Positions 1 through 64,000 of a stretch of DNA of 64,000 bases are shown here, in pieces. Position 1 is the first letter of the stretch, and each line of letters opens with the position of its first letter. The notes below the pieces were generated by a model. That model saw only the letters and a list, made by a program, of their open reading frames with translations. It was not told the origin of the DNA and did not search any database. The stretch lies in assembly GCF_002706795.1 (NCBI RefSeq), contig NZ_CP017705.1, forward strand, positions 1,553,501-1,617,500, given 5' to 3'. A program made the translations under genes and the position numbers. The stretch comes from Brevibacillus laterosporus DSM 25 (GTDB lineage: Bacteria; Bacillota; Bacilli; Brevibacillales; Brevibacillaceae).

Positions 1-1225
1 TAATTTCATTGGTACCTTCAAAAATCCGATTAATACGAGAGTCGCGATACATGTTCTCAATTTCGTACTCAGACATAAAGCCATATCCACCATGGATTTG
101 CACGCCTTCATCCACACAGAAATCCAATACCTCTGAGCTGAACACCTTGTTGATGGAGCATTCAATCGCATAGTCAGCAATTGCCTTTGCTACCTCACGA
201 CCATCATTTGCTTTTTCTCCCAAGCTTGATAGGGAAGAATCAAACATACCTACCGTACGATATACAGAGCTTTCAGACGCATATACTTTTGCTGCCATCG
301 AAGCTAATTTATTTTGAATAAGCGGGAAGTTAGCAATTGGCGTTTTAAATTGTTTACGCTCTTTTGCATATTCAGTAGCAATATCTAATGCACGTTTTGC
401 AGAACCTACTGTACCAACCGCCAATTTATAACGACCCACGTTCAAAATATTAAATGCAATCACGTGACCTTTGCCCTGCTCACCCAATAGATTTTCGACT
501 GGAACCTGAGCATCCTCAAAAATAACGGTACGAGTAGAAGAACCTTTAATACCCATTTTCTTCTCTTCTGGTCCAAATGATACACCAGGGAAATCACGCT
601 CTACAATAAAGGCTGTGAAATGCTCACCATCGATTTTTGCATAGACCACAAATACATCAGCAAATCCAGCGTTGGTAATCCATTGTTTTTCACCATTTAA
701 CAGGTAATGCGTACCATCCTCAGACAGTCGCGCTGTTGCTTTAGCACCTAACGCATCGGAACCAGAACCCGGCTCTGTTAAGCAATAGGCTGCTAGGCGT
801 CGACCCGATGACAGGTCAGGTAAGTACCGACGTTTTTGATCATCGTTACCAAAGTAAACGATTGGCAAGGAACCAATCCCTACATGAGCACCGTGGCTTA
901 GTCCAAAGCTACGTGCACGTGCCATTTTTTCCGTAATTAACGCGGAACTCATTTTATCAAGCCCAAGTCCCTCATATTCTTCAGGAACATCTGCACCTAA
1001 TAGCCCTAATTCTCCTGCTTCTTTTAACAGGCGAACAGAATGGTCAAAATGATGATGTTCAATCTCTTCCAAATGAGGCAACACCTCATTAATGACGAAT
1101 TCTTCTGTAGTTTTTGCAATCATTTTCTGTTCTTCTGTATAATCCTCTGGAGTAAATACATCTTCTGCTAAACCTGTCTCGATCAAAAAGCTTCCACCGC
1201 GTACAATTTCTTTTACATCTGCCAT
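1..1225 (-). CDS. fadE: Acyl-CoA dehydrogenase, 3' end beyond window
   Basis: FAD-dependent acyl-CoA dehydrogenase that makes trans-2-enoyl-CoA in the first step of beta-oxidation. About 408 codons are visible and the C-terminus runs off the window; the family member of this operon type is about 590 residues. Visible marks are the FAD/substrate motif [13 protein letters not shown], the following [10 protein letters not shown], and [14 protein letters not shown] near the window edge. The start is the ATG whose first base is 1225, preceded by a ribosome site (AGGAGA). It is the last visible gene of a fadN-fadA-fadE operon, 56 bp after fadA, and probably falls under the same FadR control. It corresponds to B. 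subtilis YusJ (FadE). Family assignment is firm; substrate chain length cannot be read from sequence. Confidence 0.93.
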
Positions 1226-1281
1226 GTCAATTTCTCCTTTCCATATTTAACAAGCATGATTCATGCTTTCATCTTTTTTAC

Positions 1282-2460
1282 TTACAGAATCTCAAACACC
1301 CCAGCTGCTCCCATACCGCCACCGATGCACATTGTTACAACACCGTATTTTGACTGACGTCGTTTCATCTCATTGAGTAGAGATACCGTTAATTTGGCAC
1401 CTGTGCATCCCAAAGGATGTCCTAATGCGACTGCACCACCATTAACGTTCACCTTCTCAGCATCAATGCCTAGCTCACGAATAACGGCTAAAGATTGCGA
1501 GGCAAATGCTTCGTTTAACTCAAACAAATCTACATCTTGGATGCTAAGTCCAGCCTGCTTCAGGGCTTTTGGAACAGCAACAACCGGGCCAATTCCCATC
1601 ACATCAGGATCAACACCACCTACCGCAAAGGAGTGAAATCTAGCGATTGGCTTAATACCCAATTCATCTGCTTTTTCTCTAGACATCACTAGAACGGCGG
1701 CAGCCCCATCGCTAGTTTGGGATGAGTTACCCGCTGTAACGCTACCTTTTACATGAAAGGCTGGTCGTAATTTTCCTAAGGTTTCAACATTTGTATCAGT
1801 ACGTACACCTTCGTCCGTATCAAATACAAATTCTTTCTCATGACGCTTACCGTTGTCATCTACATATACCTGCTTCACTGGTACTGGGACGATCTCATCT
1901 TTAAACTTACCAGCCGCAATAGCAGCAGCCGCACGCTGATGGCTTCTTACCGCGAATTGATCCTGATCCTCACGGCTAATGCCATAACGCTGAGCTACTC
2001 TCTCTGCCGTATGTCCCATGCCCATGTAGGCTTCTGGCATCGTGTCTACCAAAGTTGGGTTCAAAGCTACCTTATTACCAACCATCGGTACAAGACTCAT
2101 GCTTTCTACACCACCTGCAATGATGACATCAGCACCACCGCACATGATTTGTTGAGCTGCATAAGCGATACTTTGTAAACCAGATGAACAAAAACGGTTT
2201 ATCGTAATCCCTGATACATTGGTCGGCAGTCCAGCACGAAGACCGATTAAACGAGCCATGTTGGTTCCTTGTTCCGCTTCTGGCACTGCATTCCCAATAA
2301 TAATATCCTCAATCAACGCCGGGTCCAGATTCGGAACACGGCGAAGCAAATCCTCTACGACATATGCGCCCAGATCAACTGGATGAACATCCTTTAATGA
2401 GCCGCGCTTTGACTTACCTACAGCCGTACGTGCTCCTGCCACGATGACTACTTCTCTCAT
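1282..2460 (-). CDS. fadA: Acetyl-CoA acyltransferase (3-ketoacyl-CoA thiolase)
   Basis: Thiolase for the last step of beta-oxidation, cleaving 3-ketoacyl-CoA to acetyl-CoA and a shortened acyl-CoA. The protein is 392 residues, normal length. Catalytic residues are at canonical places: nucleophile Cys91 in [10 protein letters not shown], His348 in [10 protein letters not shown], Cys378 in [10 protein letters not shown], plus the GGVESMS and NEAFA motifs. The start ATG is preceded by AGGAGGAG at good spacing. It lies 30 bp after fadN and before fadE, matching the B. subtilis yusLKJ arrangement. The context favours a degradative thiolase over a biosynthetic acetoacetyl-CoA thiolase. Confidence 0.96.
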
Positions 2461-2490
2461 GCTTTCTCCTCCTTCTTTTCCGACGCTTGT

Positions 2491-4899
2491 TTAGTTACGC
2501 AACGGTTTTCCCTTAGCAAGCATATGTTGCATGCGCTGTTGTGTCTTTTGTGTTTTGATTAATTCAAGGAAGCCCTGGCGCTCAAGTTCAAGAATATACG
2601 TTTCGTTAACCTGCGTACCTGCTGGGACATCTCCCCCAGACATGATCCGAGCAATTTTCGTTGCAATTAATTCGTCGTGCTCACTGATCATGCCACTTTC
2701 ACGCAATCCATAAATGTTTTGACGTAATGAGGCATATCCTGTCGTTCCGATAGCTGGAATCTTGCGTTCAACAGGAGCTGTATATCCTCGTTTATCAAGC
2801 TCTAGTACTGCTTGTTTAGCATCATATAATAGATGATCCTGATTTATAGAAACACGATCGGTTGGACGCATATAACCTAATTTAATGGCTTCCTTACCGC
2901 TAGTGGATACCTTAGCCATGGCAATTGTCTCAAATGCACGTGCCACAAATGGGAAAGCATCGACAGGAGTAGGAGTTCCACTCGGAATGTTTTCCATCGC
3001 CCTAAATAACATTTCTTTTGTACCACAAGCTCCAGGCAATACCCCAACACCTACTTCAACAAAGCCAAGATAGGTTTCCGCCGCTAATTGCACCTGGTCA
3101 GCCATATAACAAATCTCTACTCCGCCACCAAGCGTCATTCCGAACGGCGCGGCTACTACAGGACGAGGCATTGTACGTATTCGGTTAACGGTGTTGTGGA
3201 ATTTCTTAGCCAGCATATCTAGCTCAAACCAGTTTTCATCTTGTGCTTCCATTAAAGCCATCGCTAAGTTTAGGCCAACACAAAAGTTCTTGCCTTGGTT
3301 TCCGATAACCATGCCGGTAAAGTTTTTCTCTACCTCATCTGCTGCCTTGTTGAACATTTGTAAAATATCCACACCAAGTGCATTATGCGGCGTAGTAAAT
3401 TCAAAGCAAGCTACTCCATCACCTAGATCAATTAAGGACGCACCTGCATTTTTGACAATCACTTTGCCCTGTTCTTTTAGAGCAGCTAGATTAATGATTT
3501 CTTTTTTCTCTTCTAACTCCCTAAAGGCCCCGCCAATATGGAAAGCCGTTACCTTGCCTTCAGTTTGTTCATAGAAGGAGGTTTTGCCACTAGCTAGTAG
3601 CTCCTCTACCAACGCTGGAATCGTTTCGCCCTCTTCTCTCATACGAGCCACTGATTTCTCAAGACCTATGGCATCCCATGTTTCAAAGGGACCTAGTTCC
3701 CAACCAAAACCCCATCTCATTGCTTTATCTACCGAAACAATGTCATCAGCAATCTCTGGTACTTTTGCTGCGGCATACAGCATCGTCTTTTTCAATACGT
3801 TCCATAAAAATTCGCTACCTTTATCTTTTCCATACACGATCGCCTGTAATTTCTGTGGCAATGTTTTCGCTTGTTTAGCAGCTTCCAGTGAAGCAAACTT
3901 CGCTTTTACCCTTGGCTTATATTCCAACGTATTCGTATCTAAAACTACTATCTCTTTTCCTGCTGCCGTTTTTTCTTGCTTAAAGAAGCCTTGACCAGTT
4001 TTTTGACCTAACCAGCGATTTTCCACCATCTTGGTAAGTAGCTCTGGAATTTCAAACATGGCTTTTTCGGCTTCATCCGTTGCTTTATCACGAACATTTT
4101 TTGCAACGTGCACATACGTATCCAGACCTACCACATCCAAGGTCCGGAACGTTGCACTTTTTGGACGACCAATTACTGGACCTGTAAGAGCATCTACTTC
4201 GTCTGCTCCTAATTCGAGACGTAGCATTTCCTGAATGGACACTTGTAGACCATATGTACCAACGCGGTTGGCAATAAAATTCGGTGTATCCTTACAAAGA
4301 ACAGTTCCTTTTCCGAGTACAAATTCTCCAAAATGCATCATAAATTCAACTAAGGCTGGATCAGTATGCTCACCTGGAATGATTTCTAAGAGCTTTAAAT
4401 AGCGAGGCGGATTAAAAAAGTGCGTTCCCAGGAAGGATTTTTTGAATTCTTCTGAACAATCCTGAGACATTTCATTGATGGAAACACCCGAAGTATTAGA
4501 GGACAAAATCGCGCCTGGTTTACGATAAGCTTCTATTTTAGCAAATACCTGCTTTTTCACGTCTACATTCTCGACAACAACCTCAATGATCCAATCCACT
4601 TCTTTTAGTTTGTCTAGATCATCCTCCAAATTGCCTACTGTGATGAGGGAGATGGAATCTTTATCATACAGAGGCGCTGGCTTTTCCTTTAGCAGTCGAT
4701 CACGACCTGCTTGTGCAATACGATTACGAACAGCTGGGTTATCCAGCGTCAATCCCTTCTTGCTTTCATCCTCCGTCAATTCACGCGGTACGATATCCAG
4801 TAAATAAGTAGGGATACCTACGTTAGCCAAATGGGCAGCAATACCAGCTCCCATGACCCCTGATCCCAAGACCGCAGCTTTGTTAATTTTGCGTTCCAT
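2491..4899 (-). CDS. fadN: 3-hydroxyacyl-CoA dehydrogenase / enoyl-CoA hydratase
   Basis: Bifunctional beta-oxidation enzyme of 802 residues (B. subtilis FadN/YusL type). The N-terminal part is the NAD-dependent hydroxyacyl-CoA dehydrogenase, with Rossmann motif VLGSGVMGAGIAAHLA at residues ~8-23 and the conserved SSNTSG and GTHFFNPPRY. The C-terminal part is an enoyl-CoA hydratase/isomerase fold, with GKNFCVGLNL and GMTLGGGVE forming the oxyanion-hole region. The order is reversed relative to E. coli FadB. The frame stays open 57 codons further upstream, but I place the start at 4899 because a strong ribosome site (GAAGGAGGAGACTTC) precedes that ATG and the longer version would run through the FadR box and promoter. 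First gene of the fad operon. Confidence 0.95.
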   Translation of the reverse strand: MERKINKAAVLGSGVMGAGIAAHLANVGIPTYLLDIVPRELTEDESKKGLTLDNPAVRNRIAQAGRDRLLKEKPAPLYDKDSISLITVGNLEDDLDKLKEVDWIIEVVVENVDVKKQVFAKIEAYRKPGAILSSNTSGVSINEMSQDCSEEFKKSFLGTHFFNPPRYLKLLEIIPGEHTDPALVEFMMHFGEFVLGKGTVLCKDTPNFIANRVGTYGLQVSIQEMLRLELGADEVDALTGPVIGRPKSATFRTLDVVGLDTYVHVAKNVRDKATDEAEKAMFEIPELLTKMVENRWLGQKTGQGFFKQEKTAAGKEIVVLDTNTLEYKPRVKAKFASLEAAKQAKTLPQKLQAIVYGKDKGSEFLWNVLKKTMLYAAAKVPEIADDIVSVDKAMRWGFGWELGPFETWDAIGLEKSVARMREEGETIPALVEELLASGKTSFYEQTEGKVTAFHIGGAFRELEEKKEIINLAALKEQGKVIVKNAGASLIDLGDGVACFEFTTPHNALGVDILQMFNKAADEVEKNFTGMVIGNQGKNFCVGLNLAMALMEAQDENWFELDMLAKKFHNTVNRIRTMPRPVVAAPFGMTLGGGVEICYMADQVQLAAETYLGFVEVGVGVLPGACGTKEMLFRAMENIPSGTPTPVDAFPFVARAFETIAMAKVSTSGKEAIKLGYMRPTDRVSINQDHLLYDAKQAVLELDKRGYTAPVERKIPAIGTTGYASLRQNIYGLRESGMISEHDELIATKIARIMSGGDVPAGTQVNETYILELERQGFLELIKTQKTQQRMQHMLAKGKPLRN

Positions 4900-4976
4900 G
4901 AAGTCTCCTCCTTCATATGCCTGTATCATTGGCTTTGATTTTAGCAGGTAGGCAGATTTGGTGTCGTTTTTACATT

Positions 4977-5021
4977 TGAATGAATGCTCATTCATTATCT
5001 GCCTATAAAAACATTCCACAA
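4977..5021 (-). promoter_or_regulatory. fad operon promoter with overlapping FadR box
   Basis: TGAATGAATGCTCATTCA at 4977-4994 fits the Bacillus FadR (TetR family) operator consensus TGAATGAMTANTCATTCA at all but one position. On the minus strand a -10 hexamer GATAAT (4994-4999) and a -35-like TTGTGG (5016-5021) are 16 bp apart, so the operator covers the end of the -10 and the expected start site. This geometry predicts repression relieved by long-chain acyl-CoA. The operator match is seen directly; the promoter hexamers are inferred. Confidence 0.82.
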
Positions 5022-5054
5022 AAATCGTCTTATTTTTTCGATTCTGTGGAATGT
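5011..5054. repeat. Long inverted repeat upstream of fad promoter
   Basis: Arms 5011-5027 and 5039-5054 (each containing ACATTCCACA or its complement, plus AATCG/CGATT) pair almost perfectly with one bulge around an 11-base T-rich loop. The proximal arm includes the putative -35 of the fad promoter. There is no U-run in the expected place, so it reads more like a second regulator site or a DNA hairpin than a terminator. Confidence 0.6.
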
Positions 5055-5156
5055 TGACATTTGCTACCAATTAAGTAATTGTTCAGCTTCATTGTAAACC
5101 AAATAACCATACCTTGCAATCCTATTTTCTGAATTTGACCACTATTTGATTAAATT

Positions 5157-5570
5157 CTATAACCCTGTAAAGGATTCATCGCGTAGCATCGTTAATTCGC
5201 CCATAAAGAAAGCTAACTCATCTGTTTCTTCCAGCTTGCCAGCTTCTTGAAGCAATTCAAAACGACGAAGCATAATATTCGCGAAATCTTGAATTTGAAC
5301 AGGTGTCGCATCAGGGTCTACAGTGTCATGAATATTAATGCTTTCTACCCCTTCATAATGGGTAATTATACGAAAATCACCAAGCTCACCTAGATATTCC
5401 GTTGAATTATATTTAGATTTCTCCAGTTTCATAATCATACTCATAATATCAGCGGCTTGGGAGCTATGAAAAGCAACTTGGAAAAAGTCACGACCCTTAC
5501 CATCTTTTGTTTTTACAAGCAGTACGTCATACGTCATTAATTTTCTTTGTTTATTTCCAAATCCGAACAT
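5157..5570 (-). CDS. Uncharacterised conserved-looking 137-residue protein
   Basis: I do not recognise this family. The protein is 137 residues, soluble, acidic toward the C-terminus, with no signal peptide or membrane segment. It begins MFGFGNKQRKLMTYDVLLV and is preceded by GAGGTGG at a workable distance from the ATG. Codon use resembles the neighbours. A G/C-rich hairpin (GGGGGGAGCCCCC, around 5592-5607) sits just upstream of the ribosome site. It is transcribed alone, 257 bp upstream of the fadN start and divergent from the lipoprotein gene. An internal Met at residue 12 is an alternative start. Confidence 0.75.
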   Translation of the reverse strand: MFGFGNKQRKLMTYDVLLVKTKDGKGRDFFQVAFHSSQAADIMSMIMKLEKSKYNSTEYLGELGDFRIITHYEGVESINIHDTVDPDATPVQIQDFANIMLRRFELLQEAGKLEETDELAFFMGELTMLRDESFTGL

Positions 5571-5818
5571 GCGTTATTACCACCTCAAATAACGGGGGCT
5601 CCCCCCTATTTTCAATGCTTATCCCTTTTATGATAGTGGGAAAACAGTCAACAAACAACCCCTCGTCGTTCTTTTTTCCGTTTTCTCGCTTGAATATTGT
5701 CTTATCATAACCATCTCTTTCTTACTCCATGCTTTTTGTTAGTAAAATCTAACGGGTTTGAAATCGACTTTCTACTCAAAAGCTAGCAGAAAAGGAGAAA
5801 ATGGTGAGGTGATTGGTT

Positions 5819-6556
5819 ATGCACAAAAAGTGGGTTATTCCGTTGATAGTAGCTCTAATTGTAGCAGGGACAACGGGATGTAAAGGTGGTAAACCACCAG
5901 AGCAATCAAAGAATACCAGTGAAAAAGAACAGAGTCAAAAGGCAGAGAAAAGCGTTAAATCACAAAGTACTGCCAATAAACACAAGGGAAATTCCGCTAC
6001 ATCTGATGGAAAATTAGGCCACATAAAAATAGCCGACACAAAAAAGGAACACTCTAAATGGCAAACGACAGCAATGGCTCATATGGAAACAAATCTCAAT
6101 GATGTGTCGGTTTTCTTACAAAAAGCCGAACAGGTAATCATTGACCTAGAATATTTCGCTGCCACCCTTCCTGATGGCAAAGAAATGAAAGAAGATGGAC
6201 TCATTTATCGGCAATTGCCAAAACCTTATAATACTAGGGATGGAATTCTTGCTTTCTTTCAGCAGTATTGGAGTAGACCATTGGCAGTTACTTTATACGA
6301 TCATTTAGATACGAAAATCGTTGATGGAAATGTGTATCTTTCTACTTCTACAAGGCGCTATCCTGTATTTATCACTACCCAAAATATGAAAGTCTCCGTT
6401 GAAAATAATGGATTAATTGTAGAAGTGACAGGGATTTCACCTACTACTGTATCCTCTCGCTCGCTTGTCCGTTATCACTTGGGGCGGGATCATGAATCCA
6501 AACGGTACGAAATAACAAAACGCTCTGGTATATATGGACAGGAAAATTTCCAGTAA
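5819..6556 (+). CDS. Predicted lipoprotein of unknown function
   Basis: The protein is 245 residues. The N-terminus is a lipoprotein signal: MHKKW, a hydrophobic stretch, then a lipobox-like TTGC with Cys21. A Lys/Ser/Gln-rich linker (~residues 22-75) follows and then a folded domain with alternating hydrophobic strands to the end. I chose the ATG at 5819 because AGGTGA lies six bases upstream; a TTG at 5813 in the same frame sits almost on the ribosome site. The C-terminal domain distantly recalls the IseA (YoeB) family of secreted autolysin inhibitors, but that is a weak impression. Monocistronic; the proline T-box follows. Confidence 0.7.
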   Translation: MHKKWVIPLIVALIVAGTTGCKGGKPPEQSKNTSEKEQSQKAEKSVKSQSTANKHKGNSATSDGKLGHIKIADTKKEHSKWQTTAMAHMETNLNDVSVFLQKAEQVIIDLEYFAATLPDGKEMKEDGLIYRQLPKPYNTRDGILAFFQQYWSRPLAVTLYDHLDTKIVDGNVYLSTSTRRYPVFITTQNMKVSVENNGLIVEVTGISPTTVSSRSLVRYHLGRDHESKRYEITKRSGIYGQENFQ

Positions 6557-6614
6557 CGTCCCTTGACATTTTCCTGTCCTCCCCATCATAATGATGTAAA
6601 TAATCATACTTCAT

Positions 6615-6906
6615 CGCTTTGAAGGGAAATAGTAAAGCCCCCTTTCTGCTCCAGAGAACGTGATCCATTGGCTGGAAGATCGCGTGCATGAGACAGCTTG
6701 AACCCATCCCAGAGCGGCTAGGGACGACCTAGACAGGATTCTTTCCCCTGTTATCAAGGAAAGCGCTTATAGGCCTATTTATGGCTTTCTTTAAGTGTAA
6801 AGATAGATGGCGATCCATGTAAGGTTGGCTCGACATTTAATTAAGGTGGTACCGCGAAAGTAAACCTTTCGTCCTTATGTTTTTCTAAGGATGGAAGGTT
6901 TTTTTG
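6615..6906 (+). promoter_or_regulatory. T-box riboswitch, proline-type, upstream of proBAC
   Basis: The leader has the ordered landmarks of a T-box: GAAGGGAAATAGTAAAG (~6621), an AGAGA motif (~6654), a specifier region TGAACCCATCCCAGAG, CTGTTATC of the linker/stem III, and the antiterminator T-box sequence AAGGTGGTACCGCG at 6843-6856, followed by a terminator. The base triplet in specifier position reads CCC (6703-6705), a proline codon, which fits the downstream genes. Uncharged tRNA-Pro pairing with the NCCA-binding TGGT bulge should stop termination and turn on proline synthesis. Exact 5' boundary is not determined. Confidence 0.93.
6863..6906 (+). terminator. T-box-controlled intrinsic terminator
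   Basis: AACCTTTCGTCCTTA and TAAGGATGGAAGGTT form a stem with a short T-rich loop followed by a run of T. The left arm overlaps the region able to pair with the T-box sequence, so it is the mutually exclusive alternative to the antiterminator. Confidence 0.9.
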
Positions 6907-6939
6907 TTTGTTAGAGATGAAAAAGGAGAGCAGATCAAC

Positions 6940-8091
6940 ATGAATCAGACTGGAAAAATGCGCATTGTGGTGAAAGTAGGAAGCAGTTCCTTAGCAAAGA
7001 AACAAGGCGGTTGCGATCAGCAAAAAATGAGTCTCTTGGTAGATGCCATCGCAGCTCTGCGTGGTGAAGGACACGAAGTAGTACTCGTGAGTTCTGGAGC
7101 TGTAGCAAGTGGATATTGCCTGCTTGGCTATGAACAACGACCGAGAACTATTGTGGCTAAACAAGCCGCAGCAGCCATCGGACAAAGTATTTTGATGGAG
7201 CATTACTCAGCTTTGTTTGCAACCTATCGCTATCATATCGCACAGATTCTGTTGACTCGCAGTGACTTCTCTAATCAGGAACGATACCGTCATGCGTTTC
7301 AAACGATGTCACTACTCCTCTCACGGAACATCACTCCTATCATTAATGAGAATGATACTGTCTCCGTTACAGAGTTAACGTTTGGCGATAACGATATGTT
7401 AGGTTCATTAGTGGCTGGTATGTTACATGCTGACATCTACATCATTTTAACTGATACAGACGGTATTTATGATAAAGACCCAAGAAATCATCCTGACGCA
7501 AAGCGTTTCGACAAGGTCGCTACCATTACAGACGAAATCAAGGCAGTAGCAGGTGGTTCTGGTTCATCTCTTGGTACCGGGGGAATGCAGTCAAAAGTAA
7601 TCGCTGCTGAGACTGCTTTAAAAGTCGGCACGCGTACATTTATCGGTCGATTATCCTCAAAAGATAGCTTATTACACGTCATCAATGGAATTGGGGAAGG
7701 AACCTATATTGGAGATTTTGGTGAAATGGATTCTGACACCGCTTCTCCTCATTCTGCTGAAAAACGTGAGAGTGTTTCTACACAAAAGCAGTGGATTGCC
7801 CTACATTCCGCTATCGCTGGTCGCTTGCATGTAGATGCTGGGGCCCAAGAAGCTATCCAGCAACGCAAAAGCAGTCTACTGCCAGCAGGAATTACCAGTG
7901 TGGAAGGTGACTTCTCTCAAGGGGATGTTGTTGAAGTTTATGCTCCTGCTGGTTTAATTGGCCGAGGTGTCTGTCGGTATGATAGTGAACTGTTGCGTGA
8001 AATCATTAGTGAGCCGCAAAAGGAAAAACCTATTACAGAAGCAATCCATCGAGATCAATGGGTATCGCTACCTCATCTCATCCAAAAATAA
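6940..8091 (+). CDS. proB: Glutamate 5-kinase
   Basis: Phosphorylates L-glutamate to glutamyl-5-phosphate, the committed step of proline synthesis. The protein is 383 residues: an amino-acid kinase domain (KVGSSSLAKK near the N-terminus, VSSGAVASG, NENDTVS, FGDNDMLG, GTGGMQSK) and a C-terminal PUA domain from about residue 290. The start at ATG 6940 follows AAAAGGAGAG; the frame is open 12 codons further up into the T-box terminator, which cannot be coding. First gene of proBAC, 22 bp before proA. Feedback inhibition by proline is known for the family and is not readable here. Confidence 0.96.
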   Translation: MNQTGKMRIVVKVGSSSLAKKQGGCDQQKMSLLVDAIAALRGEGHEVVLVSSGAVASGYCLLGYEQRPRTIVAKQAAAAIGQSILMEHYSALFATYRYHIAQILLTRSDFSNQERYRHAFQTMSLLLSRNITPIINENDTVSVTELTFGDNDMLGSLVAGMLHADIYIILTDTDGIYDKDPRNHPDAKRFDKVATITDEIKAVAGGSGSSLGTGGMQSKVIAAETALKVGTRTFIGRLSSKDSLLHVINGIGEGTYIGDFGEMDSDTASPHSAEKRESVSTQKQWIALHSAIAGRLHVDAGAQEAIQQRKSSLLPAGITSVEGDFSQGDVVEVYAPAGLIGRGVCRYDSELLREIISEPQKEKPITEAIHRDQWVSLPHLIQK

Positions 8092-8113
8092 GCAGGAAAA
8101 AGGAGTGGAAAAA

Positions 8114-9415
8114 ATGAGAGAAGGAAACCAACAAACGAAAGTAACTTCCCAGCAGGTCGTTGACCAAGTTACTAAACAGGCGAAATTAGCTCAACATGCC
8201 TCACGAAAATTAGCCCTTTTGACTAGTGAACAAAAGAATGCTGCATTACGCGCTATAAAAGAACAACTTGTAGCTGATCAGGCTTATATTTTAGCTGAAA
8301 ATAAACATGATGTAGACAAAGCAACAGAAAGCGGACAGCTCAATAGCTTAATTGATCGTCTCAGTCTAACCCCTGAACGTATTACCGCCTTGGCTGATAG
8401 CCTAGAGGATTTAGCTGTTCTCACTGATCCAATTGGCGAAACAACTGCTGAGTGGGTACAAAAGGATGGTTTATCTATTCGTTCCGTTCGTGTACCACTA
8501 GGGGTAGTTGGTATGATATATGAAGCACGTCCTAATGTTACAGTGGATGCGGCTGCAATCTCACTAAAAACGGGAAATGCAGTAGTACTACGCGGCAGTG
8601 CCTCTACCACTCGTTCTAATCTAGCTTTGGTTAAAAGTATTCAAACCGCCCTACAAAATCTAGGGCTACCACATGAAGCTGTCCAGTACCTTGCTACGAC
8701 CGATCGAGCGGCCGTAGATGTCATGTGCAGCCTCCATGGAATTATCGACGTAATCATCCCCCGTGGAGGAGCATCGCTAATCAATCGTGTTGTGAAAAAT
8801 TCCATTGTGCCTGTTATTGAGACAGGAGTGGGTAACTGCCATATTTTCATTGATCAAACAGCTGATTATTCCATGGCCCAGGCCATCGTGCAAAATGCTA
8901 AGCTAAGTCGTCCTGCTGTATGTAATGCTCTTGAATCTTTACTTATCCATCAGGATTTTGGGCATGATCAATCAACAGCTCTTTTGACCTCCCTTCTTGA
9001 TGCAGAAGTAGAGCTACGAGCATGCGAACGAACATTTGCTTCCCATCCGGAGTTACGCGATCGTCTTGTCTTAGCTACCGAGCAAGACTGGCATGCTGAA
9101 TTCCTAGATTCAATCCTAGCTGTTAAAATAGTTACCAATATAGACGAAGCTTTAGAACATATCGCTACCTATGGCACAAAGCACTCAGAATCTATCTTGA
9201 CCAAGGATCAAACGCAAGCAGAACGCTTCTTGCAAGCTGTAGATGCTGCTGTTGTTTACCATAATGCTTCCACTCGTTTTACAGATGGTGGGGAATTTGG
9301 TTTTGGAGCTGAAATTGGAATCAGTACACAAAAATTACATGCTCGTGGTCCCATGGGACTAACAGCTTTAACTTCAATTAAATACCGTGTCTTAGGGAAC
9401 GGACAAACGCGATAA
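8114..9415 (+). CDS. proA: Glutamate-5-semialdehyde dehydrogenase
   Basis: NADPH-dependent reductase turning glutamyl-5-phosphate into glutamate-5-semialdehyde; usually works with ProB. The protein is 433 residues, slightly longer than the typical ~415. Marks are VPLGVVGMIYEARPNVT, the catalytic cysteine Cys270 in RPAVCNALES, and the C-terminal FTDGGEFGFGAEIGIST. An upstream open frame overlaps the proB 3' end, but the ATG at 8114 has AGGAGTGG immediately upstream. It is 28 bp from proC. Confidence 0.96.
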   Translation: MREGNQQTKVTSQQVVDQVTKQAKLAQHASRKLALLTSEQKNAALRAIKEQLVADQAYILAENKHDVDKATESGQLNSLIDRLSLTPERITALADSLEDLAVLTDPIGETTAEWVQKDGLSIRSVRVPLGVVGMIYEARPNVTVDAAAISLKTGNAVVLRGSASTTRSNLALVKSIQTALQNLGLPHEAVQYLATTDRAAVDVMCSLHGIIDVIIPRGGASLINRVVKNSIVPVIETGVGNCHIFIDQTADYSMAQAIVQNAKLSRPAVCNALESLLIHQDFGHDQSTALLTSLLDAEVELRACERTFASHPELRDRLVLATEQDWHAEFLDSILAVKIVTNIDEALEHIATYGTKHSESILTKDQTQAERFLQAVDAAVVYHNASTRFTDGGEFGFGAEIGISTQKLHARGPMGLTALTSIKYRVLGNGQTR

Positions 9416-9443
9416 TATTCATTCACGAAAGGAGATCTCTCTC

Positions 9444-10292
9444 ATGAACAATCATCAAGCTAACCAGATATGCCAACAACTACACGTGGGTTTTATGGGA
9501 GCAGGTTCCATCGTAGAAGCCATTGTAAAAGGTATCACAGCTAAACATTTACTACCTGCTAGTAGCATCAATGTGACGAATCATTCAGATGATGCCAGGC
9601 TCCGTGAGTTGCAAGAGCAGTACGGAGTAATCCCAACTCGTGATTTATCTGCCATGCTTCTACAATCTCAAGTATTATTCTTAGGAATGAAACCAAAAGA
9701 CGTAGCCACAGCCTGCCAAACCTTACGTGATTACGTAACACCGGATCACTTGATTATCTCGGTCATTGCCGGTGTCCCTACCTCCTCTATTCAAGAATGG
9801 CTCGGAGTGGAATGTCCAATCATTCGAGCGATGCCAAACACCTCTTCGGCCGTAGGTTTATCTGCAACTGGAATGGCTGCTGGTAGATATGCATCTGCAC
9901 ACCATCTGGCCATAGCAGAATGTTTATTTCAGTCAATCGGTCAGGTGTGTACAGTCCCTGAACAAGAATTAGATATTATCACTGGTTTATCGGGAAGTGG
10001 TCCCGCTTATATTTATTATCTCGTTGAAGCGATGGAAGGTGCTGGACAACAAGCAGGTCTTTCACAGGAGATGTCCCGTGAGCTAACAGTGCAAACCTTG
10101 CTCGGTGCTGCGCACATGTTGTTAGCCACCAAAGAAGAACCAGCTGTTCTACGCAAAAGAGTAACTAGCCCCGGTGGAACTACACAAGCAGGGCTAGAGG
10201 TATTGCAATCGCATGGTTTTAAACAAGCCATAACAGAAGCGGTTTTACGAGCAACTGAACGTGCACGAGAGCTAGGAGCACCTTATCGGTAA
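9444..10292 (+). CDS. proC: Pyrroline-5-carboxylate reductase
   Basis: Last step of proline synthesis: NAD(P)H reduction of 1-pyrroline-5-carboxylate. The protein is 282 residues with Rossmann motif GFMGAGSIVEAIV near residue 18, the MPNTSS motif, and the C-terminal dimerisation signature with SGSGPAYIYYLVEA and SPGGTTQAGLEV. Strong ribosome site GAAAGGAGATC. It completes the proBAC operon under the T-box, so the whole glutamate-to-proline route depends on one tRNA-Pro sensor. Confidence 0.96.
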   Translation: MNNHQANQICQQLHVGFMGAGSIVEAIVKGITAKHLLPASSINVTNHSDDARLRELQEQYGVIPTRDLSAMLLQSQVLFLGMKPKDVATACQTLRDYVTPDHLIISVIAGVPTSSIQEWLGVECPIIRAMPNTSSAVGLSATGMAAGRYASAHHLAIAECLFQSIGQVCTVPEQELDIITGLSGSGPAYIYYLVEAMEGAGQQAGLSQEMSRELTVQTLLGAAHMLLATKEEPAVLRKRVTSPGGTTQAGLEVLQSHGFKQAITEAVLRATERARELGAPYR

Positions 10293-10411
10293 AAGGACGT
10301 CTACGGACTTCTATTAGCATTTTCCATATTACTTGTTACTGTTACCTGCTTCCCTCCCTGTACTTGATTAATCCATGCTATACTGAATAAAAAAGTGGAG
10401 GAGGGAAGTTT

Positions 10412-11233
10412 GTGCAAGTATATGCTCTCTATGGCCCTAGTGGTACAGGTAAAAGCACCAGTGCATTAAGTCTCGCCCACTCACGTCACATTGATGCCAT
10501 CATTGATGATGGGATTCTCATCTACGAGGGTCGTAAGGTTGCAGGCTACTCAGCTAAATACGAAAAAACAAAAATTCGTGCAGTAAAACGCGCTATCTTT
10601 CACTTTTCAGATCATGTCGATGAGGTATCGCGCGTTCTGCACAAGCTCCCTATAGAGAAGATTTTAATTCTGGGCACTTCAACACGGATGATCGGAAAGA
10701 TTGTAAGTGCTCTTGATTTGCCAGAAGTAACGGAATACATACCAATAGAAGCGATCAAGCCTGAAAAAGAGATTGAAGCAGCACGCTATGTTCGCGAAAC
10801 AATGGGTCAGCACGTAATTCCTATCCCACGCGTAGAAGTAGAAAAAGATTTGTTTAAACGTATTGTCGATTCAGCGTGGCAAATCTTTTCCTCAAAAAAA
10901 CACGTGGGCGAAACCACAGTTGTTCAACCTTCCTTTTCTCAAGGTCGTATCCAGATTCATGAACAGGTATTGCGTAAATTAGTACAGCAGGCCTGCTATC
11001 GAAATAACACTGTCGTGAAAGTTCACAAGGTAGATTACACATTTCAAGCTATGCCTCGCCTGCAAGTTACATTGGCTGTACAGGCAATGCTCGGAGAAGA
11101 TTTACGTTCTCGGTTAATTGAGTTACAGCATCAATTGCAGGAGGAGTTAGAATACTACTTATTTATTGCTCCAGCCAGCATTGACTTTGAAATTACTACT
11201 TTGCAATTCGTCCAAGCTACAAACGACAAGTAA
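10412..11233 (+). CDS. P-loop NTPase with Asp23/Gls24-like C-terminal domain
   Basis: The protein is 273 residues starting at a GTG (10412) behind GGAGGAGGGAAG. The N-terminal ~165 residues form a nucleotide-binding domain with Walker A GPSGTGKS at residues 8-15 and a probable Walker B-like strand KILILGTS. The last ~90 residues, from GRIQIHEQVLRKLVQQA on, resemble the Asp23/Gls24 (alkaline-shock) fold: a paired alpha/beta unit with a central VTLAVQAM strand and a final FEITTLQFV strand. The family seems conserved in Firmicutes but I know of no established function. It is not co-transcribed with proC (119 bp gap) and ends in its own terminator. The ATPase call is firm; the Asp23 resemblance is a judgement from pattern. 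Confidence 0.75.
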   Translation: MQVYALYGPSGTGKSTSALSLAHSRHIDAIIDDGILIYEGRKVAGYSAKYEKTKIRAVKRAIFHFSDHVDEVSRVLHKLPIEKILILGTSTRMIGKIVSALDLPEVTEYIPIEAIKPEKEIEAARYVRETMGQHVIPIPRVEVEKDLFKRIVDSAWQIFSSKKHVGETTVVQPSFSQGRIQIHEQVLRKLVQQACYRNNTVVKVHKVDYTFQAMPRLQVTLAVQAMLGEDLRSRLIELQHQLQEELEYYLFIAPASIDFEITTLQFVQATNDK

Positions 11234-11240
11234 AATAACA

Positions 11241-11280
11241 TACTCCTCTTTTACATGTATGATAATAAAGATGAGGAGTA
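11241..11280. repeat. Inverted repeat TACTCCTC/GAGGAGTA
   Basis: Eight-base arms at 11241-11248 and 11273-11280 flank an AT-rich 24-base loop, directly after the stop of the P-loop gene and before a strong terminator. It may extend the 3' hairpin structure or mark a regulatory site for the coat genes. Confidence 0.4.
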
Positions 11281-11289
11281 AATATGTAC

Positions 11290-11333
11290 AGCCCTTTCCT
11301 TAAATGCCAGTTGGCTTAGGAAAGGGCTTTTTT
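11290..11333 (+). terminator. Intrinsic terminator after P-loop/Asp23 gene
   Basis: AGCCCTTTCCT and AGGAAAGGGCT pair perfectly around a GC-containing loop and are followed by seven T. Confidence 0.88.
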
Positions 11334-11408
11334 GTCTCGTATGAAACCTTCTGTTCAAACAAAAGCTATCTTTGTAAACTGTCTATGATTTGAAAGGAGG
11401 CTTTCCCT

Positions 11409-11699
11409 ATGCAAACAATCTCTTCTACATTAGCTAACTCCCAAAATCAACAACTTCCGTTTCCAACTCCGCCTACGATCATTACAGGCAAGGATTTAAG
11501 TTATCTAAAGGATGCTATGTCTTGGGAGTTAAACGCTTTTAAGAAGCTCCATTTTTTCGCACAGCAGGTACAGGACCCTCAGATAAAAGACCTGTTGAAC
11601 AAAACGGGCTACATGCATCAAATGCATTATGAACAACTGCTGACACACCTAACAATCAACAATACAGCCGTCACAGGATCTTTGCCACAAATGCAATAA
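11409..11699 (+). CDS. CotF-like spore coat protein, short form
   Basis: The protein is 96 residues behind GAAAGGAGG. After a Gln/Pro/Ser-rich N-terminus it has two amphipathic helices (KDLSYLKDAMSWELNAFKKL and a second helix with a Tyr-Met-His-Gln-Met-His cluster) typical of the small CotF/ferritin-like coat proteins of spore formers. The following gene is a second, longer member 27 bp downstream, so the two form a pair probably expressed in the mother cell late in sporulation. I could not pick out a convincing SigK or SigG promoter. Coat assignment is by pattern. Confidence 0.7.
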   Translation: MQTISSTLANSQNQQLPFPTPPTIITGKDLSYLKDAMSWELNAFKKLHFFAQQVQDPQIKDLLNKTGYMHQMHYEQLLTHLTINNTAVTGSLPQMQ

Positions 11700-11726
11700 T
11701 CTCAAGGAAAGGGAGGGTACATCTCT

Positions 11727-12059
11727 ATGCAAAACAAACAAATAGCTAATCCGCAATCTAAACAACTACCGCAAGTCAAAGGACCTGAAATGAATGATCG
11801 TGATTATATCAACGATGCGCTTAGCACCTGCAAATATTTGACTGACAGCCTAAATGATGCCGTACGGGAAGCAAGTCACCAGCAATTACATGAATCCTAT
11901 TTGCAATTATTAACGGAAACTCATCAATCAGCCCGTGAATTATATAATTGTATGTTCCAAAAAGGCTGGTATAAGCTTGAGGTGGAAGATCAACAAAAGG
12001 TAACACAAGCTCACCAGCAATTTAGCGGGTATTCGACTCAATTTCCATATAATCATTAA
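11727..12059 (+). CDS. CotF-like spore coat protein
   Basis: The protein is 110 residues with a strong ribosome site (GGAAAGGGAGG). After a Gln-rich N-terminal ~25 residues, the pattern MNDRDYINDALSTCKYLTD starts the two-helix CotF family domain, with QSARELYNCMFQKGWYKLE near the end, a diagnostic motif of that family. It forms an operon with the upstream short member and ends at a bidirectional terminator. Confidence 0.8.
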   Translation: MQNKQIANPQSKQLPQVKGPEMNDRDYINDALSTCKYLTDSLNDAVREASHQQLHESYLQLLTETHQSARELYNCMFQKGWYKLEVEDQQKVTQAHQQFSGYSTQFPYNH

Positions 12060-12097
12060 TCAACAACGAAAAGCTTATCGTAGACTTTTTAAGACAC

Positions 12098-12154
12098 GTA
12101 AAAAAGAATGGGTAACAGTCGTAAATCATTTGACTCGCTATCCATTCCTTTTTA
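12098..12154. terminator. Bidirectional terminator between coat genes and RND permease
   Basis: GTAAAAAAGAATGGGTA and TATCCATTCCTTTTTAC form a long A/T-flanked stem between two convergent genes, with T-runs in both reading directions. Confidence 0.75.
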
Positions 12155-12184
12155 CTTTTTTACGACCACTGAGGAAGCCTTGAC

Positions 12185-15100
12185 TTACAATGGCTTTTCA
12201 ACCTGTTGGCTATTTATCTGTTCCCGAGCCTTCTTTCTTGCGATTTTCCTTTGCTTGCCAATTGCAAGAACCGTATACAGGGATGGGACCACAATCAGCG
12301 TTAGTAGCATGGAGAACAATAGTCCAGAAATGATGGTAATAGCGAGCGGTTTGAACATCACACTGCCCGTAATCGCCATTGGTGTAAGGCCTGCTATCGC
12401 TGCCAGAGTTGTTAACAGGATCGGTCTCAATCGGGCTTTACCAGCTCCAATAACCGCTTCCTTCAGTTCAACACCAGTATGTCTTGCCTCCTCGATAAAC
12501 TCAATCAATACAATCCCATTTCGCACAACAATCCCAGACAAGGAGATAAAGCCCGCCACTGTCATAAATCCGATTGGTGTTCTTGTGATGAATAACCCGA
12601 TTAAGCTACCAGAAATCGCCAGATAAACCGTACTCATGACCAAAATAGGAATGGATAACGAATTAAACTGTATGACAATCAAGAGAAAAATGAGGAAAAC
12701 CGCTACAACCGCCAGCATTCCTAAATCAAGTAAAATATCGGTTTCCTCTTCTGTTTCACCAGTTACATTCCATGCATACTCAGCTGGTAATTCTAGCCTC
12801 TCCATCTTCTCTTTCAATTCTCTCATCACATCATTGGCCGTCCGATCCCCTACATCACTCGTAATTGTAACACTGCGTGACAAATTGTAGCGGGGTATAT
12901 TCTGTAGTGATAAGGATGGCTTCATTTCGGCTATCTGAGCAACAGGAATGAGCTGACCCTGAACGTTTGGAACCGTGAGCTGCTCAAAGACTTGCTGAGT
13001 TGTCATTCCCGATTGATCCGCAAGCAGAGTGATATCAACCAAATTTTTTCCATTATCAAATTGCCCCATAGGAATTCCTTGGCTAATCAGACGTAATGTC
13101 CTCGTCAAGTCAGCTTCACTGATCAACTTCTTATCCATATTTCCCTGATTCACATTGAATTGTAGGGAATATTGCTCGTTACCCAGAGTATCGTTTATAT
13201 TATAAGTTCCCCTCGTCTCGGCAATCAGTTGTTTTATTTGCTCCGAAATGGCATATAGCTGATGCAAATCGTCTCCATACACCCGAATGGCTACCGGACT
13301 TCCTGTATACATCGCTGCCTTTACACTATAGGGAATAATATTTGCTTCTGGGTACATCTGTTTAAACTGTGCCATCCACGGCTTCAGGACTTTTCTTGAA
13401 TCCATCTGCTTATTATCAAATGTAATTACCAATTGTGCCATATTTTCTCCTGATCCGACAGGTGGTGCACTCGGAATCATCTGTGGCCCATTCCCACCTA
13501 CGAAAGCAGAGACCTTTTCAATATGCGGCTGCTGCTGAATCCACTCTGTAACGCTCTGAACAATTCGATCTGTTTCCTGCAAATTACTGCCAACAGGCGT
13601 GCTAATGTTGACAATCATCTGTGGTCTGTCGTCATCAGGAAAAAGCTGAACGGGTATAAATGTAATCAATCCATAAAACACGGTTGCTATCAATACCCCA
13701 ATTACTCCTGTTTTTAATGGATTCTTCAGCATAATCGGCATTACGCGATCCCCATACCAATGAATCAAGGAATTGATTTGTTTTCCTAATAGACCGGCTG
13801 GCTTCTGATAGTTTGTCTGTTTTTTGTTCCGCCTCTCGTTCCATTCTCTAAAAATAGGAACTATCGTAAGTGACATGAGCATTGAGGCCAGCATCGAGAA
13901 GATGATGATGACCGGAACGGGAAAGATGAAATGCCCCGCATCTCCAGGAAGAAAAATGATCGGCCCAAACGCCGAAACCGTAGCAAGAGTAGCTGTGATA
14001 ATTGAAACGGAGACCTCTTTGGTTCCAAATATAGCAGCCGTATACGGGTCTTCCCCCAGTATAGAAAGCCTTCTCTCGATATTGTCATTCACTACGACTG
14101 CGTCATCCACAAGAATACCAAGTACAATGATGAGCCCGAAGATCGTCATCTGGTTGAGTGTAATTCCAAAGAAAGGCAGGACAGCCATTCCTGCTGATAA
14201 TGAGATCGGAATCGCCAACGCTACCATCATGGACGTCGTCAGGTTCAAACCTAGCCTGCATATGAAAAGAACGGCCACAATAGCAATCAGCATCTCGTGA
14301 AAAAGTCCAGAGAAAAGCTCATCAATTCGATCCACCTGGGAAAAGACAGGCTCTTTTTTTGCCCACGAAGGAAGATTCTTTTCTAACGTTTCTAGCTTTT
14401 GATCAATGGCTTTCTGAACCCTAGGAACATCGCTTCCCAATTCGCCATTTATGCTGACCGTCACAGCAGGCTTGCCGTTATAATAGGTTCGGTATTCAAG
14501 TCTTTTGGTACTATCTGAAATCGTCGCGATATCCTGAAGATAAACAGGCACTCCGTCTGTTGTACGGGTCACAATTACTTTTTTGAATGTGTCAGCATTG
14601 TAGCTAACAGGCATTGTAAGCTGATATTTACGGGTGTCAATGTTAACATCCCCAAGTGGCGTCGTTTCGTTTTTCGTTCGAACAGCATTCATGACTTGTG
14701 TCCAGGAAATTTTGTATTGTTGCAATCTTTGGGCATTTATATGTATTTTTAGTTCCTGTTTTGGCAAGCCGAGTATAGAGACGTCTGAAACACCAGGTAT
14801 GGTACGAAGCTGATCCTTCCAAAGATCAAGTGTATCGCGTAGCTGAAGAATTTCTTCAAATGATTCAGTCGTAATTTGAAAAGTCTGTATAAACGTACGA
14901 CTCATGTCATCATTAATGATTGGTTGCTCTGCTTCCTCCGGTAAATCAGTCTCAGCATCCTTCACTTTTTTCCGCAGCTCTTCAAATACCTTTTTCGGTT
15001 CGACTTTACTCTCTGACCTAACGGTAATAAGGGATATCCCAGAACGGGATTCGGAACTAATTGATTTGATGCCTTGAACCTCATTGATCTTTTCTTCCAA

Positions 15101-15292
15101 TTTCTTTGTTACGGTTTGTTCCATTTTTTCTGGAGTTGCCCCCGGATAAATGGTTGTGACCGTAGCCATACTGACAATGGTGTCTGGTTGTTCCTGCTTA
15201 GGAAGTGAACGGGAAATGAATATCCCAATTAGCACCACCATCGTAAAGAATACAAGCGTTATTTTTCGCTTTTTGATGAAATACTCAATCAT
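12185..15292 (-). CDS. RND (HAE1/AcrB-like) efflux permease
   Basis: Proton-driven multidrug or lipid exporter of the RND superfamily, 1035 residues with the duplicated 6+6 transmembrane plan. Signs are an N-terminal TM1 (MIEYFIKKRKITLVFFTMV), the porter-domain text PGATPEKMEQTVTKKLEEKI, and TM4 motif GILVDDAVVVNDNIERR with proton-relay Asp396-Asp397 present. The second half carries GSNLQETDRIV and a C-terminal basic tail. The start is set at 15292 (behind GGAGGGGGCAAACAGC), excluding an 18-codon extension within the adaptor gene. It overlaps the adaptor gene by 8 bp, so the two are translationally coupled. Gram-positive members of this clade often resemble YerP/SwrC of B. subtilis (surfactin export), which is of interest next to a lipopeptide NRPS. 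Confidence 0.9.
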   Translation of the reverse strand: MIEYFIKKRKITLVFFTMVVLIGIFISRSLPKQEQPDTIVSMATVTTIYPGATPEKMEQTVTKKLEEKINEVQGIKSISSESRSGISLITVRSESKVEPKKVFEELRKKVKDAETDLPEEAEQPIINDDMSRTFIQTFQITTESFEEILQLRDTLDLWKDQLRTIPGVSDVSILGLPKQELKIHINAQRLQQYKISWTQVMNAVRTKNETTPLGDVNIDTRKYQLTMPVSYNADTFKKVIVTRTTDGVPVYLQDIATISDSTKRLEYRTYYNGKPAVTVSINGELGSDVPRVQKAIDQKLETLEKNLPSWAKKEPVFSQVDRIDELFSGLFHEMLIAIVAVLFICRLGLNLTTSMMVALAIPISLSAGMAVLPFFGITLNQMTIFGLIIVLGILVDDAVVVNDNIERRLSILGEDPYTAAIFGTKEVSVSIITATLATVSAFGPIIFLPGDAGHFIFPVPVIIIFSMLASMLMSLTIVPIFREWNERRNKKQTNYQKPAGLLGKQINSLIHWYGDRVMPIMLKNPLKTGVIGVLIATVFYGLITFIPVQLFPDDDRPQMIVNISTPVGSNLQETDRIVQSVTEWIQQQPHIEKVSAFVGGNGPQMIPSAPPVGSGENMAQLVITFDNKQMDSRKVLKPWMAQFKQMYPEANIIPYSVKAAMYTGSPVAIRVYGDDLHQLYAISEQIKQLIAETRGTYNINDTLGNEQYSLQFNVNQGNMDKKLISEADLTRTLRLISQGIPMGQFDNGKNLVDITLLADQSGMTTQQVFEQLTVPNVQGQLIPVAQIAEMKPSLSLQNIPRYNLSRSVTITSDVGDRTANDVMRELKEKMERLELPAEYAWNVTGETEEETDILLDLGMLAVVAVFLIFLLIVIQFNSLSIPILVMSTVYLAISGSLIGLFITRTPIGFMTVAGFISLSGIVVRNGIVLIEFIEEARHTGVELKEAVIGAGKARLRPILLTTLAAIAGLTPMAITGSVMFKPLAITIISGLLFSMLLTLIVVPSLYTVLAIGKQRKIARKKAREQINSQQVEKPL

Positions 15293-16532
15293 GCTGTTTG
15301 CCCCCTCCCACGGCAACAATGTCACCATCGAGCAATCGGTCAGCACCTTTCGTAATCAACATATCTCCTGCTTGTAGCCCGGATGTAATTTCCAGAAAGT
15401 TATCAACGTATTGGCCAAGGGTTACAGGTGTCTTCCTTGCTTTCCCATCTTTTATCACATAGACAAAAGGACCAGACCCTCGGCTAAAGACAGCTTCTAC
15501 CTGCACAAAAATTCCTTCTTTTTGTGACAAGGCCCTCTTCGCACTCACTACTTGTCCGGGAAACCAGTCATGCTTTGCATTATCAATCATAACTTCTACG
15601 CTGATCGTACCTGTCTGCTCATTGGTGGCTGGATAGACTTTTGAGACCTTTCCTGTACGTTTTTGCTCATACAGTGTAAATTCGACTGTATCTCCTACAT
15701 TCCAGGCGGATATATCCCTGTCAGGTACGGGTAAAACTGTTTTTAGTTGGTTAATGTTACCGATACGGTAAATAGGAACGCCCGGACTCGCCAGTTGTCC
15801 CACATCCACTAGTTTTGATAGTACTGTTCCAGTAATCGGAGCTTTTATTTGTGTTTTTGCTAGAGTGGCTACGGCCTGATTTCGACCAACAACAGCGCCC
15901 TGATAGCTCGCTTGAGTCGAGCTTATATCTTCCGTCCGGGCCCCTGCCACTACAAGCGAGTAGGATTGCTGAGCTGAGGCAAAGTCTTTTTTAGCAAGTT
16001 CAAGTGCGTTTTTGACATTTTCAAGCTCAGTTTGAGGGAGCGCACCACTCTTATAAAGTTGCTCCATGCGTATGTAATCTTTTTGTGCCTTTTCCAGCAG
16101 AATTTTCTTTGCATCAGCCGCTACTTTTGCTTGCTGAACCTCTTGTTCTCTGAAGCCGTTTTTTACTTTAGCCAAATTAGCATTCGCACCATATACATTA
16201 GCCTCGGCCAAAGCTAGCTGGAGAGAGTAATCTGTGGAATCAAGCTGGGCCAAGATATCCCCTTTTTTTACTTGATCTCCCTCTTTGTAGAGTAAAGACT
16301 TGATCTCTCCTGCTACTTCGAAAGATAACGTTGTTTCTTCCTTGGGAGCAAGCGTCCCCGAAAGCTCACTTATCTCTTTAAATGTTTTCGCTTTAATTGC
16401 CTCTGCTACAACTATTTTCGCCTCCTGCGGTTGAACAGTTGCTTCCTTATCTTTACTGCATGCCGTCATCACGATCATCGAGAGGGAGAGTATGAGTAGA
16501 ATCCAAAACCTTTTTTGTACGGTAGTATTCAT
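15285..16532 (-). CDS. RND membrane-fusion (HlyD-type) lipoprotein adaptor
   Basis: The protein is 415 residues with a lipoprotein signal ending at MTAC (Cys25). Then comes a biotinyl-lipoyl-like half (TLSFEVAGEIKSLLYKEGDQVKKGDILAQLD), a coiled-coil hairpin around residues 105-205, the second lipoyl half (IKAPITGTVLSKLVDVGQLASPG), and beta-barrel and membrane-proximal domains. It should bridge the permease to the envelope; without an outer membrane its role is less clear, but this pairing is common in Bacillales. Ribosome site AGGAGTGATAAGAAC. First gene of the pump operon. Confidence 0.9.
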   Translation of the reverse strand: MNTTVQKRFWILLILSLSMIVMTACSKDKEATVQPQEAKIVVAEAIKAKTFKEISELSGTLAPKEETTLSFEVAGEIKSLLYKEGDQVKKGDILAQLDSTDYSLQLALAEANVYGANANLAKVKNGFREQEVQQAKVAADAKKILLEKAQKDYIRMEQLYKSGALPQTELENVKNALELAKKDFASAQQSYSLVVAGARTEDISSTQASYQGAVVGRNQAVATLAKTQIKAPITGTVLSKLVDVGQLASPGVPIYRIGNINQLKTVLPVPDRDISAWNVGDTVEFTLYEQKRTGKVSKVYPATNEQTGTISVEVMIDNAKHDWFPGQVVSAKRALSQKEGIFVQVEAVFSRGSGPFVYVIKDGKARKTPVTLGQYVDNFLEITSGLQAGDMLITKGADRLLDGDIVAVGGGKQHD

Positions 16533-16584
16533 GTTCTTATCACTCCTATATTATAAATCTGTTAGATTGTGAAAACTGACTATC

Positions 16585-16602
16585 GGAATGAACTTTCATT
16601 CC
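16585..16602. promoter_or_regulatory. TetR-type operator palindrome upstream of RND operon
   Basis: GGAATGAACTTTCATTCC is an exact 8+2+8 palindrome 53 bp upstream of the adaptor start. The half-site GGAATGAA resembles FadR-like and other TetR-family half-sites. No TetR gene is in the neighbourhood, so the regulator would be encoded elsewhere. Confidence 0.55.
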
Positions 16603-16687
16603 ATTTGATAAAGGGGGTCTGAATTAATGAATTCTGACCGCATCCCAGCATGCTTCTTGCACACCTGCAATTAATTCTGATGGATTC

Positions 16688-16978
16688 TTAATTTGAATAT
16701 TTCTCAAATAACACATCCTTTAGATTAAAAGCTTTTACCATAAAGCCGACAATCGTTAATCCGAAAATCAAGGTGGCGAAGCTTACTAGCTTTTGATAGT
16801 CATTTGTATTTTCTACCATCGTTCTAATTAAGATTCCCATCCAAATTTCGACCGTCGCTACGATCAGAGAAGTAACGATACAGAGAAAAACCCAAAAACG
16901 ATATGGTCTGACATGCGTTAATACCCACTGGAACACAGGTTTTTTGAGGGGTGTTTGCTCTTGTTTTTGAAAATTCAT
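16688..16978 (-). pseudogene. N-terminal fragment of ABC exporter permease
   Basis: Ninety-six residues beginning MNFQKQEQTPLKKP behind GAGAGGAGCAGCAG. They match only the start of a fused ABC exporter: TM1 (YRFWVFLCIVTSLIVATVEI) and TM2 (LVSFATLIFGLTIVGFMVKA), then the frame stops where the first intracellular loop should follow. A normal exporter of this type is ~580-600 residues with a C-terminal ATPase. The gene directly follows the NRPS (92 bp) and was presumably its exporter. Beyond the stop, another frame stays open down to 16624 (with KNPSELIAGVQEACWDAVR), of unknown origin. The C-terminal parts of an ABC exporter lie on the other side of the NRPS at 24472-25470. Confidence 0.7.
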
Positions 16979-17070
16979 CTGCTGCTCCTCTCGAAAAGAT
17001 AAATAGTGATTTCCCCTACAAACAAGAATCTTTATAGGGGAAATCACGGAAACTACACTTCCTACATAAT

Positions 17071-20000
17071 TTACTTCAGAGCAAAACTCGCTTCGAGAAT
17101 CTCTTTGAGTATGGAGCCATTTTTAGTAACTTGTTCTCCGCTAAGCATCCTCGGATGATCTCCATAGCCACGATAGTTTATAAATCGTTCAGATGCTCGT
17201 GCCCACACTTCCTCATTCCATTTTTCAGCCTCATAGGCTGTTACGTTTCCTTGCTCGCATTCTGCTTGGATGAGATGAATAGCGGCCTTTGTATTACCTT
17301 TATTTACCAATTGATTATGGAACATCAGATAACTGAACATGTTTTGAAAAAAACTTTGTTTGATAAAATCGTTAGTTATGAACTGCTCTAGATCCTCTTT
17401 TGTCATATTAAACAGCTCGTTATTTTCTGCTATTTTTTTAAAATAGGCTCCAATTTCTTTTCTTGCTTCAGTAGCCGTTTGTTCAATTGCTTTATCCTTC
17501 CAATAGGAGTCAAATAAAATAATGCTGGACACCTGTCTTCCTTGGTTTTCCAATACTTTTGCTACTTCAAAAGCTAAATTACCGCCAGAGGAATACCCCA
17601 TCAAAGTATACGGCCCCTCAGAATCGATCTGAGTAATTGCATTGACGTACTGCTCAATGCGATTGTCTTCTTCTATGAAGTCAAAGCTATATAAAGAAAT
17701 GTCGTGGACTTCTTCAGCAAGCTTTTGATAGAAGGTACTGTGGGCTGCAATCGGTGTAAAGCTAAATACAGGTCGATTTGTTTCTTTATTTAGTAGAATC
17801 GGGTGACCCGCGTTTTGCTCGTACTGCTTATGCAAGATAAATTCTGCCATTTTTTCAATCGTTGGATGCTGGAATACAAGATGTAGTGGCAACTCTTCCT
17901 GCATGTACTCATACACCTTTGATATGAGAAGCATCGCTTTTAAGGAATGTCCCCCGATTTCAAAGAAATGATCAGTGATGCCAATTTTCTCTACTGCTAA
18001 TACTTCTTTCCAAATAGCAACCAGTTGTTCCTCTACCATGTTTCTAGGGGCAATATATTCTTTTGCTGCAACGCCGACGTTCTGAGGCTTTGGCAATGCT
18101 CTCTTATCTACTTTTCCGTTAGCAGTAGTAGGTAGTTCTAAAAGCTGTACGAAGTAGGTAGGAACCATGTAGGCTGGGAGTTCCTTGGAAACAAATTTTC
18201 TCAAATCAGCCAGTACAACTTCTTTTTCAGCTACAAAGTACGCACATAAAAATTGCTGTGCATGTTGATCCTCTTGAGCAGTAACCACTACCTCCTTAAC
18301 ACCATGGTACTGAAGAATGGTAGATTCGATCTCTCCTATCTCAATTCGGAAACCTCGTACTTTGACTTGTTCATCTACCCGACCAACATATTCTATCGTG
18401 CCATCTGGACGCCACTTGGCCAAATCACCCGTTTTATACATGCGCTCCCCAGATACAAATGGATTAGCAACGAACTTCTCTTCTGTTAATTCTGGTCGAT
18501 TTAAATAACCTCTACCCAGTCCACGACCCGCTATGCATAACTCCCCTACTACTCCTATAGGCTGTAAATGATGCTCATTATTAACAATATAGACAGTTAC
18601 ATTGGCTAGCGGTCGACCAATTGTAATCTCTTGATCTACTCCAATTGCTCTTTGGATAGTCGTAACTACACTATTCTCTGTAGGTCCATATTCATTGTTA
18701 ATCTCAATAGCAGGATTTTTTTGTTTAATCTTTTGGACAATTTGGGGTGATAATTTTTCTCCTCCAAGAGTGACACAACGTAATTGGTGTAAATCCTCTG
18801 CTGTAGCGCTATCCACAATTGCATTAAACAGACTTGGAACACCATAGTAATGAGTGATTGATTCAGAGGCGATCAATTTTCGTAGTGCAAATGGATCTTT
18901 TGACTCTTCTTCCCTTGGCAAGATCGAAATGGCCCCTCCAAGCATAGGAGCAAACAAACTAGCTACAAATCCATCAAAAGCAAATGAGAAAATCTGCAGA
19001 GCTTTATCCTTTGGATTAAATGCATACTCGTCTCTTCTCCATTGCAGGCAGTTCACGATGGAATGATGTTCAATCATGACACCTTTTGGTTTACCAGTTG
19101 TACCTGAAGTATAGATGACATATGCCAAGTCAGTTGGTTGGTTCACAACTGTGAGATTGGTTCCATCAACTACATAATTTTGCTCCTCATCTAAATCTAG
19201 CCTCACCATATTAACTGCTAATCCATTGAACAAATGCGACTGGGTCAGTAAAAGAACAGCACCGCTATCTTCTAAGACATATTCAATACGTTCAGTAGGA
19301 TAAGCTGGATCAATAGGGACATAGGCTGCTCCAGCTTTCAAGATACCCATTATACCGATAATCATTTCTACGGAACGATCTACCATAATAGCTACTAGTT
19401 GATTGGGAACGATTCCTTTATTACGTAACGTACGAGCTAATTGGTTGGCTCTTTCATTTAGCTCTTGATAAGTCAACTCCTTCTTGTTCCAGATAAGTGC
19501 TACCTGATCTGGTGTTTTTCTTACCTGTTCTTCAAAAAGCTGATGAATCGTTGTATCCTGCTGATAGTTTCTTTCTGTGTTATTAAACTCTTGTAAAAGC
19601 TGATTTTTTTCTGCATTCGTCAGTATTTCGATAGTAGCTAGCTTCACTTCAGGATTATCTACGATCGCTTTTATAATCTGAAGGAAATTTGTCGTCAAGC
19701 GTTCTATTGTTTCCTGACGGTACAATTTGGTGCAGTATTCCACACCAATCATAATTTGATCTCTTTCTTCTGTGGCGATAAGGGTGATATCGAATTTAGA
19801 GTGTTTCCATTTATTTTCCCCTTCATAGGCAATAAACCGTAGCTCATCTAATTCAATAGAATCTTCTCCTCTGTTTTGGAGAGTAAACATGGTATCAAAC
19901 ATTGGATTTCTGCTTACATCGCTTTGTAGCTCCAGTTTCTCCACTAGCTCTTCAAATGGATAATCCTGATTCTCATAAGCTTGTAATGCATTTTGTTTTA

Positions 20001-23000
20001 CTTCTATTAAAAACTCTCTAAATGATTTTGATCTAGCTGGTTTATTTCGCATGGCCAATGTATTGACAAACATCCCAACAGTGCTCTGTAAATCAACATG
20101 CGATCGACCTGTAACCGGTGTACCCACAATCAGATCTTCTTGACCCGAATATTTGGAAAGAAGTACATTATATGCGGCTAACAAGACCATATAAAGTGTG
20201 GTTCCTGTGTCTGCAGCTATCTTGTACAAGCCTTCCATAAGCTCTTTGCCAGTTCCTCTTGTGATTACATCTCCGTCAAAGCTTTGTGTATTTGGTCTCG
20301 GAAAATCTGTCGGTAGATTTAACACAGGAATTTCATCTGCAAATGTTTGAACCCAGTGGTCTTCCTGTTTTTTATACAGATCCGTCTGAGACTGTTCATG
20401 TTGCCATTCAGAAAAATCCTTATATTGAATCGTAAGCTCTGGTAACGTATTCCCTTGATACAATTCCACCAATTCGCTGATGATGATCCCAGATGATACT
20501 CCATCAGAAATAATGTGATGCGTATCTACTAGTAACAAATAACGATCCAATCGGGTTTGAACAAGCTTGACGCGAAGCAATGGTGCCATATTTAACTGGA
20601 ATGGTTTGATAAACTCATCAATGATTTCTTCCAGCTCTTCTTCAACAGTTACCTGATAATCGACTGCAAAATCAACTACTGAATGGATTTTCTGTACAGG
20701 AGAACCATTTACTAACTCGAAGGATGTACGCAAGCTCTCATGACGGTTGATTAAACCTTTAAAAGCGGTTTCTAGTTTTACCAGATCAAGTTTTCCTTCC
20801 AGTAGCATGATAGAAGGCATGTTATAGCTGATATCTATCCCATCAAACTGGTTAAGAATAAACATTCTTCGTTGTGCTGCTGAAACCGGATAGTAATCTT
20901 GCTTTGTAGCAGGTCGGATAGAAATGATCTGCTTCATGCGCTCGCTCTCCAAGTATTGGGATATTTCTTCGATCGTTGGTTTTTCAAATAGGAAACGTAA
21001 AGGAATATCCATTTGATACTCTTTGTGCATTTGAGTTATAACCATCATAGCACGTAAGGAATGACCACCTAATGCGAAGAAATCGTCCTTACATCCAACT
21101 CGATCAATACCTAAAACTTGTTGCCAGACAGTAGCAAGTTGTACTTCCAATTGTGTTCGAGGAGCCACATATTCTGTGTTAAGCAAAGAATTGTCTGGAT
21201 CTGGTAACGATCGCTTGTCAATTTTTCCATTTGCAGTTAATGGCATCGCCTCAAGTGAAATAAACGTAGAAGGAATCATCGCGATCGGTAGCTGAGTTGT
21301 TAAATGGGCACGTATTTCTGCTGTACTTACCTCTCTATCCGTAACCATATATGCGCAGAGGAATTTTTCCTTCGCTTGATCTTCCTTCGCTACAACGACT
21401 ACTTCTCTTAGACCATCAAGCTTACGCATTTGTGACTCAATCTCACCAAGTTCGATCCTAACCCCACGGATTTTTACTTGATCATCAATTCGGCCCAAAT
21501 ATTCAATATTTCCATCTGGTAGCCACCTTGCTAAGTCCCCTGTTCTATACATTCGTTCTCCCGCGACAAACGGATTTTTCACAAATTTCTCTTCCGTAAG
21601 CTCCGGTCGATTCAAGTACCCTCTTGCTAGACCAACACCAGCAATGCATAACTCACCTGCTATCCCAATTGGTTGAAGGTTCTCAGAATCAGCCTGGACG
21701 ATGTATAGTTGAGTATTATATATAGGTTTACCAATCGGAATTGCAGCTAGTTCCTCATCTGTATCACAATCAAAATACGTAACATCGACAGTAGCTTCCG
21801 TTGGTCCGTATAAATTGATTAATCTAGCTTCACACACTGAGGAAACTGCTCGACGGAATCTATCAACATGCTGTGGTGGCAATGCTTCACCACTTGCAAA
21901 AACCTGCCGTAAAGACTGGAGTTTTTCCTCTGCCAACTCACTTGGCTGTTGTTCAACATAATCCAGAAAAGCGTGCAGCATCGCAGGAACAAAATGCATT
22001 GTTGTAATGCGATGTTCGGCTATTGTCTCTAAGATTTGCTCAGGGTTCTTTTCTCCTCCTACAGGTAAAAGGCACATTTTGGAGCCCACCATCGACCACC
22101 AGAATAGCTCCCATACTGATACGTCAAACGTAATCGCTGTTTTTTGCATAATGGTGTCAACGGATGAAATAGGGTATTTTGCATGCATCCACATCAGTCG
22201 ATTTATAACTGAATGATGTTCAATCATAACTCCTTTAGGCTTCCCTGTAGATCCTGATGTATAAATAACATAGGCTAAGTGATTCGGACCATTTATCGCT
22301 TCCAAATTTGACCTATCTTGGTGGTAGGTTTGAGCATCATTGATATCTACTATTTTCCCGTCAAAAGTTACTCGCTCCAACAAATGATTCTGGGTCAAAA
22401 GTAGCTTTGCATTTGAATCTTCTAACATATAGCGAATTCTTTCCTCTGGAAATTCCGGGTCAATCGGCATATATGCACCGCCAGCTTTTAAAATCCCAAA
22501 AATTCCAATAATCATTTCTAATGAACGTTCTGCCATGATTCCAACTAATTGATCAGCTACTACTCCTTCAGAACGTAGCTTTCGCGCTAACTGATTCGCT
22601 CTTTCATTCAGTTCCCGGTAAGAAAGTTGTTCCCCCTCGCAAATGACAGCTATCTGATCTGGTATACGTGCTGCTTGTTCTTCAAATAGCTGATGAATCT
22701 GCTTTTCGCGCGGATATTCCATTACAGTATTATTAAATTCAGATATAATCATATTTTTCTCTTCTTCTCGAAGCAGGGATATGTCCGCTATTTTTGATGT
22801 AGGATGATGAATGATTGTTTCAATAATGGTAAAGAATTGTTGAATTAGTTGTTCCATCTCCATTTCTGTAAACAACTGTGCTCGATAATTTAGTTGAAAC
22901 AGAATTTTTTGATTATCTAATTCAATCACATTCATTTCAAAATCATTAATGACGTCTCCACAAAAATTCTCATCAACTTCAATTTCAACATTTTCATACT

Positions 23001-24084
23001 GCGAATAATTCATAGCACGGTACTGTACAGAAACACCAAAGAGACGTTGAAGGTTCTTATGCTGATGTGCTTCTCGTAAATCTTCCATCATTTGATTGTA
23101 CGGGAATCTTTGATGGCGTAGGATCGAAACCTGCTCTTTTGATACGACTTTCAATAATGAAAGCAAATCCATCTCAGGATCAACGAATACCCGTGTTGGC
23201 ACTGTACTAACGAACATTCCTAGCATTTCTTTTTCCTTTTTGGTTGTTCTGTTCGCATAGAATGTGCCAATTGAAACATCGTTCTGTGTTGTCTTTTTAT
23301 GCAAGTAGATGTACAACGCAGTCATAAAGACTGTTAACATACTACTGTTTGTTTGTTTGCAAAACTCATACAGGTTATAATACAAACGCTCTTCTAAGAT
23401 AATATTTTTTCTTTTTCCAGCAGTACTCAAGGTAAGAGAATTATATGATTTAAACCCTATCACTTCGGGTAAGGTGCTAAATTTATCTACCCAATACGAT
23501 TTATCCTTTTGATAGCGATCCGATTTTTCATAGTCCTGCTCCGTTTGTATATAGTCGAAATAAGTATGATTCTCTGTTATTTCTGGAAGCTCATCATTTG
23601 CAATCTGAGAATAGTATTCGTTCGCTTGATTGACGAACATTCTTGCAGAGATTCCGTCGCAGACAATATGATGAATTTTGACATTGTACCAATATTCTTG
23701 GTCACTAATCTTGCAAATGATAAATTGATACAATTTTGAATGTAGAAGTTCAAATGGTGTACGATTGTGCTGGTCCAGCCACTTTAATGCCTGAGCTTCT
23801 CCATCAACACCTGAAAAATCTAAACATTCGAACGATTTTTCGCTATATTCCTCCACATATTGCTGAGGATAGCCATTTTGAGCTGTCAATTTAATCCGAA
23901 AGGCATCGTGCCGGAAAATAATCATATTTAGAGCTTGTTGCAAGGCACCTAGACTTATATTACCTTTCATTTTAATTGTCAATGAAATCGACGATACACC
24001 CGTATTTGGATAAAGTAATTCGGAGTACCAAATCCTTTGTTGAGGATGAGTCAACGAAAATAATTGAAGCAAATCCTTATTCAT
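17071..24084 (-). CDS. Two-module lipopeptide NRPS, C-A(Ser)-T-C-A(Leu)-T-TE
   Basis: Non-ribosomal peptide synthetase of 2337 residues. Domains in order: C1 with HHIVCDG at ~138; A1 (~465-960) with selectivity Asp at 654; T1 with phosphopantetheine Ser1009 in LGGHSLRA; C2 with HHIISDG at ~1189; A2 with key Asp at 1704; T2 with Ser2047 in IGGHSLKA; TE with GYSSGG nucleophile Ser2165. Reading the specificity positions gives D-V-W-H-F-S-L-V-D-K for A1, a known serine code, and D-G-A-Y-T-G-E-V-V-K for A2, a known leucine code. C1 closely follows the starter C domain of surfactin synthetase (RIWYSELLYPNTG, KEKEMLGMFVSTVPTR, LRHQRFPYN), so it should load a fatty acyl group. No epimerisation or methylation domain. 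Predicted product: N-acyl-Ser-Leu, released by TE as acid, lactone or cyclic oligomer. Ribosome site AGAGGTG. No stand-alone loading or 4'-phosphopantetheinyl transferase gene nearby. Confidence 0.92.
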   Translation of the reverse strand: MNKDLLQLFSLTHPQQRIWYSELLYPNTGVSSISLTIKMKGNISLGALQQALNMIIFRHDAFRIKLTAQNGYPQQYVEEYSEKSFECLDFSGVDGEAQALKWLDQHNRTPFELLHSKLYQFIICKISDQEYWYNVKIHHIVCDGISARMFVNQANEYYSQIANDELPEITENHTYFDYIQTEQDYEKSDRYQKDKSYWVDKFSTLPEVIGFKSYNSLTLSTAGKRKNIILEERLYYNLYEFCKQTNSSMLTVFMTALYIYLHKKTTQNDVSIGTFYANRTTKKEKEMLGMFVSTVPTRVFVDPEMDLLSLLKVVSKEQVSILRHQRFPYNQMMEDLREAHQHKNLQRLFGVSVQYRAMNYSQYENVEIEVDENFCGDVINDFEMNVIELDNQKILFQLNYRAQLFTEMEMEQLIQQFFTIIETIIHHPTSKIADISLLREEEKNMIISEFNNTVMEYPREKQIHQLFEEQAARIPDQIAVICEGEQLSYRELNERANQLARKLRSEGVVADQLVGIMAERSLEMIIGIFGILKAGGAYMPIDPEFPEERIRYMLEDSNAKLLLTQNHLLERVTFDGKIVDINDAQTYHQDRSNLEAINGPNHLAYVIYTSGSTGKPKGVMIEHHSVINRLMWMHAKYPISSVDTIMQKTAITFDVSVWELFWWSMVGSKMCLLPVGGEKNPEQILETIAEHRITTMHFVPAMLHAFLDYVEQQPSELAEEKLQSLRQVFASGEALPPQHVDRFRRAVSSVCEARLINLYGPTEATVDVTYFDCDTDEELAAIPIGKPIYNTQLYIVQADSENLQPIGIAGELCIAGVGLARGYLNRPELTEEKFVKNPFVAGERMYRTGDLARWLPDGNIEYLGRIDDQVKIRGVRIELGEIESQMRKLDGLREVVVVAKEDQAKEKFLCAYMVTDREVSTAEIRAHLTTQLPIAMIPSTFISLEAMPLTANGKIDKRSLPDPDNSLLNTEYVAPRTQLEVQLATVWQQVLGIDRVGCKDDFFALGGHSLRAMMVITQMHKEYQMDIPLRFLFEKPTIEEISQYLESERMKQIISIRPATKQDYYPVSAAQRRMFILNQFDGIDISYNMPSIMLLEGKLDLVKLETAFKGLINRHESLRTSFELVNGSPVQKIHSVVDFAVDYQVTVEEELEEIIDEFIKPFQLNMAPLLRVKLVQTRLDRYLLLVDTHHIISDGVSSGIIISELVELYQGNTLPELTIQYKDFSEWQHEQSQTDLYKKQEDHWVQTFADEIPVLNLPTDFPRPNTQSFDGDVITRGTGKELMEGLYKIAADTGTTLYMVLLAAYNVLLSKYSGQEDLIVGTPVTGRSHVDLQSTVGMFVNTLAMRNKPARSKSFREFLIEVKQNALQAYENQDYPFEELVEKLELQSDVSRNPMFDTMFTLQNRGEDSIELDELRFIAYEGENKWKHSKFDITLIATEERDQIMIGVEYCTKLYRQETIERLTTNFLQIIKAIVDNPEVKLATIEILTNAEKNQLLQEFNNTERNYQQDTTIHQLFEEQVRKTPDQVALIWNKKELTYQELNERANQLARTLRNKGIVPNQLVAIMVDRSVEMIIGIMGILKAGAAYVPIDPAYPTERIEYVLEDSGAVLLLTQSHLFNGLAVNMVRLDLDEEQNYVVDGTNLTVVNQPTDLAYVIYTSGTTGKPKGVMIEHHSIVNCLQWRRDEYAFNPKDKALQIFSFAFDGFVASLFAPMLGGAISILPREEESKDPFALRKLIASESITHYYGVPSLFNAIVDSATAEDLHQLRCVTLGGEKLSPQIVQKIKQKNPAIEINNEYGPTENSVVTTIQRAIGVDQEITIGRPLANVTVYIVNNEHHLQPIGVVGELCIAGRGLGRGYLNRPELTEEKFVANPFVSGERMYKTGDLAKWRPDGTIEYVGRVDEQVKVRGFRIEIGEIESTILQYHGVKEVVVTAQEDQHAQQFLCAYFVAEKEVVLADLRKFVSKELPAYMVPTYFVQLLELPTTANGKVDKRALPKPQNVGVAAKEYIAPRNMVEEQLVAIWKEVLAVEKIGITDHFFEIGGHSLKAMLLISKVYEYMQEELPLHLVFQHPTIEKMAEFILHKQYEQNAGHPILLNKETNRPVFSFTPIAAHSTFYQKLAEEVHDISLYSFDFIEEDNRIEQYVNAITQIDSEGPYTLMGYSSGGNLAFEVAKVLENQGRQVSSIILFDSYWKDKAIEQTATEARKEIGAYFKKIAENNELFNMTKEDLEQFITNDFIKQSFFQNMFSYLMFHNQLVNKGNTKAAIHLIQAECEQGNVTAYEAEKWNEEVWARASERFINYRGYGDHPRMLSGEQVTKNGSILKEILEASFALK

Positions 24085-24471
24085 ATTGCTGCACCTCTTG
24101 TTAGAAATTATAGTTTATATAAAAAAATACTATGATTGCTTACTATGTGGATGCTATCGGCATGTTGCAAGGTTTGACTGTATGTTAGGATAGATGACGT
24201 TAATCTAAGATTTATGAGAGTTATGTCTAGAGATGTAGGGAGTCGCTTGAGGAAAGACGGTACTTTATGCAGAGGAATCATCATGATGTGAGAAAAGATT
24301 TTTTGTATATGAATCTATCAAATATTTTACCATCACCTCTTTTACTCAAGGATAATTGAAGCGGTTGTATGCGATCATACTTGGCCTCCTTTTCGATGTG
24401 AGTGACATATTGTTGCAGCAAAAAACCTTTGACCTGTAAAAGCTAAATCACATATTCCACAAAAATATATT
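24085..24471. other. Intergenic region upstream of NRPS with a possible coding remnant
   Basis: On the minus strand an AT-rich stretch just before the NRPS has a TATAAT-like hexamer (about 24103-24108) but no clear -35. Further up, an open frame without start (24281-24442) reads GFLLQQYVTHIEKEAKYDRI followed by QPL. Its tail is reminiscent of the linker between an NRPS thiolation domain and the next condensation domain. It may be the decayed end of an upstream NRPS module, but the match is short and the call is tentative. Confidence 0.3.
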
Positions 24472-25680
24472 TTATGAAAAAATAAACATTTGCGACTCAC
24501 CATAACATATTAGCATTATTCTTCCATTTAAGTGTTTGTAAAATTTGTGAACTTTTATATGTATTTCTGTAAATTTCATGCTGAAAAAGTCCAAGATGCT
24601 ATTGACCGTATCCACGATAGAACCCTGCTCCATCACGAAAATGACATTTGCTATCTCTGCTGTTTGCATTTGATGCGTTACGATCATGACGGTACGTTGA
24701 TCCTTTAATGAGCGGATCGCGTCACGAACACATGATTCGGAATGTGAATCTAGAGCAGACGTAGGCTCATCAAATAAAACGATAGGAGCTTTTGATAATA
24801 AAGCACGTGCAATGGCGATTCTTTGCCGTTGTCCTCCTGATAAACGTACCTTATCCCCTCCAATGAAGGTTTTGTATCCATCAGGCAACCCCAGAGTAAA
24901 TTCCGTGAGCATAGGTTGTTGAGATTTATTATCAACAATGATCGGATCGATTTCTTCGACTGGGTGATTCAACAATCCGTACACTCTAGCTGAGCCTGAT
25001 AAGGAATGTTGTAGGGAAGCAATAATTCTGCCAAACTCCAGAAAAATAAAGACCATAGTTGTCTGTAGCTGAACCAATTGTCCCAAAACCCCTAGTTCAT
25101 TTTTAGAATATATAAACAATCCAACTACTAACATACCGCCAAACATAACGAAACGAAACAAAAAATTGATTGCATCTAGTAACCCCGTCTTAAAACCTTG
25201 GCTATTTGCGGTCTGAGTTAGCTCCTTATTTGTATCGGCCAGATCTTCTCTAACTACTTTCCCAGCAGGGAACGTTTTAATAATAGGCAGTCCTTCTATG
25301 GACCCAGCTATTTTTGCTGTTATTTCGCCTAATTTGGCTTGAAGCTGATCATTTGTCTCCCTCAATGGCTGAACAAAACGAACATTAACAAAAGTGATAC
25401 CAACACCTAGTACAATGAAGATAAGAGAAAATCGCCAATCTAGAATCAGCATTGTGGCAGTCACCATGACCAAAGCTACCTCGTTGACCTCGATGAGATC
25501 GCTATTCGTGGCCATCGCGATGTAACTATCTTTCTTCTCTTCCGGAATGATTCCGGTTAGATAGAGCTTGGCGTGGTCGTTTGCTTCTTTGACTAGCTGT
25601 AAATCCTGCAGCGTTTGTATATCGTAGGGAGATACTACTTGAATATTTCCATATCCCGCTACTTTAGCTGTCGTTTTCAC
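24472..25680 (-). pseudogene. Chimeric ORF: baseplate-hub-like N-terminus fused to broken ABC exporter
   Basis: An open frame of 402 codons starting at GTG 25680 behind GGGAGGGGGGATTGT. Residues 1-~68 (GYGNIQVVSPYDIQTLQDLQ, then LYLTGIIPEEKKDSYI) look like the N-terminus of VgrG/late-control-D-type baseplate proteins of Firmicute contractile injection elements. From about residue 70 it becomes an ABC exporter: TM3-TM6, then NBD parts with RLSGGQRQRIAIARALL (signature), IVLFDEPTSALD (Walker B) and a His-loop VTHQ. The stretch that should hold Walker A and the Q-loop is missing: EEIDPIIVDNKSQQP jumps in frame to MLTEFTLGLPDGYKTFIGG. The C-terminal tail also diverges. It cannot be a working ATPase. 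Transcribed toward the NRPS. The ABC part is clear; the baseplate resemblance is moderate. Confidence 0.7.
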
Positions 25681-26052
25681 ACAATCCCCCCTCCCAAAGG
25701 TAGTATGGTTTCTTATAGGTTTAGTCCAAACTCGTCTTATCGTCGATTCCTCAATTTCTATTCCTTCCAATCTTTGTTTAGATAAGCGTTTTCGTGATAT
25801 TAAAATGGCCTTCTATTTCCGGTTGTTAGTCCAGTTTGTTCCTTGTTTGAATACCTATTTTTTCCTCTATTTATATTTATTCGAAAGTTTTCCGTTCGAT
25901 TGTGAATTCTATCGGTCTGGGTTTCAAAGTAGTAGTTTAAAACGGGAGGAAGTAAACGGGGTGTTTGGTTTGTTAAACTTTCATGAGTAATTTTTCTATG
26001 CATCTTATGGGGTGCAGATACAAAAATATCGTTAAGGGTGTGAAATGAAGAC

Positions 26053-26181
26053 CTAAGCGTACGGTTTTATGGGTGATACCCTCCCCAAAAAATTGAAGCC
26101 GGTAATCCTAAGCGTAATCTGCGTGTAGGCTTCCTTGTCCCCCTGCAAGACCTGCTCAATCAGCTCGTGATCGTCCTGCAT
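26053..26181 (-). pseudogene. Truncated ECF sigma-factor N-terminus
   Basis: ATG at 26181 behind GGGAGGATAGACATAC opens a 42-codon frame beginning MQDDHELIEQVLQGDKEAYT, the characteristic first helix of ECF sigma factors (DxELIxxVLxGDxEAY). After QI the text stops resembling the family and the frame ends at 26053. A complete ECF factor would be ~170-190 residues, so this is a stub left by a deletion or insertion. A copy of the repeat CCTAAGCGTA lies exactly at the point of divergence. Confidence 0.6.
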
Positions 26182-26201
26182 GTATGTCTATCCTCCCATT
26201 C

Positions 26202-26231
26202 AAAAAGAATGCTGCGCAGCCTATTCTTTTT
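26202..26231. repeat. Hairpin with GCTGCGCAGC core
   Basis: AAAAAGAAT and ATTCTTTTT flank the self-complementary GCTGCGCAGC. It has the layout of a bidirectional terminator upstream of the sigma-factor stub. Confidence 0.55.
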
Positions 26232-26318
26232 GCTTGTCATAAGGTATAACGTAAAAAATTGAATTCTCTTTCTCTTTTTTTCAAAAATTTTTCTTCTCAC
26301 TTTTTAAAACATAGAAAA

Positions 26319-26360
26319 CCCCGAATGAAAGACTACCTTATACGCGTCTTTCATTCGGGG
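26319..26360. terminator. Terminator after MFS transporter gene
   Basis: A perfect 15-bp stem (CCCCGAATGAAAGAC / GTCTTTCATTCGGGG) with a 12-base loop, flanked by A-run and AAAAATTATA, lies 34 bp past the MFS gene stop. Confidence 0.88.
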
Positions 26361-26393
26361 AAAAATTATATTTTTTCTTTTTGTCATTTCACC

Positions 26394-27611
26394 TTATTCG
26401 GTAACAATCTCTTCTGAATTCCGCTTCCAAGGACCATAACAAATGAGTAATAAAGGAATGATTCCAAGTAAGGTAGAAATCCCAAAGAATGTATACGTTT
26501 GTAAAATACCGTAGTATTCCATGACCCAGCCTGCTGTGTAATTAGCAAACATAGAGCCTAATCCCACTCCAAAGGAAGTAAATACTGCCAGAGCTGTTAC
26601 CTGCAAGGAAAGAGGTGTATTCTCACGTACATATTGGGCAGCCGTGGCTAAGAATAGACCGACAGATAATCCTTGTAGGAAAAATAGGCTTAGGATGATT
26701 GTCGTACTTGGAGCTGATCCGTAAAAAAACCACCTGGCACCTGAGACAATACAAGCAAATAAGAGAGTTTGCTCCAAGCCAATTTTTTTGATAAGACGTG
26801 ATGCTAGTTTCATACAAGGCACTTCACTACCTGCAAACAGTAAGAAAGCAAGACCTAATGTGGCGATCTCTCCACCGATATGCTGATAGTATAGATTAAA
26901 CCAGGTGTTATGAGCATTCATCGAACCGAATACGAAAAATGTACAAAGGAGAAAGAGTATAAAGCGTGGGATTTTAAAAAGTGTCCCGGCTTTTTTAAAG
27001 CTATTACGTGGAAGCTCCCTGCGCTCAATTCGCTCATCTGGAATTCTGATCAAAAAGAGTACAGCGAGAAAATAAGCAAGCCCTGTGCTGTAAAAAATAG
27101 CGGATGGACCCCACTGTTGAACAGCCAAGGCAGTAAGAAAGGCAGCAATAGCAAATCCAATGGCCCCCCATAATCGAATACTGCCAAAATGCATGGATCG
27201 CTTGCTTACATAGCTAAGTGTTAAGCTATCTGAAATCGGGATAGCCGCACATTGAAAAATAGACCAGAACGCAATCGTAAAAAACACCCATGCGTAAGTA
27301 TTAATGAAGGTAAACAAAAATGAGATACAGGCTGCAGCGATCAGAGCTAGTATTAACGCCTTTTTTCGAATTTGAAACTTATCACAAATCATCCCCCAAA
27401 CTGGCTGTAGCAGTAAAGATACCACAGGAGTAATCGAACTGAGAGTACCAATTTCAATCCCCGTTAAATGAATGGATTTAAAGTACTCTGTTAATAGAGG
27501 CGAGTAAGCGCCCATAGCGTAATACAAAAAGATATAAAGTCCACCTAGGGCTACGTAAGCATTTGAAGCACTTTCGTTTGTAAAAGTATGTTGGCTATTT
27601 TTGCTGTTCAT
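26394..27611 (-). CDS. MFS transporter (LacY/HcaT-like branch)
   Basis: The protein is 405 residues, about 12 predicted transmembrane helices, with typical MFS loop text QPVWGMICDKFQIRKKAL between TM2 and TM3 and a longer central loop (RIPDERIERRELPRNSFKKA). The pattern (SIRLWGAIGFAIAA in TM5, EVPCM in the second half) matches the MFS_1-like group that includes 3-phenylpropionate and nucleoside:H+ symporters. Substrate is not predictable. The start is ATG 27611 after GAGGAGAAAACTGC; eight more codons are open upstream. Transcribed alone between two terminators. Confidence 0.85.
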   Translation of the reverse strand: MNSKNSQHTFTNESASNAYVALGGLYIFLYYAMGAYSPLLTEYFKSIHLTGIEIGTLSSITPVVSLLLQPVWGMICDKFQIRKKALILALIAAACISFLFTFINTYAWVFFTIAFWSIFQCAAIPISDSLTLSYVSKRSMHFGSIRLWGAIGFAIAAFLTALAVQQWGPSAIFYSTGLAYFLAVLFLIRIPDERIERRELPRNSFKKAGTLFKIPRFILFLLCTFFVFGSMNAHNTWFNLYYQHIGGEIATLGLAFLLFAGSEVPCMKLASRLIKKIGLEQTLLFACIVSGARWFFYGSAPSTTIILSLFFLQGLSVGLFLATAAQYVRENTPLSLQVTALAVFTSFGVGLGSMFANYTAGWVMEYYGILQTYTFFGISTLLGIIPLLLICYGPWKRNSEEIVTE

Positions 27612-27641
27612 GCAGTTTTCTCCTCTACTTTCCACATAAAG

Positions 27642-27677
27642 AACAGCTTCAATCGGAATTACCGAAGAAGCTGTTTT
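27642..27677. terminator. Terminator between ispH and MFS gene
   Basis: AACAGCTTC and GAAGCTGTT arms with an inner AATCGG/CCGA pairing and T-rich flanks lie just beyond the ispH stop. Confidence 0.75.
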
Positions 27678-27707
27678 CGTATCAGGTTGCTACTTTTACA
27701 CTTTTGT

Positions 27708-28646
27708 CTATTCTTTTACAGTAGGTAATAGTTTATCAAAATTTACCGTCCGTATTTTTTCCCAGGTTGTAGGGTCATTCTCATCAAACTGTTCGAGAAA
27801 AGCGATGACTTCTCTTGTTAATGGCGTAGGGGTAGATGCACCCGCAGTAACAGATACACTTTTTTTACCCTTTAGCCACTCAATATTAAGCTCAGACAGA
27901 TCAGAAATGCGATAACTAGGAATACCAGCAATCTCCTCAGAAACCTGTGCTAAGCGATTCGAGTTATTACTTCGAGGATCTCCCACTACTATGGTTACAT
28001 CTGCTTTTCCAGCATGTTTTGCTACTGCTTCCTGCCTAACCTGTGTAGCCATACATATTTCATTGTGAACCTCAACGGAAGGATATTTTTCCACAATGGC
28101 CTCCATAATATGCCTTACATCCCACTGGCTCATCGTTGTCTGATTTGTTACCACCAATTTGTCGGTCGTAACGTGTACGTTTTGCAAATCTTCCAGCGTT
28201 TGAATCAAGTGAACACGATCAGGTGCTATCCCGATCGCTCCCTCTGGTTCAGGATGTCCCTTTTTACCAATATAGAGAATATGGTAGCCTTCCTCCACCT
28301 TTTCCTTAATGAGATCATGTGTTTTCGTTACATCAGGACAAGTAGCATCCACAACCGTCAGACCTTTTTCTTTCGCTTTTTTACGGACTTCTGGCGATAC
28401 CCCATGAGCAGTGAATATAACGGTTCCATGATCAATTTTATCTAAAAGCGCTAGACGATCTTCTCCATCCAACGTGATAACTCCTTCACGTTCAAAAGCA
28501 TCTGTCACATGCGCATTATGCACGATCATTCCCAAAATGTAGATAGGGCGCGGCACATTTTGATTTTTTGCCGTTTTAATAGCCAGTACCATGGCATCCA
28601 CTACGCCATAGCAATAACCACGGGGAGCAATTTTTACAACTTCCAT
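27708..28646 (-). CDS. ispH: 4-hydroxy-3-methylbut-2-enyl diphosphate reductase
   Basis: Final enzyme of the MEP isoprenoid route, reducing HMBPP to IPP and DMAPP with a [4Fe-4S] cluster. The protein is 312 residues. The three cluster cysteines are Cys12 (APRGYCYGV), Cys103 (DATCPDV) and Cys198 ([11 protein letters not shown]); HGVSPEV and the conserved TNQTTMS and SVTAGASTP are present. AGGAGGG lies upstream of the ATG with somewhat long spacing. It is 38 bp from panE and may share its transcript. Confidence 0.96.
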
Positions 28647-28684
28647 ATCAGCATAGCCCTCCTTTTCTGCCCCTTATTATAGCA

Positions 28685-29611
28685 TTAGAATGTGCTTTCA
28701 CGCTTTTGTTCATAAATTCTTACGTTATTATAAACAATCCGTAGCATTGGTGTCTCTATTCCCTGCTGTTCGGCAAGGCGCAGCAAGTAACCTTGCAAAT
28801 GCTCTCCTTCAATTGGGAGGCGTTTCTCCATATCCCGTAGCATGGAGGATTTCATTTTGTAGCCCTGTTGCTTAAAAGTCTCCATCACATGATCTACCAT
28901 TTGAGCAGAGATAGGTGCACCAATCGCTATCATAACGCTCACACATTCTTCTGTTAATTGTTTCGTCAGCTCGATTCCAAATGGAGAATCGCGAATTGGT
29001 CCTACTGCTGCGTTCATCAAGGTGGTAATACCTGAAAGCATCGTAATAAACAAATATTTTCGCCAAGCCTCCTGCTGTATGTTATTGGACAGTTCGAAGC
29101 TCGCATTTGCTACTTTTACATACTCATATAAACACTCTACTCGCTCTGACGTACCACCATTCCATTCCCCAAAAGCTAGCCGATGAGCCTTACTGGTTTG
29201 TATGATATCTCCGTCAACACTAAGCGTCGTTTCTATAAAGCACAATCCACCCAAAACCTTATCTGCTCCAAAACGCTCCTGTAGTGGTTGCATATGAGCA
29301 ATTCCATTTAAAAGCGGTATGATCATTGTATCCTCGCCCACATATGGAGCGATATCATTGATTACATCATCCAGTTGGTATGCTTTTGGAGATAACATAA
29401 TGACATCAAAAGGGGTCGCTTCTTCTCCAGCTAGTAATAAGGCGGGGTGAACTGTGGAATCGCCATTAACACTTTGAATAACTAAACCTCGCTCCTCCAA
29501 CTGTGCCTTACGCTTTTGGCGTACAAGAAAAGTAACATCTCTGCCACCCTCTATCAAACGACAACCAAAATATCCACCAATTGCTCCCGCACCTACCATT
29601 AGTATCCGCAT
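28685..29611 (-). CDS. panE: 2-dehydropantoate 2-reductase (ApbA/PanE)
   Basis: NADPH-dependent reduction of ketopantoate to pantoate, for coenzyme A synthesis. The protein is 308 residues with N-terminal GAGAIGGYFG (residues 7-16), the NGIAHMQPL segment, and EAWRKYLFITMLSGITTLMN with the catalytic Lys typical of the C-terminal helical domain. The ribosome site (GGGGTTGGTG) is only moderate. ApbA family members sometimes reduce other 2-keto acids, so ketopantoate is the probable but not certain substrate. Confidence 0.88.
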   Translation of the reverse strand: MRILMVGAGAIGGYFGCRLIEGGRDVTFLVRQKRKAQLEERGLVIQSVNGDSTVHPALLLAGEEATPFDVIMLSPKAYQLDDVINDIAPYVGEDTMIIPLLNGIAHMQPLQERFGADKVLGGLCFIETTLSVDGDIIQTSKAHRLAFGEWNGGTSERVECLYEYVKVANASFELSNNIQQEAWRKYLFITMLSGITTLMNAAVGPIRDSPFGIELTKQLTEECVSVMIAIGAPISAQMVDHVMETFKQQGYKMKSSMLRDMEKRLPIEGEHLQGYLLRLAEQQGIETPMLRIVYNNVRIYEQKRESTF

Positions 29612-29727
29612 TACACCAACCCCCTATAATCATTTGTCCTATTGTAGCTTCTCACATATATTGTAGCTGGTTTTTGGGAAATCCCAAGTAGAATTTTTGA
29701 AACAATGTGTAGAAAAATCGGCTATAC

Positions 29728-29762
29728 AAAAGGAGTCTTTCAAAACGAAAGAGCTCCTTTTT
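29728..29762. terminator. Terminator after pyrD
   Basis: AAAAGGAGTCTTTC and GAAAGAGCTCCTTTTT pair around AAAAC, directly beyond the pyrD stop, with T-runs on both strands. Confidence 0.82.
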
Positions 29763-29777
29763 AGCTGTATTGCACAT

Positions 29778-30866
29778 TTATTTATGATCAATCCCAATAA
29801 TTTCACTAATATGGGTAAATCCATCTCGCTTCATTAGCTGAACCAAACGTTTGTTGATCTCTGTGACAGCACCCGGTCCCACATAGATCATACTCGTATA
29901 AATCTGAATCATAGACGCTCCTGCTCTCATCATGCGGTACGCATCATCACCAGTGAAGATACCACCTACCCCAATAATGGGCATTTTGTCGCCTACTGCT
30001 TTATAAATATCACGAACGCATTCGGTTGAACGTGGCAATAGCATTGGACCACTCAGTCCCCCTGCTTCTTTTGCCAGCGTAGGATCGGACACACCTTCTC
30101 GAGACAGAGTAGTGTTGGTAGCAATCAATCCATCCATTTTCTCTTCTAGAGCAACATAAACAACATCGCTCATATGCTCATCCGACATGTCTGGGGCTAC
30201 TTTTAATAGGATTGGTTTACGCTTCGCACCGTATTTCTCTAGCTGATCCGCTTTTTGGCGGATTGTCCGCAAAAGATGACGTAAACTATCTACTTCCTGC
30301 AAGTCACGTAAGTTAGGAGTGTTAGGTGAGCTTACATTAATCGCAAAGTAATGCCCATAGGGATATAAAGCTTCGAGGCATTTTTCATAGTCACTTGCTG
30401 CTTGATCATTAGGAGTTAGTTTATTTTTCCCAATGTTTACCCCAACTGGCATGCAAGCATCTTGATAATGACTTAATGATTTCGCTGCTGCTTGTACACC
30501 GTGGTTATTAAAACCCATACGGTTGATGATCGCATCATCTTCCTTTAAACGAAAACAACGCGGCTTGTCATTACCTGGTTGGGCTAGTGGGGTTAACGTA
30601 CCTACTTCGACATGGCCGAATCCAATTGATCCGAGTGGAACATAAACCTCAGCATTTTTATCGAACCCAGCTGCCAGTCCCACTGGATTAGGGAATACGA
30701 TATCCCATACTTTATTGACGAGCATTGGATGTTCATAACCATACATCATATTTAATACCCTTTTGCCTAAAGGAATGCTGTTGGCCATTCGTAGTCCATT
30801 AATCGCATTCTCGTGTGCCGATTCAGGATCCATTTTAAATATAAACTTTTTTAGGTGCTTATACAT
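29778..30866 (-). CDS. pyrD: Dihydroorotate dehydrogenase, class 2 (quinone-linked)
   Basis: Oxidises dihydroorotate to orotate for pyrimidine synthesis. The protein is 362 residues, longer than class-1 enzymes, with an N-terminal amphipathic helix (MYKHLKKFIFKMDPESAHE) for membrane and quinone contact, then NPVGLAAGFDKNAE, FNNHG, NVSSPNTPNLR with the class-2 catalytic Ser, and GLIATNTTLSR. It stands alone, not in a pyr operon. The start is ATG 30866; a GTG nine bases upstream (30875) is an alternative because AGGAG spacing suits neither perfectly. Many Bacillales carry a class-1B enzyme inside the pyr operon, so class 2 here is worth noting. Confidence 0.92.
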   Translation of the reverse strand: MYKHLKKFIFKMDPESAHENAINGLRMANSIPLGKRVLNMMYGYEHPMLVNKVWDIVFPNPVGLAAGFDKNAEVYVPLGSIGFGHVEVGTLTPLAQPGNDKPRCFRLKEDDAIINRMGFNNHGVQAAAKSLSHYQDACMPVGVNIGKNKLTPNDQAASDYEKCLEALYPYGHYFAINVSSPNTPNLRDLQEVDSLRHLLRTIRQKADQLEKYGAKRKPILLKVAPDMSDEHMSDVVYVALEEKMDGLIATNTTLSREGVSDPTLAKEAGGLSGPMLLPRSTECVRDIYKAVGDKMPIIGVGGIFTGDDAYRMMRAGASMIQIYTSMIYVGPGAVTEINKRLVQLMKRDGFTHISEIIGIDHK

Positions 30867-30955
30867 TGTTGCCACTTCACTCCTAACACATATTCTGTTC
30901 TCGATATAAGAGCATACCATAAACCTTTGGCATTGGATATAAAGTCAAAAAAAGA

Positions 30956-30998
30956 AAAAGTGCCATACCTTTTTTAACAAAAAGTATGTCACTTTTTC
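30956..30998. terminator. Terminator after ald
   Basis: AAAAAGTG...ATAC and GTAT...CACTTTTT arms form a long A/T-rich hairpin with a T-run, 31 bp beyond the ald stop. Confidence 0.78.
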
Positions 30999-31028
30999 AA
31001 ATGAATTATTTTTATAATCTGGAACTTA

Positions 31029-32156
31029 TTATTTACTTGCTACTAGTAAAGCATCTTCCAAAGTAACAAATGGCAGATTGTGTGTATCCGCAACTGCTTT
31101 ATAGGTTACTTGACCATTAATAACGTTAACACCTTTTCCTAGAGCATGATTGCTACGGATTGCTTCTACATATCCTTTATTAGCAATTTGAACAGCATAA
31201 GGAACTGTGACATTTGTTAGAGCAAGTGTAGACGTACGAGCTACTGCTCCTGGCATATTTGCTACTGAGTAATGGATAACACCGTGTTTTTCATATGTTG
31301 GATTATCATGTGTAGTGATACGATCAATCGTTTCAATAGAACCACCTTGATCAATAGCAACGTCAACGATCACAGAACCTGGAGCCATCGTTTTTACCAT
31401 TTCTTCTGTTACCAGACGTGGAGCACGCGCACCTGGAATTAGTACTGCTCCTACTAACAAGTCCGCTTTTTTTACAGCGTTAGCAATGTTAAAGCTGTTA
31501 GAAATCAATGTATGAACACGTCCACCAAATAGGTCATCTAATTGACGAAGACGATCAGCACTAATGTCTAAAATAGTAACATTTGCACCTAGGCCTACTG
31601 CCATTTTCGCAGCGTTGGTACCTACGATACCACCACCAACGATAACAACCTCACCTTTTGGAACACCTGGAACACTTCCTAGTAGTACGCCTTTACCACC
31701 ATATGGTTTTTCTAGGAATTGAGCTCCGATTTGAACAGACATGCGTCCTGCCACTTCACTCATTGGCATTAACAGAGGAAGAGAGCCATTTGGCATTTGG
31801 ATGGTTTCATAAGCGATTGCAATCACTTTTTTATCAACCAATGCCTTGGTCAATTCTGGTTCTGGTGCCAGGTGCAAGTAAGTAAATAGAATTTGTCCTT
31901 CACGGAAATAGTTATATTCAGAAGCAAGTGGTTCTTTTACTTTCATCACCATATCAGCCGCCCATGCATCTGCTGCTGTTGGCACGATAGTAGCTCCCAC
32001 TGCTTGATATTCAGTATCAATAAATCCACTGCCTAGTCCTGCATTTGTTTCAACTAACACTTGATGACCGCTTTGTACCAATGCTGTCACTCCAGCAGGC
32101 GTGATCGCTACACGGTTCTCGTTGTTCTTAATTTCTTTAGGAATCCCGATAATCAT
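31029..32156 (-). CDS. ald: Alanine dehydrogenase
   Basis: NAD-dependent interconversion of L-alanine with pyruvate and ammonia; in spore formers important for alanine use and sporulation. The protein is 375 residues: [20 protein letters not shown] at the N-terminus, MKVKEP with the substrate Lys, [10 protein letters not shown] with catalytic His, and a dinucleotide motif [18 protein letters not shown]. The start is ATG 32156 after GGGGAGGATTTAATA; 23 more codons are open upstream but lie in the promoter region. A PucR-type regulator gene is directly upstream in the same direction with a palindrome between them. Confidence 0.96.
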
Positions 32157-32283
32157 TATTAAATCCTCCCCTTGATAGCCCCTGCTCAGTTCTCTTTCAC
32201 TTACAATTTCTTCTTCACTTCTCAATAATACAGCGTTTTCATAAAGGGAGCATTAGAGATTCCTTTGAGAGAAAAAGCGTTCG

Positions 32284-32301
32284 TTTGTGAATTTTCACAA
32301 A
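32284..32301. promoter_or_regulatory. Palindrome in ald upstream region, candidate PucR/AdeR site
   Basis: TTTGTGAATTTTCACAAA is an exact 8+2+8 inverted repeat 13 bp past the regulator stop and about 130 bp upstream of ald. Position and symmetry suit an activator site for ald. Confidence 0.5.
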
Positions 32302-32313
32302 TGTGCAAAAGAG

Positions 32314-33543
32314 TTATTCCAGCTTCATTACCTTTAAGTCAATATAGAGCGAATACCGCTGGTTAGGGTCATCTAAATCAATCTGCATAATTTCCTCAAT
32401 TCGTTTTAATCGATAGCTGAGCGTATTAATATGAATATGCAGATGAGCCGCTGTTCGGTTAACCTTTCCGACATGATCGAGAAAGACTTCCAATGTTTCG
32501 GTCAAATTGGTTTGATTTTCTTGATCATAATAAAGTAGTTTAGCTAACTGATCATTTTTGTAGGCCTGTTCTTTATTCCAGATTTTCATCTGTGGTAAGA
32601 AACGGTAGATCCCTAATTGTTGAAATCTCAATATCCGCTCTGTTTCATGAGGGAACAGTCGTTTTATAGCATTCATCTGCAAAGCCTCTTGATAGCTTTG
32701 GCGTCCTTCAATTAGTGAACAAACAGGACGGCCGCAACCAATATGGACTTTTCCTTTTCCAAACTTGTCTGTGAGCTTGGACATACATTCCTCTAAAAAT
32801 TGTTCGGAATAAACAACTAGAGTATCTTCTGACACAGCTTTCCCCTTAGGATGCTGCATGAGCAAAATCAGTTGGGGACCATCTGTTAGATTGTAAATTT
32901 TATCTCGCATCAATAGGGGATATAGCAATTGATGTATCTGTTCACCCTTGCCTTCCAAAACCTCTATGGTGCAAATAAGCAATGGAGGAACAATTTTCAT
33001 GTGTAGGTTAATCGCCTTCTGCTGTAGCTTCGTCTCCTCACCGTGCCCACCAAGTAAAAGCTCCCACAGAAACTCTTTTTGTCTATCCTGCTCTGCTTTG
33101 CGCTTTCCTTGTCGTTGTAGCAGTCGAGGCACCGCTTCCTTCGCAGCCTGACGAAGAATTTCGTCATCCCAGGAGGTCAAGGGGCGGTTTACCTCTTGTG
33201 CCCAGATATAGCCCAAGATATCATTGCCTCTACGTATGGTGATTGCAACCCGCTTTCCAAGTCCAATCTCTTTCTTTTCAGGAATATGTACGGGGTCCTT
33301 TTGCGAAAAGAGCTGTTGAAAAACGCCATCCTTCCAGAGGCGTGTTAATACTTTTTCTGGCACGCGTCGTCCCATGATCGTAGACCACCGCGCTTGATCA
33401 GTACTATCACCGTGAGAACTATAGGCAATCAGTCGATGATTTAAATCTTCAATGGTAATTGGATTTTGTAATAATTCACCTATAACATCTGCCAATTCAT
33501 CAATATCGCTATGCTGGTACTGGTCAAAAAATTTTTGCTGCAT
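32314..33543 (-). CDS. PucR-family transcriptional regulator, probable ald activator
   Basis: The protein is 409 residues. The C-terminus is the PucR helix-turn-helix (NRTAAHLHIHINTLSYRLKR), in the usual place after a GGDEF-like central domain. The N-terminal half (ELLQNPITIEDLNHRLIAYS) is a sensory domain of the CdaR/PucR group. In B. subtilis the PucR-type protein AdeR (YukF) activates ald and sits beside it; the gene here is directly upstream of ald, so the same role is likely. Start ATG 33543 behind GGGGAATTC. Effector unknown. Confidence 0.85.
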   Translation of the reverse strand: MQQKFFDQYQHSDIDELADVIGELLQNPITIEDLNHRLIAYSSHGDSTDQARWSTIMGRRVPEKVLTRLWKDGVFQQLFSQKDPVHIPEKKEIGLGKRVAITIRRGNDILGYIWAQEVNRPLTSWDDEILRQAAKEAVPRLLQRQGKRKAEQDRQKEFLWELLLGGHGEETKLQQKAINLHMKIVPPLLICTIEVLEGKGEQIHQLLYPLLMRDKIYNLTDGPQLILLMQHPKGKAVSEDTLVVYSEQFLEECMSKLTDKFGKGKVHIGCGRPVCSLIEGRQSYQEALQMNAIKRLFPHETERILRFQQLGIYRFLPQMKIWNKEQAYKNDQLAKLLYYDQENQTNLTETLEVFLDHVGKVNRTAAHLHIHINTLSYRLKRIEEIMQIDLDDPNQRYSLYIDLKVMKLE

Positions 33544-33669
33544 ACATGAATTCCCCGCTTTTTTAGTTACCTACATGGATCCGTTATCATTCTTTTGTCT
33601 CTTCATTATAACGAATGGGCATAGGGGGAAAAAGCGATTTTTCAAACGAATTGTTTCCATTATTTGCTT

Positions 33670-34929
33670 TTACATCTGTTGCTCAACAACTCGCTTATTT
33701 GCAAAATTCTTTTGAAAGATATAGTAGTAAAAAATGGCCGCTAGAAGCATACATGTGCCGTGTATGAAGAACAAGAAGCTTACACCTATATAGACGGGGA
33801 AAGTAACAGCGATAATTCCCAACGTAATAGAATGTGACAGCATCATCATAGGCGTAAGACACCCGTATACTCTTCCAATTATTTTGGGGTCAACGAGGCT
33901 TGGCAACCAACCACCAAAACCTATATTTAATAAGGGAAAAGCCAGAGAAATGAAAAAATCAAGGAGAATAAAAATGGAAACGTTGTTCGTAAGACCTGAG
34001 AAAACAACCGAGATCCCCATAATCATAAGGGAAAGAACTGCTATGTGATATAGTTTCATTTTAGTTGCTAAATAGGACCCGACTACACTTCCAAACAAAG
34101 CACCTACTCCTGACACAATCCCCATCCATAGCAATACTGTCTCATATGACTCTGGAGCAAGTTTGTACTTCAATGCGTAAGTAGGAATGAGTGCATAACC
34201 GGCATTTATAATTCCAAATAGAAAAAAAGCACTTGATATGGCTAATACTAGTTTATTATTCCAAATATATCCAACGCCTTTACTGAAATCTGATATCAAG
34301 GCTCCTATTGATACATCTTTCCACGATTTCTCACCATTTGGCAATCTGATTTCTACTTTGATATGGCATAATTGGATTAGCAATCCAGATACCAGATATG
34401 ATATGGCATCTACCAAGATTGCTCCCTCTATACCAATGTGCCAATAAAGAAAGATACTAATGGAACTGCCTACTAATATAAGAATACTGTTTACCATTTG
34501 ATTTAAACCGGTAGCTACTGGATATTCCTTTTCGGTTAAAATGCCTTGCATGATAGCTCTTTGTGCAGGACTAAAAAAATTAGAGACTGCACTCCTCACA
34601 AATATGATGAAAAAGGAAAGGACGATGGAATCAATGGCAATAGCAAAAAGTAATCCTAGAGAAAGAAAAGCACAAATAAAATCCGCCCAAGAAGCAATCT
34701 TTTTGCGGTCAAAACGATCTGCCACAGCACCGATGAACAAGAAAATGACAAGCATGGGGAGAGAGTACATTAATTCTGTAATGGTGGCAAAGATAGGCTG
34801 TGAAGAAAATCTTGTAAGAATATACAATGTGAATGCGATGAGACCAATTTTATTGCCCATAGAGGAAGTTACATTCGCCAGAAAAAGATATGTATAGTTT
34901 TTATTTTTGAATATTCTTATGATATCCAA
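33670..34929 (-). CDS. MFS transporter, probable exporter of the RiPP locus
   Basis: The protein is 419 residues with about 12 membrane helices, of the drug/peptide-exporter MFS type: GAVADRFDRKKIASWAD in the TM2-TM3 loop, SAVSNFFSPAQRAIMQGILT in TM4, and VSGVGALFGSVVGSYLAT in the second half. The start is TTG 34929, eight bases after AAGGAG. It follows the PqqD-like gene by 151 bp in the same direction, so by position it is the likely exporter of the modified peptide or its immunity function. A general drug-efflux role unrelated to the locus is possible. Confidence 0.82.
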   Translation of the reverse strand: MDIIRIFKNKNYTYLFLANVTSSMGNKIGLIAFTLYILTRFSSQPIFATITELMYSLPMLVIFLFIGAVADRFDRKKIASWADFICAFLSLGLLFAIAIDSIVLSFFIIFVRSAVSNFFSPAQRAIMQGILTEKEYPVATGLNQMVNSILILVGSSISIFLYWHIGIEGAILVDAISYLVSGLLIQLCHIKVEIRLPNGEKSWKDVSIGALISDFSKGVGYIWNNKLVLAISSAFFLFGIINAGYALIPTYALKYKLAPESYETVLLWMGIVSGVGALFGSVVGSYLATKMKLYHIAVLSLMIMGISVVFSGLTNNVSIFILLDFFISLAFPLLNIGFGGWLPSLVDPKIIGRVYGCLTPMMMLSHSITLGIIAVTFPVYIGVSFLFFIHGTCMLLAAIFYYYIFQKNFANKRVVEQQM

Positions 34930-34973
34930 ACCAAAATCTCCTTCTTAACGTACAAATATTTTTAGATGCTACA

Positions 34974-35019
34974 GGGCATGATTGCATGTACTTACTTATT
35001 ATCTTAGATGGTCATGCCC
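34974..35019. repeat. Inverted repeat between PqqD-like and MFS genes
   Basis: GGGCATGA (34974-34981) and TCATGCCC (35012-35019) are perfect complements around a 30-base loop. It could be a partial terminator or a processing hairpin that separates exporter expression from the maturase. Confidence 0.5.
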
Positions 35020-35080
35020 CAAATTGTTTGACGTTGATATCCATCATTTTCGTTGTCATGATAGCAAATAGAAACATTAC

Positions 35081-35356
35081 CTAGGTAGTAAGTAACCTAT
35101 GCCTAACTAATTCATCTAAAAACATCTGTATATCATTTGTAATCATCGTATTTTCTGTATTAACATTAAATTTTCCCGATATCTCTTTTAGCATCTCTTC
35201 TAGCGTAATTGTTTCTTTCGTACAAATATGTGTCCACAGTGTACAGGCTACTTCATCCTCAAACAATATCGTTTGTCCTTCAGGTGTAAGGACAAATATA
35301 CCCTCTACATTTTGATCATAAAAGATATCTTTGTTTACTTGATAGGGAGACATCAT
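35081..35356 (-). CDS. PqqD-like peptide-binding (RRE) protein
   Basis: The protein is 91 residues with a PqqD/RiPP-recognition-element fold: three N-terminal strands (GIFVLTPEGQTILFEDEVA) followed by helices (CTLWTHI, EEMLKEISGKFNV, DIQMFLDELVRHRLL). Such proteins hold the leader peptide and present it to the radical SAM enzyme. Its ATG overlaps the last base of the TAA of the radical SAM gene (TAATG), with AGGAGG upstream, so the two are translationally coupled and probably work as a pair. Confidence 0.85.
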   Translation of the reverse strand: MMSPYQVNKDIFYDQNVEGIFVLTPEGQTILFEDEVACTLWTHICTKETITLEEMLKEISGKFNVNTENTMITNDIQMFLDELVRHRLLTT

Positions 35357-36651
35357 TAGGAAGGAACCTCCTCTTTTGATTTTCTAAAATAATTCCACAT
35401 ATGTTTTTTCAAGTTACTTTTTATAATTTTGCACTCTTCCGTGTTTGTGCCATCTATACTGTCTGTATCGCTCCATTGGATAGCTCTACATCCACCACCA
35501 CACATATGTTTAAATGTACACTTTCCGCAAATTGGTAAGTTATCCGTGATTCTGTTTCGGGATGCAGTAAAGACTGGAGATTCGTAATAAATTTCTTCTA
35601 ACGATTTGTCTTTTACATTTCCACCTAAAAACTCGGGATTATGCATGATTTTACAGGGAAATACATCGCCTTTGCTATCAACCGAAAACTCACTATACGC
35701 GTGACCACAATGATTTTTAATGAAAAACTGGTTAACAGCATCAAAATTAGGTTGTTTGTTGATGATTGTGTTTTCGATTTTTATACGTTGCACATAATTT
35801 AATTCGTGTTCGTGAGTCTTGCCTCTTCCTAATGAAGCTACAGGAGATATAATGAGCCTGATGTTATTTTTATTTGTATAATCGATTACGTCCCCCACAG
35901 CATCCATATTATTTTTCGTGATTGTCTGGTTAATTTTTAACTTACAACCAGCTTCTAGCAATAAATCAATGGCCTTTTTCGCCTTCTGCCACGATCCTTT
36001 TCCCCTATTTTTGTCATGCTCGTCCTCGATCATGGAATCAAGGCTTATCGTTACTAATTTCGTAATCTCGGCAATTTTTTTAGCTATCTCTTTGTTAGAA
36101 ATAAAAGAACCATTTGAAATCATATGGACATTCAACCCTAAAGAATCGGAATATTCCATTAATTCCACGAGATCTTTTCGTAAAAATGCCTCTCCCCCTG
36201 TAAAAACAATCGTTTTTGTCCCTAATTCCTTTACTTCTGTGATGACTCTTTTAGCCTCTTCGGTAGAGATATCATTATCCATAGATCTGCTGGGGCTACT
36301 TTCTGCATAACAATAGACACAATTTAAATTACATTTGTATGTTGTAACAAAATAAACAGATTTAGGTACAGGTTTATGCATACTTTGCTTGTTCTCAGTA
36401 TCTACATTAAAGCTATCAATCTTATACAGTCTAATCAAACCAATGACCCTTTTTACCAAACTTGCATCGTACTGTTCATCAATTAAACCCTGCGGTGACT
36501 TTTTGTTGTAAATCATTTCATGCGCTATTTCATATTCTTGCTGATTCAACACAATCCAACTACTCACCAAGTAATTATGAATAATATAGTCTTCCTTTTC
36601 TCGATAGACAGCTAATTTTGGAAAAGTTAATACATCATCGGTTACTAACAT
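35356..36651 (-). CDS. Radical SAM/SPASM peptide maturase
   Basis: The protein is 431 residues. Residues ~5-80 form an N-terminal recognition-like domain (LAVYREKEDYIIHNYLVSSW). The radical SAM core has the cluster motif CNLNCVYC (Cys107, Cys111, Cys114), then FTGGEAFLRKDL and TISLDSM. The C-terminal SPASM region has CGHAYSEFSVDSKGDVFPC and CGKCTFKHMCGGGC, room for two auxiliary [4Fe-4S] clusters. This layout is shared by sactipeptide/ranthipeptide-type thioether synthases and related maturases. Likely substrate is the 33-residue peptide encoded 79 bp upstream. Ribosome site GGAAAGGAATG. Bond type formed cannot be told from sequence. Confidence 0.9.
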   Translation of the reverse strand: MLVTDDVLTFPKLAVYREKEDYIIHNYLVSSWIVLNQQEYEIAHEMIYNKKSPQGLIDEQYDASLVKRVIGLIRLYKIDSFNVDTENKQSMHKPVPKSVYFVTTYKCNLNCVYCYAESSPSRSMDNDISTEEAKRVITEVKELGTKTIVFTGGEAFLRKDLVELMEYSDSLGLNVHMISNGSFISNKEIAKKIAEITKLVTISLDSMIEDEHDKNRGKGSWQKAKKAIDLLLEAGCKLKINQTITKNNMDAVGDVIDYTNKNNIRLIISPVASLGRGKTHEHELNYVQRIKIENTIINKQPNFDAVNQFFIKNHCGHAYSEFSVDSKGDVFPCKIMHNPEFLGGNVKDKSLEEIYYESPVFTASRNRITDNLPICGKCTFKHMCGGGCRAIQWSDTDSIDGTNTEECKIIKSNLKKHMWNYFRKSKEEVPS

Positions 36652-36677
36652 CGTATCATTCCTTTCCTAATAGAAAT

Positions 36678-36713
36678 AGTAATGGCACTATTTTTACAAG
36701 TAGTGCCATTACT
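36678..36713 (-). terminator. Attenuator-like hairpin between precursor and maturase genes
   Basis: AGTAATGGCACTA and TAGTGCCATTACT form a perfect 13-bp stem with a 10-base loop, followed on the minus strand by TTTCTATTAGG. Partial termination here would give far more precursor transcript than maturase transcript, a usual arrangement in RiPP operons. Confidence 0.7.
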
Positions 36714-36730
36714 ACTATTACCTATGTGTC

Positions 36731-36832
36731 TTACGCTCCTGCTCCATTTTTTGAACCACATTGACAAGAATCAATTACATCAATTACGCCAGGGTTTACT
36801 ACTTTCACTTTTGGTGTTGTATAATTTTTCAT
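36731..36832 (-). CDS. Putative RiPP precursor peptide, 33 residues, Cys-x-Cys core
   Basis: Small gene below usual gene-calling size. ATG at 36832 preceded by a textbook ribosome site (GGGAGGTGAGAGT) and a sigma-A promoter. The peptide starts MKNYTTPKVKVVNPGVIDVI, a leader-like part, and ends DSCQCGSKNGAGA with two Cys separated by one Gln and a small-residue tail without aromatics. Position (promoter, peptide, hairpin, radical SAM, PqqD, exporter) makes it the substrate of the maturase. The Cys residues would be the thiol donors for thioether links; acceptor residues are unknown. I do not recognise the family. Confidence 0.85.
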   Translation of the reverse strand: MKNYTTPKVKVVNPGVIDVIDSCQCGSKNGAGA

Positions 36833-36876
36833 ACTCTCACCTCCCTTCTATAAATAGCATAATTTAACTTTACTTA

Positions 36877-36905
36877 AATTTACTGTTAATTCAATATATT
36901 GTCAA
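36877..36905 (-). promoter_or_regulatory. Sigma-A promoter of the RiPP operon
   Basis: Minus-strand -35 TTGACA (36900-36905, perfect) and -10 TAAATT (36877-36882) are 17 bp apart, about 45 bp upstream of the precursor ATG. Confidence 0.75.
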
Positions 36906-36932
36906 TAATTAAAATAATTTACTTTCACTAAA

Positions 36933-36973
36933 AAAGCCAGTTAAACATTGATATGTTAATTTAACTGGCTTTA
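36933..36973. terminator. Terminator between hydrolase gene and RiPP operon
   Basis: AAGCCAGTTAAA and TTTAACTGGCTT arms form a strong hairpin ending in T-runs on the minus strand, just beyond the hydrolase stop. It insulates the RiPP promoter. Confidence 0.85.
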
Positions 36974-36986
36974 CTTATCCTATTAT

Positions 36987-37817
36987 CTATTTAATAGAAA
37001 TGCTTTCTAACCAACGAAACATAGCTTTCGTATATTCTCCAATCTGCTCCGAAGTAAATAAGTGGGACTCATCCTCTACCAGCCACAACTCATGTGGTTT
37101 ATGATGTAGATCAAGAGCTTTAGCCAAACGAGTCGCATGTTCTACTCCTACATTCTCATCTACTTGACCATGAATGATCAAAACTGGACAGGTGATTTGT
37201 TCAGCTTGTCTCACAGGTGAACGGCTATCATATGCTTGGGGAGCCACATCTGGATCACCCATTATTTTTTTCAATAAGGGACGCAAATCCTGCCGTTCTG
37301 CATACGTAAGACGCATATCACTTACACCGCTCCAAACAACTACGGACGCATAACGATTAGGAAGCATAGCAGCACGTAATGCCATCATGCCACCACGTGA
37401 AAAGCCATATAGATGTATGCGATTAGTATCTACAAAGGGTATGCTAGCGAGCAAAAAATACGCTTGGTACACATCCTCCAGCTCTGCTCCACCAAATTCA
37501 TCTTTACCAGAGGCTCCCTCGTTTCCCCGATAGTGAGGAGCAACAATAACATAACCGAAAGCTGCCATTTGAGAAATTCGCAATGGCTGCACCCTCCCGA
37601 CTTTCTTATAGCCTCCTCGACAGTATAGAAGAGCTGGCAAAAGACTTTCCGTTTTATGATGCGATAACAAATTTTGATCTGGAATAGCTAAAAGTGCTTT
37701 TACAGGGTGAGTATCACTAAGATAAGTTACCGTGAACAAAGCCACCTCCGGAATGGCTCGTTCTTCTTCCGTTATCCGCATAATCTCAGGAACATCTTGC
37801 AAAAGTTCTCTCCACAT
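36987..37817 (-). CDS. Alpha/beta hydrolase, prolyl-oligopeptidase/DLH type
   Basis: The protein is 276 residues, cytoplasmic. Nucleophile motif GFSRGGMMA, the preceding APHYRGNEGAS loop, the acid region IIHGQVDENV and the late DESHLF with catalytic His match the S9/dienelactone hydrolase-like group often named acylaminoacyl-peptidase. No propeller domain, so it is the compact type. Ribosome site AGGTGG. It lies upstream of the RiPP promoter and is separated from it by a terminator, so a role in leader removal is possible only as speculation. Substrate unknown. Confidence 0.85.
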   Translation of the reverse strand: MWRELLQDVPEIMRITEEERAIPEVALFTVTYLSDTHPVKALLAIPDQNLLSHHKTESLLPALLYCRGGYKKVGRVQPLRISQMAAFGYVIVAPHYRGNEGASGKDEFGGAELEDVYQAYFLLASIPFVDTNRIHLYGFSRGGMMALRAAMLPNRYASVVVWSGVSDMRLTYAERQDLRPLLKKIMGDPDVAPQAYDSRSPVRQAEQITCPVLIIHGQVDENVGVEHATRLAKALDLHHKPHELWLVEDESHLFTSEQIGEYTKAMFRWLESISIK

Positions 37818-37874
37818 GTTTTATTACCACCTGTTCTCTATAAATATCCAGATTTTATGCTAAAACATGAAAAA

Positions 37875-37907
37875 GAAAAGAGGAACCATGATAGTTCCTC
37901 TTCTCTG
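37875..37907. terminator. Terminator after S1-domain gene
   Basis: AGAAAAGAGGAAC and GTTCCTCTTCTCT pair around CATGATA, immediately after the S1-domain gene in its direction. Confidence 0.82.
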
Positions 37908-37926
37908 TTTATAAACATCGCTGCGA

Positions 37927-38370
37927 TTAGTATCCGCGCTTATTCTGTTTTTTATTGATAGTAGCTATGTTTTCTTCGCTGTGTTTCATCCATTTTTTCA
38001 TTTTGTCTTCAAACGAATCCTTAGGAGTGTCACGCTTATTAAAGCCACGGTCTCCACCACGATTCCCACCACCACGATAGCCGCCACGGTCTCCACCGCG
38101 CTCTTTTTGTTCGTCGCGAGCTTCGCGTTCTGGTGCTGGTAAAGCTGCGCGAACGGAAAGGGAGATCTTACCTGCATCATCGATGGAGAGTACTTTAACC
38201 TTTACAGCAGCTCCAACGGAAAAGTGATCATTAATATCCTTTACAAAACCATTTGCAACTTGGGAAATGTGAACTAGTCCTTGTTGCGTTTCATCCACAG
38301 CAACAAACATACCAAAAGGTTTAATTGCCGTCACTTTTCCTTCAATGATGCTTCCAACTTCTACTGCCAT
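37927..38370 (-). CDS. S1 RNA-binding protein (YugI/GSP13-like) with RGG tract
   Basis: The protein is 147 residues. Residues 1-74 are a standard S1 domain (GSIIEGKVTAIKPFGMFVAV, GLVHISQVA, VKVKVLSIDDAGKISLS). Residues ~90-110 are a Gly/Arg tract with repeated RGG and RGGG units, then a basic helix (KMKKWMKHSEENIATINKK). B. subtilis YugI (general stress protein 13) is the closest known relative and binds ribosomes/RNA. The RGG box is unusual in bacteria and should add non-specific RNA binding. Ribosome site AAAGGAGTG. Confidence 0.88.
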   Translation of the reverse strand: MAVEVGSIIEGKVTAIKPFGMFVAVDETQQGLVHISQVANGFVKDINDHFSVGAAVKVKVLSIDDAGKISLSVRAALPAPEREARDEQKERGGDRGGYRGGGNRGGDRGFNKRDTPKDSFEDKMKKWMKHSEENIATINKKQNKRGY

Positions 38371-38483
38371 CCATTTTGCACTCCTTTTATCTTTTCACCA
38401 AGTGTCGAGAACCCCACTTCATACAGGCTCATTTCCTAAGTATAGCAGACAAAACGATTCAATGAAAAGCCCATTCTTCACTT

Positions 38484-40223
38484 TTATACTTGTACCATAT
38501 CTGTTTTATTTAGGAAAAGCTGGTAAGCATCGGTAGCCATTACCAATTCTTCATTAGTTGGGATTACCATAATCTTAACTGGAGAGTAGGCACTATTGAT
38601 GAAGCCTTCTCCTTTATTGTTGCGATTTGCTTCTTTATCGAGAATAACACCAGCGTATTCTAGTCCGTTACATACCAATTGACGGACCAATTGACTGTTT
38701 TCGCCAACACCTGCTGTAAAGATGATACCATCGATACCATTAAGGCGAGCCAAGTACAGACCGATGAAGTCATGTAGACGTTGTGCAAATAGCTCAAGTG
38801 CTAATTTAGCACGCTCGTTACCTTCCGCTGTTGCTTTTTCTATGTCACGCAAGTCACTGGAGATACCAGATAACCCTAGTACACCGCTTTCTTTGTTCAA
38901 AATATCCATTGCACCAGCTGTATCTGTTTTTTCGATTTCAGCGATGTATGGCAAGATACCTGGATCAATATTACCGCTACGAGTACCCATCATTACACCA
39001 GCAAGTGGGGTCATACCCATAGATGTATCAATGGATTGTCCATAGCGAACAGCTGTAATACTAGCACCACTACCAATATGACAACTAATTAGACGTAATT
39101 TTTCTTTTGGTGTACCCATTAATTGCTCAGCACGTTGTACGACATAACGGTGGGACGTTCCGTGGAAGCCGTATTTACGAATACCGTATTTCTCGTAGTA
39201 TTCATATGGCAATGGATACAAATAGGATACTGGAGGCATTGTTTGGTGGAAAGCTGTATCAAATACGGCTACATGAAGCGCATCTGGGCGAATTTTTTGC
39301 GCCAATTCAATCCCCAGTAGGTTGATAGGGTTATGCAGAGGTGCAAATCGAGACAATGCATCGATTTTGCGTTTTACCTCGTCTGTAATAATGACGGATT
39401 CCTTGAAATCCTCTCCACCGTGAACGACACGATGAGATACCATAGCGATATCATATTGCTTGTACTTATCAAAAATGGCATTAATTGCTTGTTCATAAGC
39501 ATCGCGTTTTACTTCTTCTACAATGCCTTTATCAATTACTTTACGGGAAGGCAATTCGAACAATTGATATTTTACAGAAGAGCTTCCACAGTTTAAAACA
39601 AGGCTTAGCTTTTTCTCTTGTGCTTTAAACTTAGAGTAAGTGTCGCCATTATCAACTGGTACAATAACCTCTAATTCCATATTGTTTTTAAGACCAGCAG
39701 CATTCGCTTCATCTGTATCGATGTGCAATTCTAAACGGAAATCCTTATGCACACGGCACAATACATTTTCAAACACAATGGAACGAGTACCTGGAACTTC
39801 AACGGATACAAATTGTTTGTCTTTTACGCCAAATTCTTTTGCTTCGTCTTCTGAGAAGTGAATGTGACGGAATGCAATGATAACACCTTCATCAATGGTA
39901 ACAGTTCCATGAGGCCCTTCAAGAGTGATACCAGGGCTACCTTTAATATCTCCGGAATCACGCACTGGAGGCTCTACACCCAAGACAAAGCTGTCAGTAC
40001 GGGATACTTCTAGTTGCGTTGCTTTACGTACCGGTCCTAATACACGCACTTTATTAATTCTACCTTTTGGTCCAACAATGTTAACCGTTTCTTCTGATGC
40101 ATACTGACCAACTTGTTTTAGATCTTTTAGCTTTTTAAGCTCATAGCCAGGACCGAATAATTGATCTAGATCTTGTTGTGATAAGTGAATATGACGGTTT
40201 GAAATACCAACAGGTACTTTCAT
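38484..40223 (-). CDS. Fused phosphate acyltransferase PduL - acetate kinase
   Basis: The protein is 579 residues and joins two enzymes of acetate formation. Residues 1-~190 are a PduL-type phosphotransacylase with the three metal-binding His motifs: NRHIHLS (His11, His13), FRHIHFS (His120, His122) and ELHID (His167). Residues ~206-579 are acetate kinase: VLNCGSSSVKYQ with Asn211, SHRVVHGGED, FDTAFHQTM, YGFHGTSHRYV and GTRSGNIDPG. Together they would turn acyl-CoA plus phosphate into carboxylate and ATP, passing acyl-phosphate between domains. No stop or frameshift lies at the join; a ~15-residue linker (DTYSKFKAQEKK) separates them. Ribosome site AGAAGGGAAG. Acetyl- versus propionyl-CoA preference is open. 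Confidence 0.93.
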   Translation of the reverse strand: MKVPVGISNRHIHLSQQDLDQLFGPGYELKKLKDLKQVGQYASEETVNIVGPKGRINKVRVLGPVRKATQLEVSRTDSFVLGVEPPVRDSGDIKGSPGITLEGPHGTVTIDEGVIIAFRHIHFSEDEAKEFGVKDKQFVSVEVPGTRSIVFENVLCRVHKDFRLELHIDTDEANAAGLKNNMELEVIVPVDNGDTYSKFKAQEKKLSLVLNCGSSSVKYQLFELPSRKVIDKGIVEEVKRDAYEQAINAIFDKYKQYDIAMVSHRVVHGGEDFKESVIITDEVKRKIDALSRFAPLHNPINLLGIELAQKIRPDALHVAVFDTAFHQTMPPVSYLYPLPYEYYEKYGIRKYGFHGTSHRYVVQRAEQLMGTPKEKLRLISCHIGSGASITAVRYGQSIDTSMGMTPLAGVMMGTRSGNIDPGILPYIAEIEKTDTAGAMDILNKESGVLGLSGISSDLRDIEKATAEGNERAKLALELFAQRLHDFIGLYLARLNGIDGIIFTAGVGENSQLVRQLVCNGLEYAGVILDKEANRNNKGEGFINSAYSPVKIMVIPTNEELVMATDAYQLFLNKTDMVQV

Positions 40224-40343
40224 TTAACAGACTTCCCTTCTTTTTCCTAATTCTATAGTGGTGTTATCTCTCTTTATAATGGTTGATTTCCTAAATTTTA
40301 TCATCAACCCTACGGTAAAATGTTAACACCTGTGAGTATTCTG

Positions 40344-40850
40344 TTACAACATTTTTAAACTTTTTTGTTTTTTTCTGAAAATTGTATAGACAAATAAAAA
40401 TATTATGCCAATGAATGCTCCCGAAAAATCAAGAACAACATCCGTAACAAGTGAGGAGCGATCCGGTGTAAAAGACTGATGCCATTCATCTAACACCCCT
40501 AGAAACAGGCTTAAAAATAGGCTCCATGGTAACGAATAAGCAGGAGAGGACAAATAGCGAATGGCTTGAAACAGCATGATTCCAATGAACATAAAACCAA
40601 AAAAGTGTCCTGCTTTACGAATTAAGAATTCTAAAACTCCCTCTACACCATTATTTTCAAAACTTATCTCCTTGTTTACATACTGAAATGAAATATTTCC
40701 AACTTTTTTTTGAATACCATTTAGATCGATATATTTTTTTAATTGTCCACGCATATCCTGTTGTCCATACGGTTGAGAAGAAAATACGAATTGAACACCT
40801 AGTGCCAGTAGTAGGATACATACGTACAATAGTCCCTTTCGACGATTCAT
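40344..40850 (-). CDS. VanZ-like membrane protein
   Basis: The protein is 168 residues with an N-terminal membrane helix (LLYVCILLLALGVQFVFSSQ), an external loop of ~50 residues, then three more helices including KAGHFFGFMFIGIMLF and the family signature LDEWHQSFTPDRSSLVTDV. VanZ-like proteins are widespread in Firmicutes; some give low-level teicoplanin resistance, most have no known role. Ribosome site AGAGGTG. No glycopeptide-resistance genes nearby. Confidence 0.88.
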   Translation of the reverse strand: MNRRKGLLYVCILLLALGVQFVFSSQPYGQQDMRGQLKKYIDLNGIQKKVGNISFQYVNKEISFENNGVEGVLEFLIRKAGHFFGFMFIGIMLFQAIRYLSSPAYSLPWSLFLSLFLGVLDEWHQSFTPDRSSLVTDVVLDFSGAFIGIIFLFVYTIFRKKQKSLKML

Positions 40851-40907
40851 AAGTCACCTCTTTGTGAAATAAAATGATGTTCACCATTATACCTGAAAGA
40901 TTAACCA

Positions 40908-40950
40908 ATGGAAAAAAGGCTATCCAATTAGTTGACAGCCCCTTTTCCAT
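40908..40950. terminator. Terminator of the second RND operon
   Basis: ATGGAAAAAAGGCT and AGCCCCTTTTCCAT pair with the T-run of the minus strand just after the permease stop. Confidence 0.78.
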
Positions 40951-40988
40951 CTACCACTTATAGACATATATCGTTATGATCGATTTGC

Positions 40989-43900
40989 TTACCTATCCGT
41001 ACGCGGTATTGGTTGAAAGTCTTCTGGACAGAGCTTTTCACGTCTATCTCCAGATTCTTCTGCGCTCTCTTTCTTTATTCTTCCTTTATTTACTAACCAC
41101 CCTACGCTTTGGTTAGAATCACTTGATTTGGTGAGAGAACGTCTCCCTCTATTATTCCACCAATGGATAAATGATTGGCGTAGTATGACTCCTATGTGGT
41201 CTCGATGCTCATTTTGTTGACTAGGTCCATATCGATATAAGCTTGGTACTATATAGAGCATGATCCATGGAATACATAGGAATCCTACTGACATAACTCC
41301 CAAGAAGGAACTAAAGAAATAGCGATTCGTCCATCCAAACAAGAACGGCAGAAACGGAATGAAAAAAACGCCCACGATACAAAGAAGGCTTGGCATATAC
41401 ATAAATGTAGCCGTTTTCCCCCTATGTGATTGAATTAAGCTCAGCTCTCCTTGCTCTGGGTACTCTTCAAAATAACGACACATTAGCAATATTTGTTGTG
41501 TTAAAAAAGTAATCAATGACAGTGTAGCAAATACCGCTGGCTGATTGACAGGTAAATCCCAAATCGCTACCCCTGCAACTAATGGCACCACCAGTAGCGG
41601 TGTCAGTAAGATAACGATGATCGTCGAACGCAACTGTTTCAACACAGTAGCTACCAATAGAGCAATCAATATACTGATCGTGAATGTGACAATGAATGGC
41701 CCCTTTTGTTCCCAGCCTTTTACACTGTGCTCCTCTAGTTCTTTATCAAGTGGCGTTACTATTTTATAATCGGTTGGCAATCGAATTTCTTTTTTGAAGG
41801 TTTCTGGCATGCTGTAATACAGAGTCCTTGGTGTAGTCGGAAACTTCCCTTCTCCCTGCTTTTTAACGGTTGCATGAATATTGATTTGATACGTCTTATC
41901 CGTCCGTATATAGGTAGGAGATAGAGTTTTATGTTGCATGATCACTAACTCTCCCAGCGGTTTCAGTCCATTGAGGGTCTTAATAGGCGCTTGTTGTAGC
42001 TGGTCAGGATAATCCATGTACAACTTGGGATAGCGTAGTACAATCTGACTTTTCACACCATCCCATTCTACCGTACTCACCTTTTGTGGGCCTAAGTAGC
42101 TGTTCATTTGCTGCTCAACATCTTCAGCAGATACACCGTATAAACTAGTGATCTCAGCTTTGGGAACGATCTCCATTTGTTGCCCTTCTGAATTTTCACT
42201 GGTCATCACATTGTATACCTGTGAGGATAACCCGTCGCCTGTCTTTTCCATTACTTGTATGACTTGATTCGCTACTTCTTTTACTTTTGGCAAGGAGGGG
42301 CCTTGAACGGTAAATTTCACTTTCTCTTCGTTCTCTACCCCTGACTGAGCAAATTTAACTGAATAATTAGCATCTGGTACATTGGATAATATTGTATCAA
42401 TATTCTGTTTTATTTTATAACTACTACGCTCCCAGGAAGATTGATTTTGATACTGTAAATAAAACGTGATGCTAGACGGTGTCACATCCATATAGGAATC
42501 TTGAAGCTCAGGAATCGTTTTACGTAGCATGATTTCCGTATCCTTGGCCTTCTGAAGAGCTTCTACCATTGGTGTGTAGGGCGGAAGGTCCAATGTAAAA
42601 GTTTGACTAGTGTCACTTAGTGTTTTGGATTCATTTTGATTCCATTGTAAGAAAGGGTCAGCTTGCGCAAACGGGCCACAAAAGAAGTAAACACCCCATG
42701 CAGCAAGTAACGCTAGTAGATATGGTAATAAGCCCAGTTGCATACGCTCGTACCAGGTTGATATGATTTTTTGTTGTATCCAATTCCTCATGCGTTGAAG
42801 GGCATGGGAATCTGTATTTTGATTAAATTCTGTACGTGAGCTACGACGATTTATGCTGCTTATGTGCTTGCTAGGTTGCTCGTGCTCGTTGGAATCAGGT
42901 CCTTTTCGTGCCCGAAGCCATAGAGCAGCAGTTGTTGGTAGAACGTATAAATAGATCAGACAAACCCCGATTCCACCCCAAAGCAGGATCGGAAGTGCTG
43001 GTAATAAACTAAGCTTGTCCTCTTCTTGTAAAAGGCGACTATACAAAAGGGGGATAAACAATAAACTAACGATAACAAGCGGAAGGATAATAGGAATCCA
43101 CCTGCTCTTAGTTGCCTGCCAAACCTGTTGATCATTCCAGATCTGTATGAGCGCATAGCGTTCAAATAAGAGCATACCTGCTCCTAGACATAGGGTAACT
43201 ATCACCAACAGCGGTCCGACAGAAGCAATGGTAAAGGTCTGATCTGTAAAATAAAGACCAGTCGCTAGCACGAGCAAGGTTAGGAGAACGGAGACTAATA
43301 GCAATAATCCAGCCTTCCATTGACGCATCCGATAACCAATATAGAGAGCTGCCAAAATGGAAACTCCACTAAAAAGAGCAAGGACAATCCGCATGGATGC
43401 CAAAGCCTCCTGGAGTGCTCCAGATCTGATAAACAATTGGTATTTCTGATTTGCTTCTCTATTTAGCTCAGCTGTTTGTTGACGGAGCTGCTGATCAATT
43501 GTAAGAAGGGATGCTTCGTTTGCTGCGAAAAGCTGATACTCAACTACAGGCTCTCCGTGATAGAACCTCAGTGACTCACCAATCTCATAGCGTGAATCAC
43601 GAATATCAACCAATTGATGTAATGCTACTTCCCCTTTTGGTGTAGAAATGGTCAACGTAGATAAATCTTCTAAAGAATGAGACGTATTATTCCATGAGAA
43701 CGTGGTACCATCTACACCTTCACCAATGCTTCCAAGTGATTCATTCTTCCCTTTATTTTGCAGCTCTCTTACAATGTCACCTGGCGTTAGCTGATAGGCT
43801 TGTAGCATAGAGGGGCGAAGTAATAATTCAATCTCATTTTGTACATTGGGTGATTTTACTACTACCTGTGATATCCCATCGATACGTTCGAGCCTACCCT

Positions 43901-44372
43901 TTATCTCGTTCTCTGCCAGTCTCTTCAATTCAGGAATAGCCAGACCAGTCATAAACACAATCGCAACAGGCTCTTGATACAATTCCTCCTGTTTTACCGT
44001 AATAGAATCCTTACCAATCCCCAATCCTTCACTATCGTTTAGCTTAGCTTGTAGCTTTCTAAAAAAATCATTGCCAAAATGATTCTCTGTCTCAATTTCA
44101 ATTTTTGCTTGCCCTTCCTTGGAGATAGCTGTTAGCTTTTTAATTCCAGAAAGCTCTCTTATCATAGCTTCAGCTGGTTGAGAAATCTGTGCTTCTACTT
44201 CATCTGCTGAAAGTCCCTGAGCCGTAATCTCAACTTGATAAATCGTTTTTTTCACATCAGGAAACACGAGCAGAGGTATGGAAGAAAGCGAGATTAATCC
44301 TAGTAACAAAATAAGCCCCACTGTAAGAAGTAACAACTGCTTTCGCGGATGTTTCGTCATAGGATCACTCAT
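40989..44372 (-). CDS. Divergent RND permease lacking TM4 Asp pair
   Basis: The protein is 1127 residues, RND superfamily by its plan: TM1, a porter domain (QVEITAQGLSADEVEAQISQ), a TM2-TM6 block, a central hydrophilic linker with a basic, Asn/Ser-rich stretch around residues 495-540, then the second half and a polar 60-residue tail. The TM4 segment reads LCLGAGMLLFERY (Gly397-Ala398-Gly399) where proton-driven RND pumps have the Asp-Asp pair. Sequence is otherwise uninterrupted and the operon has its own adaptor. Overlaps the adaptor gene by 8 bp. It may be a pump of different energetics, a regulator, or a degenerating copy. Confidence 0.82.
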   Translation of the reverse strand: MSDPMTKHPRKQLLLLTVGLILLLGLISLSSIPLLVFPDVKKTIYQVEITAQGLSADEVEAQISQPAEAMIRELSGIKKLTAISKEGQAKIEIETENHFGNDFFRKLQAKLNDSEGLGIGKDSITVKQEELYQEPVAIVFMTGLAIPELKRLAENEIKGRLERIDGISQVVVKSPNVQNEIELLLRPSMLQAYQLTPGDIVRELQNKGKNESLGSIGEGVDGTTFSWNNTSHSLEDLSTLTISTPKGEVALHQLVDIRDSRYEIGESLRFYHGEPVVEYQLFAANEASLLTIDQQLRQQTAELNREANQKYQLFIRSGALQEALASMRIVLALFSGVSILAALYIGYRMRQWKAGLLLLVSVLLTLLVLATGLYFTDQTFTIASVGPLLVIVTLCLGAGMLLFERYALIQIWNDQQVWQATKSRWIPIILPLVIVSLLFIPLLYSRLLQEEDKLSLLPALPILLWGGIGVCLIYLYVLPTTAALWLRARKGPDSNEHEQPSKHISSINRRSSRTEFNQNTDSHALQRMRNWIQQKIISTWYERMQLGLLPYLLALLAAWGVYFFCGPFAQADPFLQWNQNESKTLSDTSQTFTLDLPPYTPMVEALQKAKDTEIMLRKTIPELQDSYMDVTPSSITFYLQYQNQSSWERSSYKIKQNIDTILSNVPDANYSVKFAQSGVENEEKVKFTVQGPSLPKVKEVANQVIQVMEKTGDGLSSQVYNVMTSENSEGQQMEIVPKAEITSLYGVSAEDVEQQMNSYLGPQKVSTVEWDGVKSQIVLRYPKLYMDYPDQLQQAPIKTLNGLKPLGELVIMQHKTLSPTYIRTDKTYQINIHATVKKQGEGKFPTTPRTLYYSMPETFKKEIRLPTDYKIVTPLDKELEEHSVKGWEQKGPFIVTFTISILIALLVATVLKQLRSTIIVILLTPLLVVPLVAGVAIWDLPVNQPAVFATLSLITFLTQQILLMCRYFEEYPEQGELSLIQSHRGKTATFMYMPSLLCIVGVFFIPFLPFLFGWTNRYFFSSFLGVMSVGFLCIPWIMLYIVPSLYRYGPSQQNEHRDHIGVILRQSFIHWWNNRGRRSLTKSSDSNQSVGWLVNKGRIKKESAEESGDRREKLCPEDFQPIPRTDR

Positions 44373-45627
44373 GGGAACTCTCCTTCACTGCTTCACCCTC
44401 TGCTACGTATGATAAACCAGATCGAACTATGACCTGTCCATCAGAAATTCCCTCTTTAATTTGATACATATCATTGTGAATAGCACCTACTGTAACGATT
44501 TGCCGCTTTGCTTTTCCGCCATCTATGACAATTACAAATCGTTCCCCATCCTGTAAGCCGACTGCTGATACGGGAACATAGATATCCTTACTGTCTTTGC
44601 TTGTAATTTGGGTAGAGACAGTCATACCTGTTTTCCAATTTTGTGGGTTGCCTAGCACGGCTACTTCTACCGTGTATGTACCCTTTTTCTCATCTAGTAT
44701 GGGGGATACGAATGTGACGACGCCAGGAATGGAGGTATTTCCAACCGATTGAATCGTAAGCTTTGCTCCTTGCTTCCATTGAGTGATTTGACCACTATTT
44801 ACCTGAAGATGGACAATCCAAGCACTATCGTCCATTAGCTTTACAACAGCTTGGCCAGAACCTATCTGCTCTGAAACATTCTGATTTACCTCAGCAACGA
44901 TCCCAGAGAAAGGGGCAATCAATTGGGTGGCTTTTAATTCTTGTTGAGCTCTAGCCAGTTGTACCTGCGCCTGTTTAATGCCAGCATGTAAAGTGGTTTG
45001 ATCAGCGAAGCTTGGCTTTTGCTGCAATTTAGAAGAACGATTCTGCTCTGCTTGCAAATCAATCATAGCTTGTTTTTGTGCTTGATCCAGTCGATCCAGT
45101 TCGCTTTTAGCAATAGCCCCGCTGTCGTATAATCGTTTTCCTTTTGACAGCTCATCGTTGGCTACTGCAAGCTTCTGTTTGGCCTTATTAATTTGCAATT
45201 GTAGATCATACAAGTCATGCTGATCAGCCCCCTGTAAGCCTTTTATTTTTTCAGCACTTGCCCGTGCCACTTGAGATTCGGCAGATGCAATTTCCTGTTG
45301 CCATACAGTCGTATCCAACTGGGCTAACACTTTTCCTGCCTCTACTTTATCTCCTTTTTTCACGTTGATTTGAGCTATTTTACCGCTTGCTCCAAAGGAT
45401 AAGGACATTTCCTTGGCCGCGGCAACAATTCCATAGGTTGTGTTTCTTTCATTTGTTTCTAAAGTGGATACACGATAGCTTGGAACCGTCTTTATTTGTA
45501 GCCCCATGTCCCCCATGGCAAAGTATCCTTCTCTCATTTCTTCCATCTGATCAACATTCGATTTCATTTTATCGCAACCACTCAACATAAGTAGGAATGC
45601 AACACCTAATAACATCCTTTTTCTCAC
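44365..45627 (-). CDS. RND membrane-fusion lipoprotein adaptor (second system)
   Basis: The protein is 420 residues starting at GTG 45627 behind GGGAAGTG (an ATG four codons in is the alternative). Lipoprotein signal ends LSGC (Cys18). Then lipoyl half (LSFGASGKIAQINVKKGDKV), coiled-coil hairpin around residues 110-210, second lipoyl half (LIAPFSGIVAEVNQ), barrel and membrane-proximal domains (VPVSAVGLQDGERFVIV). Same architecture as the adaptor at 15285-16532 but diverged. Promoter region upstream is AT-rich with no clear hexamers. Confidence 0.88.
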   Translation of the reverse strand: MRKRMLLGVAFLLMLSGCDKMKSNVDQMEEMREGYFAMGDMGLQIKTVPSYRVSTLETNERNTTYGIVAAAKEMSLSFGASGKIAQINVKKGDKVEAGKVLAQLDTTVWQQEIASAESQVARASAEKIKGLQGADQHDLYDLQLQINKAKQKLAVANDELSKGKRLYDSGAIAKSELDRLDQAQKQAMIDLQAEQNRSSKLQQKPSFADQTTLHAGIKQAQVQLARAQQELKATQLIAPFSGIVAEVNQNVSEQIGSGQAVVKLMDDSAWIVHLQVNSGQITQWKQGAKLTIQSVGNTSIPGVVTFVSPILDEKKGTYTVEVAVLGNPQNWKTGMTVSTQITSKDSKDIYVPVSAVGLQDGERFVIVIDGGKAKRQIVTVGAIHNDMYQIKEGISDGQVIVRSGLSYVAEGEAVKESSHE

Positions 45628-45745
45628 CCGATCACTTCCCGAATAAAGATTTTAAATATTTAATTAATTAATTGTATATGGATATCTTAGCAGTTACAAT
45701 AGCTTTCAATATTTTAAAAAATAATATAACCGCAAAAACATAAAT

Positions 45746-45783
45746 AAAAGAGCAGCCCCACATCAATGCGTAGAAGCTGCTCC
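45746..45783. terminator. Terminator after HAD phosphatase gene
   Basis: AGAGCAGC and GCTGCTCC/T arms with a T-run on the minus strand, 16 bp past the HAD gene stop. Confidence 0.8.
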
Positions 45784-45798
45784 TTATTTCTATTCTTG

Positions 45799-46614
45799 CT
45801 ATTTAGATGTAGGAGCGAGTGTCAATTGCCAACCGTTTTGCTGAGCAACCCACTCAGCTGCTTCACGTACGCTCTTTACAGTATGAGCCGCCTTTTCTTT
45901 AATAGCCTCATCAGCATGCTCCATTGCAAAGCTGTGCGTCACTGCTTCAAACATAGGCAGATCATTATAGGAATCCCCAATGCAGGCCACTTCCTCTGGA
46001 GATAAATCTAAGTTTTTCATCAGTCGGCCTACACCATCTCCTTTGCTAACATGTAAAGGCATTAAATCTAGACAATCGCTAAAGGACACAAATGAATCAA
46101 ATTGTTCAGGGTAGAGTTCATGTACTTTTTGTTGCAATTGCTTTAATATATCCATTTCCCCAATATATGTTAATTTAGTCGGTTTTAGTTGATCACTGAA
46201 CATATTTATAAGGTTTGGTTCTTCTTTAATCTGTTCCTTGTGAGCCTCTTCAATTTCCTTGTACGCTGTTTTTTTAGTCAGGTACACCTCATCGCCCACA
46301 CTCACCAAACTTATCGCGTCGAATTCATTTCCTGTTTCACACAATTTTCGAGCCATCTCTGGATCAAAATCGCAAGCATGCAATAATTGCTCTTCACGCG
46401 TAATGACAAAACCACCGTTTTGGCTCACACGATGGCATTGGTGACCTAGCTCCTCGATAACCCATTTAATATCTCTATCAATACGACCGCTGGCAATACA
46501 AATTTGGATTCCTTTTTTAGCTAAAAACAGCAATGCCTCACGATCGGCTGGATCAATTTTTTTCTCATCCGTAAGTAAAGTGCCATCCAAATCGCTTACA
46601 AACATTTTTATCAT
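45799..46614 (-). CDS. Cof-type HAD-superfamily phosphatase
   Basis: The protein is 271 residues. HAD motif I VSDLDGTLL with Asp8 and Asp10, motif II ASGRIDRD, motif III region SKGDG and motif IV CIGDSYNDLPM; the inserted cap is the large type IIB (Cof). These enzymes dephosphorylate sugar phosphates, flavin precursors or other small metabolites; substrate cannot be named. Ribosome site CGGAGGAAACC. Transcribed alone. Confidence 0.9.
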   Translation of the reverse strand: MIKMFVSDLDGTLLTDEKKIDPADREALLFLAKKGIQICIASGRIDRDIKWVIEELGHQCHRVSQNGGFVITREEQLLHACDFDPEMARKLCETGNEFDAISLVSVGDEVYLTKKTAYKEIEEAHKEQIKEEPNLINMFSDQLKPTKLTYIGEMDILKQLQQKVHELYPEQFDSFVSFSDCLDLMPLHVSKGDGVGRLMKNLDLSPEEVACIGDSYNDLPMFEAVTHSFAMEHADEAIKEKAAHTVKSVREAAEWVAQQNGWQLTLAPTSK

Positions 46615-46743
46615 GCAGGTTTCCTCCGTTTCAAACTCTCTATCTATCCTTAGTAATCTTACCTTAAAAAGAAAAGATATGATAGGTCGCTAAAGTTGTG
46701 TTCTACCCTTTTATCTTTTTGAATAGTCTGATAAAATTTAGCT

Positions 46744-46758
46744 TGTAAAACGCTTACA
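46744..46758 (+). promoter_or_regulatory. cre-like palindrome upstream of scoA
   Basis: TGTAAAACGCTTACA resembles a CcpA cre site but has one extra base in the left half, so the match to the 14-base consensus is imperfect. It lies 60 bp upstream of the scoA start. A catabolite-repression role for scoAB is inference. Confidence 0.3.
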
Positions 46759-46818
46759 CACATCCCAGATTATACAAAACTGTGATAGCTTTTTTTAAAC
46801 AGGAGGGAGAGGTGCATC

Positions 46819-47514
46819 GTGGCAAAGATTTTTGAATCATATCATGACATGGTTGCGGATATTCATGATGAGGCTACGCTATTAGTTGGTGGGTTTGGTC
46901 TCTGCGGTATTCCAGAAAATCTGATTATTGCCTTACGTGATAAAGGGGTTCAGGGTTTAACCGTGGTTTCAAATAATTGCGGCGTGGATGACTGGGGGCT
47001 TGGCCTCATGCTACAACAGAAGCAAATTAAAAAAATGGTCAGTTCTTATGTAGGTGAGAACAAAGAATTTGAACGTCAATTCCTCTCAGGTGAGCTGGAG
47101 GTAGAATTGACTCCACAGGGTACGTTAGCGGAAAGAATTCGTGCCGGTGGAGCAGGAATTCCTGCTTTCTATACCCCTGCTGGCGTCGGTACCCCCATTG
47201 CCGAGGGACGTGAAACACGTATATTTAATGATAAAGAATACTTAATGGAAACAGCGATTACGGGTGACTTCGCATTAATAAAGGCTTGGAAGGCTGATAC
47301 ACTCGGCAATCTGATCTATCATAAAACCGCACGTAACTTTAATCCGATGATGGCGGCAGCTGGTAAAATCACGCTTGTTGAAGTAGAAGAAATCGTAGAA
47401 GCAGGAGAGCTGGACCCTGATCAAATTCATACTCCAAGCGTGTACGTACAACGCTTGATTAAAGCCCCATCCTTTGAAAAACGTATCGAACGGCGCACCG
47501 TTCAAAAAGCTTAG
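46819..47514 (+). CDS. scoA: 3-oxoacid CoA-transferase, subunit A
   Basis: Alpha subunit of succinyl-CoA:3-ketoacid CoA-transferase (SCOT), moving CoA between acyl-CoA and acetoacetate or other 3-oxoacids. The protein is 231 residues with glycine-rich [27 protein letters not shown] and [10 protein letters not shown]. The start is GTG 46819 after AGGAGGGAGAGG. Paired with the beta subunit 95 bp downstream. Links the acyl-CoA pool of the fad genes to ketone-body or butyrate-type metabolism. Confidence 0.93.
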
Positions 47515-47517
47515 CAT

Positions 47518-47563
47518 AACATTATTGAACTACAAAAAAATAATTAAAAATATTAATAATGTT
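47518..47563. repeat. Inverted repeat between scoA and scoB
   Basis: AACATTATT (47518-47526) and AATAATGTT (47555-47563) are perfect complements separated by an A-rich 28 bases. It may be an mRNA stem modulating scoB translation or transcript ends. Confidence 0.4.
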
Positions 47564-47609
47564 CAATCATACGCTTACTCACTGTTTAAAATAAGGAGGT
47601 AGATAATCC

Positions 47610-48266
47610 ATGACCTTGTCTCGCGAACAAGTGGCCATGCGTGCCGCTCAAGAAATCGAGGATGGTTTTTATGTAAATTTGGGAATTGGTATGCCTACAC
47701 TGGTGGCTAACTATATTGCGGAGGGTAAAACGGTAGTTTTGCAGTCAGAAAATGGATTATTGGGTATTGGACCTTATCCGTATGCTGACGACATAGATCC
47801 TGATCTGATCAATGCTGGAAAAGAAACAGTAACAGCAATTTCGGGTGCTTCCTATTTCTCCTCTGCTGAGTCCTTTGGAATGATTCGTGGAGGTCATATT
47901 GATCTGGCCATTCTAGGTGCGATGGAGGTATCCGAGAAGGGTGATTTAGCCAATTGGATGATTCCAGGAAAGATGGTAAAGGGTATGGGTGGTGCCATGG
48001 ATTTGGTCCACGGTGCGAAAAAAATTGTTGTGATTATGGAGCATGTAAATAAGCATGGAGAAAGCAAAATTCTTCCTGCCTGCACTCTCCCTTTAACCGG
48101 GAAACAGGTCATTAACCGTATTATTACGGATCGTGCTGTGTTTGATGTAACCGCAGAGGGTCTTATTTTAGTAGAAGTAGCGGACGGTTTCACAGCAGAT
48201 GATATTAAAGCGTGCACCGCCGCTTCCTTCCAAGTAGCAAACGAGTTAAAAAACGTTTCCGTCTAA
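47610..48266 (+). CDS. scoB: 3-oxoacid CoA-transferase, subunit B
   Basis: Beta subunit carrying the catalytic glutamate in [12 protein letters not shown]. The protein is 218 residues; other marks are [34 protein letters not shown] and [19 protein letters not shown]. Ribosome site AAGGAGGTAG before ATG 47610. With ScoA it forms the alpha2beta2 transferase. Ends before a palindrome and a strong terminator. Confidence 0.95.
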
Positions 48267-48363
48267 CACGGTTACTTTCAATTCATTACGCATAACCTAA
48301 CAAGACATAGAAAGCTTGGCTTTGCACATATAGTAAAGCACCTCTTCTGTTGCACTTGTTAGA

Positions 48364-48387
48364 GCTAAGAATACACGTATTCTTAGC
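48364..48387. repeat. Perfect 11+2+11 palindrome before terminator
   Basis: GCTAAGAATAC and GTATTCTTAGC are exact complements around AC. It lies between the scoB stop and the terminator and may be part of a compound terminator, or an operator for the esterase gene downstream. Confidence 0.5.
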
Positions 48388-48389
48388 AC

Positions 48390-48419
48390 AAAAAGGCAAC
48401 CCTTGGGTCGCCTTTTTTA
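48390..48419 (+). terminator. Terminator after scoAB
   Basis: AAAAAGGC...CCC and GGG...GCCTTTTTT form a compact hairpin with T6, ending about 20 bp upstream of the esterase start. Confidence 0.85.
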
Positions 48420-48438
48420 TGTAGAAAGGAGCTTGCAA

Positions 48439-49143
48439 ATGGATACCACGCTTGGCTTCCTAGTTTTACATGGGTTTGCAGGCAAAATTAATGATGTGTT
48501 ACCTCTTGTCCAATTTCTGCGTAATCAAGGCTATACTGTTGAGTGCCCAACACTAGAAGGACACGGAACTGATCGTTACCATTTGAAGCGTTCCACTCGC
48601 GGACAATGGATACATTCAGCCGAGCAAGCCTATCAACGACTTAGCATGCGCGTAGATGTCACGGTGATCATTGGTTTTTCAATGGGAGGCTTACTTGCCT
48701 TCCATCTAGCTGCTCGTTACCCTGTTCGACTCTTGTTTAGTCTGTGTACACCATACTACTATTGGGACATTCCCCAGTCCCTTTCTAATCTAAAAGAAGA
48801 CTTCAGTAACTACAGCAACAAATACTTGGCTAGCCTATTGCGCATTCCACTTTCTAGCATGATACAATTCCGCAGGTTGCTAGCTGAAACAAAGATAATG
48901 ATGCATCGCGTTACCTGCCCATATTACATTATTCAAGGGAAAAAGGACGATACTGTTCAAGCTATCAGCGCTGAGTATTTGCAGCAAAAGGTGACGAGCA
49001 GGCAAACCACCGTTCAATACTTCCCAAACTCTGGTCATATTATTTTACATGGCCCCGAATCTCAGAAGGTCATCTCCTACATCCATCAAATACTACAACA
49101 AGAATTATCAGATCTTTATGGGAAAACCACGGTTTTATTTTGA
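48439..49143 (+). CDS. Carboxylesterase, Est30-like alpha/beta hydrolase
   Basis: The protein is 234 residues from ATG 48439 (GAAAGGAGCTTG upstream). N-terminal LHGFAGKINDV oxyanion loop, nucleophile motif GFSMGGLLA, acid region QGKKDDTVQ and late SGHIILHG with catalytic His: the layout of Bacillus/Geobacillus Est30 monoacylglycerol/carboxylesterases, here for short- to medium-chain esters. The last 28 bp overlap the 3' end of purU on the other strand, so each gene's tail codes twice. Confidence 0.85.
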   Translation: MDTTLGFLVLHGFAGKINDVLPLVQFLRNQGYTVECPTLEGHGTDRYHLKRSTRGQWIHSAEQAYQRLSMRVDVTVIIGFSMGGLLAFHLAARYPVRLLFSLCTPYYYWDIPQSLSNLKEDFSNYSNKYLASLLRIPLSSMIQFRRLLAETKIMMHRVTCPYYIIQGKKDDTVQAISAEYLQQKVTSRQTTVQYFPNSGHIILHGPESQKVISYIHQILQQELSDLYGKTTVLF

Positions 49144-50015
49144 TGTACCAGAACTCGATCTTCTAGGTGCCAATGAACAGCGCGGGCCAGCACGGTCCGC
49201 TCTATTTGTTTACCCAAACGCTTAAGATCATCTACGTCATCACGGTGTGTAACACGTTCTACTCCCTGTTCAATAATCGGGCCTGCATCTAGTTCTTCCG
49301 TTACATAATGCGCAGTAGCACCAATTAATTTAACGCCACGCTCATACGCTCGTTCGTATGGCTTTGCCCCTACGAAGGCTGGTAGGAAGGAATGGTGGAT
49401 ATTGATGATTTGGCACGGAAAATCCTGAAGGAATGTCGGCGATAAAATCTGCATATACCGGGCCAATACGATCATGTCTACCTTACCTTTAATAAGCTCG
49501 ATTTGCTTTTGCTCAGCTTCTTGTTTCGTATCTTTAGTCACGGGAATATGATAGAACGGGATACCCATCGCTTCTACCATATCTTTCGTATCCAAATGAT
49601 TACTGATTACCATCGCAATATCCGCATGCAAATACCCTGCACTATACTGCCACAGCAATTCTACTAAGCAATGATCTTCTTTAGATACAAAAATGGCCAT
49701 ACGCTTACGCTTGCAGGCTTCAACTAACTTCCATTCCATCTCAAACTGTTTCGCAATCGGCGCAAAGCCCTGATTTAGTGACTCCCAGCACTCTTGTAGA
49801 CGATTTTGCTTAAATTCAATACGCATAAAAAAGCGACCGCCTTCTGGGTCGGTTGTATATTGATCAGATTGAATGATATTAGCACCTTGTTCATATAGAT
49901 ATTGAGAAACTGTCGAGACGATCCCGGGACGATCAGGGCACGTAATTAGCATAATTGCTGTATCTTCATGCTTTTGCTTAAAATGGTTCCATTCTTTATC
50001 TGATATTGGTTGCAT
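49116..50015 (-). CDS. purU: Formyltetrahydrofolate deformylase
   Basis: Hydrolyses 10-formyl-THF to THF and formate, balancing one-carbon units. The protein is 299 residues: N-terminal ACT domain (ITCPDRPGIVSTVSQYLYEQ), linker, and a formyltransferase-like catalytic domain with HHSFLPAFVGAKPYERAYER and TAHYVTEELDAGPIIEQ. The start is set at ATG 50015 behind GGAGGAACC, dropping 16 upstream codons without a ribosome site. Convergent 28-bp overlap with the esterase gene. Confidence 0.95.
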   Translation of the reverse strand: MQPISDKEWNHFKQKHEDTAIMLITCPDRPGIVSTVSQYLYEQGANIIQSDQYTTDPEGGRFFMRIEFKQNRLQECWESLNQGFAPIAKQFEMEWKLVEACKRKRMAIFVSKEDHCLVELLWQYSAGYLHADIAMVISNHLDTKDMVEAMGIPFYHIPVTKDTKQEAEQKQIELIKGKVDMIVLARYMQILSPTFLQDFPCQIINIHHSFLPAFVGAKPYERAYERGVKLIGATAHYVTEELDAGPIIEQGVERVTHRDDVDDLKRLGKQIERTVLARAVHWHLEDRVLVHQNKTVVFP

Positions 50016-50165
50016 CGTAGGGTTCCTCCAGAATTTTTTCTTCAAAGTATAGCACGTTCCCATCCGTTATCCAATCAACGTAATAAAGAATAGATTTATG
50101 TCATTTTTCCTGTAACCTTTTCGGCTTGCCAAGCGTAAAAATGAGTGAGAAAGGAGGGTGAACTC

Positions 50166-50444
50166 ATGTTAAAATCATTAAGCTTAGGTTTACTTGTCTC
50201 ACTCCTCGTCTCATTGCTCATCCAAGACCACCTACTTATGCTGAAAGTTGCTGTCATCATTGGTGCTTTATTATGGGCCATCAGTGCATTCATTTCTACC
50301 TTTCTATTAGATAGCAGCAGAATGCATGAGCGCACTCTTTTTTATGATAAACAGCACAAAAAACAGCAAATTTGGGCAGTTCATTTATTTTTAGTAGGCC
50401 TTCCCAATATGTTATTATCTCTCTTTTTATATGTAGAAATGTAA
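50166..50444 (+). CDS. Small membrane protein, DUF5316-like
   Basis: The protein is 92 residues from ATG 50166 after AAAGGAGGGTG. Three predicted membrane segments: LGLLVSLLVSLLIQ, LKVAVIIGALLWAISAFIST and VHLFLVGLPNMLLSLFLYVEM, with a charged loop SSRMHERTLFYDKQHKKQQ between the last two. Layout matches the DUF5316 family found in Bacilli. Function unknown; followed by its own terminator. Confidence 0.75.
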   Translation: MLKSLSLGLLVSLLVSLLIQDHLLMLKVAVIIGALLWAISAFISTFLLDSSRMHERTLFYDKQHKKQQIWAVHLFLVGLPNMLLSLFLYVEM

Positions 50445-50492
50445 AAGCAGGCATGTCTTTTCGAAAATAGCAAAGGGTCATGCCTGCTTTTA
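50443..50492 (+). terminator. Terminator after small membrane protein gene
   Basis: AAAAGCAGGCATG and CATGCCTGCTTTTA pair perfectly around a 24-base loop right at the stop codon. Confidence 0.85.
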
Positions 50493-50572
50493 TATGTCAT
50501 TCATTATGATAAATCTATTATCTATGATCCCAGCTATAGAAGAAATCATGCGGTACGAAAAGAACATCATCA

Positions 50573-50689
50573 TTACTTGAACCATTCAGGTAATTTCCGG
50601 ATAAAATAGGCAAGCAATAATCCTAAGGAGACAGGTAGCGCTATTGCAGTCAAGGCCCCCATAAACTCCATATATTCTCTACTTTCCAT
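50573..50689 (-). CDS. 38-residue single-span membrane peptide
   Basis: A gene too short for usual calling. ATG at 50689 follows a purine-rich GGGGGAAGAAAGAT. The peptide has an acidic N-terminus (MESREYMEF), one hydrophobic span (ALTAIALPVSLGLLLAYFI) and a basic end (RKLPEWFK). Orientation suggests N-out/C-in by the positive-inside rule. No family recognised. It occupies the gap between two small membrane-protein genes on the opposite strand. Confidence 0.5.
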   Translation of the reverse strand: MESREYMEFMGALTAIALPVSLGLLLAYFIRKLPEWFK

Positions 50690-50851
50690 ATCTTTCTTCC
50701 CCCTCCATACTAGTACGCCAAAAATCGAGGGAAGTTGCGGTCAGTTGGTGAGAAAACTCACATTTTGTCTATAAATTGATTATTCAATACTAGATTTCCT
50801 GTTTAAAAATGGGATACACCAGGTCAACATCGTGAGGAGGGTGATGGTTAA

Positions 50852-51127
50852 TTGTTTGGAATAAGCATGATAGCTATCGTTACCTTTATCGTATTATTCT
50901 CAATCTCCTACTTTATTTACATCAAAAAACCTGAAAACACGGTCTTCATGTATATCCCTTCAACGGTTGTATTTATTGTAAGCAGTTTGGCAGTTCTATA
51001 TAGCTTTTGTGTAAATGGCTTTGAAGGTTTGGGAATAGCATTTATTGGTGCTACTATCGGTATTGCTAGCCTACTGACCTGCATTGTACTCACTATTATT
51101 GTTATGATCAAACAACATGAAAAATAA
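50852..51127 (+). CDS. Small membrane protein, YesK-like
   Basis: The protein is 91 residues starting at TTG 50852 with GGAGGGTGATGG upstream. Three hydrophobic segments (MIAIVTFIVLFSISYFIYI, YIPSTVVFIVSSLAVLYSF, then FIGATIGIASLLTCIVLTII) with the KKPEN motif after the first helix and a short lysine tail. It resembles the small YesK family of Bacillus. Function unknown. An internal ATG at residue 6 is a possible alternative start. Confidence 0.65.
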   Translation: MFGISMIAIVTFIVLFSISYFIYIKKPENTVFMYIPSTVVFIVSSLAVLYSFCVNGFEGLGIAFIGATIGIASLLTCIVLTIIVMIKQHEK

Positions 51128-51182
51128 AACTAAGAGGTTACTCCCATACAGTTAGACTTTCGGGAGACCTCTTAGTTTTTTT
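51127..51182. terminator. Terminator between YesK-like gene and addA
   Basis: AAAACTAAGAGGT...CCC and GGG...ACCTCTTAGTTTTTTT form a long stem between convergent genes. Confidence 0.88.
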
Positions 51183-51195
51183 CTACAAAAAATCC

Positions 51196-54100
51196 TTACT
51201 CTTCATGCAATGGTACTGCAAGCCCCATTGCCATAGCTACCAGATAGCGTTTCGTAACTGGCTCCTTCCAGCTCTCCTCAAGAGCACGTGTGTACAAACT
51301 TATTTGCTCGTTATATCTTGTCCGGAGTAGTTGAACTGCTTCGTTCTCGTTTGCTGGTAATCGATCCGTTTTATAATCGATCAACGTTAATCCACCGTTC
51401 TCCTCCCGAATAACGCAATCAATTACCCCCTGCACAAGTACCCGTTCATCACCTGAATCAGTTAGTAATAATTCTGTTTGTTCGGCAAGCAAACGTGATC
51501 TAATATCACGTAGAGGAACTGCAAGTGTAAATGGTAACTCTCTGTACACCTTGATAGCTTTTTGCATACGTTGCCCTAAATCACTGGCAAAAAAGCGTGC
51601 TATAGAGGCAATATCTACTACATTGGCTTGCTCTCTAGTCAACATCTGTCGTGCTATCATTTGCTCAATTTGATCAGTAACATTCGCTTGATCTAAAGCT
51701 CTATTCAACTCTACATTTTGCATAATCAAATGTGTAAAGGTACCTACTTCCGCCTTCGTAAAAATAGGTTTTTCATCCCGTGTTTTATTTTCCAGCTTCC
51801 CCCGTTTTTCCATCTTGCTTGTAGCAGGATCACTGCTAGTCATAATTTTTATATCATCAATTTCACTGTTTATTCCTTCTCTATTCTGGTCCATATCAGC
51901 TAGAAAGCGCGGTTTTTTTGTGAGTCTCGATCGATGAGAATTCGGACTCTCTGCTATCTTTTCAAGGTTTGGATTAAGATGACTGTATCCTTCAGCTACA
52001 GATCGAGTTGGCGACTGCATATCGGTTTGGCTTTCCAGTCCTGATACAGATTGAGAATGTGTTTCTATACGATCATTCTCCCAATCAATCTTAACGCCGT
52101 CTTCTCCCACTCCCTCAGTTAGATTTACAGCCTGGCTCTTCAATTGACTGACACTCCACTTAGCTGGTACCTGTGATACAACCTGTGGAGCATACTGCCA
52201 CTCTAGAACAGACCTAATCTTATCACGCCACTCCTCCGAGTGCGGATGATCAGGAACTGGCTTTCGTTTCTGCAATAAGGAAAAAACTTCCTCATCATGC
52301 TCACTCTGCTCGGTTATCGCAATAAGATCGCTCGGCTGATAAAACTGGAACTGCCATACAGACGGATCACGTACTAGAGGAATTGAGGAATTATCCTGAG
52401 TATCTGGGCACAGCAAGCGTAATGGTTCTCCATTTTTGTGTCGTACTAATGCTCTGCCAATCCAATCAAGATATCCCTTCGCTTGAACTAAATCTTCATC
52501 AGATAGAGTCTCTTTATCTGTAGACTGGCTGCACCAAGCGATGGCTGATTTGCTCAAATCCTTAGCAGAACCCACAAGGATAAGCTTCTCTCTAGCTCGA
52601 GTCAACGCTACATAGAGTACGCGCATCTCTTCTGCTAGCATCTCTAATTTAAGCTTTTGACGAATGCCTAAAAAAGCTAAGCTGGGATAACGCAGGCGCA
52701 AAACTGCATCAGCTACCTGCGGACCAAAGCCTAGATCCTTGTGCAGTAAAAAACGACCTTTCATATCGCTTTGATTAAACTGTTTACCCATTCCAGCCAC
52801 AAATACAACTGGGAATTCCAATCCCTTACTCTTATGAATGGTCATTAAACGGACTACATTTTCACTTTCCGTAATAGTCCTCGCTTCTCCAAGATCATTC
52901 TCTTGCTCCTGCATCCGGTCAATAAAGCGTAAAAATCGAAACAAACCACGATACGAGGTGGCTTCGTATTGCTTAGCTCTGTCATATAATGCGCGTAGGT
53001 TTGCCTGCCGCTGTGAACCGTTCTCTAGCGATGCTACATAATCAACGTAGCCTGTCTCTGTATATATATCAGACAGTAATTCTGCCACCGAGCTTCGTCT
53101 TCCCCGTGTTCGCCAGCCTTGTACCATCCGATAAAATCGGCGTAGCTTTGCCATGACGACTCGATTCAGCTGTTCTTCTTCGGCCATTACATACTGTTCG
53201 ACCGCCTGATAAAAAGGCCCCGTAGGAGTCAACACACGAATCAGAGCTAAATCCTCTTCGCTAAGCCCAATAAGAGGCGAGCGTAGTACCGCCGTTAGAG
53301 GGATATCCTGTTTCGGATTGTCTATGACGCGTAGTAACGACATGATTATATCCACTTCATTTGCAGAGAAGTAGCCCTGATTCTGTTCTACATAAATAGG
53401 TATGCCAGCTTGCTTACATTCGTCTGCTATTGCTTGTCCCCAGCCCGCTGTAGCTCGGAGCAAAATAACAATGTCCCGATATTCCAGGGGACGCATTCCC
53501 TGTGTTTTTTTATCAAAAACGAGTAAGGGCTGACCGCCCACACCCGGTTCTAGCCACTCCTTAATACGCTTGGCAATCAATCGTGCTTCTAGCTGAGCAA
53601 CAGAAGCTTCCTCTTCCAGAGTAGGTAGAGCTTCTACCTCAGTATCATAGCTATCTATACTTCCTATAGAGTTAGTACTTGTTCGCTCCGACACTTGCCC
53701 TGAGTTGGATTCCTCCGATTCAAATCCCGTACGATCGATTAGGTGAACTTCAACCGCCAATTGCTCAGGCTCTATCTCTGGATAGGAAGCCCGACCAATC
53801 AATTCCGCCGCTTGATCGTAAGTAATCTCACCTACACGAGGTGTCATAACTAGACGAAAAATATAATTGACTGCATCCACTACTTCCTTTCGACTGCGGA
53901 AGTTAGCGGCCAAATCAATTCGCTTTCCCTTTAACTCCAGAGGTGCATCTTGTTCCTTAGGGGCGAAAGGGTCCTTTTCTTCATTGGTTTCATACGAATC
54001 GTACTTTTGCATAAATAGATTAGGCTCAGCAAGTCGGAAGCGATAAATGCTCTGCTTAACATCCCCTACCATGAAACGATTTGCTGCCACTTCCGCTGTC

Positions 54101-55386
54101 TCTTTCCTTGATACCAACTGTAAAATCGTTTCCTGCACAAGATTGATATCCTGATACTCATCGACTAGCACTTCGGCAAACTGTTCCTGTAATTGCATGG
54201 CAATAGCAGAAGGTACGAAACTGCCGTCCTCCTGTTCCTGTTGCAAAATTCGTAAAGCCAAATGCTCCAGATCACTAAAATCAACAAGAGCCCGTTCTTG
54301 CTTCGCCTGACGAAAGGCCTGTTTAAACTCACTAACTAGACGAGCTAACGTTTGCATATAGGGAGCCATTCGCTGTAGGTCTGCTGTATATTGCTCAGGC
54401 GTCATCGTGAAGTACTCTTCCAACAGCTTCTTTATCTTATCCTTTGCGCCATTACGTAGTTTTTGTACCTGTTCTTTGATCAACGGGTCAGCATCCTTTA
54501 CTGCTGGCAGTCGACCAAATGTAATACTTCTCATACTGTCATCTAACTGATTCCAGCCTTGCTCAGCAGCACATTTTGCTTGATTAATCAGAGAAAGCTC
54601 TTGCTGTAATAAAGGGACATATGCTCCAGGCCCATCCGGTTCTTCTGCAAGTGCTATTGCTTTTTTTACTTGCGATTCAAGAGCAGATAATTCTAAAGAA
54701 ATAGCTCCTGACAGCGTAACTACCCAGGGAGATTCATGTAGCTCTTCCACTTGTGTATTGGCAAACATATCAGCGGCATCTTTTAGCCAACGCTCTGGAT
54801 GCGGATGGCTCTGTGAGAAATCAAACAGGCGCATAAATAACCCCATTAACGCTTCATCATCCTGGCCCTCTACCATCACGTCAGCTAGTGCTGCAAAGCT
54901 CTCATCAGATTCATACCATTGTTCAAATTGTTCTTCCAATACATCCTGGCGCAGTAATTCCGCCTCCATTTGATCTGCAATGCGAAACCCTGGATCAAGC
55001 TCCACCATAAAATAATACTGACGCAACAAGCCCAAACAAAAAGAATGCAAAGTCGTAATAGTTGCTCGTTGCAGCAAAACCAACTGCTTCCGTAAATGGG
55101 CAGAGGTAGGATCGCTTTCCAATGCTTGACGCAGGGCATCACCAATTCGGTGGCGCATCTCAGCAGCAGCCGCATTTGTAAAGGTTACAACCAACAACTG
55201 ATCCACACCTACAGCATCGTTAACGTCAGAAATTCTACGAATGATCCGTTCTACTAATACTGAGGTTTTCCCAGAACCAGCAGCGGCGGCTACCAGCAAG
55301 TTATCTCCTTTTTCAATAATTGCTCTCCACTGCTCATCCGTCCAATGACTAGGTTTTTGTTCCATTATATTCTCCTGCTCACTCAT
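51196..55386 (-). CDS. addA: ATP-dependent helicase/nuclease subunit A
   Basis: The UvrD-like helicase and nuclease subunit of the AddAB recombination enzyme, which processes double-strand ends up to Chi. The protein is 1396 residues against ~1230 in B. subtilis. Walker A AAAAGSGKTS at ~33-42, VVTFTNAAAAEMRHR, DEYQDIN, TIHKSKGLEFPVVFVAGMG, VALTRAREK, and the C-terminal nuclease LTLIDYKTD. The excess length comes from two low-complexity inserts: an Asn/Ser/Thr/Glu-rich one after EVHLIDRTG, and ~130 residues between the helicase and nuclease (QSVSGLESQTDMQSPTRSV onward). The start overlaps the addB stop (ATGA). Last gene of the operon. Confidence 0.95.
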   Translation of the reverse strand: MSEQENIMEQKPSHWTDEQWRAIIEKGDNLLVAAAAGSGKTSVLVERIIRRISDVNDAVGVDQLLVVTFTNAAAAEMRHRIGDALRQALESDPTSAHLRKQLVLLQRATITTLHSFCLGLLRQYYFMVELDPGFRIADQMEAELLRQDVLEEQFEQWYESDESFAALADVMVEGQDDEALMGLFMRLFDFSQSHPHPERWLKDAADMFANTQVEELHESPWVVTLSGAISLELSALESQVKKAIALAEEPDGPGAYVPLLQQELSLINQAKCAAEQGWNQLDDSMRSITFGRLPAVKDADPLIKEQVQKLRNGAKDKIKKLLEEYFTMTPEQYTADLQRMAPYMQTLARLVSEFKQAFRQAKQERALVDFSDLEHLALRILQQEQEDGSFVPSAIAMQLQEQFAEVLVDEYQDINLVQETILQLVSRKETAEVAANRFMVGDVKQSIYRFRLAEPNLFMQKYDSYETNEEKDPFAPKEQDAPLELKGKRIDLAANFRSRKEVVDAVNYIFRLVMTPRVGEITYDQAAELIGRASYPEIEPEQLAVEVHLIDRTGFESEESNSGQVSERTSTNSIGSIDSYDTEVEALPTLEEEASVAQLEARLIAKRIKEWLEPGVGGQPLLVFDKKTQGMRPLEYRDIVILLRATAGWGQAIADECKQAGIPIYVEQNQGYFSANEVDIIMSLLRVIDNPKQDIPLTAVLRSPLIGLSEEDLALIRVLTPTGPFYQAVEQYVMAEEEQLNRVVMAKLRRFYRMVQGWRTRGRRSSVAELLSDIYTETGYVDYVASLENGSQRQANLRALYDRAKQYEATSYRGLFRFLRFIDRMQEQENDLGEARTITESENVVRLMTIHKSKGLEFPVVFVAGMGKQFNQSDMKGRFLLHKDLGFGPQVADAVLRLRYPSLAFLGIRQKLKLEMLAEEMRVLYVALTRAREKLILVGSAKDLSKSAIAWCSQSTDKETLSDEDLVQAKGYLDWIGRALVRHKNGEPLRLLCPDTQDNSSIPLVRDPSVWQFQFYQPSDLIAITEQSEHDEEVFSLLQKRKPVPDHPHSEEWRDKIRSVLEWQYAPQVVSQVPAKWSVSQLKSQAVNLTEGVGEDGVKIDWENDRIETHSQSVSGLESQTDMQSPTRSVAEGYSHLNPNLEKIAESPNSHRSRLTKKPRFLADMDQNREGINSEIDDIKIMTSSDPATSKMEKRGKLENKTRDEKPIFTKAEVGTFTHLIMQNVELNRALDQANVTDQIEQMIARQMLTREQANVVDIASIARFFASDLGQRMQKAIKVYRELPFTLAVPLRDIRSRLLAEQTELLLTDSGDERVLVQGVIDCVIREENGGLTLIDYKTDRLPANENEAVQLLRTRYNEQISLYTRALEESWKEPVTKRYLVAMAMGLAVPLHEE

Positions 55387-58300
55387 GCTCCTACCTCCCT
55401 TCCCTCGTCTTGTTCGTAGACTTCTTCACGAATTAATTCCCAAACTTCCTTATCAGTCTTTTTACTTAATAAACGTGGCTGATTGCCTTCCAATAAACTA
55501 TCAAACTGGCAAACTGACTTATACGCACAAGTCTGACATGCAAGTCTTGGCCCTTGCAAATACGGTGCAATACTTATATCTCCATCCGTTAATCGTCTAC
55601 CTAACTTCACAATACACTTCCGCACAAATTTCTGTAGGAGGTCAAACTGCTCCTTGGAAGCTACTGATGAATATTGAGTGAAGCTACCATCTTTTTTTAT
55701 CCCAAACGGAAGTAGATCGGAATTACCTGATTCCGTTTGGTTATCCATTAAGCGTGCTAATTGTGGGTCTGCTAACATAAGTCCCTTCATTTTCAGCTTA
55801 TTCTGCCGTTCCGCTTCCACCTGTTCAGCTGATAACATCTGTTTGGCTGCAACGAACGGATCAGCTACCTGATAATAGAAGACACCACCTACCTCAGCCT
55901 GCTTGCCTACCCACTGCTCAGCATTGCTCACAGCGACATCCAGATATACGAGCAATTGGAGATTCAATCCATTCCACACATCAGACAAAACAAGGGCTTT
56001 CGGGCCTGATTTATAGTCAATCACTCGCAAAAATTCGGTTTCTGTTCCAACAGAGTGATCGATTCGATCTATTCTACCTAACAAATGCAGTTTGATTCCA
56101 TCCTCCAGCTCTAGAGTCAGACCCGGAATTTCTCCACCAGGTCCAAAGGCAATTTCCAGACCAATAGGCGCAAAATGACTTCGTCTTGCATGTTCACTCA
56201 GTACAGAGATCGCACGCCCAACAGCACGTTTTAATTTCTTCGTTACATAACGATAACGAGCGGTTCGTTGCAAAATACTGCTTCTCGTTTGTGGAACAAG
56301 CTCTTCCACAACCTGATCAGCCAGCTTCATGCTACCTTGTTCCGTCATATCGCTCCAATTGACCTGCTGTTTGTTCATCTGCTCCACTGCCATTTTTAAA
56401 GAAGCATGAAAAAGTTCACCAACATCAAATCTTTCTAGACGGTACATTTGACGTTCACTTAACCGCAAGCCATGAGAGGAAAAATGAGAATAAGCACAGG
56501 CTTGGAATCGTTCTAAACGGGAAACACTTACCCGAATCTCACTTCCGTACAAGGAACGACTAATTTCTTTCGAGAGCGGATAAGCGCGATTCTGATACAC
56601 CAGCCCCGATAATAGCCATTTCTCCCGCTTTTCATCTTCCGAATGCTCCAGGAACCAGTCATAGACCTCCCACCAAAATGGCGGAAGCGGAATCCCTTTT
56701 TTTAATTGACGAATTAGCGTAAGTAAATGACTAAACACCTGTCTTGGTCTCCCCAGCAAACCTATATCTAGCTGTGGTTGGGCAGTTGGTTCATTATGAA
56801 AATAACCAATCGTAAGACCAGGTAAGGTCTTTTTCATCTCTTCATACAGGCTCGATGGTAACAAGGCTTTGCCTTCTTCATCAGCTAGCGAGCAACTAAC
56901 CCATAATCTCTCGGATGGACGTGTCATAGCACGATAGAGGAGATATTGTTCGTTCATTAGTTTTCGCTTCGCCGTAGGTGCTAGTTCAATGCCTGCCTTT
57001 TCCAGCTTTTCTCGTTCCGCCTCGTTTAGAATCCCTTCTTCTTTGGGACGTAGTGGAATTACACCTTCATTTGCTCCCATCAAAAACAATGCTTTTACGT
57101 CAGGTTGACGGGAGCGCTCCATGGACCCAATAACCACTTGATCCAGCGAAGGAGGAACCAAGGCAAGACGAATACTATCCAGACCTGTATCAATAATCCG
57201 AGCAAATGTAACAAGCTCCATTTGTTCATCGCCCATTACTTCTACGATCTGATCCAATAAATCCATCACATCATTGTATACCTGCTCATGCTCACGGACA
57301 GCTTCTAAATCTCCTTCTAATTCAGCCTGCTTCTGCCATTCTTCCAATTTAATAGGAACATTTTGCACCTGTAAAAATTCATATAAGGCTGTTGCCATTT
57401 GGCGAACACCTGCTTTGCAAGCCACTTTCATCTCAGTCTCAAACGTTTTAAGTGGCTTTGCATATCGTTGACGTATAGGTTCAATTGGTTCGTATAAAGT
57501 ATTTGTTCCGTGAAACCCCCACTCATCCATGGACCAATAATATCCCTGAATACCATAACTCAGCACGTAGTTTTCTAGTAAATCAATCTCTGCTCTCGAT
57601 TGGCTAAGCGGCTGATCTAGCGGAGACAGCAGGTCTGTTTTTAAACAACGAAAAATGGCATCATATCGCCAATTTCTAGAGATAACCTCAAGAGATGAAC
57701 GAATAAATTCAATCAGAGGATGATGACTTACTGTTCTCTTTTGATCAAGGAAATATGGAATGTTATAGCTCGTAAATACATGCGCAATTTCTTCGGAATA
57801 CGTTCCCATTTCTCGTAAAAGCACAGCCATATCACGATACCTGTAGCCATAATCACGTGCTAACGCCAAAATTTGTAGAGCGACAGCTTGTACCTCAGCT
57901 CTGCGATTGGCGGCTGTAAACAGCTTTACCTCGTCCACATGCTTAGGTGAAGGTAATACAGCGGGCTTTTTCCAGTCAAAATACTTTTGTTCCACCTGTG
58001 CAAGCCATGGACTATCAGTAAAACGATGGTCATGCTCAAACAAACGTGGCTCCTCAATTGGAATATTACCTCGCATCGCAATCTCTAGTAGCTTTTGATA
58101 CGTTTCCATTGTTGGATAAAAATGTGAGAGATCATCTAGCGGTTTCATCCGATCCTGTGGGTCTATACATAAAGCGATATTTACTTGTTTAGCGCAGTAC
58201 ATCAATTGCTCAATCAAAGCATATTCCTGTTTTGTAAAACCACTAAATCCATCAATCCAAATCTCTGCATCTGCGATAAAACTAGATTGAGCTAGCTTGT

Positions 58301-58850
58301 TAGCAACTGTAGAATATAGTTCATCACTATCAAAATATTTATCTGTAACATAGTCTTCATATGCACGCATGATCAATAACAAATCATGTAATTTATGTTG
58401 TAGGGTTGCATTCTCTATCTGTAACTGCTCTAGCATGTCCAGACTGACACTATACTTTTTACACTCACTGATCATTTGTACTAATTCTTCAGCGAATCCT
58501 GGTTGCAAGGCGGAACGATGAAATACCTTTAATTCATCCTGATGACGTTCTAATAATAGACGCAACACCATCTGCTTACCGCGTTCATCAATAGGTAGCG
58601 TCGTCAGTCCCCCCACCTCTTGTAAGATTCGGTAGGAAAGTCGGCCAAAGCTTAACACCTGTGCTCTGATATGACCAGAGTACCCAGGTAGGTTAATGAA
58701 TTGATATTCCTCCTGAAAAGTAGATTGCTCTGGAACCAAGTAGATTAGAGGGGGACCCATCCGTTCCTCATCGAGCCTATTCATTACATCAGTATAGATC
58801 GCAGCCGTCTTGCCAGTACCTGCCCGACCTAATAAAAACTGTACAGCCAA
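55383..58850 (-). CDS. addB: ATP-dependent helicase/nuclease subunit B
   Basis: Second AddAB subunit with nuclease domain and degenerate helicase that recognises Chi. The protein is 1155 residues. Walker A GRAGTGKT at residues 8-15. The Fe-S cluster that staples the nuclease is supported by Cys1105, Cys1108 and Cys1114 (CQTCAYKSVC) plus an upstream Cys in FQACAYSHFSS. Nuclease motif LRVIDYKSG. Starts 12 bp after sbcC and overlaps addA by 4 bp, so it is translationally coupled. Confidence 0.95.
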   Translation of the reverse strand: MAVQFLLGRAGTGKTAAIYTDVMNRLDEERMGPPLIYLVPEQSTFQEEYQFINLPGYSGHIRAQVLSFGRLSYRILQEVGGLTTLPIDERGKQMVLRLLLERHQDELKVFHRSALQPGFAEELVQMISECKKYSVSLDMLEQLQIENATLQHKLHDLLLIMRAYEDYVTDKYFDSDELYSTVANKLAQSSFIADAEIWIDGFSGFTKQEYALIEQLMYCAKQVNIALCIDPQDRMKPLDDLSHFYPTMETYQKLLEIAMRGNIPIEEPRLFEHDHRFTDSPWLAQVEQKYFDWKKPAVLPSPKHVDEVKLFTAANRRAEVQAVALQILALARDYGYRYRDMAVLLREMGTYSEEIAHVFTSYNIPYFLDQKRTVSHHPLIEFIRSSLEVISRNWRYDAIFRCLKTDLLSPLDQPLSQSRAEIDLLENYVLSYGIQGYYWSMDEWGFHGTNTLYEPIEPIRQRYAKPLKTFETEMKVACKAGVRQMATALYEFLQVQNVPIKLEEWQKQAELEGDLEAVREHEQVYNDVMDLLDQIVEVMGDEQMELVTFARIIDTGLDSIRLALVPPSLDQVVIGSMERSRQPDVKALFLMGANEGVIPLRPKEEGILNEAEREKLEKAGIELAPTAKRKLMNEQYLLYRAMTRPSERLWVSCSLADEEGKALLPSSLYEEMKKTLPGLTIGYFHNEPTAQPQLDIGLLGRPRQVFSHLLTLIRQLKKGIPLPPFWWEVYDWFLEHSEDEKREKWLLSGLVYQNRAYPLSKEISRSLYGSEIRVSVSRLERFQACAYSHFSSHGLRLSERQMYRLERFDVGELFHASLKMAVEQMNKQQVNWSDMTEQGSMKLADQVVEELVPQTRSSILQRTARYRYVTKKLKRAVGRAISVLSEHARRSHFAPIGLEIAFGPGGEIPGLTLELEDGIKLHLLGRIDRIDHSVGTETEFLRVIDYKSGPKALVLSDVWNGLNLQLLVYLDVAVSNAEQWVGKQAEVGGVFYYQVADPFVAAKQMLSAEQVEAERQNKLKMKGLMLADPQLARLMDNQTESGNSDLLPFGIKKDGSFTQYSSVASKEQFDLLQKFVRKCIVKLGRRLTDGDISIAPYLQGPRLACQTCAYKSVCQFDSLLEGNQPRLLSKKTDKEVWELIREEVYEQDEGREVGA

Positions 58851-58862
58851 TTGTCTCCCCTC

Positions 58863-61800
58863 CTATTCCATCTCCATATGAATGCGACTACCAGATCCAA
58901 GCGGTTCAGCAGGGGTAATAACAAGTCGTCGCGGCATACGCAATTTTAATTCCGGTACGTGACTAATTAGTCCAATTGTAAATTGACTCATTCTTAGTTT
59001 TTCTAAAGCATCTAACACAACTTCTAGTAGCTCAGGATCTAGTGTTCCAAACCCTTCATCTAAAAAGAAAAACTCCAAACGACCTCCACGCATTTGAATT
59101 TCAACTGATAAGGCCAAGGCTAGGGCTAATGCTGTTAAGAATGTTTCCCCTCCGGATAAGGTGTTAACGGCTCTGCGCAGTCCACCTGCTGCTTCATCAC
59201 GCAATACGAACTCTCCACCATCTCCAATTTCCAGTGCATAACGTCCTTTAGTCATACGTCCTAAATGATAGGTAGCATCACGGGCAATCGTCATCATCTT
59301 TTCTTCAGCAATATATTGAACAAATGCTTTTCCTTCAAACAGCTTTCTTAACTCTTCTAAACGGCTCTGTTCATCAATGACTGCACCGAATTCTTTCTCT
59401 ATTTTTTTCCATTTCTCGTGATTTTGTTGCACGGTTAGAAGTTTTTCTTTGGCCAGCGTTAACGATTCCCTACATTCAGACAACCGTTGCTCTCCTGTTG
59501 TAAAGGAGGCATATAGCTCATTCCAAGCCTGCTCGCTTACAGAACGATTAGCAAGAGATTCGATCAAACGTGTCTTGGCATATGACAATTCCGTTAGCTG
59601 TTTTTGGTAGCTTTCTACTTCTGCTTGATAAGGCTCCAAAAAAGCTCGTCGCTCATAATTTTCATAGACGGTCTCCCGATCAGCAAATACAGCATGTGAT
59701 AAAGCTTGTTCCACTTCCAATTCCAATTCCTTTGCTTGCTTCGTAAGCTGTAAATTTGTTTCTTCCAATGCAACCAATGATTCTACCAACTGTTGTCGCT
59801 CATTCGTTAGCTGAAGTTTTAGAGCATCTGCTTGTTCTGCTGCTGCGTGTAGCTCCTGTAAATTTCGTGCCAACGACTGCAATAGTTCATTAGCCGGCCT
59901 ACCTTGAGTACGTAACTGCCATCGTTCTTGTCTCTCTTTATACTGTGCCTCTCGATCCTCATAGCGCTGCTGTAGCGCTGTTAATCTCGCTTGCTTTTCC
60001 CCACGCTGTTCTACTTTGGCTTGCTTTTGATGTTGTAATTCCTCTAGCGTCTTTTCCAGATTCACGCGTAGTGTACGCAGTTCCTCCTGTCTCTGCTCCA
60101 TCTTTTCCATTCTAGAGTGGCATGCTTCAATCTGGTCACGTGGTATTTCACCCCGAAGCTCATCCAATTGCTGTTCTGCCGTTAACAAGGCCTGTTTACT
60201 GTCCAATAGACGCTGATTGGCTTGTTGCAATTGCTCCTGTTGACTTTCTAACCAGGTGGTAATCTTTTCTTGTTGAACCTTCTTTTCTAATTCTTCATCA
60301 CGTTGTTCACGCAGAAGCTTTTGTAATTCATCTAGCTGTTTCACAAAATGGTGGCGTTGTTCTGAGAGTTCTTTTACTTCCTGGCTCACATGTTTGAACT
60401 TCCCGCCCAATTCATCAACAGACGCTACAATCCACTCTTCGCCCAATTGAATTAGTTGCTGTTTCATATATTGCAAGTCTTGCTCGATCTGTGTGTTTTC
60501 CTTTTGCAAGGAATCTTTTCGTTCCAATAAACCAGCCAGCTCAACTCTCATCTGCTGGCAAGCTTCCGAAGCACTCTTCCATTCTTGTTCCGCCTGTTCC
60601 AGCAGGTGATCTAAATGAACACGACGCTCACGTAGAGCGATTTCCTGCTGTTGTAGCGAAGTTGTTTGGATTTTTGTCTGCAATATATTGCCTGTCTCCT
60701 CATCTACATCCTCATAAGGATGATGAGTCGATCCACATACCGGGCACTCTTCATTAGCTCTTAACTGTAAACGTAGCGTATGAGCCATGTTAGTTTGTTG
60801 CCAAGAAGACCAATCTGTCTCCCACTCTTTTATCTGTTCCTGAGTAGTCTTCCTCTTGGTTTCTATGTGTTGCAGCGTCTGTTCTGCCTGCTGTAATCTC
60901 TTTGTTACATCAGCATGCAAAGCAGTCCATTCGGTCCATTTTAATTCCCAATCGCCCTGTTTTTTTTCAAAGCTACGCCAATCAATGCCGATACGTTTTA
61001 CATCTACTAGCTGTTCACGTAACCGAGTAATGTCTTCTTCACTTTTGATCGGCTGAGCTTCTATTTCACCCAACGATGTTTCGGTCTCTGTACTTCTTCC
61101 ATGAGCTTTTATATATAAGTTCTCCGCTTCTCTTAATCGGGTTTGACCAAGCTGTACCTTTTGAGATAGTTCGGTTACTTCACGCTCGGCGCTTATAAAG
61201 CGTTGCTCTTCCTGAACAAAAGCAGTCTTAGCCTGTTGCATCGCACGAATCGCCTTGCGTTCCTCTGTGCTCAACGAGATCTGTTGCCATTCTGCATCAA
61301 GCTTTTGCAAGTCTTGAGCGGCTACTGCTCTTTGCTGATCAAGTGCTGATAGCAAAGAATCATCCTGATGTATCTGTTGCTGTAATAAACGAATCTCTGC
61401 CTGATATTGACCGATCTCCTGAGCTAATTTTGCTATTTCTTGCTCCCACTCTGCGGCTTGTTGCAATTCGATTCGCTGTTGGATTAGCTGTGGCTCTTCT
61501 TGTCGCAAACGCTGCTGGGTTTGTTGGCTTACTTGTTCTGCCTCTTTACTACGCAGCTCGACTTGCTCCCGCTCCACTCTTTTAGTAAGCAACTGTTGCT
61601 TAGCTTCCTCCCATAGCTTTATCGCCTGACTTTCCTTCTGCACCAATGGATAAAGGGAAACAGAGGCCTCCAGCTTAGCTATCTCCTTTTTTCGCAACAT
61701 GATTTGTTGAGCCTGCTCTTCAAGCTCTGTCAGTTGTTGGTGAATTTCTTCCAATTCGAACTGCCACTTGCGAATTTGTTCCCATTCATTCTTTTGATTC

Positions 61801-62540
61801 AACAAAGCATTTTGGATTTGCGCCGCTTTCTCATACTCTTGCTCTAATACTCTTGCATCCTGAGTCGCCGCTTCAACAGCTTCCTTGCTGGCATCCCCTA
61901 GTCGTGCTTCTTCCACTTCTAATTGATGCAGAGACAATTTATTGCTATCAATCTGTTCTTTAACTCGGTACATCAGCTTTTCGCCATACTCATGCAAATG
62001 GAAAATACGCTGGAGCATTTCGTTTCGCTCACTGCCTTTTAAGGTCAAAAACTTAGAGAATTGACCTTGTGGCAACACAACCGCTCGTGTGAAATCGTGA
62101 ATGGTCAAACCCACTAGCTTTTCAATCATAGATGTAGCCGCTGTGGCTTTAGACTCCAGCACCTGATCTTGTTCATCATCAAGTAATCCATGTTGAATTA
62201 AACGAACTTCCGGTTGCTTTCGATTACCGTTTTTATTGAGACCAAACTCCCTCTCGATGGTAAATCGTTGTCGCTGGCTCGCGCTTCCTAATTCAAAGGT
62301 AAAAGAGACAAACAACCGTGACTCCAATTGATTTAAAACCTCTTGTGGATGTGAACCTCCGCCTGTACGAACAACCTGTCCATATAACGCCAACGTAATC
62401 GCGTCTAAAATGGTTGACTTACCGCTACCAGTAGGGCCAAAAATACCAAACAATCCCGCTTCACATAACGTTTCAAAATCAATCTCTTGCAAATCCCGAT
62501 AACTATTTAATCCTGATAGTTTCAAGTGAATAGGTTTCAT
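58863..62540 (-). CDS. sbcC: SMC-like exonuclease ATPase SbcC
   Basis: Rad50-type ATPase partner of SbcD, cutting hairpins and processing blocked DNA ends. The protein is 1225 residues. P-loop GPTGSGKST at ~35-43, Q-loop VVLPQGQFSKFL, two long coiled coils separated by the zinc hook CPVC (Cys599, Cys602), then ABC signature NTLSGGETFLTALALALALS and Walker B FFLDEGFGTLD at the C-terminus. Its ATG shares a base with the sbcD stop (TAATG). Confidence 0.96.
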   Translation of the reverse strand: MKPIHLKLSGLNSYRDLQEIDFETLCEAGLFGIFGPTGSGKSTILDAITLALYGQVVRTGGGSHPQEVLNQLESRLFVSFTFELGSASQRQRFTIEREFGLNKNGNRKQPEVRLIQHGLLDDEQDQVLESKATAATSMIEKLVGLTIHDFTRAVVLPQGQFSKFLTLKGSERNEMLQRIFHLHEYGEKLMYRVKEQIDSNKLSLHQLEVEEARLGDASKEAVEAATQDARVLEQEYEKAAQIQNALLNQKNEWEQIRKWQFELEEIHQQLTELEEQAQQIMLRKKEIAKLEASVSLYPLVQKESQAIKLWEEAKQQLLTKRVEREQVELRSKEAEQVSQQTQQRLRQEEPQLIQQRIELQQAAEWEQEIAKLAQEIGQYQAEIRLLQQQIHQDDSLLSALDQQRAVAAQDLQKLDAEWQQISLSTEERKAIRAMQQAKTAFVQEEQRFISAEREVTELSQKVQLGQTRLREAENLYIKAHGRSTETETSLGEIEAQPIKSEEDITRLREQLVDVKRIGIDWRSFEKKQGDWELKWTEWTALHADVTKRLQQAEQTLQHIETKRKTTQEQIKEWETDWSSWQQTNMAHTLRLQLRANEECPVCGSTHHPYEDVDEETGNILQTKIQTTSLQQQEIALRERRVHLDHLLEQAEQEWKSASEACQQMRVELAGLLERKDSLQKENTQIEQDLQYMKQQLIQLGEEWIVASVDELGGKFKHVSQEVKELSEQRHHFVKQLDELQKLLREQRDEELEKKVQQEKITTWLESQQEQLQQANQRLLDSKQALLTAEQQLDELRGEIPRDQIEACHSRMEKMEQRQEELRTLRVNLEKTLEELQHQKQAKVEQRGEKQARLTALQQRYEDREAQYKERQERWQLRTQGRPANELLQSLARNLQELHAAAEQADALKLQLTNERQQLVESLVALEETNLQLTKQAKELELEVEQALSHAVFADRETVYENYERRAFLEPYQAEVESYQKQLTELSYAKTRLIESLANRSVSEQAWNELYASFTTGEQRLSECRESLTLAKEKLLTVQQNHEKWKKIEKEFGAVIDEQSRLEELRKLFEGKAFVQYIAEEKMMTIARDATYHLGRMTKGRYALEIGDGGEFVLRDEAAGGLRRAVNTLSGGETFLTALALALALSVEIQMRGGRLEFFFLDEGFGTLDPELLEVVLDALEKLRMSQFTIGLISHVPELKLRMPRRLVITPAEPLGSGSRIHMEME

Positions 62541-63796
62541 TATTCATCTCCTCCTGGCTGTTTCTTTGTCTCAGCATCAGAGGTTATCATCAAACGGGAA
62601 AATAACTGGATAACCTGTTCATCCGGCGATGTTCCACGCTTACGTTCATAAAAACGAGTAAAAAGCTGTACAGGATTCAATTCCTCGCGTTTTTCAATTT
62701 CCTGCTTCTCTTGCTCTGTGGAAGCAACAAGCACACGCTGTACTTTTACAAAGTTATCGCTCAACTTGCGTATACGCTGAAACTCTGCGGGATCAATCAC
62801 ATCATCCACGTGAATTTCTAAATCAATCCAACAATCTGCATCTTTACCTTCTTCTAACCACTTTTCTACTTCTGCTATTCCGCCAGTCGCCTTCCATCTT
62901 GCCAAGGTTCGACCGCATTTCAAATAAATAATTTCTTCTGTCGGTTGTTGACCTGGAATAATCTCAACCATCACTACCGCCTTGCTTTGTCCTGCTTCCG
63001 AAAAGCTGTACGATAACGGTGAACCACTATAGCGAATCAAAGGTGTTTCACTCAATTTTTGCAAGCGGTGCAAGTGACCTAATGCAACATAATCTGCTTG
63101 CGGAGGGAATGCATTCAGTGAAACTGTATGCGTCCCCCCAATCTGTATCGGACGCTCCGAATCGGTTTCAAGTCCACCCATAGCAAACAGATGGCTCGTC
63201 ATGATATTGACAGTATCCTCACGAAAATGGCTAGCTAAATCATGCAAAAGATCTTTGATTCTCTCGCTAAATGCTTGTTGCATTTGCTCTGGTGTAAAGC
63301 TTTCACTAACTAATTCCTTTAATCGTGCTTCTGAAGGATATGATAAAGCCACAACTACGGCTGTATGCTCTACTCCTGGAATCGCAATTTCAAACCAGGA
63401 TGGTCCGCCATCAATTATTCTTACTTTATCTGCCGATGTATCAACTTTAGTAAGCAAGGGTTGTTCCTTAGGTAATCCGAGCAACACAATTCCATGCTTA
63501 TGAGCCAGTGGCGAAGCAGCGCGCACCCGTTCTGGTTGGTCGTGATTACCTGCAATAACGACTACCCCGCGCTTACCTTCTGCTGACAATCTTTCTAAGG
63601 CTTCATAATAAAGCTCCTCCGCCCACGCAGGTGGGTTTACAGAGTCATACACATCACCTGCAATCACTACTAAATCTATTTGCTTGTCCTCAACAATCTG
63701 GCATAGTTCGTCTACAAAAGCCGCTTGTTCTATTCGTCTATCCCGACCTTCTAGCAATCTGCCGAAGTGCCAGTCTGCTGTATGCAAAATGCGCAT
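62540..63796 (-). CDS. sbcD: Exonuclease subunit SbcD
   Basis: Mre11-type nuclease, 418 residues. Metal-binding motifs HTADWHFG (Asp8, His10), VIAGDVYDS, VVIAGNHDQP and TSHLF, then C-terminal capping domain. The start is set at MRILHTADWHFG (ATG 63796) with AGAGGTG upstream; seven further codons are open but without a better ribosome site. First gene of sbcD-sbcC-addB-addA; the promoter should lie in the 183 bp shared with the divergent gene at 63980. Confidence 0.95.
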   Translation of the reverse strand: MRILHTADWHFGRLLEGRDRRIEQAAFVDELCQIVEDKQIDLVVIAGDVYDSVNPPAWAEELYYEALERLSAEGKRGVVVIAGNHDQPERVRAASPLAHKHGIVLLGLPKEQPLLTKVDTSADKVRIIDGGPSWFEIAIPGVEHTAVVVALSYPSEARLKELVSESFTPEQMQQAFSERIKDLLHDLASHFREDTVNIMTSHLFAMGGLETDSERPIQIGGTHTVSLNAFPPQADYVALGHLHRLQKLSETPLIRYSGSPLSYSFSEAGQSKAVVMVEIIPGQQPTEEIIYLKCGRTLARWKATGGIAEVEKWLEEGKDADCWIDLEIHVDDVIDPAEFQRIRKLSDNFVKVQRVLVASTEQEKQEIEKREELNPVQLFTRFYERKRGTSPDEQVIQLFSRLMITSDAETKKQPGGDE

Positions 63797-63979
63797 CCTT
63801 CCACCTCTATCGATCATTTGTTTGCTTTTCTCTATTGTACCAGAAGTAAGAGCGTTGCTTCAGAAAAGATAGTGATGAAAGTTTTGGAGATATTCTTTTG
63901 TTTCTACCAAAACCTGTGATATACATAGAATAAGAAAAAATACGTATAAGAAACTAATACTTACAAAGGAGTTTGATTA

Positions 63980-64000
63980 ATGATAACCGACTACCCTGTT
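63980..64000 (+). CDS. Start of a plus-strand gene, truncated by window end
   Basis: ATG at 63980 follows AAAGGAG at good spacing; only seven codons (MITDYPV) are visible. It is divergent from sbcD. Identity cannot be told. Confidence 0.5.

Follow-up and report, generated by a model that had tools for sequence, protein, structure and literature searches.

A natural fusion of brevicidine-family and tyrocidine-type synthetases in Brevibacillus laterosporus, predicted to yield an N-acyl-Ser-Leu lipodipeptide

The window, a 64,000-nucleotide stretch of the Brevibacillus laterosporus DSM 25 genome, harbors a non-ribosomal peptide synthetase (NRPS) gene that is a natural splice of two antibiotic synthetases, with a front of the brevicidine/relacidine type and a back of the tyrocidine type (TycC). 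The gene has been kept intact and has moved between Brevibacillus genomes. Judged from its sequence, this naturally fused gene probably encodes a functional two-module NRPS, for which we propose, with good if not full confidence, a route to the linear N-(4-methylhexanoyl)-L-Ser-L-Leu acid. An N-acyl-Ser-Leu lipodipeptide, as put forward in the original prediction, remains the straightforward expectation, its starter condensation domain and Ser and Leu codes being correct, whereas the accompanying analogy to serrawettin W1 is weak and the chimeric origin from two antibiotic synthetases had been overlooked.

According to the ORF and its translation, the gene is a single open frame of 2337 amino acids with an ATG start, reading from 24084 to 17071 on the minus strand; its extent had been recognized before, but not its strand. 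Pfam matches (two Condensation, two AMP-binding, two PP-binding and one Thioesterase) give the order C-A-T-C-A-T-TE, and alignment to the GrsA pocket positions predicts the codes DVWHFSLVDK (Ser) for A1 and DGAYTGEVVK (Leu) for A2, both order and codes being identical to those first reported. The active-site motifs HHIVCDG, HHIISDG, GGHSLRA, GGHSLKA and GYSSGG, together with Asp2192 and His2310, are intact, hence order, motifs and codes are all those of a two-module Ser-Leu NRPS. All domains lie on the minus strand. The first module comprises C1, a starter condensation domain of the brevicidine/laterocidine type (residues 1-450, 22735..24084), A1 (residues 461-965, 21190..22704) and T1 (residues 968-1050, 20935..21183), the second C2 (LCL type, residues 1059-1500, 19585..20910), A2 (residues 1511-2002, 18079..19554) and T2 (residues 2006-2088, 17821..18069), followed by the thioesterase (residues 2096-2337, 17074..17799) with the catalytic residues Ser2165, Asp2192 and His2310.

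Sliding identity separates two segments of different descent. Residues 1 to ~873, covering the starter C domain and the A1 core, derive from module 1 of the brevicidine/laterocidine/relacidine synthetases, to which they are 80-96% identical. Compared with the laterocidine-type module 1 of a sister genome, G003, the head (residue 1 to ~850) is mostly 80-96% identical per 50-residue window, and the starter C domain alone reaches 82-96% per window against the brevicidine C1 of the host. Residues ~875-2337 are instead ~91% identical to the TycC end of the same genome, of which the C-terminal sub-domain of A5, T5, the complete module 6 and the TE were captured. Thus A1 is itself composite, with a core from a laterocidine/relacidine-type Ser1 module and a sub-domain from TycC module 5, while T1 stems from TycC module 5, and C2 (90% identical to TycC C6), A2 and the TE from the end of TycC. 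Among sites that tell the parents apart, almost every one up to ~873 is of the first type and almost every one from 875 of the second, with a single switch from laterocidine type to tycC type inside motif A8 (YLGRIDDQVKIRG|VRIELGEIE; residues 862-875, 21460..21501), the hinge between the A core and the A sub-domain. The nearest relative hence changes sharply within the gene, both parents are identified and the flanks match each, as expected of a natural chimera. An assembly artefact is ruled out by the presence of the fusion in three assemblies, and a chance pattern by a second genome with the same full-length frame.

Both kinds of parent reside in the host (5.4 Mb in one contig, with 102 condensation-domain matches). 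Its tyrocidine-type set consists of proteins of 1077, 3593 and 6490 amino acids with the classical order A-T-E, (C-A-T)x3-E and (C-A-T)x6-TE. A synthetase of 12198 amino acids and the subunit next to it have the predicted sequence Asn-Tyr-Trp-Orn-Orn-Gly-Orn-Trp-Thr / Ile-Gly-Ser, that of brevicidine, and the counterpart pair in G003 is predicted to assemble Ser-Tyr-Trp-Orn-Orn-Gly-Orn-Trp-Thr / Ile-Asn-Gly-Gly, that of laterocidine, with Ser1. The code-predicted residues of these synthetases agree with the published peptides (PMC7818431, PMC10111413, PMC6095874). A true relacidine synthetase gene is absent from the genomes searched. Between C1 and A8, the Asn-specific A1 core of the host brevicidine synthetase and the Ser-specific core of the G003 laterocidine synthetase are strongly unlike, while the flanks are alike on both sides, which suggests that A cores were swapped a second time in this family.

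The DNA on either side of the gene bears the same two signatures. Downstream, 16727-17071 corresponds to the spacer behind tycC and the initial ~100 codons of the next gene, which encodes an ABC transporter (remnant at 16727..17047, minus strand; 91% DNA identity to the tycC downstream flank, and 94% over residues 1-102 by tblastn). An ORF at 16688-17047 was considered as a small accessory gene and rejected, being the 5' end of this ABC gene. Upstream, 24084-25485 comprises the leader together with a broken version of the ABC transporter gene found ahead of the brevicidine-family synthetase (24610..25485, minus strand; 89-91%), retaining only parent residues 159-350 and 478-575 and lacking the N-terminus and the Walker A region. 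The exporter fragments captured along with the gene are disrupted in every one of the three genomes that carry the chimera, in each differently. As the flanks match both parent clusters, one inter-cluster crossover explains the whole block. Furthermore, the tyrocidine-type and brevicidine clusters of the host share a strand and are ~190 kb apart; one recombination of the deletion type would thus yield the chimera, and we infer that the fusion arose in this manner and afterwards entered a genome in which both parents were retained. Directly 3' of the NRPS stop codon, a strong inverted repeat of 17 pairs (17006-17047) is followed by a T-rich stretch; it is inherited from the tycC downstream spacer and is a candidate terminator or attenuator.

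To assess the identity of the condensation domains further, 67 C and E domains were labelled by architecture and placed in a tree. C1 groups with the brevicidine and laterocidine C1 domains (SH-aLRT 100) in a first-position clade (99), apart from the LCL, DCL and E domains, in support of the starter type initially assigned to it, for which placement among LCL domains would have been damaging. C2 groups with TycC C6 (100), inside the LCL domains. A search of solved-structure sequences with C1 returned, among its best matches, RzmA (7c1k, 7c1h; a starter C domain) alongside TycC and others. The brevicidine and laterocidine synthetases make N-acylated peptides, and that of laterocidine has a named condensation starter domain (PMC6095874, PMC9749936).

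Of five Brevibacillus genomes, three carry the chimera, each at a different locus. One further copy is a full-length frame of the same 2337 amino acids (98% identity), and another of 1695 amino acids runs to the end of its contig; one of the carriers is a contig of Brevibacillus laterosporus MSSRFCCT15, a sister genome. The genomes G001 and G002 contain no match of comparable identity. At the site occupied in the host, G003 and G004 have the RND adaptor and MFS/IspH genes adjoining, without an NRPS block between, and this empty site carries a TetR-family gene in intact form; in the host the block has replaced it except for its last codons (16624..16694, minus strand). Their own copies lie elsewhere. 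The G003 copy has an IS3-type transposase and a glucosaminidase gene nearby, and a search of the host with the G003 flank (L051:7472-8935) found no match; the G004 copy is close to a transposase-like gene, in a region of what we, by eye, take to be LexA and CrcB genes, the host counterpart of which is at 164 kb. Carriage by plasmids or viruses was rejected, with plasmids giving no match at or above 60% identity and viral contigs none. In simple Nei-Gojobori counts, dS between the chimera copies is 0.05-0.08 as compared to 0.14-0.46 for four backbone genes, and the copies were therefore exchanged after the chromosomes diverged. All frames are open and dN/dS between copies is 0.19-0.25, hence the NRPS is under purifying selection.

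The thioesterase departs from the remainder of the captured part. With TycC from five other Brevibacillus-family genomes serving as the outgroup, derived changes that arose on the chimera branch and were fixed before the copies split affect 13 of 233 TE positions, as opposed to 6 of 1133 in A-sub, T1, C2, A2 and T2 together (Fisher p = 8e-7), and the branch is longer for the TE (0.159) than for C2-A2-T2 (0.032). The dS in the TE is not raised, and TycC lineages exhibit no significant TE excess of changes. One of the replacements, S2311P, adjoins the catalytic His2310, and six are located in the segment aligned to the SrfTE lid, presumably the lid also here; its position was taken from the SrfTE alignment, an AlphaFold TE model having been set aside at a mean pLDDT of 55. 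Between present copies dN/dS of T2-TE is ~0.15, so the burst of fast change is over. Such a burst fits an adaptation to a much smaller substrate, and relaxed constraint for a time could also have produced it.

We infer the acyl group, stereochemistry, release mode and function of the product as follows. After the one A8-hinge crossover that joined a Ser1 starter module of the relacidine/laterocidine type to the last part of tycC, C1 would transfer a short anteiso acyl group from CoA or ACP to the T1-bound Ser, the most likely group being 4-methylhexanoyl. Brevicidine and relacidine carry 4-methylhexanoyl and laterocidine 6-methyloctanoyl (PMC9749936, PMC7818431, PMC6095874), and the former is our best guess because C1 is closest to brevicidine C1. 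The choice between C7 and C9 rests on this similarity, with C1 nearer brevicidine (C7) and A1 nearer laterocidine (C9). Ser would remain L on T1, as the next domain is an LCL C domain and an E domain is lacking; for relacidine, D-Ser1 was predicted and confirmed (PMC10111413). C2 would then add L-Leu, and the TE would take over acyl-Ser-Leu and most likely hydrolyze it to the linear acid, with a computed mass of 330.2155 Da ([M+H]+ 331.2227). The ancestral head-to-tail reaction of the TE would be impossible, given an acylated N-terminus and the lack of D-Phe1 and Orn9, and the Ser hydroxyl is the sole group by which a ring or dimer could be closed. As to function, a small surfactant or a signal would be a guess. 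A partial literature search, mostly of titles and abstracts, retrieved no description of the chimera or of a Brevibacillus acyl-Ser-Leu.

Release could instead proceed by cyclo-dimerization, two acyl-Ser-Leu units being joined via their Ser hydroxyls in a 14-membered dilactone (with C7 acyl groups 624.4098 Da, [M+H]+ 625.4171, computed), an outcome we consider unlikely. TycC TE can cyclo-dimerize a pentapeptide thioester and accepts a hydroxyl nucleophile, and a small acyl-enzyme is thought to favor ligation (PMC11735501), congruent with the rapid change of the TE after the fusion, including S2311P and the six presumed lid positions. For cyclization, however, the same enzyme depends on an N-terminal aromatic D-residue and on a cationic residue at position 9, and it forms rings of 6-14 residues (PMC11735501), closure by a Ser side chain is outside its known chemistry, and the changed residues could equally favor hydrolysis. 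It is more doubtful still that selection reshaped the captured TE from a decapeptide head-to-tail cyclase into a dedicated acyl-Ser-Leu dilactone-dimer enzyme, with a new compound class on a mobile Brevibacillus block as the consequence. Dimerization through a fatty-acid hydroxyl, as suggested by the serrawettin W1 comparison, would require a 3-hydroxyacyl-Ser-Leu monomer, and is very unlikely. SwrW, the serrawettin W1 synthetase, indeed uses a 3-hydroxy acyl chain for its dimer. The analogy is weak because the acyl group that the chimera would inherit lacks the 3-hydroxyl: although a starter C domain, Ser module and TE are arranged as in SwrW (PMC7767323), C1 is 88% identical to brevicidine C1 and groups with laterocidine C1, and these closest relatives load branched, non-hydroxylated 4-methylhexanoyl or 6-methyloctanoyl (PMC9749936).

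Hydrolysis to the linear acid presupposes an active enzyme, and the fused gene might alternatively be a recombination relic, a by-product of cluster deletion that spread with mobile DNA and yields little or no product. The truncation of exporter genes on both sides, different in the three genomes, could mean a decaying locus, and the nearby IS3 element in G003 and transposase-like gene in G004 point in the same direction; yet a 7 kb full-length frame is open in two genomes (the third being cut by the contig end) with its motifs all intact, and at the dS observed, dN/dS of a neutral relic would approach 1, making this explanation improbable. A last proposal places the NRPS in one operon with the RND efflux genes downstream of it (12185-16532), for making and exporting the lipopeptide, and draws on the shared strand, close spacing and loss of the pump-adjacent TetR gene in the host. 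It is the least probable of those discussed, as the RND genes of G003 and G004 sit beside the MFS gene without an NRPS, and their NRPS elsewhere without a pump; a role as dedicated exporter was rejected on this separation in two sister genomes. As a separate observation on 12185-16694, with nearly all of the TetR-family gene adjoining the pump replaced, the pump may be deregulated in the host or read through from the NRPS promoter.

With the brevicidine/laterocidine/relacidine synthetases the chimera shares the starter C domain and Ser A-core of module 1 (80-96%), the upstream leader and the transporter flank. Those assembly lines, however, have 12-13 modules, incorporate cationic residues and carry E domains in modules 1-4 and 7, that after module 1 giving a D-residue, whereas the chimera has two modules, no E domain, and module 1 kept only up to the A8 hinge. 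With TycC it has in common the A sub-domain, T, C (LCL), A (Leu), T and TE (~91%), and the first codons of the next ABC gene. Tyrocidine synthetase nevertheless is a TycA-B-C system of ten modules with a TE that cyclizes head to tail onto the D-Phe1 amine, and the chimera retains nothing of it beyond half of module 5, the last module and the TE, the TycABC-like set being encoded elsewhere in the host; it also differs in its donor residue (Ser rather than Orn), its presumably acylated N-terminus and its rapidly changed TE. SwrW is comparable in starter C domain, Ser activation, own TE and, as predicted here, a very small lipopeptide, but has one Ser module, as opposed to two modules here. Analogously, corallorazine Crz1/Crz2 combines two modules and a starter C domain with Ser first and a lipodipeptide product (PMC11342130), though with a dehydrating CmodAA C2 and TD release in place of a TycC-type LCL C2 and TE release. 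Corallorazine-type dehydration of Ser by C2 was rejected, C2 being the LCL domain of TycC C6.

The natural NRPS recombinants in the catalogue of Baunach et al. 2021 (PMC8097286) are mostly A-core swaps inside one assembly line. The chimera resembles them in that recombination took place within an A domain and the interface between A-sub and T of the donor was kept, but it differs by joining, at the core/sub hinge, the head of one cluster and the tail of another into a new short assembly line. Whether whole assembly-line pieces fused at the A8 hinge still work is a central practical question in NRPS engineering, and the gene represents a test case from natural recombination, with well-studied parents, both kinds in the same genome and the hybrid kept under selection. 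The chemistry of the parents predicts one exact small product, which renders the case directly testable, and the captured TE, quickly changed as its substrate shrank from ten to two residues, is a starting point for rules on TE release mode.

Two further observations concern other NRPS genes of the host. The region 4173000-4190000 holds an NRPS cluster, the first C domain of which falls in the starter clade, apparently a further lipopeptide cluster. Moreover, several NRPS subunits begin with a condensation domain reduced to its C-terminal half, without HHxxxDG (host contig 4952696-4953454, 855712-856524, 96966-97790, 5163926-5164819, 5175358-5176209 and 5204272-5205030). In several cases such a start comes directly after a subunit that ends in a complete C domain, as for example in the brevicidine and laterocidine subunits, and is possibly an intersubunit docking element.

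Follow-up and report, generated by a model that had tools for sequence, protein, structure and literature searches.

A compact cassette in Brevibacillus laterosporus DSM 25 as a probable sactipeptide operon of a divergent, StsABC-related branch in Bacillota

What kind of product is made by a locus in which a precursor with only two cysteines, one residue apart, is encoded beside a radical SAM/SPASM enzyme? This question is raised by a four-gene cassette of Brevibacillus laterosporus DSM 25, whose genome (5.4 Mb) belongs to the B. laterosporus group. The cassette lies within a window of 64,000 nucleotides, the whole stretch of DNA analyzed here, and, as read from the sequence, all of its genes are on the minus strand in the order 33-residue peptide, radical SAM/SPASM enzyme, PqqD-type protein and MFS transporter. 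A sequence-only reading had outlined it as a radical SAM RiPP locus with a likely thioether or carbon-carbon crosslink, a precursor of no known RiPP class and a claim to being an undescribed system. All the parts listed by that reading were found in place on the minus strand when the sequence was re-read, and they are given below by their positions in the window.

36877-36905, minus strand: promoter-like site TTGACA-17-TAAATT; 10/12 consensus matches, with a hit count at chance level
36839-36845, minus strand: ribosome-binding site GGGAGGT, just 5' of the ATG; read from the sequence
36731-36832, minus strand: precursor peptide, 33 aa; CxC peptide beside the maturase in 12/12 genomes, invariant residues, purifying selection in relatives
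36812-36823, minus strand: leader motif Y4-x-x-P7, predicted to be recognized by the RRE; no variation within the Bacillota family, with Trp in place of Tyr in StsA
36758-36766, minus strand: Cys23-x-Cys25, predicted thioether donors; both Cys invariant
36737-36745, minus strand: Gly30-x-Gly32, predicted thioether acceptors; no variation at either Gly, located +5 and +7 relative to the final Cys of the run
36678-36713, minus strand: 13-bp perfect hairpin between the precursor and maturase genes; fold z = -5.0 in the 80-base intergenic stretch
35356-36651, minus strand: radical SAM/SPASM maturase, 431 aa, StsB-related; Radical_SAM and SPASM domains, StsB the best family at 271 bits
36424-36621, minus strand: RRE-like domain at the maturase N-terminus, residues 11-76; predicted beta3-alpha3, pLDDT about 45-84
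36310-36333, minus strand: CNLNCVYC cluster motif, residues 107-114; invariant cysteines
35431-35709, minus strand: SPASM cysteines C315 to C407; seven invariant cysteines with canonical spacing
35081-35356, minus strand: PqqD-family protein, a discrete RRE, 91 aa; Pfam PqqD (PF05402), 25.3 bits against a gathering cut-off of 23.4
33670-34929, minus strand: MFS transporter, 419 aa, TTG start, predicted exporter or immunity pump; MFS_1

The precursor, MKNYTTPKVKVVNPGVIDVIDSCQCGSKNGAGA (33 aa), gave no family-model match when searched alone against profiles. A scan of the genome collection with a single protein as query returned only one near-identical locus. Twelve genomes from four lineages proved to encode orthologous maturases, with a wide score gap to all other matches, and a small CxC peptide is encoded directly upstream of the maturase in every one of the 12. 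The sequence-only reading had advised looking for conserved small peptides beside orthologous maturases and had named maturases without such a peptide as grounds for giving up its proposal; conservation was found at all 12 loci, together with purifying selection. Alignment of ten distinct peptides revealed that M1, Y4, P7, C23, C25, G30 and G32 are invariant. In two close relatives of DSM 25, the peptide carries two substitutions, or two substitutions and the loss of one in-frame codon. Among the precursor genes of three Paenibacillaceae genera (g33, g408 and g412), silent-site differences amount to 27-65% and replacement-site differences to 0-9%, and the corresponding values in genus g44 are 34% and 15%. 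Judged by these site comparisons, the precursor genes are under strong purifying selection where divergence allows testing, and, on the evidence of conservation, the 33-residue peptide is a real gene.

With regard to expression signals, the -35 element that had been called a perfect promoter does contain TTGACA, and the promoter-like site ties for the best in its stretch, but hits there number 17 versus 16.9 expected from shuffling. The perfect 13-bp hairpin was confirmed, and each lineage has a hairpin 3' of the precursor stop codon, with sequences unrelated between lineages, as would be expected of an element that keeps the precursor more highly expressed than the enzyme.

The maturase had been described as a radical SAM/SPASM enzyme with CNLNCVYC and auxiliary cysteines, and all seven SPASM cysteines (C315-x12-G-x4-C333, C375-x2-C378-x5-C384-x3-C388 and C407) proved to be invariant in the 12 orthologs. 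Among NCBIfam models, StsB (NF045574) scored highest with the maturase of each lineage tested, with 257-271 bits versus 144-163 bits for the next best; these scores, including the 271 bits of the DSM 25 enzyme, are well below the StsB cut-off of 625. Some orthologous precursors match StsA-type models below threshold, StsA (NF045558) at 4e-7 and 4e-5 and the StsA-related CxC model (NF045559) at 0.004-0.005. Against the StsA cut-off of 42 bits, the relatives reach 23-30 bits and the DSM 25 peptide has no match. In a maximum-likelihood tree, the Bacillota maturase family forms one clade (96/98), and StsB falls inside a larger group holding this clade (88/86, not strongly supported), away from the mycofactocin enzyme MftC. 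A fold search returned CteB, SkfB and SuiB as top matches; since the underlying structure model is of low confidence (pLDDT 58 overall), this result serves as supporting evidence only.

Sts is an actinobacterial sactipeptide system (PMC12710340), and our taking the NCBI StsA/StsB models as streptosactin was dropped on this account. A search of plasmid records led to Streptantibioticus cattleyicolor, which has a true StsB scoring 738 bits; encoded around it are the precursor MVSSWIKPDITSAEPQMLPPACSCGCGSGGGGGAGS (WIKP...CSCGCG...GAG), an ABC exporter and a PqqD-like protein. A search of phage records gave nothing useful. The DSM 25 maturase aligns with this StsB over the full length at 29% identity, and no BLAST match was found between the two PqqD proteins. 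The DSM 25 cassette and StsABC share the order precursor, radical SAM/SPASM enzyme, PqqD-type RRE and exporter, a W/YxxP leader, a CxCxC or CxC motif followed by a Gly-rich tail, and a maturase homologous over its full length. The two differ in that StsABC belongs to Actinomycetota and the cassette to Bacillota hosts, in the low identity and the scores under the family cut-offs, and in that DSM 25 has two Cys rather than three and an MFS rather than an ABC exporter.

The leader and its recognition fit the same comparison. The start of the PqqD gene overlaps the maturase stop codon as TAATG, and the PqqD-like recognition protein of the sequence-only reading was upheld by a PF05402 score above the cut-off, a discrete PqqD-type RRE being the known arrangement for Sts (PMC12710340). 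StsC and other PqqD-type RREs recognize W/YxxP-type leaders, and the StsA alanine variants W-15/V-14 and K-13/P-12 lost binding (PMC12710340). By its sequence, the invariant Y4xxP7 of the Bacillota peptides fits this W/YxxP recognition class.

Because the scores lie well under the NCBI cut-offs, the DSM 25 cassette is, by these comparisons, an uncharacterised, divergent StsABC-related branch in Bacillota and not a member by NCBI criteria. The earlier view that the precursor resembles no known RiPP class is not supported in that form, since StsB is closest to the maturase in every lineage tested and some orthologous precursors match StsA models. The view of a radical SAM RiPP locus with likely thioether modification is supported, the thioether being predicted from the family, and that of an undescribed system survives in part: the branch is divergent and uncharacterised, but it has a precedent in the Sts type. 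The cassette is probably a sactipeptide (sulfur-to-alpha-carbon thioether) operon of this branch, with a radical SAM/SPASM maturase encoded beside a Cys-containing precursor as in sactipeptide systems, and its product is quite probably a thioether-bearing RiPP of the Sts type. Precord et al. 2023, cited as the source of StsB, reportedly shows that StsB of Streptomyces sparsogenes forms sactionines, and is also said to have used catalytic-site profiling to define six new sactipeptide groups. The Bacillota branch might be one of them, and the claim to novelty is limited by this possible listing.

The other components vary among lineages. Within the lineages of the maturase family, the MFS gene is confined to the B. 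laterosporus group, and the other lineages have ABC exporters. A small ferredoxin gene is present in the Paenibacillaceae clusters examined and in the Brevibacillus genome G028, and a signal-peptidase-I-like protein is encoded in the Paenibacillaceae and g44 clusters. The DSM 25 cassette, in which neither a protease nor a ferredoxin gene was found, is the most compact form and presumably depends on host factors for electrons and leader removal.

The G+C content of the cassette is 35.0% versus 41.2% for the 64-kb window, within the lowest 1% among stretches of equal size. In another Brevibacillus genome (G027), the same alpha/beta hydrolase and PucR-type regulator genes that flank the DSM 25 cassette are adjacent, with ~100 bp between them and no cassette, and the maturase search gave no match there at E <= 1e-40. 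Since these flanking genes adjoin one another without the cassette, the latter is most simply read from this comparison as an acquired unit, and the cassette ends defined by the empty site agree with those drawn by the sequence-only reading. In G028, a maturase 47% identical to that of DSM 25 is encoded at an unrelated genomic position and clusters with Paenibacillaceae sequences in the tree; this points to horizontal transfer.

As for which residues are joined, positions +1 to +4 after the last Cys vary (GSKN, GALA, GFVT, AFSV), whereas +5 and +7 are always Gly. The three-Cys (CxCxC) peptides have Gly at +9 too, and the two-Cys B. laterosporus peptides end before this position. A nested antiparallel ladder would account for the two-residue spacing as well as for the third Cys and the third Gly being absent together. 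The common tail register appeared in 3 of 100,000 draws of shuffled tails, but the real sequences share ancestry, and, since the absence of the third Cys and Gly is in addition one event, the ladder is put forward as a hypothesis rather than a demonstration. The Gly pattern is drawn from four lineages that are related and from a single joint loss, and conservation of these residues might instead reflect a turn. We therefore propose the exact connectivity, Cys25-Gly30 with Cys23-Gly32, tentatively and at somewhat less than even confidence. The broader proposal of a new regular topology in an undescribed Bacillota branch, a beta-hairpin with thioethers from Cys at alternate positions of one strand to Gly at alternate positions of the other, in which the Cys count sets the number of rungs and the smallest form, with two rungs, is that of B. 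laterosporus, we regard as doubtful. As a separate observation, the S. cattleyicolor StsA peptide is compatible with a ladder and too Gly-rich to say much.

In a sactipeptide route of this kind, Y4xxP7 would be bound by the PqqD protein, by the RRE-like domain at the N-terminus of the maturase, or by both. SAM would be cleaved at the CNLNCVYC cluster, leading to abstraction of an alpha hydrogen from the acceptor residue. The alpha carbon of this residue would then be joined to a Cys thiolate bound at an auxiliary cluster. Two thioethers, most likely arranged as the nested hairpin ladder, would correspond to the loss of 4 H, shifting the full precursor from 3392.69 to 3388.66 Da, and in the three-Cys relatives, Cys21 and Gly34 (alignment numbering) would form one more rung. 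The leader would be removed before the CxC by a host protease. The product, which would be exported by the MFS protein, is probably an antibacterial of narrow spectrum or a signalling peptide.

Rings of another geometry, unnested as in streptosactin with each Cys bonded three residues downstream (Cys23-Gly26 and Cys25-Lys28), are unlikely. Streptosactin (GGG, streptococci) is likewise the product of a short radical SAM/SPASM sactipeptide system with a Gly acceptor, and its links, Cys25-Ser28 and Cys31-Gly34, form two unnested i to i+3 rings (PMC8172795). In the present family, the +3 residue varies after each Cys (Lys, Leu, Val, Ser after the last one) instead of showing a conserved Cys-x-x-acceptor spacing, while the conserved residues are the Gly at +5 and +7, and neither the maturase nor the precursor matched a streptosactin-named model. 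Streptosactin also has Rgg/SHP control and a protease, whereas the neighbors in DSM 25 are the hydrolase and the PucR-type regulator, and it is set apart by its published description, the CxC spacing being absent as far as the described core shows. An assignment to streptosactin is thus not supported by the neighbors, the +3 variability or the model searches.

We consider it quite unlikely that the product is a ranthipeptide, in which both Cys would be linked to a beta or gamma carbon of residues other than Gly, for instance Asn29 or Lys28. Such links are also made by radical SAM/SPASM enzymes with RREs (PMC11002830), an architecture that the ranthipeptide/SCIFF systems (CteB, PapB) share with DSM 25, and CteB, a ranthipeptide enzyme, was the best structural match of the low-confidence model. 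The precursors of these systems differ in having several Cys and Asp/Thr/Glu acceptors. Rather than the six Cys in about 45 residues of SCIFF or a repeated CX3D pattern, the DSM 25 precursor has two Cys, one apart; moreover, the side chains between Cys and Gly vary, the invariant tail Gly residues have no side-chain carbon, and the PapB model scored 80-91 bits for relatives versus a cut-off of 340. The ranthipeptide/SCIFF assignment was rejected on the Cys pattern and the PapB score.

A change other than a thioether, for example a mycofactocin-like oxidation, with the CxC as a metal-binding or disulfide motif, appears very improbable. The mycofactocin system (MftABC) also combines a small precursor, a PqqD-like partner (MftB) and a radical SAM enzyme of related sequence (MftC), and MftC was among the next-best models after StsB, but its 149.6 bits are under the MftC cut-off of 265, it is separate from the Bacillota family in the tree, and the mycofactocin order is precursor-PqqD-rSAM, with cofactor genes. 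MftA ends in Val-Tyr; the Bacillota precursors have neither this nor another conserved C-terminus, and the DSM 25 core contains no aromatic residue. Accordingly, the mycofactocin assignment was rejected on score and tree position, and, even if CxC binds metals in other proteins, the metal-binding reading was rejected on the evidence against a non-thioether change. Finally, a reading in which the peptide ORF arose by chance and the maturase has another substrate, as a length of only 33 codons and the lack of a family-model match of its own might suggest, is contradicted by the peptide in the same place at 12/12 orthologous loci, the purifying selection and the in-frame codon loss in one relative, and can practically be dismissed.

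Taken as a probable sactipeptide family, these loci carry the range of Sts-type enzymes beyond Actinomycetota into Bacillota, in which they escape the current NCBI cut-offs, and the sequence family predicts which residues of the peptide are joined: a loss of 4 H is expected for the two-Cys and 6 H for the three-Cys peptides, with Gly30 and Gly32 as acceptors. If true, Gly-only thioether ladders would count among the smallest sactipeptides and the most regular ones, and would offer a simple scaffold for peptide engineering.

Beyond the maturase of the CxC-peptide cassette, the genome of B. laterosporus DSM 25 encodes further radical SAM proteins:

Contig C1, about 5.30 Mb, opposite strands: two more radical SAM proteins, L002 and L003

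Their genes are separated by about 1 kb, and across the SAM domain both proteins share 33-35% identity with the window maturase. In the maximum-likelihood tree, they are grouped with radical SAM proteins from Paenibacillus polymyxa plasmids. One locus of the actinobacterial Sts sactipeptide system lies on a megaplasmid, where the gene table of the plasmid collection lists no features at the locus:

L072:4744-6383: StsA/StsB locus, Streptantibioticus cattleyicolor megaplasmid pSCAT

Within the window, the following genes were also recorded:

12185-16532: RND-family pump with HlyD-type adaptor
17071-24084: two-module NRPS (C-A-T-C-A-T-thioesterase)
40989-44372: second large RND-family (ACR_tran) protein, 1127 aa
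51196-58850: AddA/AddB-type helicase-nuclease gene pair

The genes for the first pump and its adaptor adjoin the NRPS gene on the same strand. The second RND-family gene overlaps its upstream gene (44365-45627); its host is a Gram-positive genome.

In the Paenibacillaceae loci with orthologous maturase clusters, conserved proteins were found:

L019:8401-9690, with orthologs in these clusters: conserved protein, about 430 aa
L021:7580-8320, with orthologs in L019, L020, L032, L033, L036 and L037: signal-peptidase-I-like protein

The former, whose gene is flanked by ferredoxin and ABC exporter genes, has no matches in Pfam or NCBIfam. The latter matches TIGR02228 below the cut-off (9.7e-7) and carries GNCMHP at the place of the catalytic-serine motif of signal peptidases, a replacement suggesting that this protein may perhaps use a Cys nucleophile.

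Follow-up and report, generated by a model that had tools for sequence, protein, structure and literature searches.

The window, that is, the whole stretch of 64,000 nt of Brevibacillus laterosporus DSM 25 DNA analysed here, contains a 33-codon open reading frame on its minus strand that is a genuine RiPP precursor gene. It is likely to belong to a four-gene sactipeptide cassette, in which the precursor gene is followed by genes for an StsB-like radical SAM/SPASM maturase, a PqqD-type RRE encoded as a discrete protein, and a probable exporter of the MFS type. The small precursor-peptide gene proposed in the preliminary description was thus borne out, by cluster context and conservation. The features of the locus are as follows.

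36731–36832, minus strand: precursor peptide gene, 33 codons, ATG start
35356–36651, minus strand: radical SAM/SPASM maturase, StsB-like, 431 aa (PF04055 and PF13186)
35081–35356, minus strand: discrete PqqD-type RRE, 91 aa (PF05402, E 2e-5)
33670–34929, minus strand: MFS transporter, probable exporter (PF07690, E 2.5e-25)
36845–36838, minus strand: ribosome binding site GGGAGGTG, read from the sequence
36905–36877, minus strand: promoter-like site TTGACA-17-TAAATT, from a promoter scan; such sites are not above the shuffle count
36930–36971, minus strand: inverted repeat and T-run, probably the terminator of the hydrolase gene upstream, read from the sequence; its loop is beyond the scan length
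36675–36716, minus strand: strong stem-loop in the gap between the precursor and maturase genes (z −5.2)
36682–36867, plus strand: antisense ATG frame of 61 codons, from the ORF list

The gene had also been described as overlooked because of its size. This does not hold, since the precursor has been a published predicted sactipeptide of B. laterosporus since 2019. Table 5 of that report lists the identical 33 residues as a BAGEL3-predicted sactipeptide of strain BGSP7, together with peptides of BGSP9 and BGSP11 that carry three substitutions relative to the window peptide (PMC6510442). Table 1 of a 2025 paper gives the identical peptide for XJ-24-3, again as a predicted sactipeptide (PMC12503217). 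Full-text literature searches for the leader string and for the core matched only PMC6510442 and PMC12503217; a B. laterosporus sactipeptide cluster was mentioned as early as 2016, with no sequence in the passages available (PMC5100339). RT-qPCR on the structural gene showed a transcript that increases in stationary phase (PMC6510442), which counters the absence of a transcript. Because the cDNA was primed with random hexamers, the published assay does not resolve strand or promoter. The RRE, the leader motif, the relatives and the structure of the product are not given in the available parts of the BGSP7/BGSP9/BGSP11 and XJ-24-3 papers. What is added here is the mechanistic placement of the peptide beside the StsABC system.

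Translation of the ORF gives MKNYTTPKVKVVNPGVIDVIDSCQCGSKNGAGA, with a leader motif YTTPKV at residues 4–9, cysteines at positions 23 and 25 and a Gly/Ala-rich tail. The leader satisfies the [Y/W]xxPx[L/V/I/F/A] motif of discrete lasso/LPP/Sts-type RRE recognition. In an alignment of nine distinct precursors, Pro7, Cys23, Cys25, Gly30 and Gly32 were invariant, and the proline of [Y/W]xxP preceded the first cysteine by 14–16 residues in the six precursors measured. The maturase gene begins 79 nt after the ORF, so that a Cys-containing precursor adjoins a radical SAM/SPASM maturase, the arrangement by which sactipeptide loci are recognized. Searches of PHROGs with the peptide and with the RRE returned zero matches.

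Whether the tail GSKNGAGA is a follower segment or part of the core had been left undecided. After CxC, the precursors of relatives mostly end in a short Gly/Ala/Ser-rich C-terminus. This is the region in which sactipeptides place their thioether acceptors, and the evidence favours a core over a follower. The same reading would follow from the enzyme, since an StsB-like maturase is expected to form Cys-to-alpha-carbon thioethers; StsB itself is said to form alpha-thioethers. Gly30 and Gly32 are candidate ring partners because they align in all nine distinct precursors.

Among 90 families, the maturase scored best against the StsB model NF045574 (270.9 bits, below the cut-off of 625), about 120 bits ahead of the second-best family (150.7 bits). 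Its full-length structural model was poor (pLDDT 57), too poor for an active-site comparison, and fold matches to CteB and SkfB therefore carry little weight. For residues 1–80 of the enzyme the model is fairly confident and shows three strands with three helices, which may form an RRE-like domain in addition to the discrete RRE. The gene for the latter overlaps the maturase gene by one base. The predicted RRE structure (pLDDT 90) has the PqqD-type winged-helix fold, and the best-matching PDB entry was the complex of TbiB1 with a lasso leader (E 3.4e-4, TM 0.82). With positions mapped by inference from a HMMER alignment, the Asp equivalent to D70 of LppB is invariant in nine of nine RREs, and the position equivalent to N33 is Asp in all nine, as in TbiB1. 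The MFS transporter matched 2A0121 (E 2.1e-61, below cut-off). The cassette consists of these four genes only and has no leader peptidase. The sister genome G001 lacks the cassette: its hydrolase and adeR genes are separated by 65 bp. The four genes have thus been gained or lost as accessory genes. Elsewhere in the window's own genome (G000:C1, ~5300482–5302395; L002 and L003), two more radical SAM genes stand side by side on opposite strands; the pair is also present in G001, G003 and G004.

The closest known system is StsABC of Actinomycetota (NF045558, NF045574), which has the same order of precursor, StsB-like maturase and discrete RRE and shares the [Y/W]xxP leader, the CxC and the Gly-rich core. 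StsC, the discrete RRE of that system, was shown experimentally to bind the WxxP motif in the leader of StsA (PMC12710340). The StsA model NF045558, with a cut-off of 42 bits, did not match the window peptide at E values up to 10 (0/1, own genome). As the curated cut-offs for both StsA and StsB are not reached, we regard the window system as a Bacillota relative of StsABC and not as a member of the family. The window system resembles LppB, TbiB1 and FusB1 of the LPP and lasso pathways in having a YxxP leader and a discrete RRE of PqqD type that would read it, with a predicted fold match. Binding of a YxxP leader by LppB was established by crystal structure and mutagenesis, and the leader consensus [Y/W]xxPx[L/V/I/F/A] was derived in the same study (PMC13381572). 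The window RRE differs from LppB at the N33 position, and the combination of SpI-like peptidase, HprK-like kinase and NTP transferase that defines LPP clusters was not found in the window cassette, which also has no macrolactam cyclase. Streptosactin of Streptococcus (GggAB) resembles the window peptide in its short sactipeptide core with small-residue acceptors; in the available part of the review, a protease (GggC) and regulators are named and an RRE is not (PMC8172795). We also considered NF045574 StsB as the streptosactin enzyme of Streptococcus. This idea was dropped: the presumed Streptococcus genus (assigned via a ComC match in G154) gave a match in 0 of its 284 genomes, the controls also being without match, and the Sts system is placed in Actinomycetota (PMC12710340).

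We propose that the leader (Y4-T-T-P7-K-V9) would dock on the RRE as a strand and that the RRE would present the docked peptide to the radical enzyme. The maturase would then link the sulfurs of Cys23 and Cys25 to alpha-carbons of the Gly/Ala-rich tail, so that at most two compact rings form, with a predicted mass loss of 4.03 Da. The calculated mass of the peptide is 3392.69 Da without modification, 3390.67 Da with one ring and 3388.66 Da with two. The leader may next be removed by a protease encoded outside the cassette, the MFS protein may export the product, and the product is probably a stationary-phase antibacterial.

The product may instead be a signal, a cofactor or a metal-binding peptide, which we consider rather unlikely. 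Similar parts are used in the mycofactocin and PQQ pathways, a Gly-rich core with a CxC could serve as a metal-binding site, and exporters vary between clusters. On the other hand, the accessory nature of the cassette, absent from G001, and the growth-phase expression in the published RT-qPCR (PMC6510442) fit a bacteriocin, although neither is decisive. Less probable still is a true precursor that undergoes other radical SAM chemistry, yielding beta/gamma-carbon thioethers as in ranthipeptides, epimerized residues or C–C crosslinks, while the cysteines stay free or form disulfides. The fold is common to radical SAM/SPASM enzymes of many chemistries, and the maturase also matched mycofactocin MftC (149.6 bits) and, at lower scores, other families. 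Against this, StsB leads by ~120 bits, the tail of MKNYTTPKVKVVNPGVIDVIDSCQCGSKNGAGA after CxC has no aromatic or acidic acceptors, and the PapB ranthipeptide model was not among the 25 best of the 90 families for the window maturase. A sactipeptide remains our preferred assignment.

Related maturases were present at full length in 4/5 genomes of the genus; further surveys gave related maturases in 4/39 of the order, 7/398 sampled genomes of the class (the best four candidates per genome being scored), 5/75 of the genus g33 and 8/235 sampled genomes of the family f4; among 398 sampled genomes of the phylum, the only hit was the window's own. These surveys overlap and together give 13 distinct Bacillota clusters (G000, G003, G004, G002, G222, G153, G133, G441, G402, G1144, G1117, G1150 and G1158). 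A scan of genome contigs gave a single close relative, a maturase in a Brevibacillus laterosporus contig that is 98% identical to the window enzyme; it was counted once with G004. Searches of plasmids and phages with the maturase gave only distant matches, except for the StsB cluster on a Streptantibioticus cattleyicolor plasmid, which is the 14th cluster. Its maturase is 29% identical over 98% of the window enzyme and, with 738 bits, passes the StsB cut-off of 625. It begins 122 nt after an ORF ending in CSCGCGSGGGGGAGS, which scored 24 bits against the StsA model, below the cut-off of 42. The region (L057:4744–6757, plasmid pSCAT) is an unannotated StsABC-like cluster of precursor ORF, StsB, PqqD-type RRE and ABC genes, the ABC gene standing in place of the MFS gene of the window cassette.

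We then searched the 400 nt before each maturase gene for ORFs of 25–60 codons with a ribosome site, [Y/W]xxP within the first 12 residues and CxC later. Exactly one such ORF was found in 14/14 clusters, compared with 0/28,000 randomized regions. The test is partly circular for the first nine clusters and S. cattleyicolor, as the pattern was drawn from those; the four clusters from the f4 survey came after the pattern was set, and all fit. The gene order precursor, maturase, PqqD-type gene was found in all 14 clusters. In G002 the cluster has another location and is accompanied by a ferredoxin and two ABC proteins. Paenibacillaceae-like clusters have an archaeal-type signal-peptidase-like gene after the RRE gene (TIGR02228, E 3.6e-10, below cut-off). 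Signal peptidases carry their nucleophilic Ser in an SMxP motif; in eight loci (L038, L040, L041, L042 and L062–L065) the protein has Cys at this position (GNCM or GHCM, then xP) and could be a Cys-type leader peptidase. For the Paenibacillaceae-like clusters in general, analogy with LppS (PMC13381572) makes a role of this protein as leader peptidase plausible.

The preliminary description had relied on promoter, ribosome site and position. Both signals are present, and the hexamers and spacing of TTGACA-17-TAAATT are conserved in the relatives G003 and G004. By count alone, however, size, ribosome site and promoter do not exceed chance: the whole window has eight short ATG ORFs with a ribosome-site core (6.75 expected from Markov-1 randomizations), and a 4.5-kb stretch has 17 promoter-like sites (17.9 expected from shuffles). 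What does exceed chance is context and conservation. As described earlier, the antisense frame of 61 codons exists and has neither signal: a purine-rich ribosome site before its start was looked for and none was seen, and the nearest listed plus-strand promoter-like site lies at 36314–36343. G003 and G004 also keep the antisense frame open, over 61 and 60 codons respectively, so openness does not discriminate between the strands. In all five g33 clusters (G222, G153, G133, G441 and G402), TGCAAGCGCTTAC lies upstream of the precursor, just before the ribosome-site region; going by the cre consensus, we take it to resemble a catabolite-repression (cre) site. All 14 clusters have a stem-loop between the precursor and maturase genes (z −1.9 to −5.3), with unrelated sequences between groups. 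It may terminate part of the transcripts or be a site of processing, and in this way keep the precursor in excess.

Frame-disrupting changes were looked for in the close relatives, and the frame is kept in both. The G003 precursor differs from that of the window by two nonsynonymous codons, that of G004 by two synonymous and two nonsynonymous codons and one codon deleted in frame (3 nt). A comparison of synonymous and nonsynonymous changes had been suggested as a check on the gene; in g33, synonymous codon changes outnumbered nonsynonymous ones in 10/10 pairs of the five precursors (2:0 to 18:3). Within Brevibacillus, synonymous changes do not predominate (0:2 and 2:2), and the changes are too few for a dN/dS argument, which we dropped there. 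It is barely credible that the ORF is open by chance and that what matters here is the maturase mRNA leader region with its stem-loop, or the antisense frame. In favour of this reading, short ORFs with a ribosome site are not rarer than chance in the window, and the antisense frame is uninterrupted in both G003 and G004. Against it, the antisense frame has no ribosome site, and neither the five invariant residues nor the result of the motif test fits a chance frame.

Taken together, these results settle the ORF as a real RiPP precursor gene and connect a peptide listed by genome mining with a mechanism whose relatives have been solved and tested. The clusters supply several natural variants of one core. 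Tentatively, and with somewhat less than even confidence, we suggest that they may form a Bacillota sactipeptide branch parallel to actinomycete StsA and below the curated cut-offs. Such a branch would tie a CxC(xC) ladder of two or three cysteines to a very short Gly/Ala-rich tail, giving compact rings unlike the long hairpins of subtilosin and thurincin, and a sequence-unrelated stem-loop in each cluster would hold the maturase below the precursor in amount. The window system adds one more case of the [Y/W]xxP code shared by lasso, LPP, PQQ and sactipeptide pathways.
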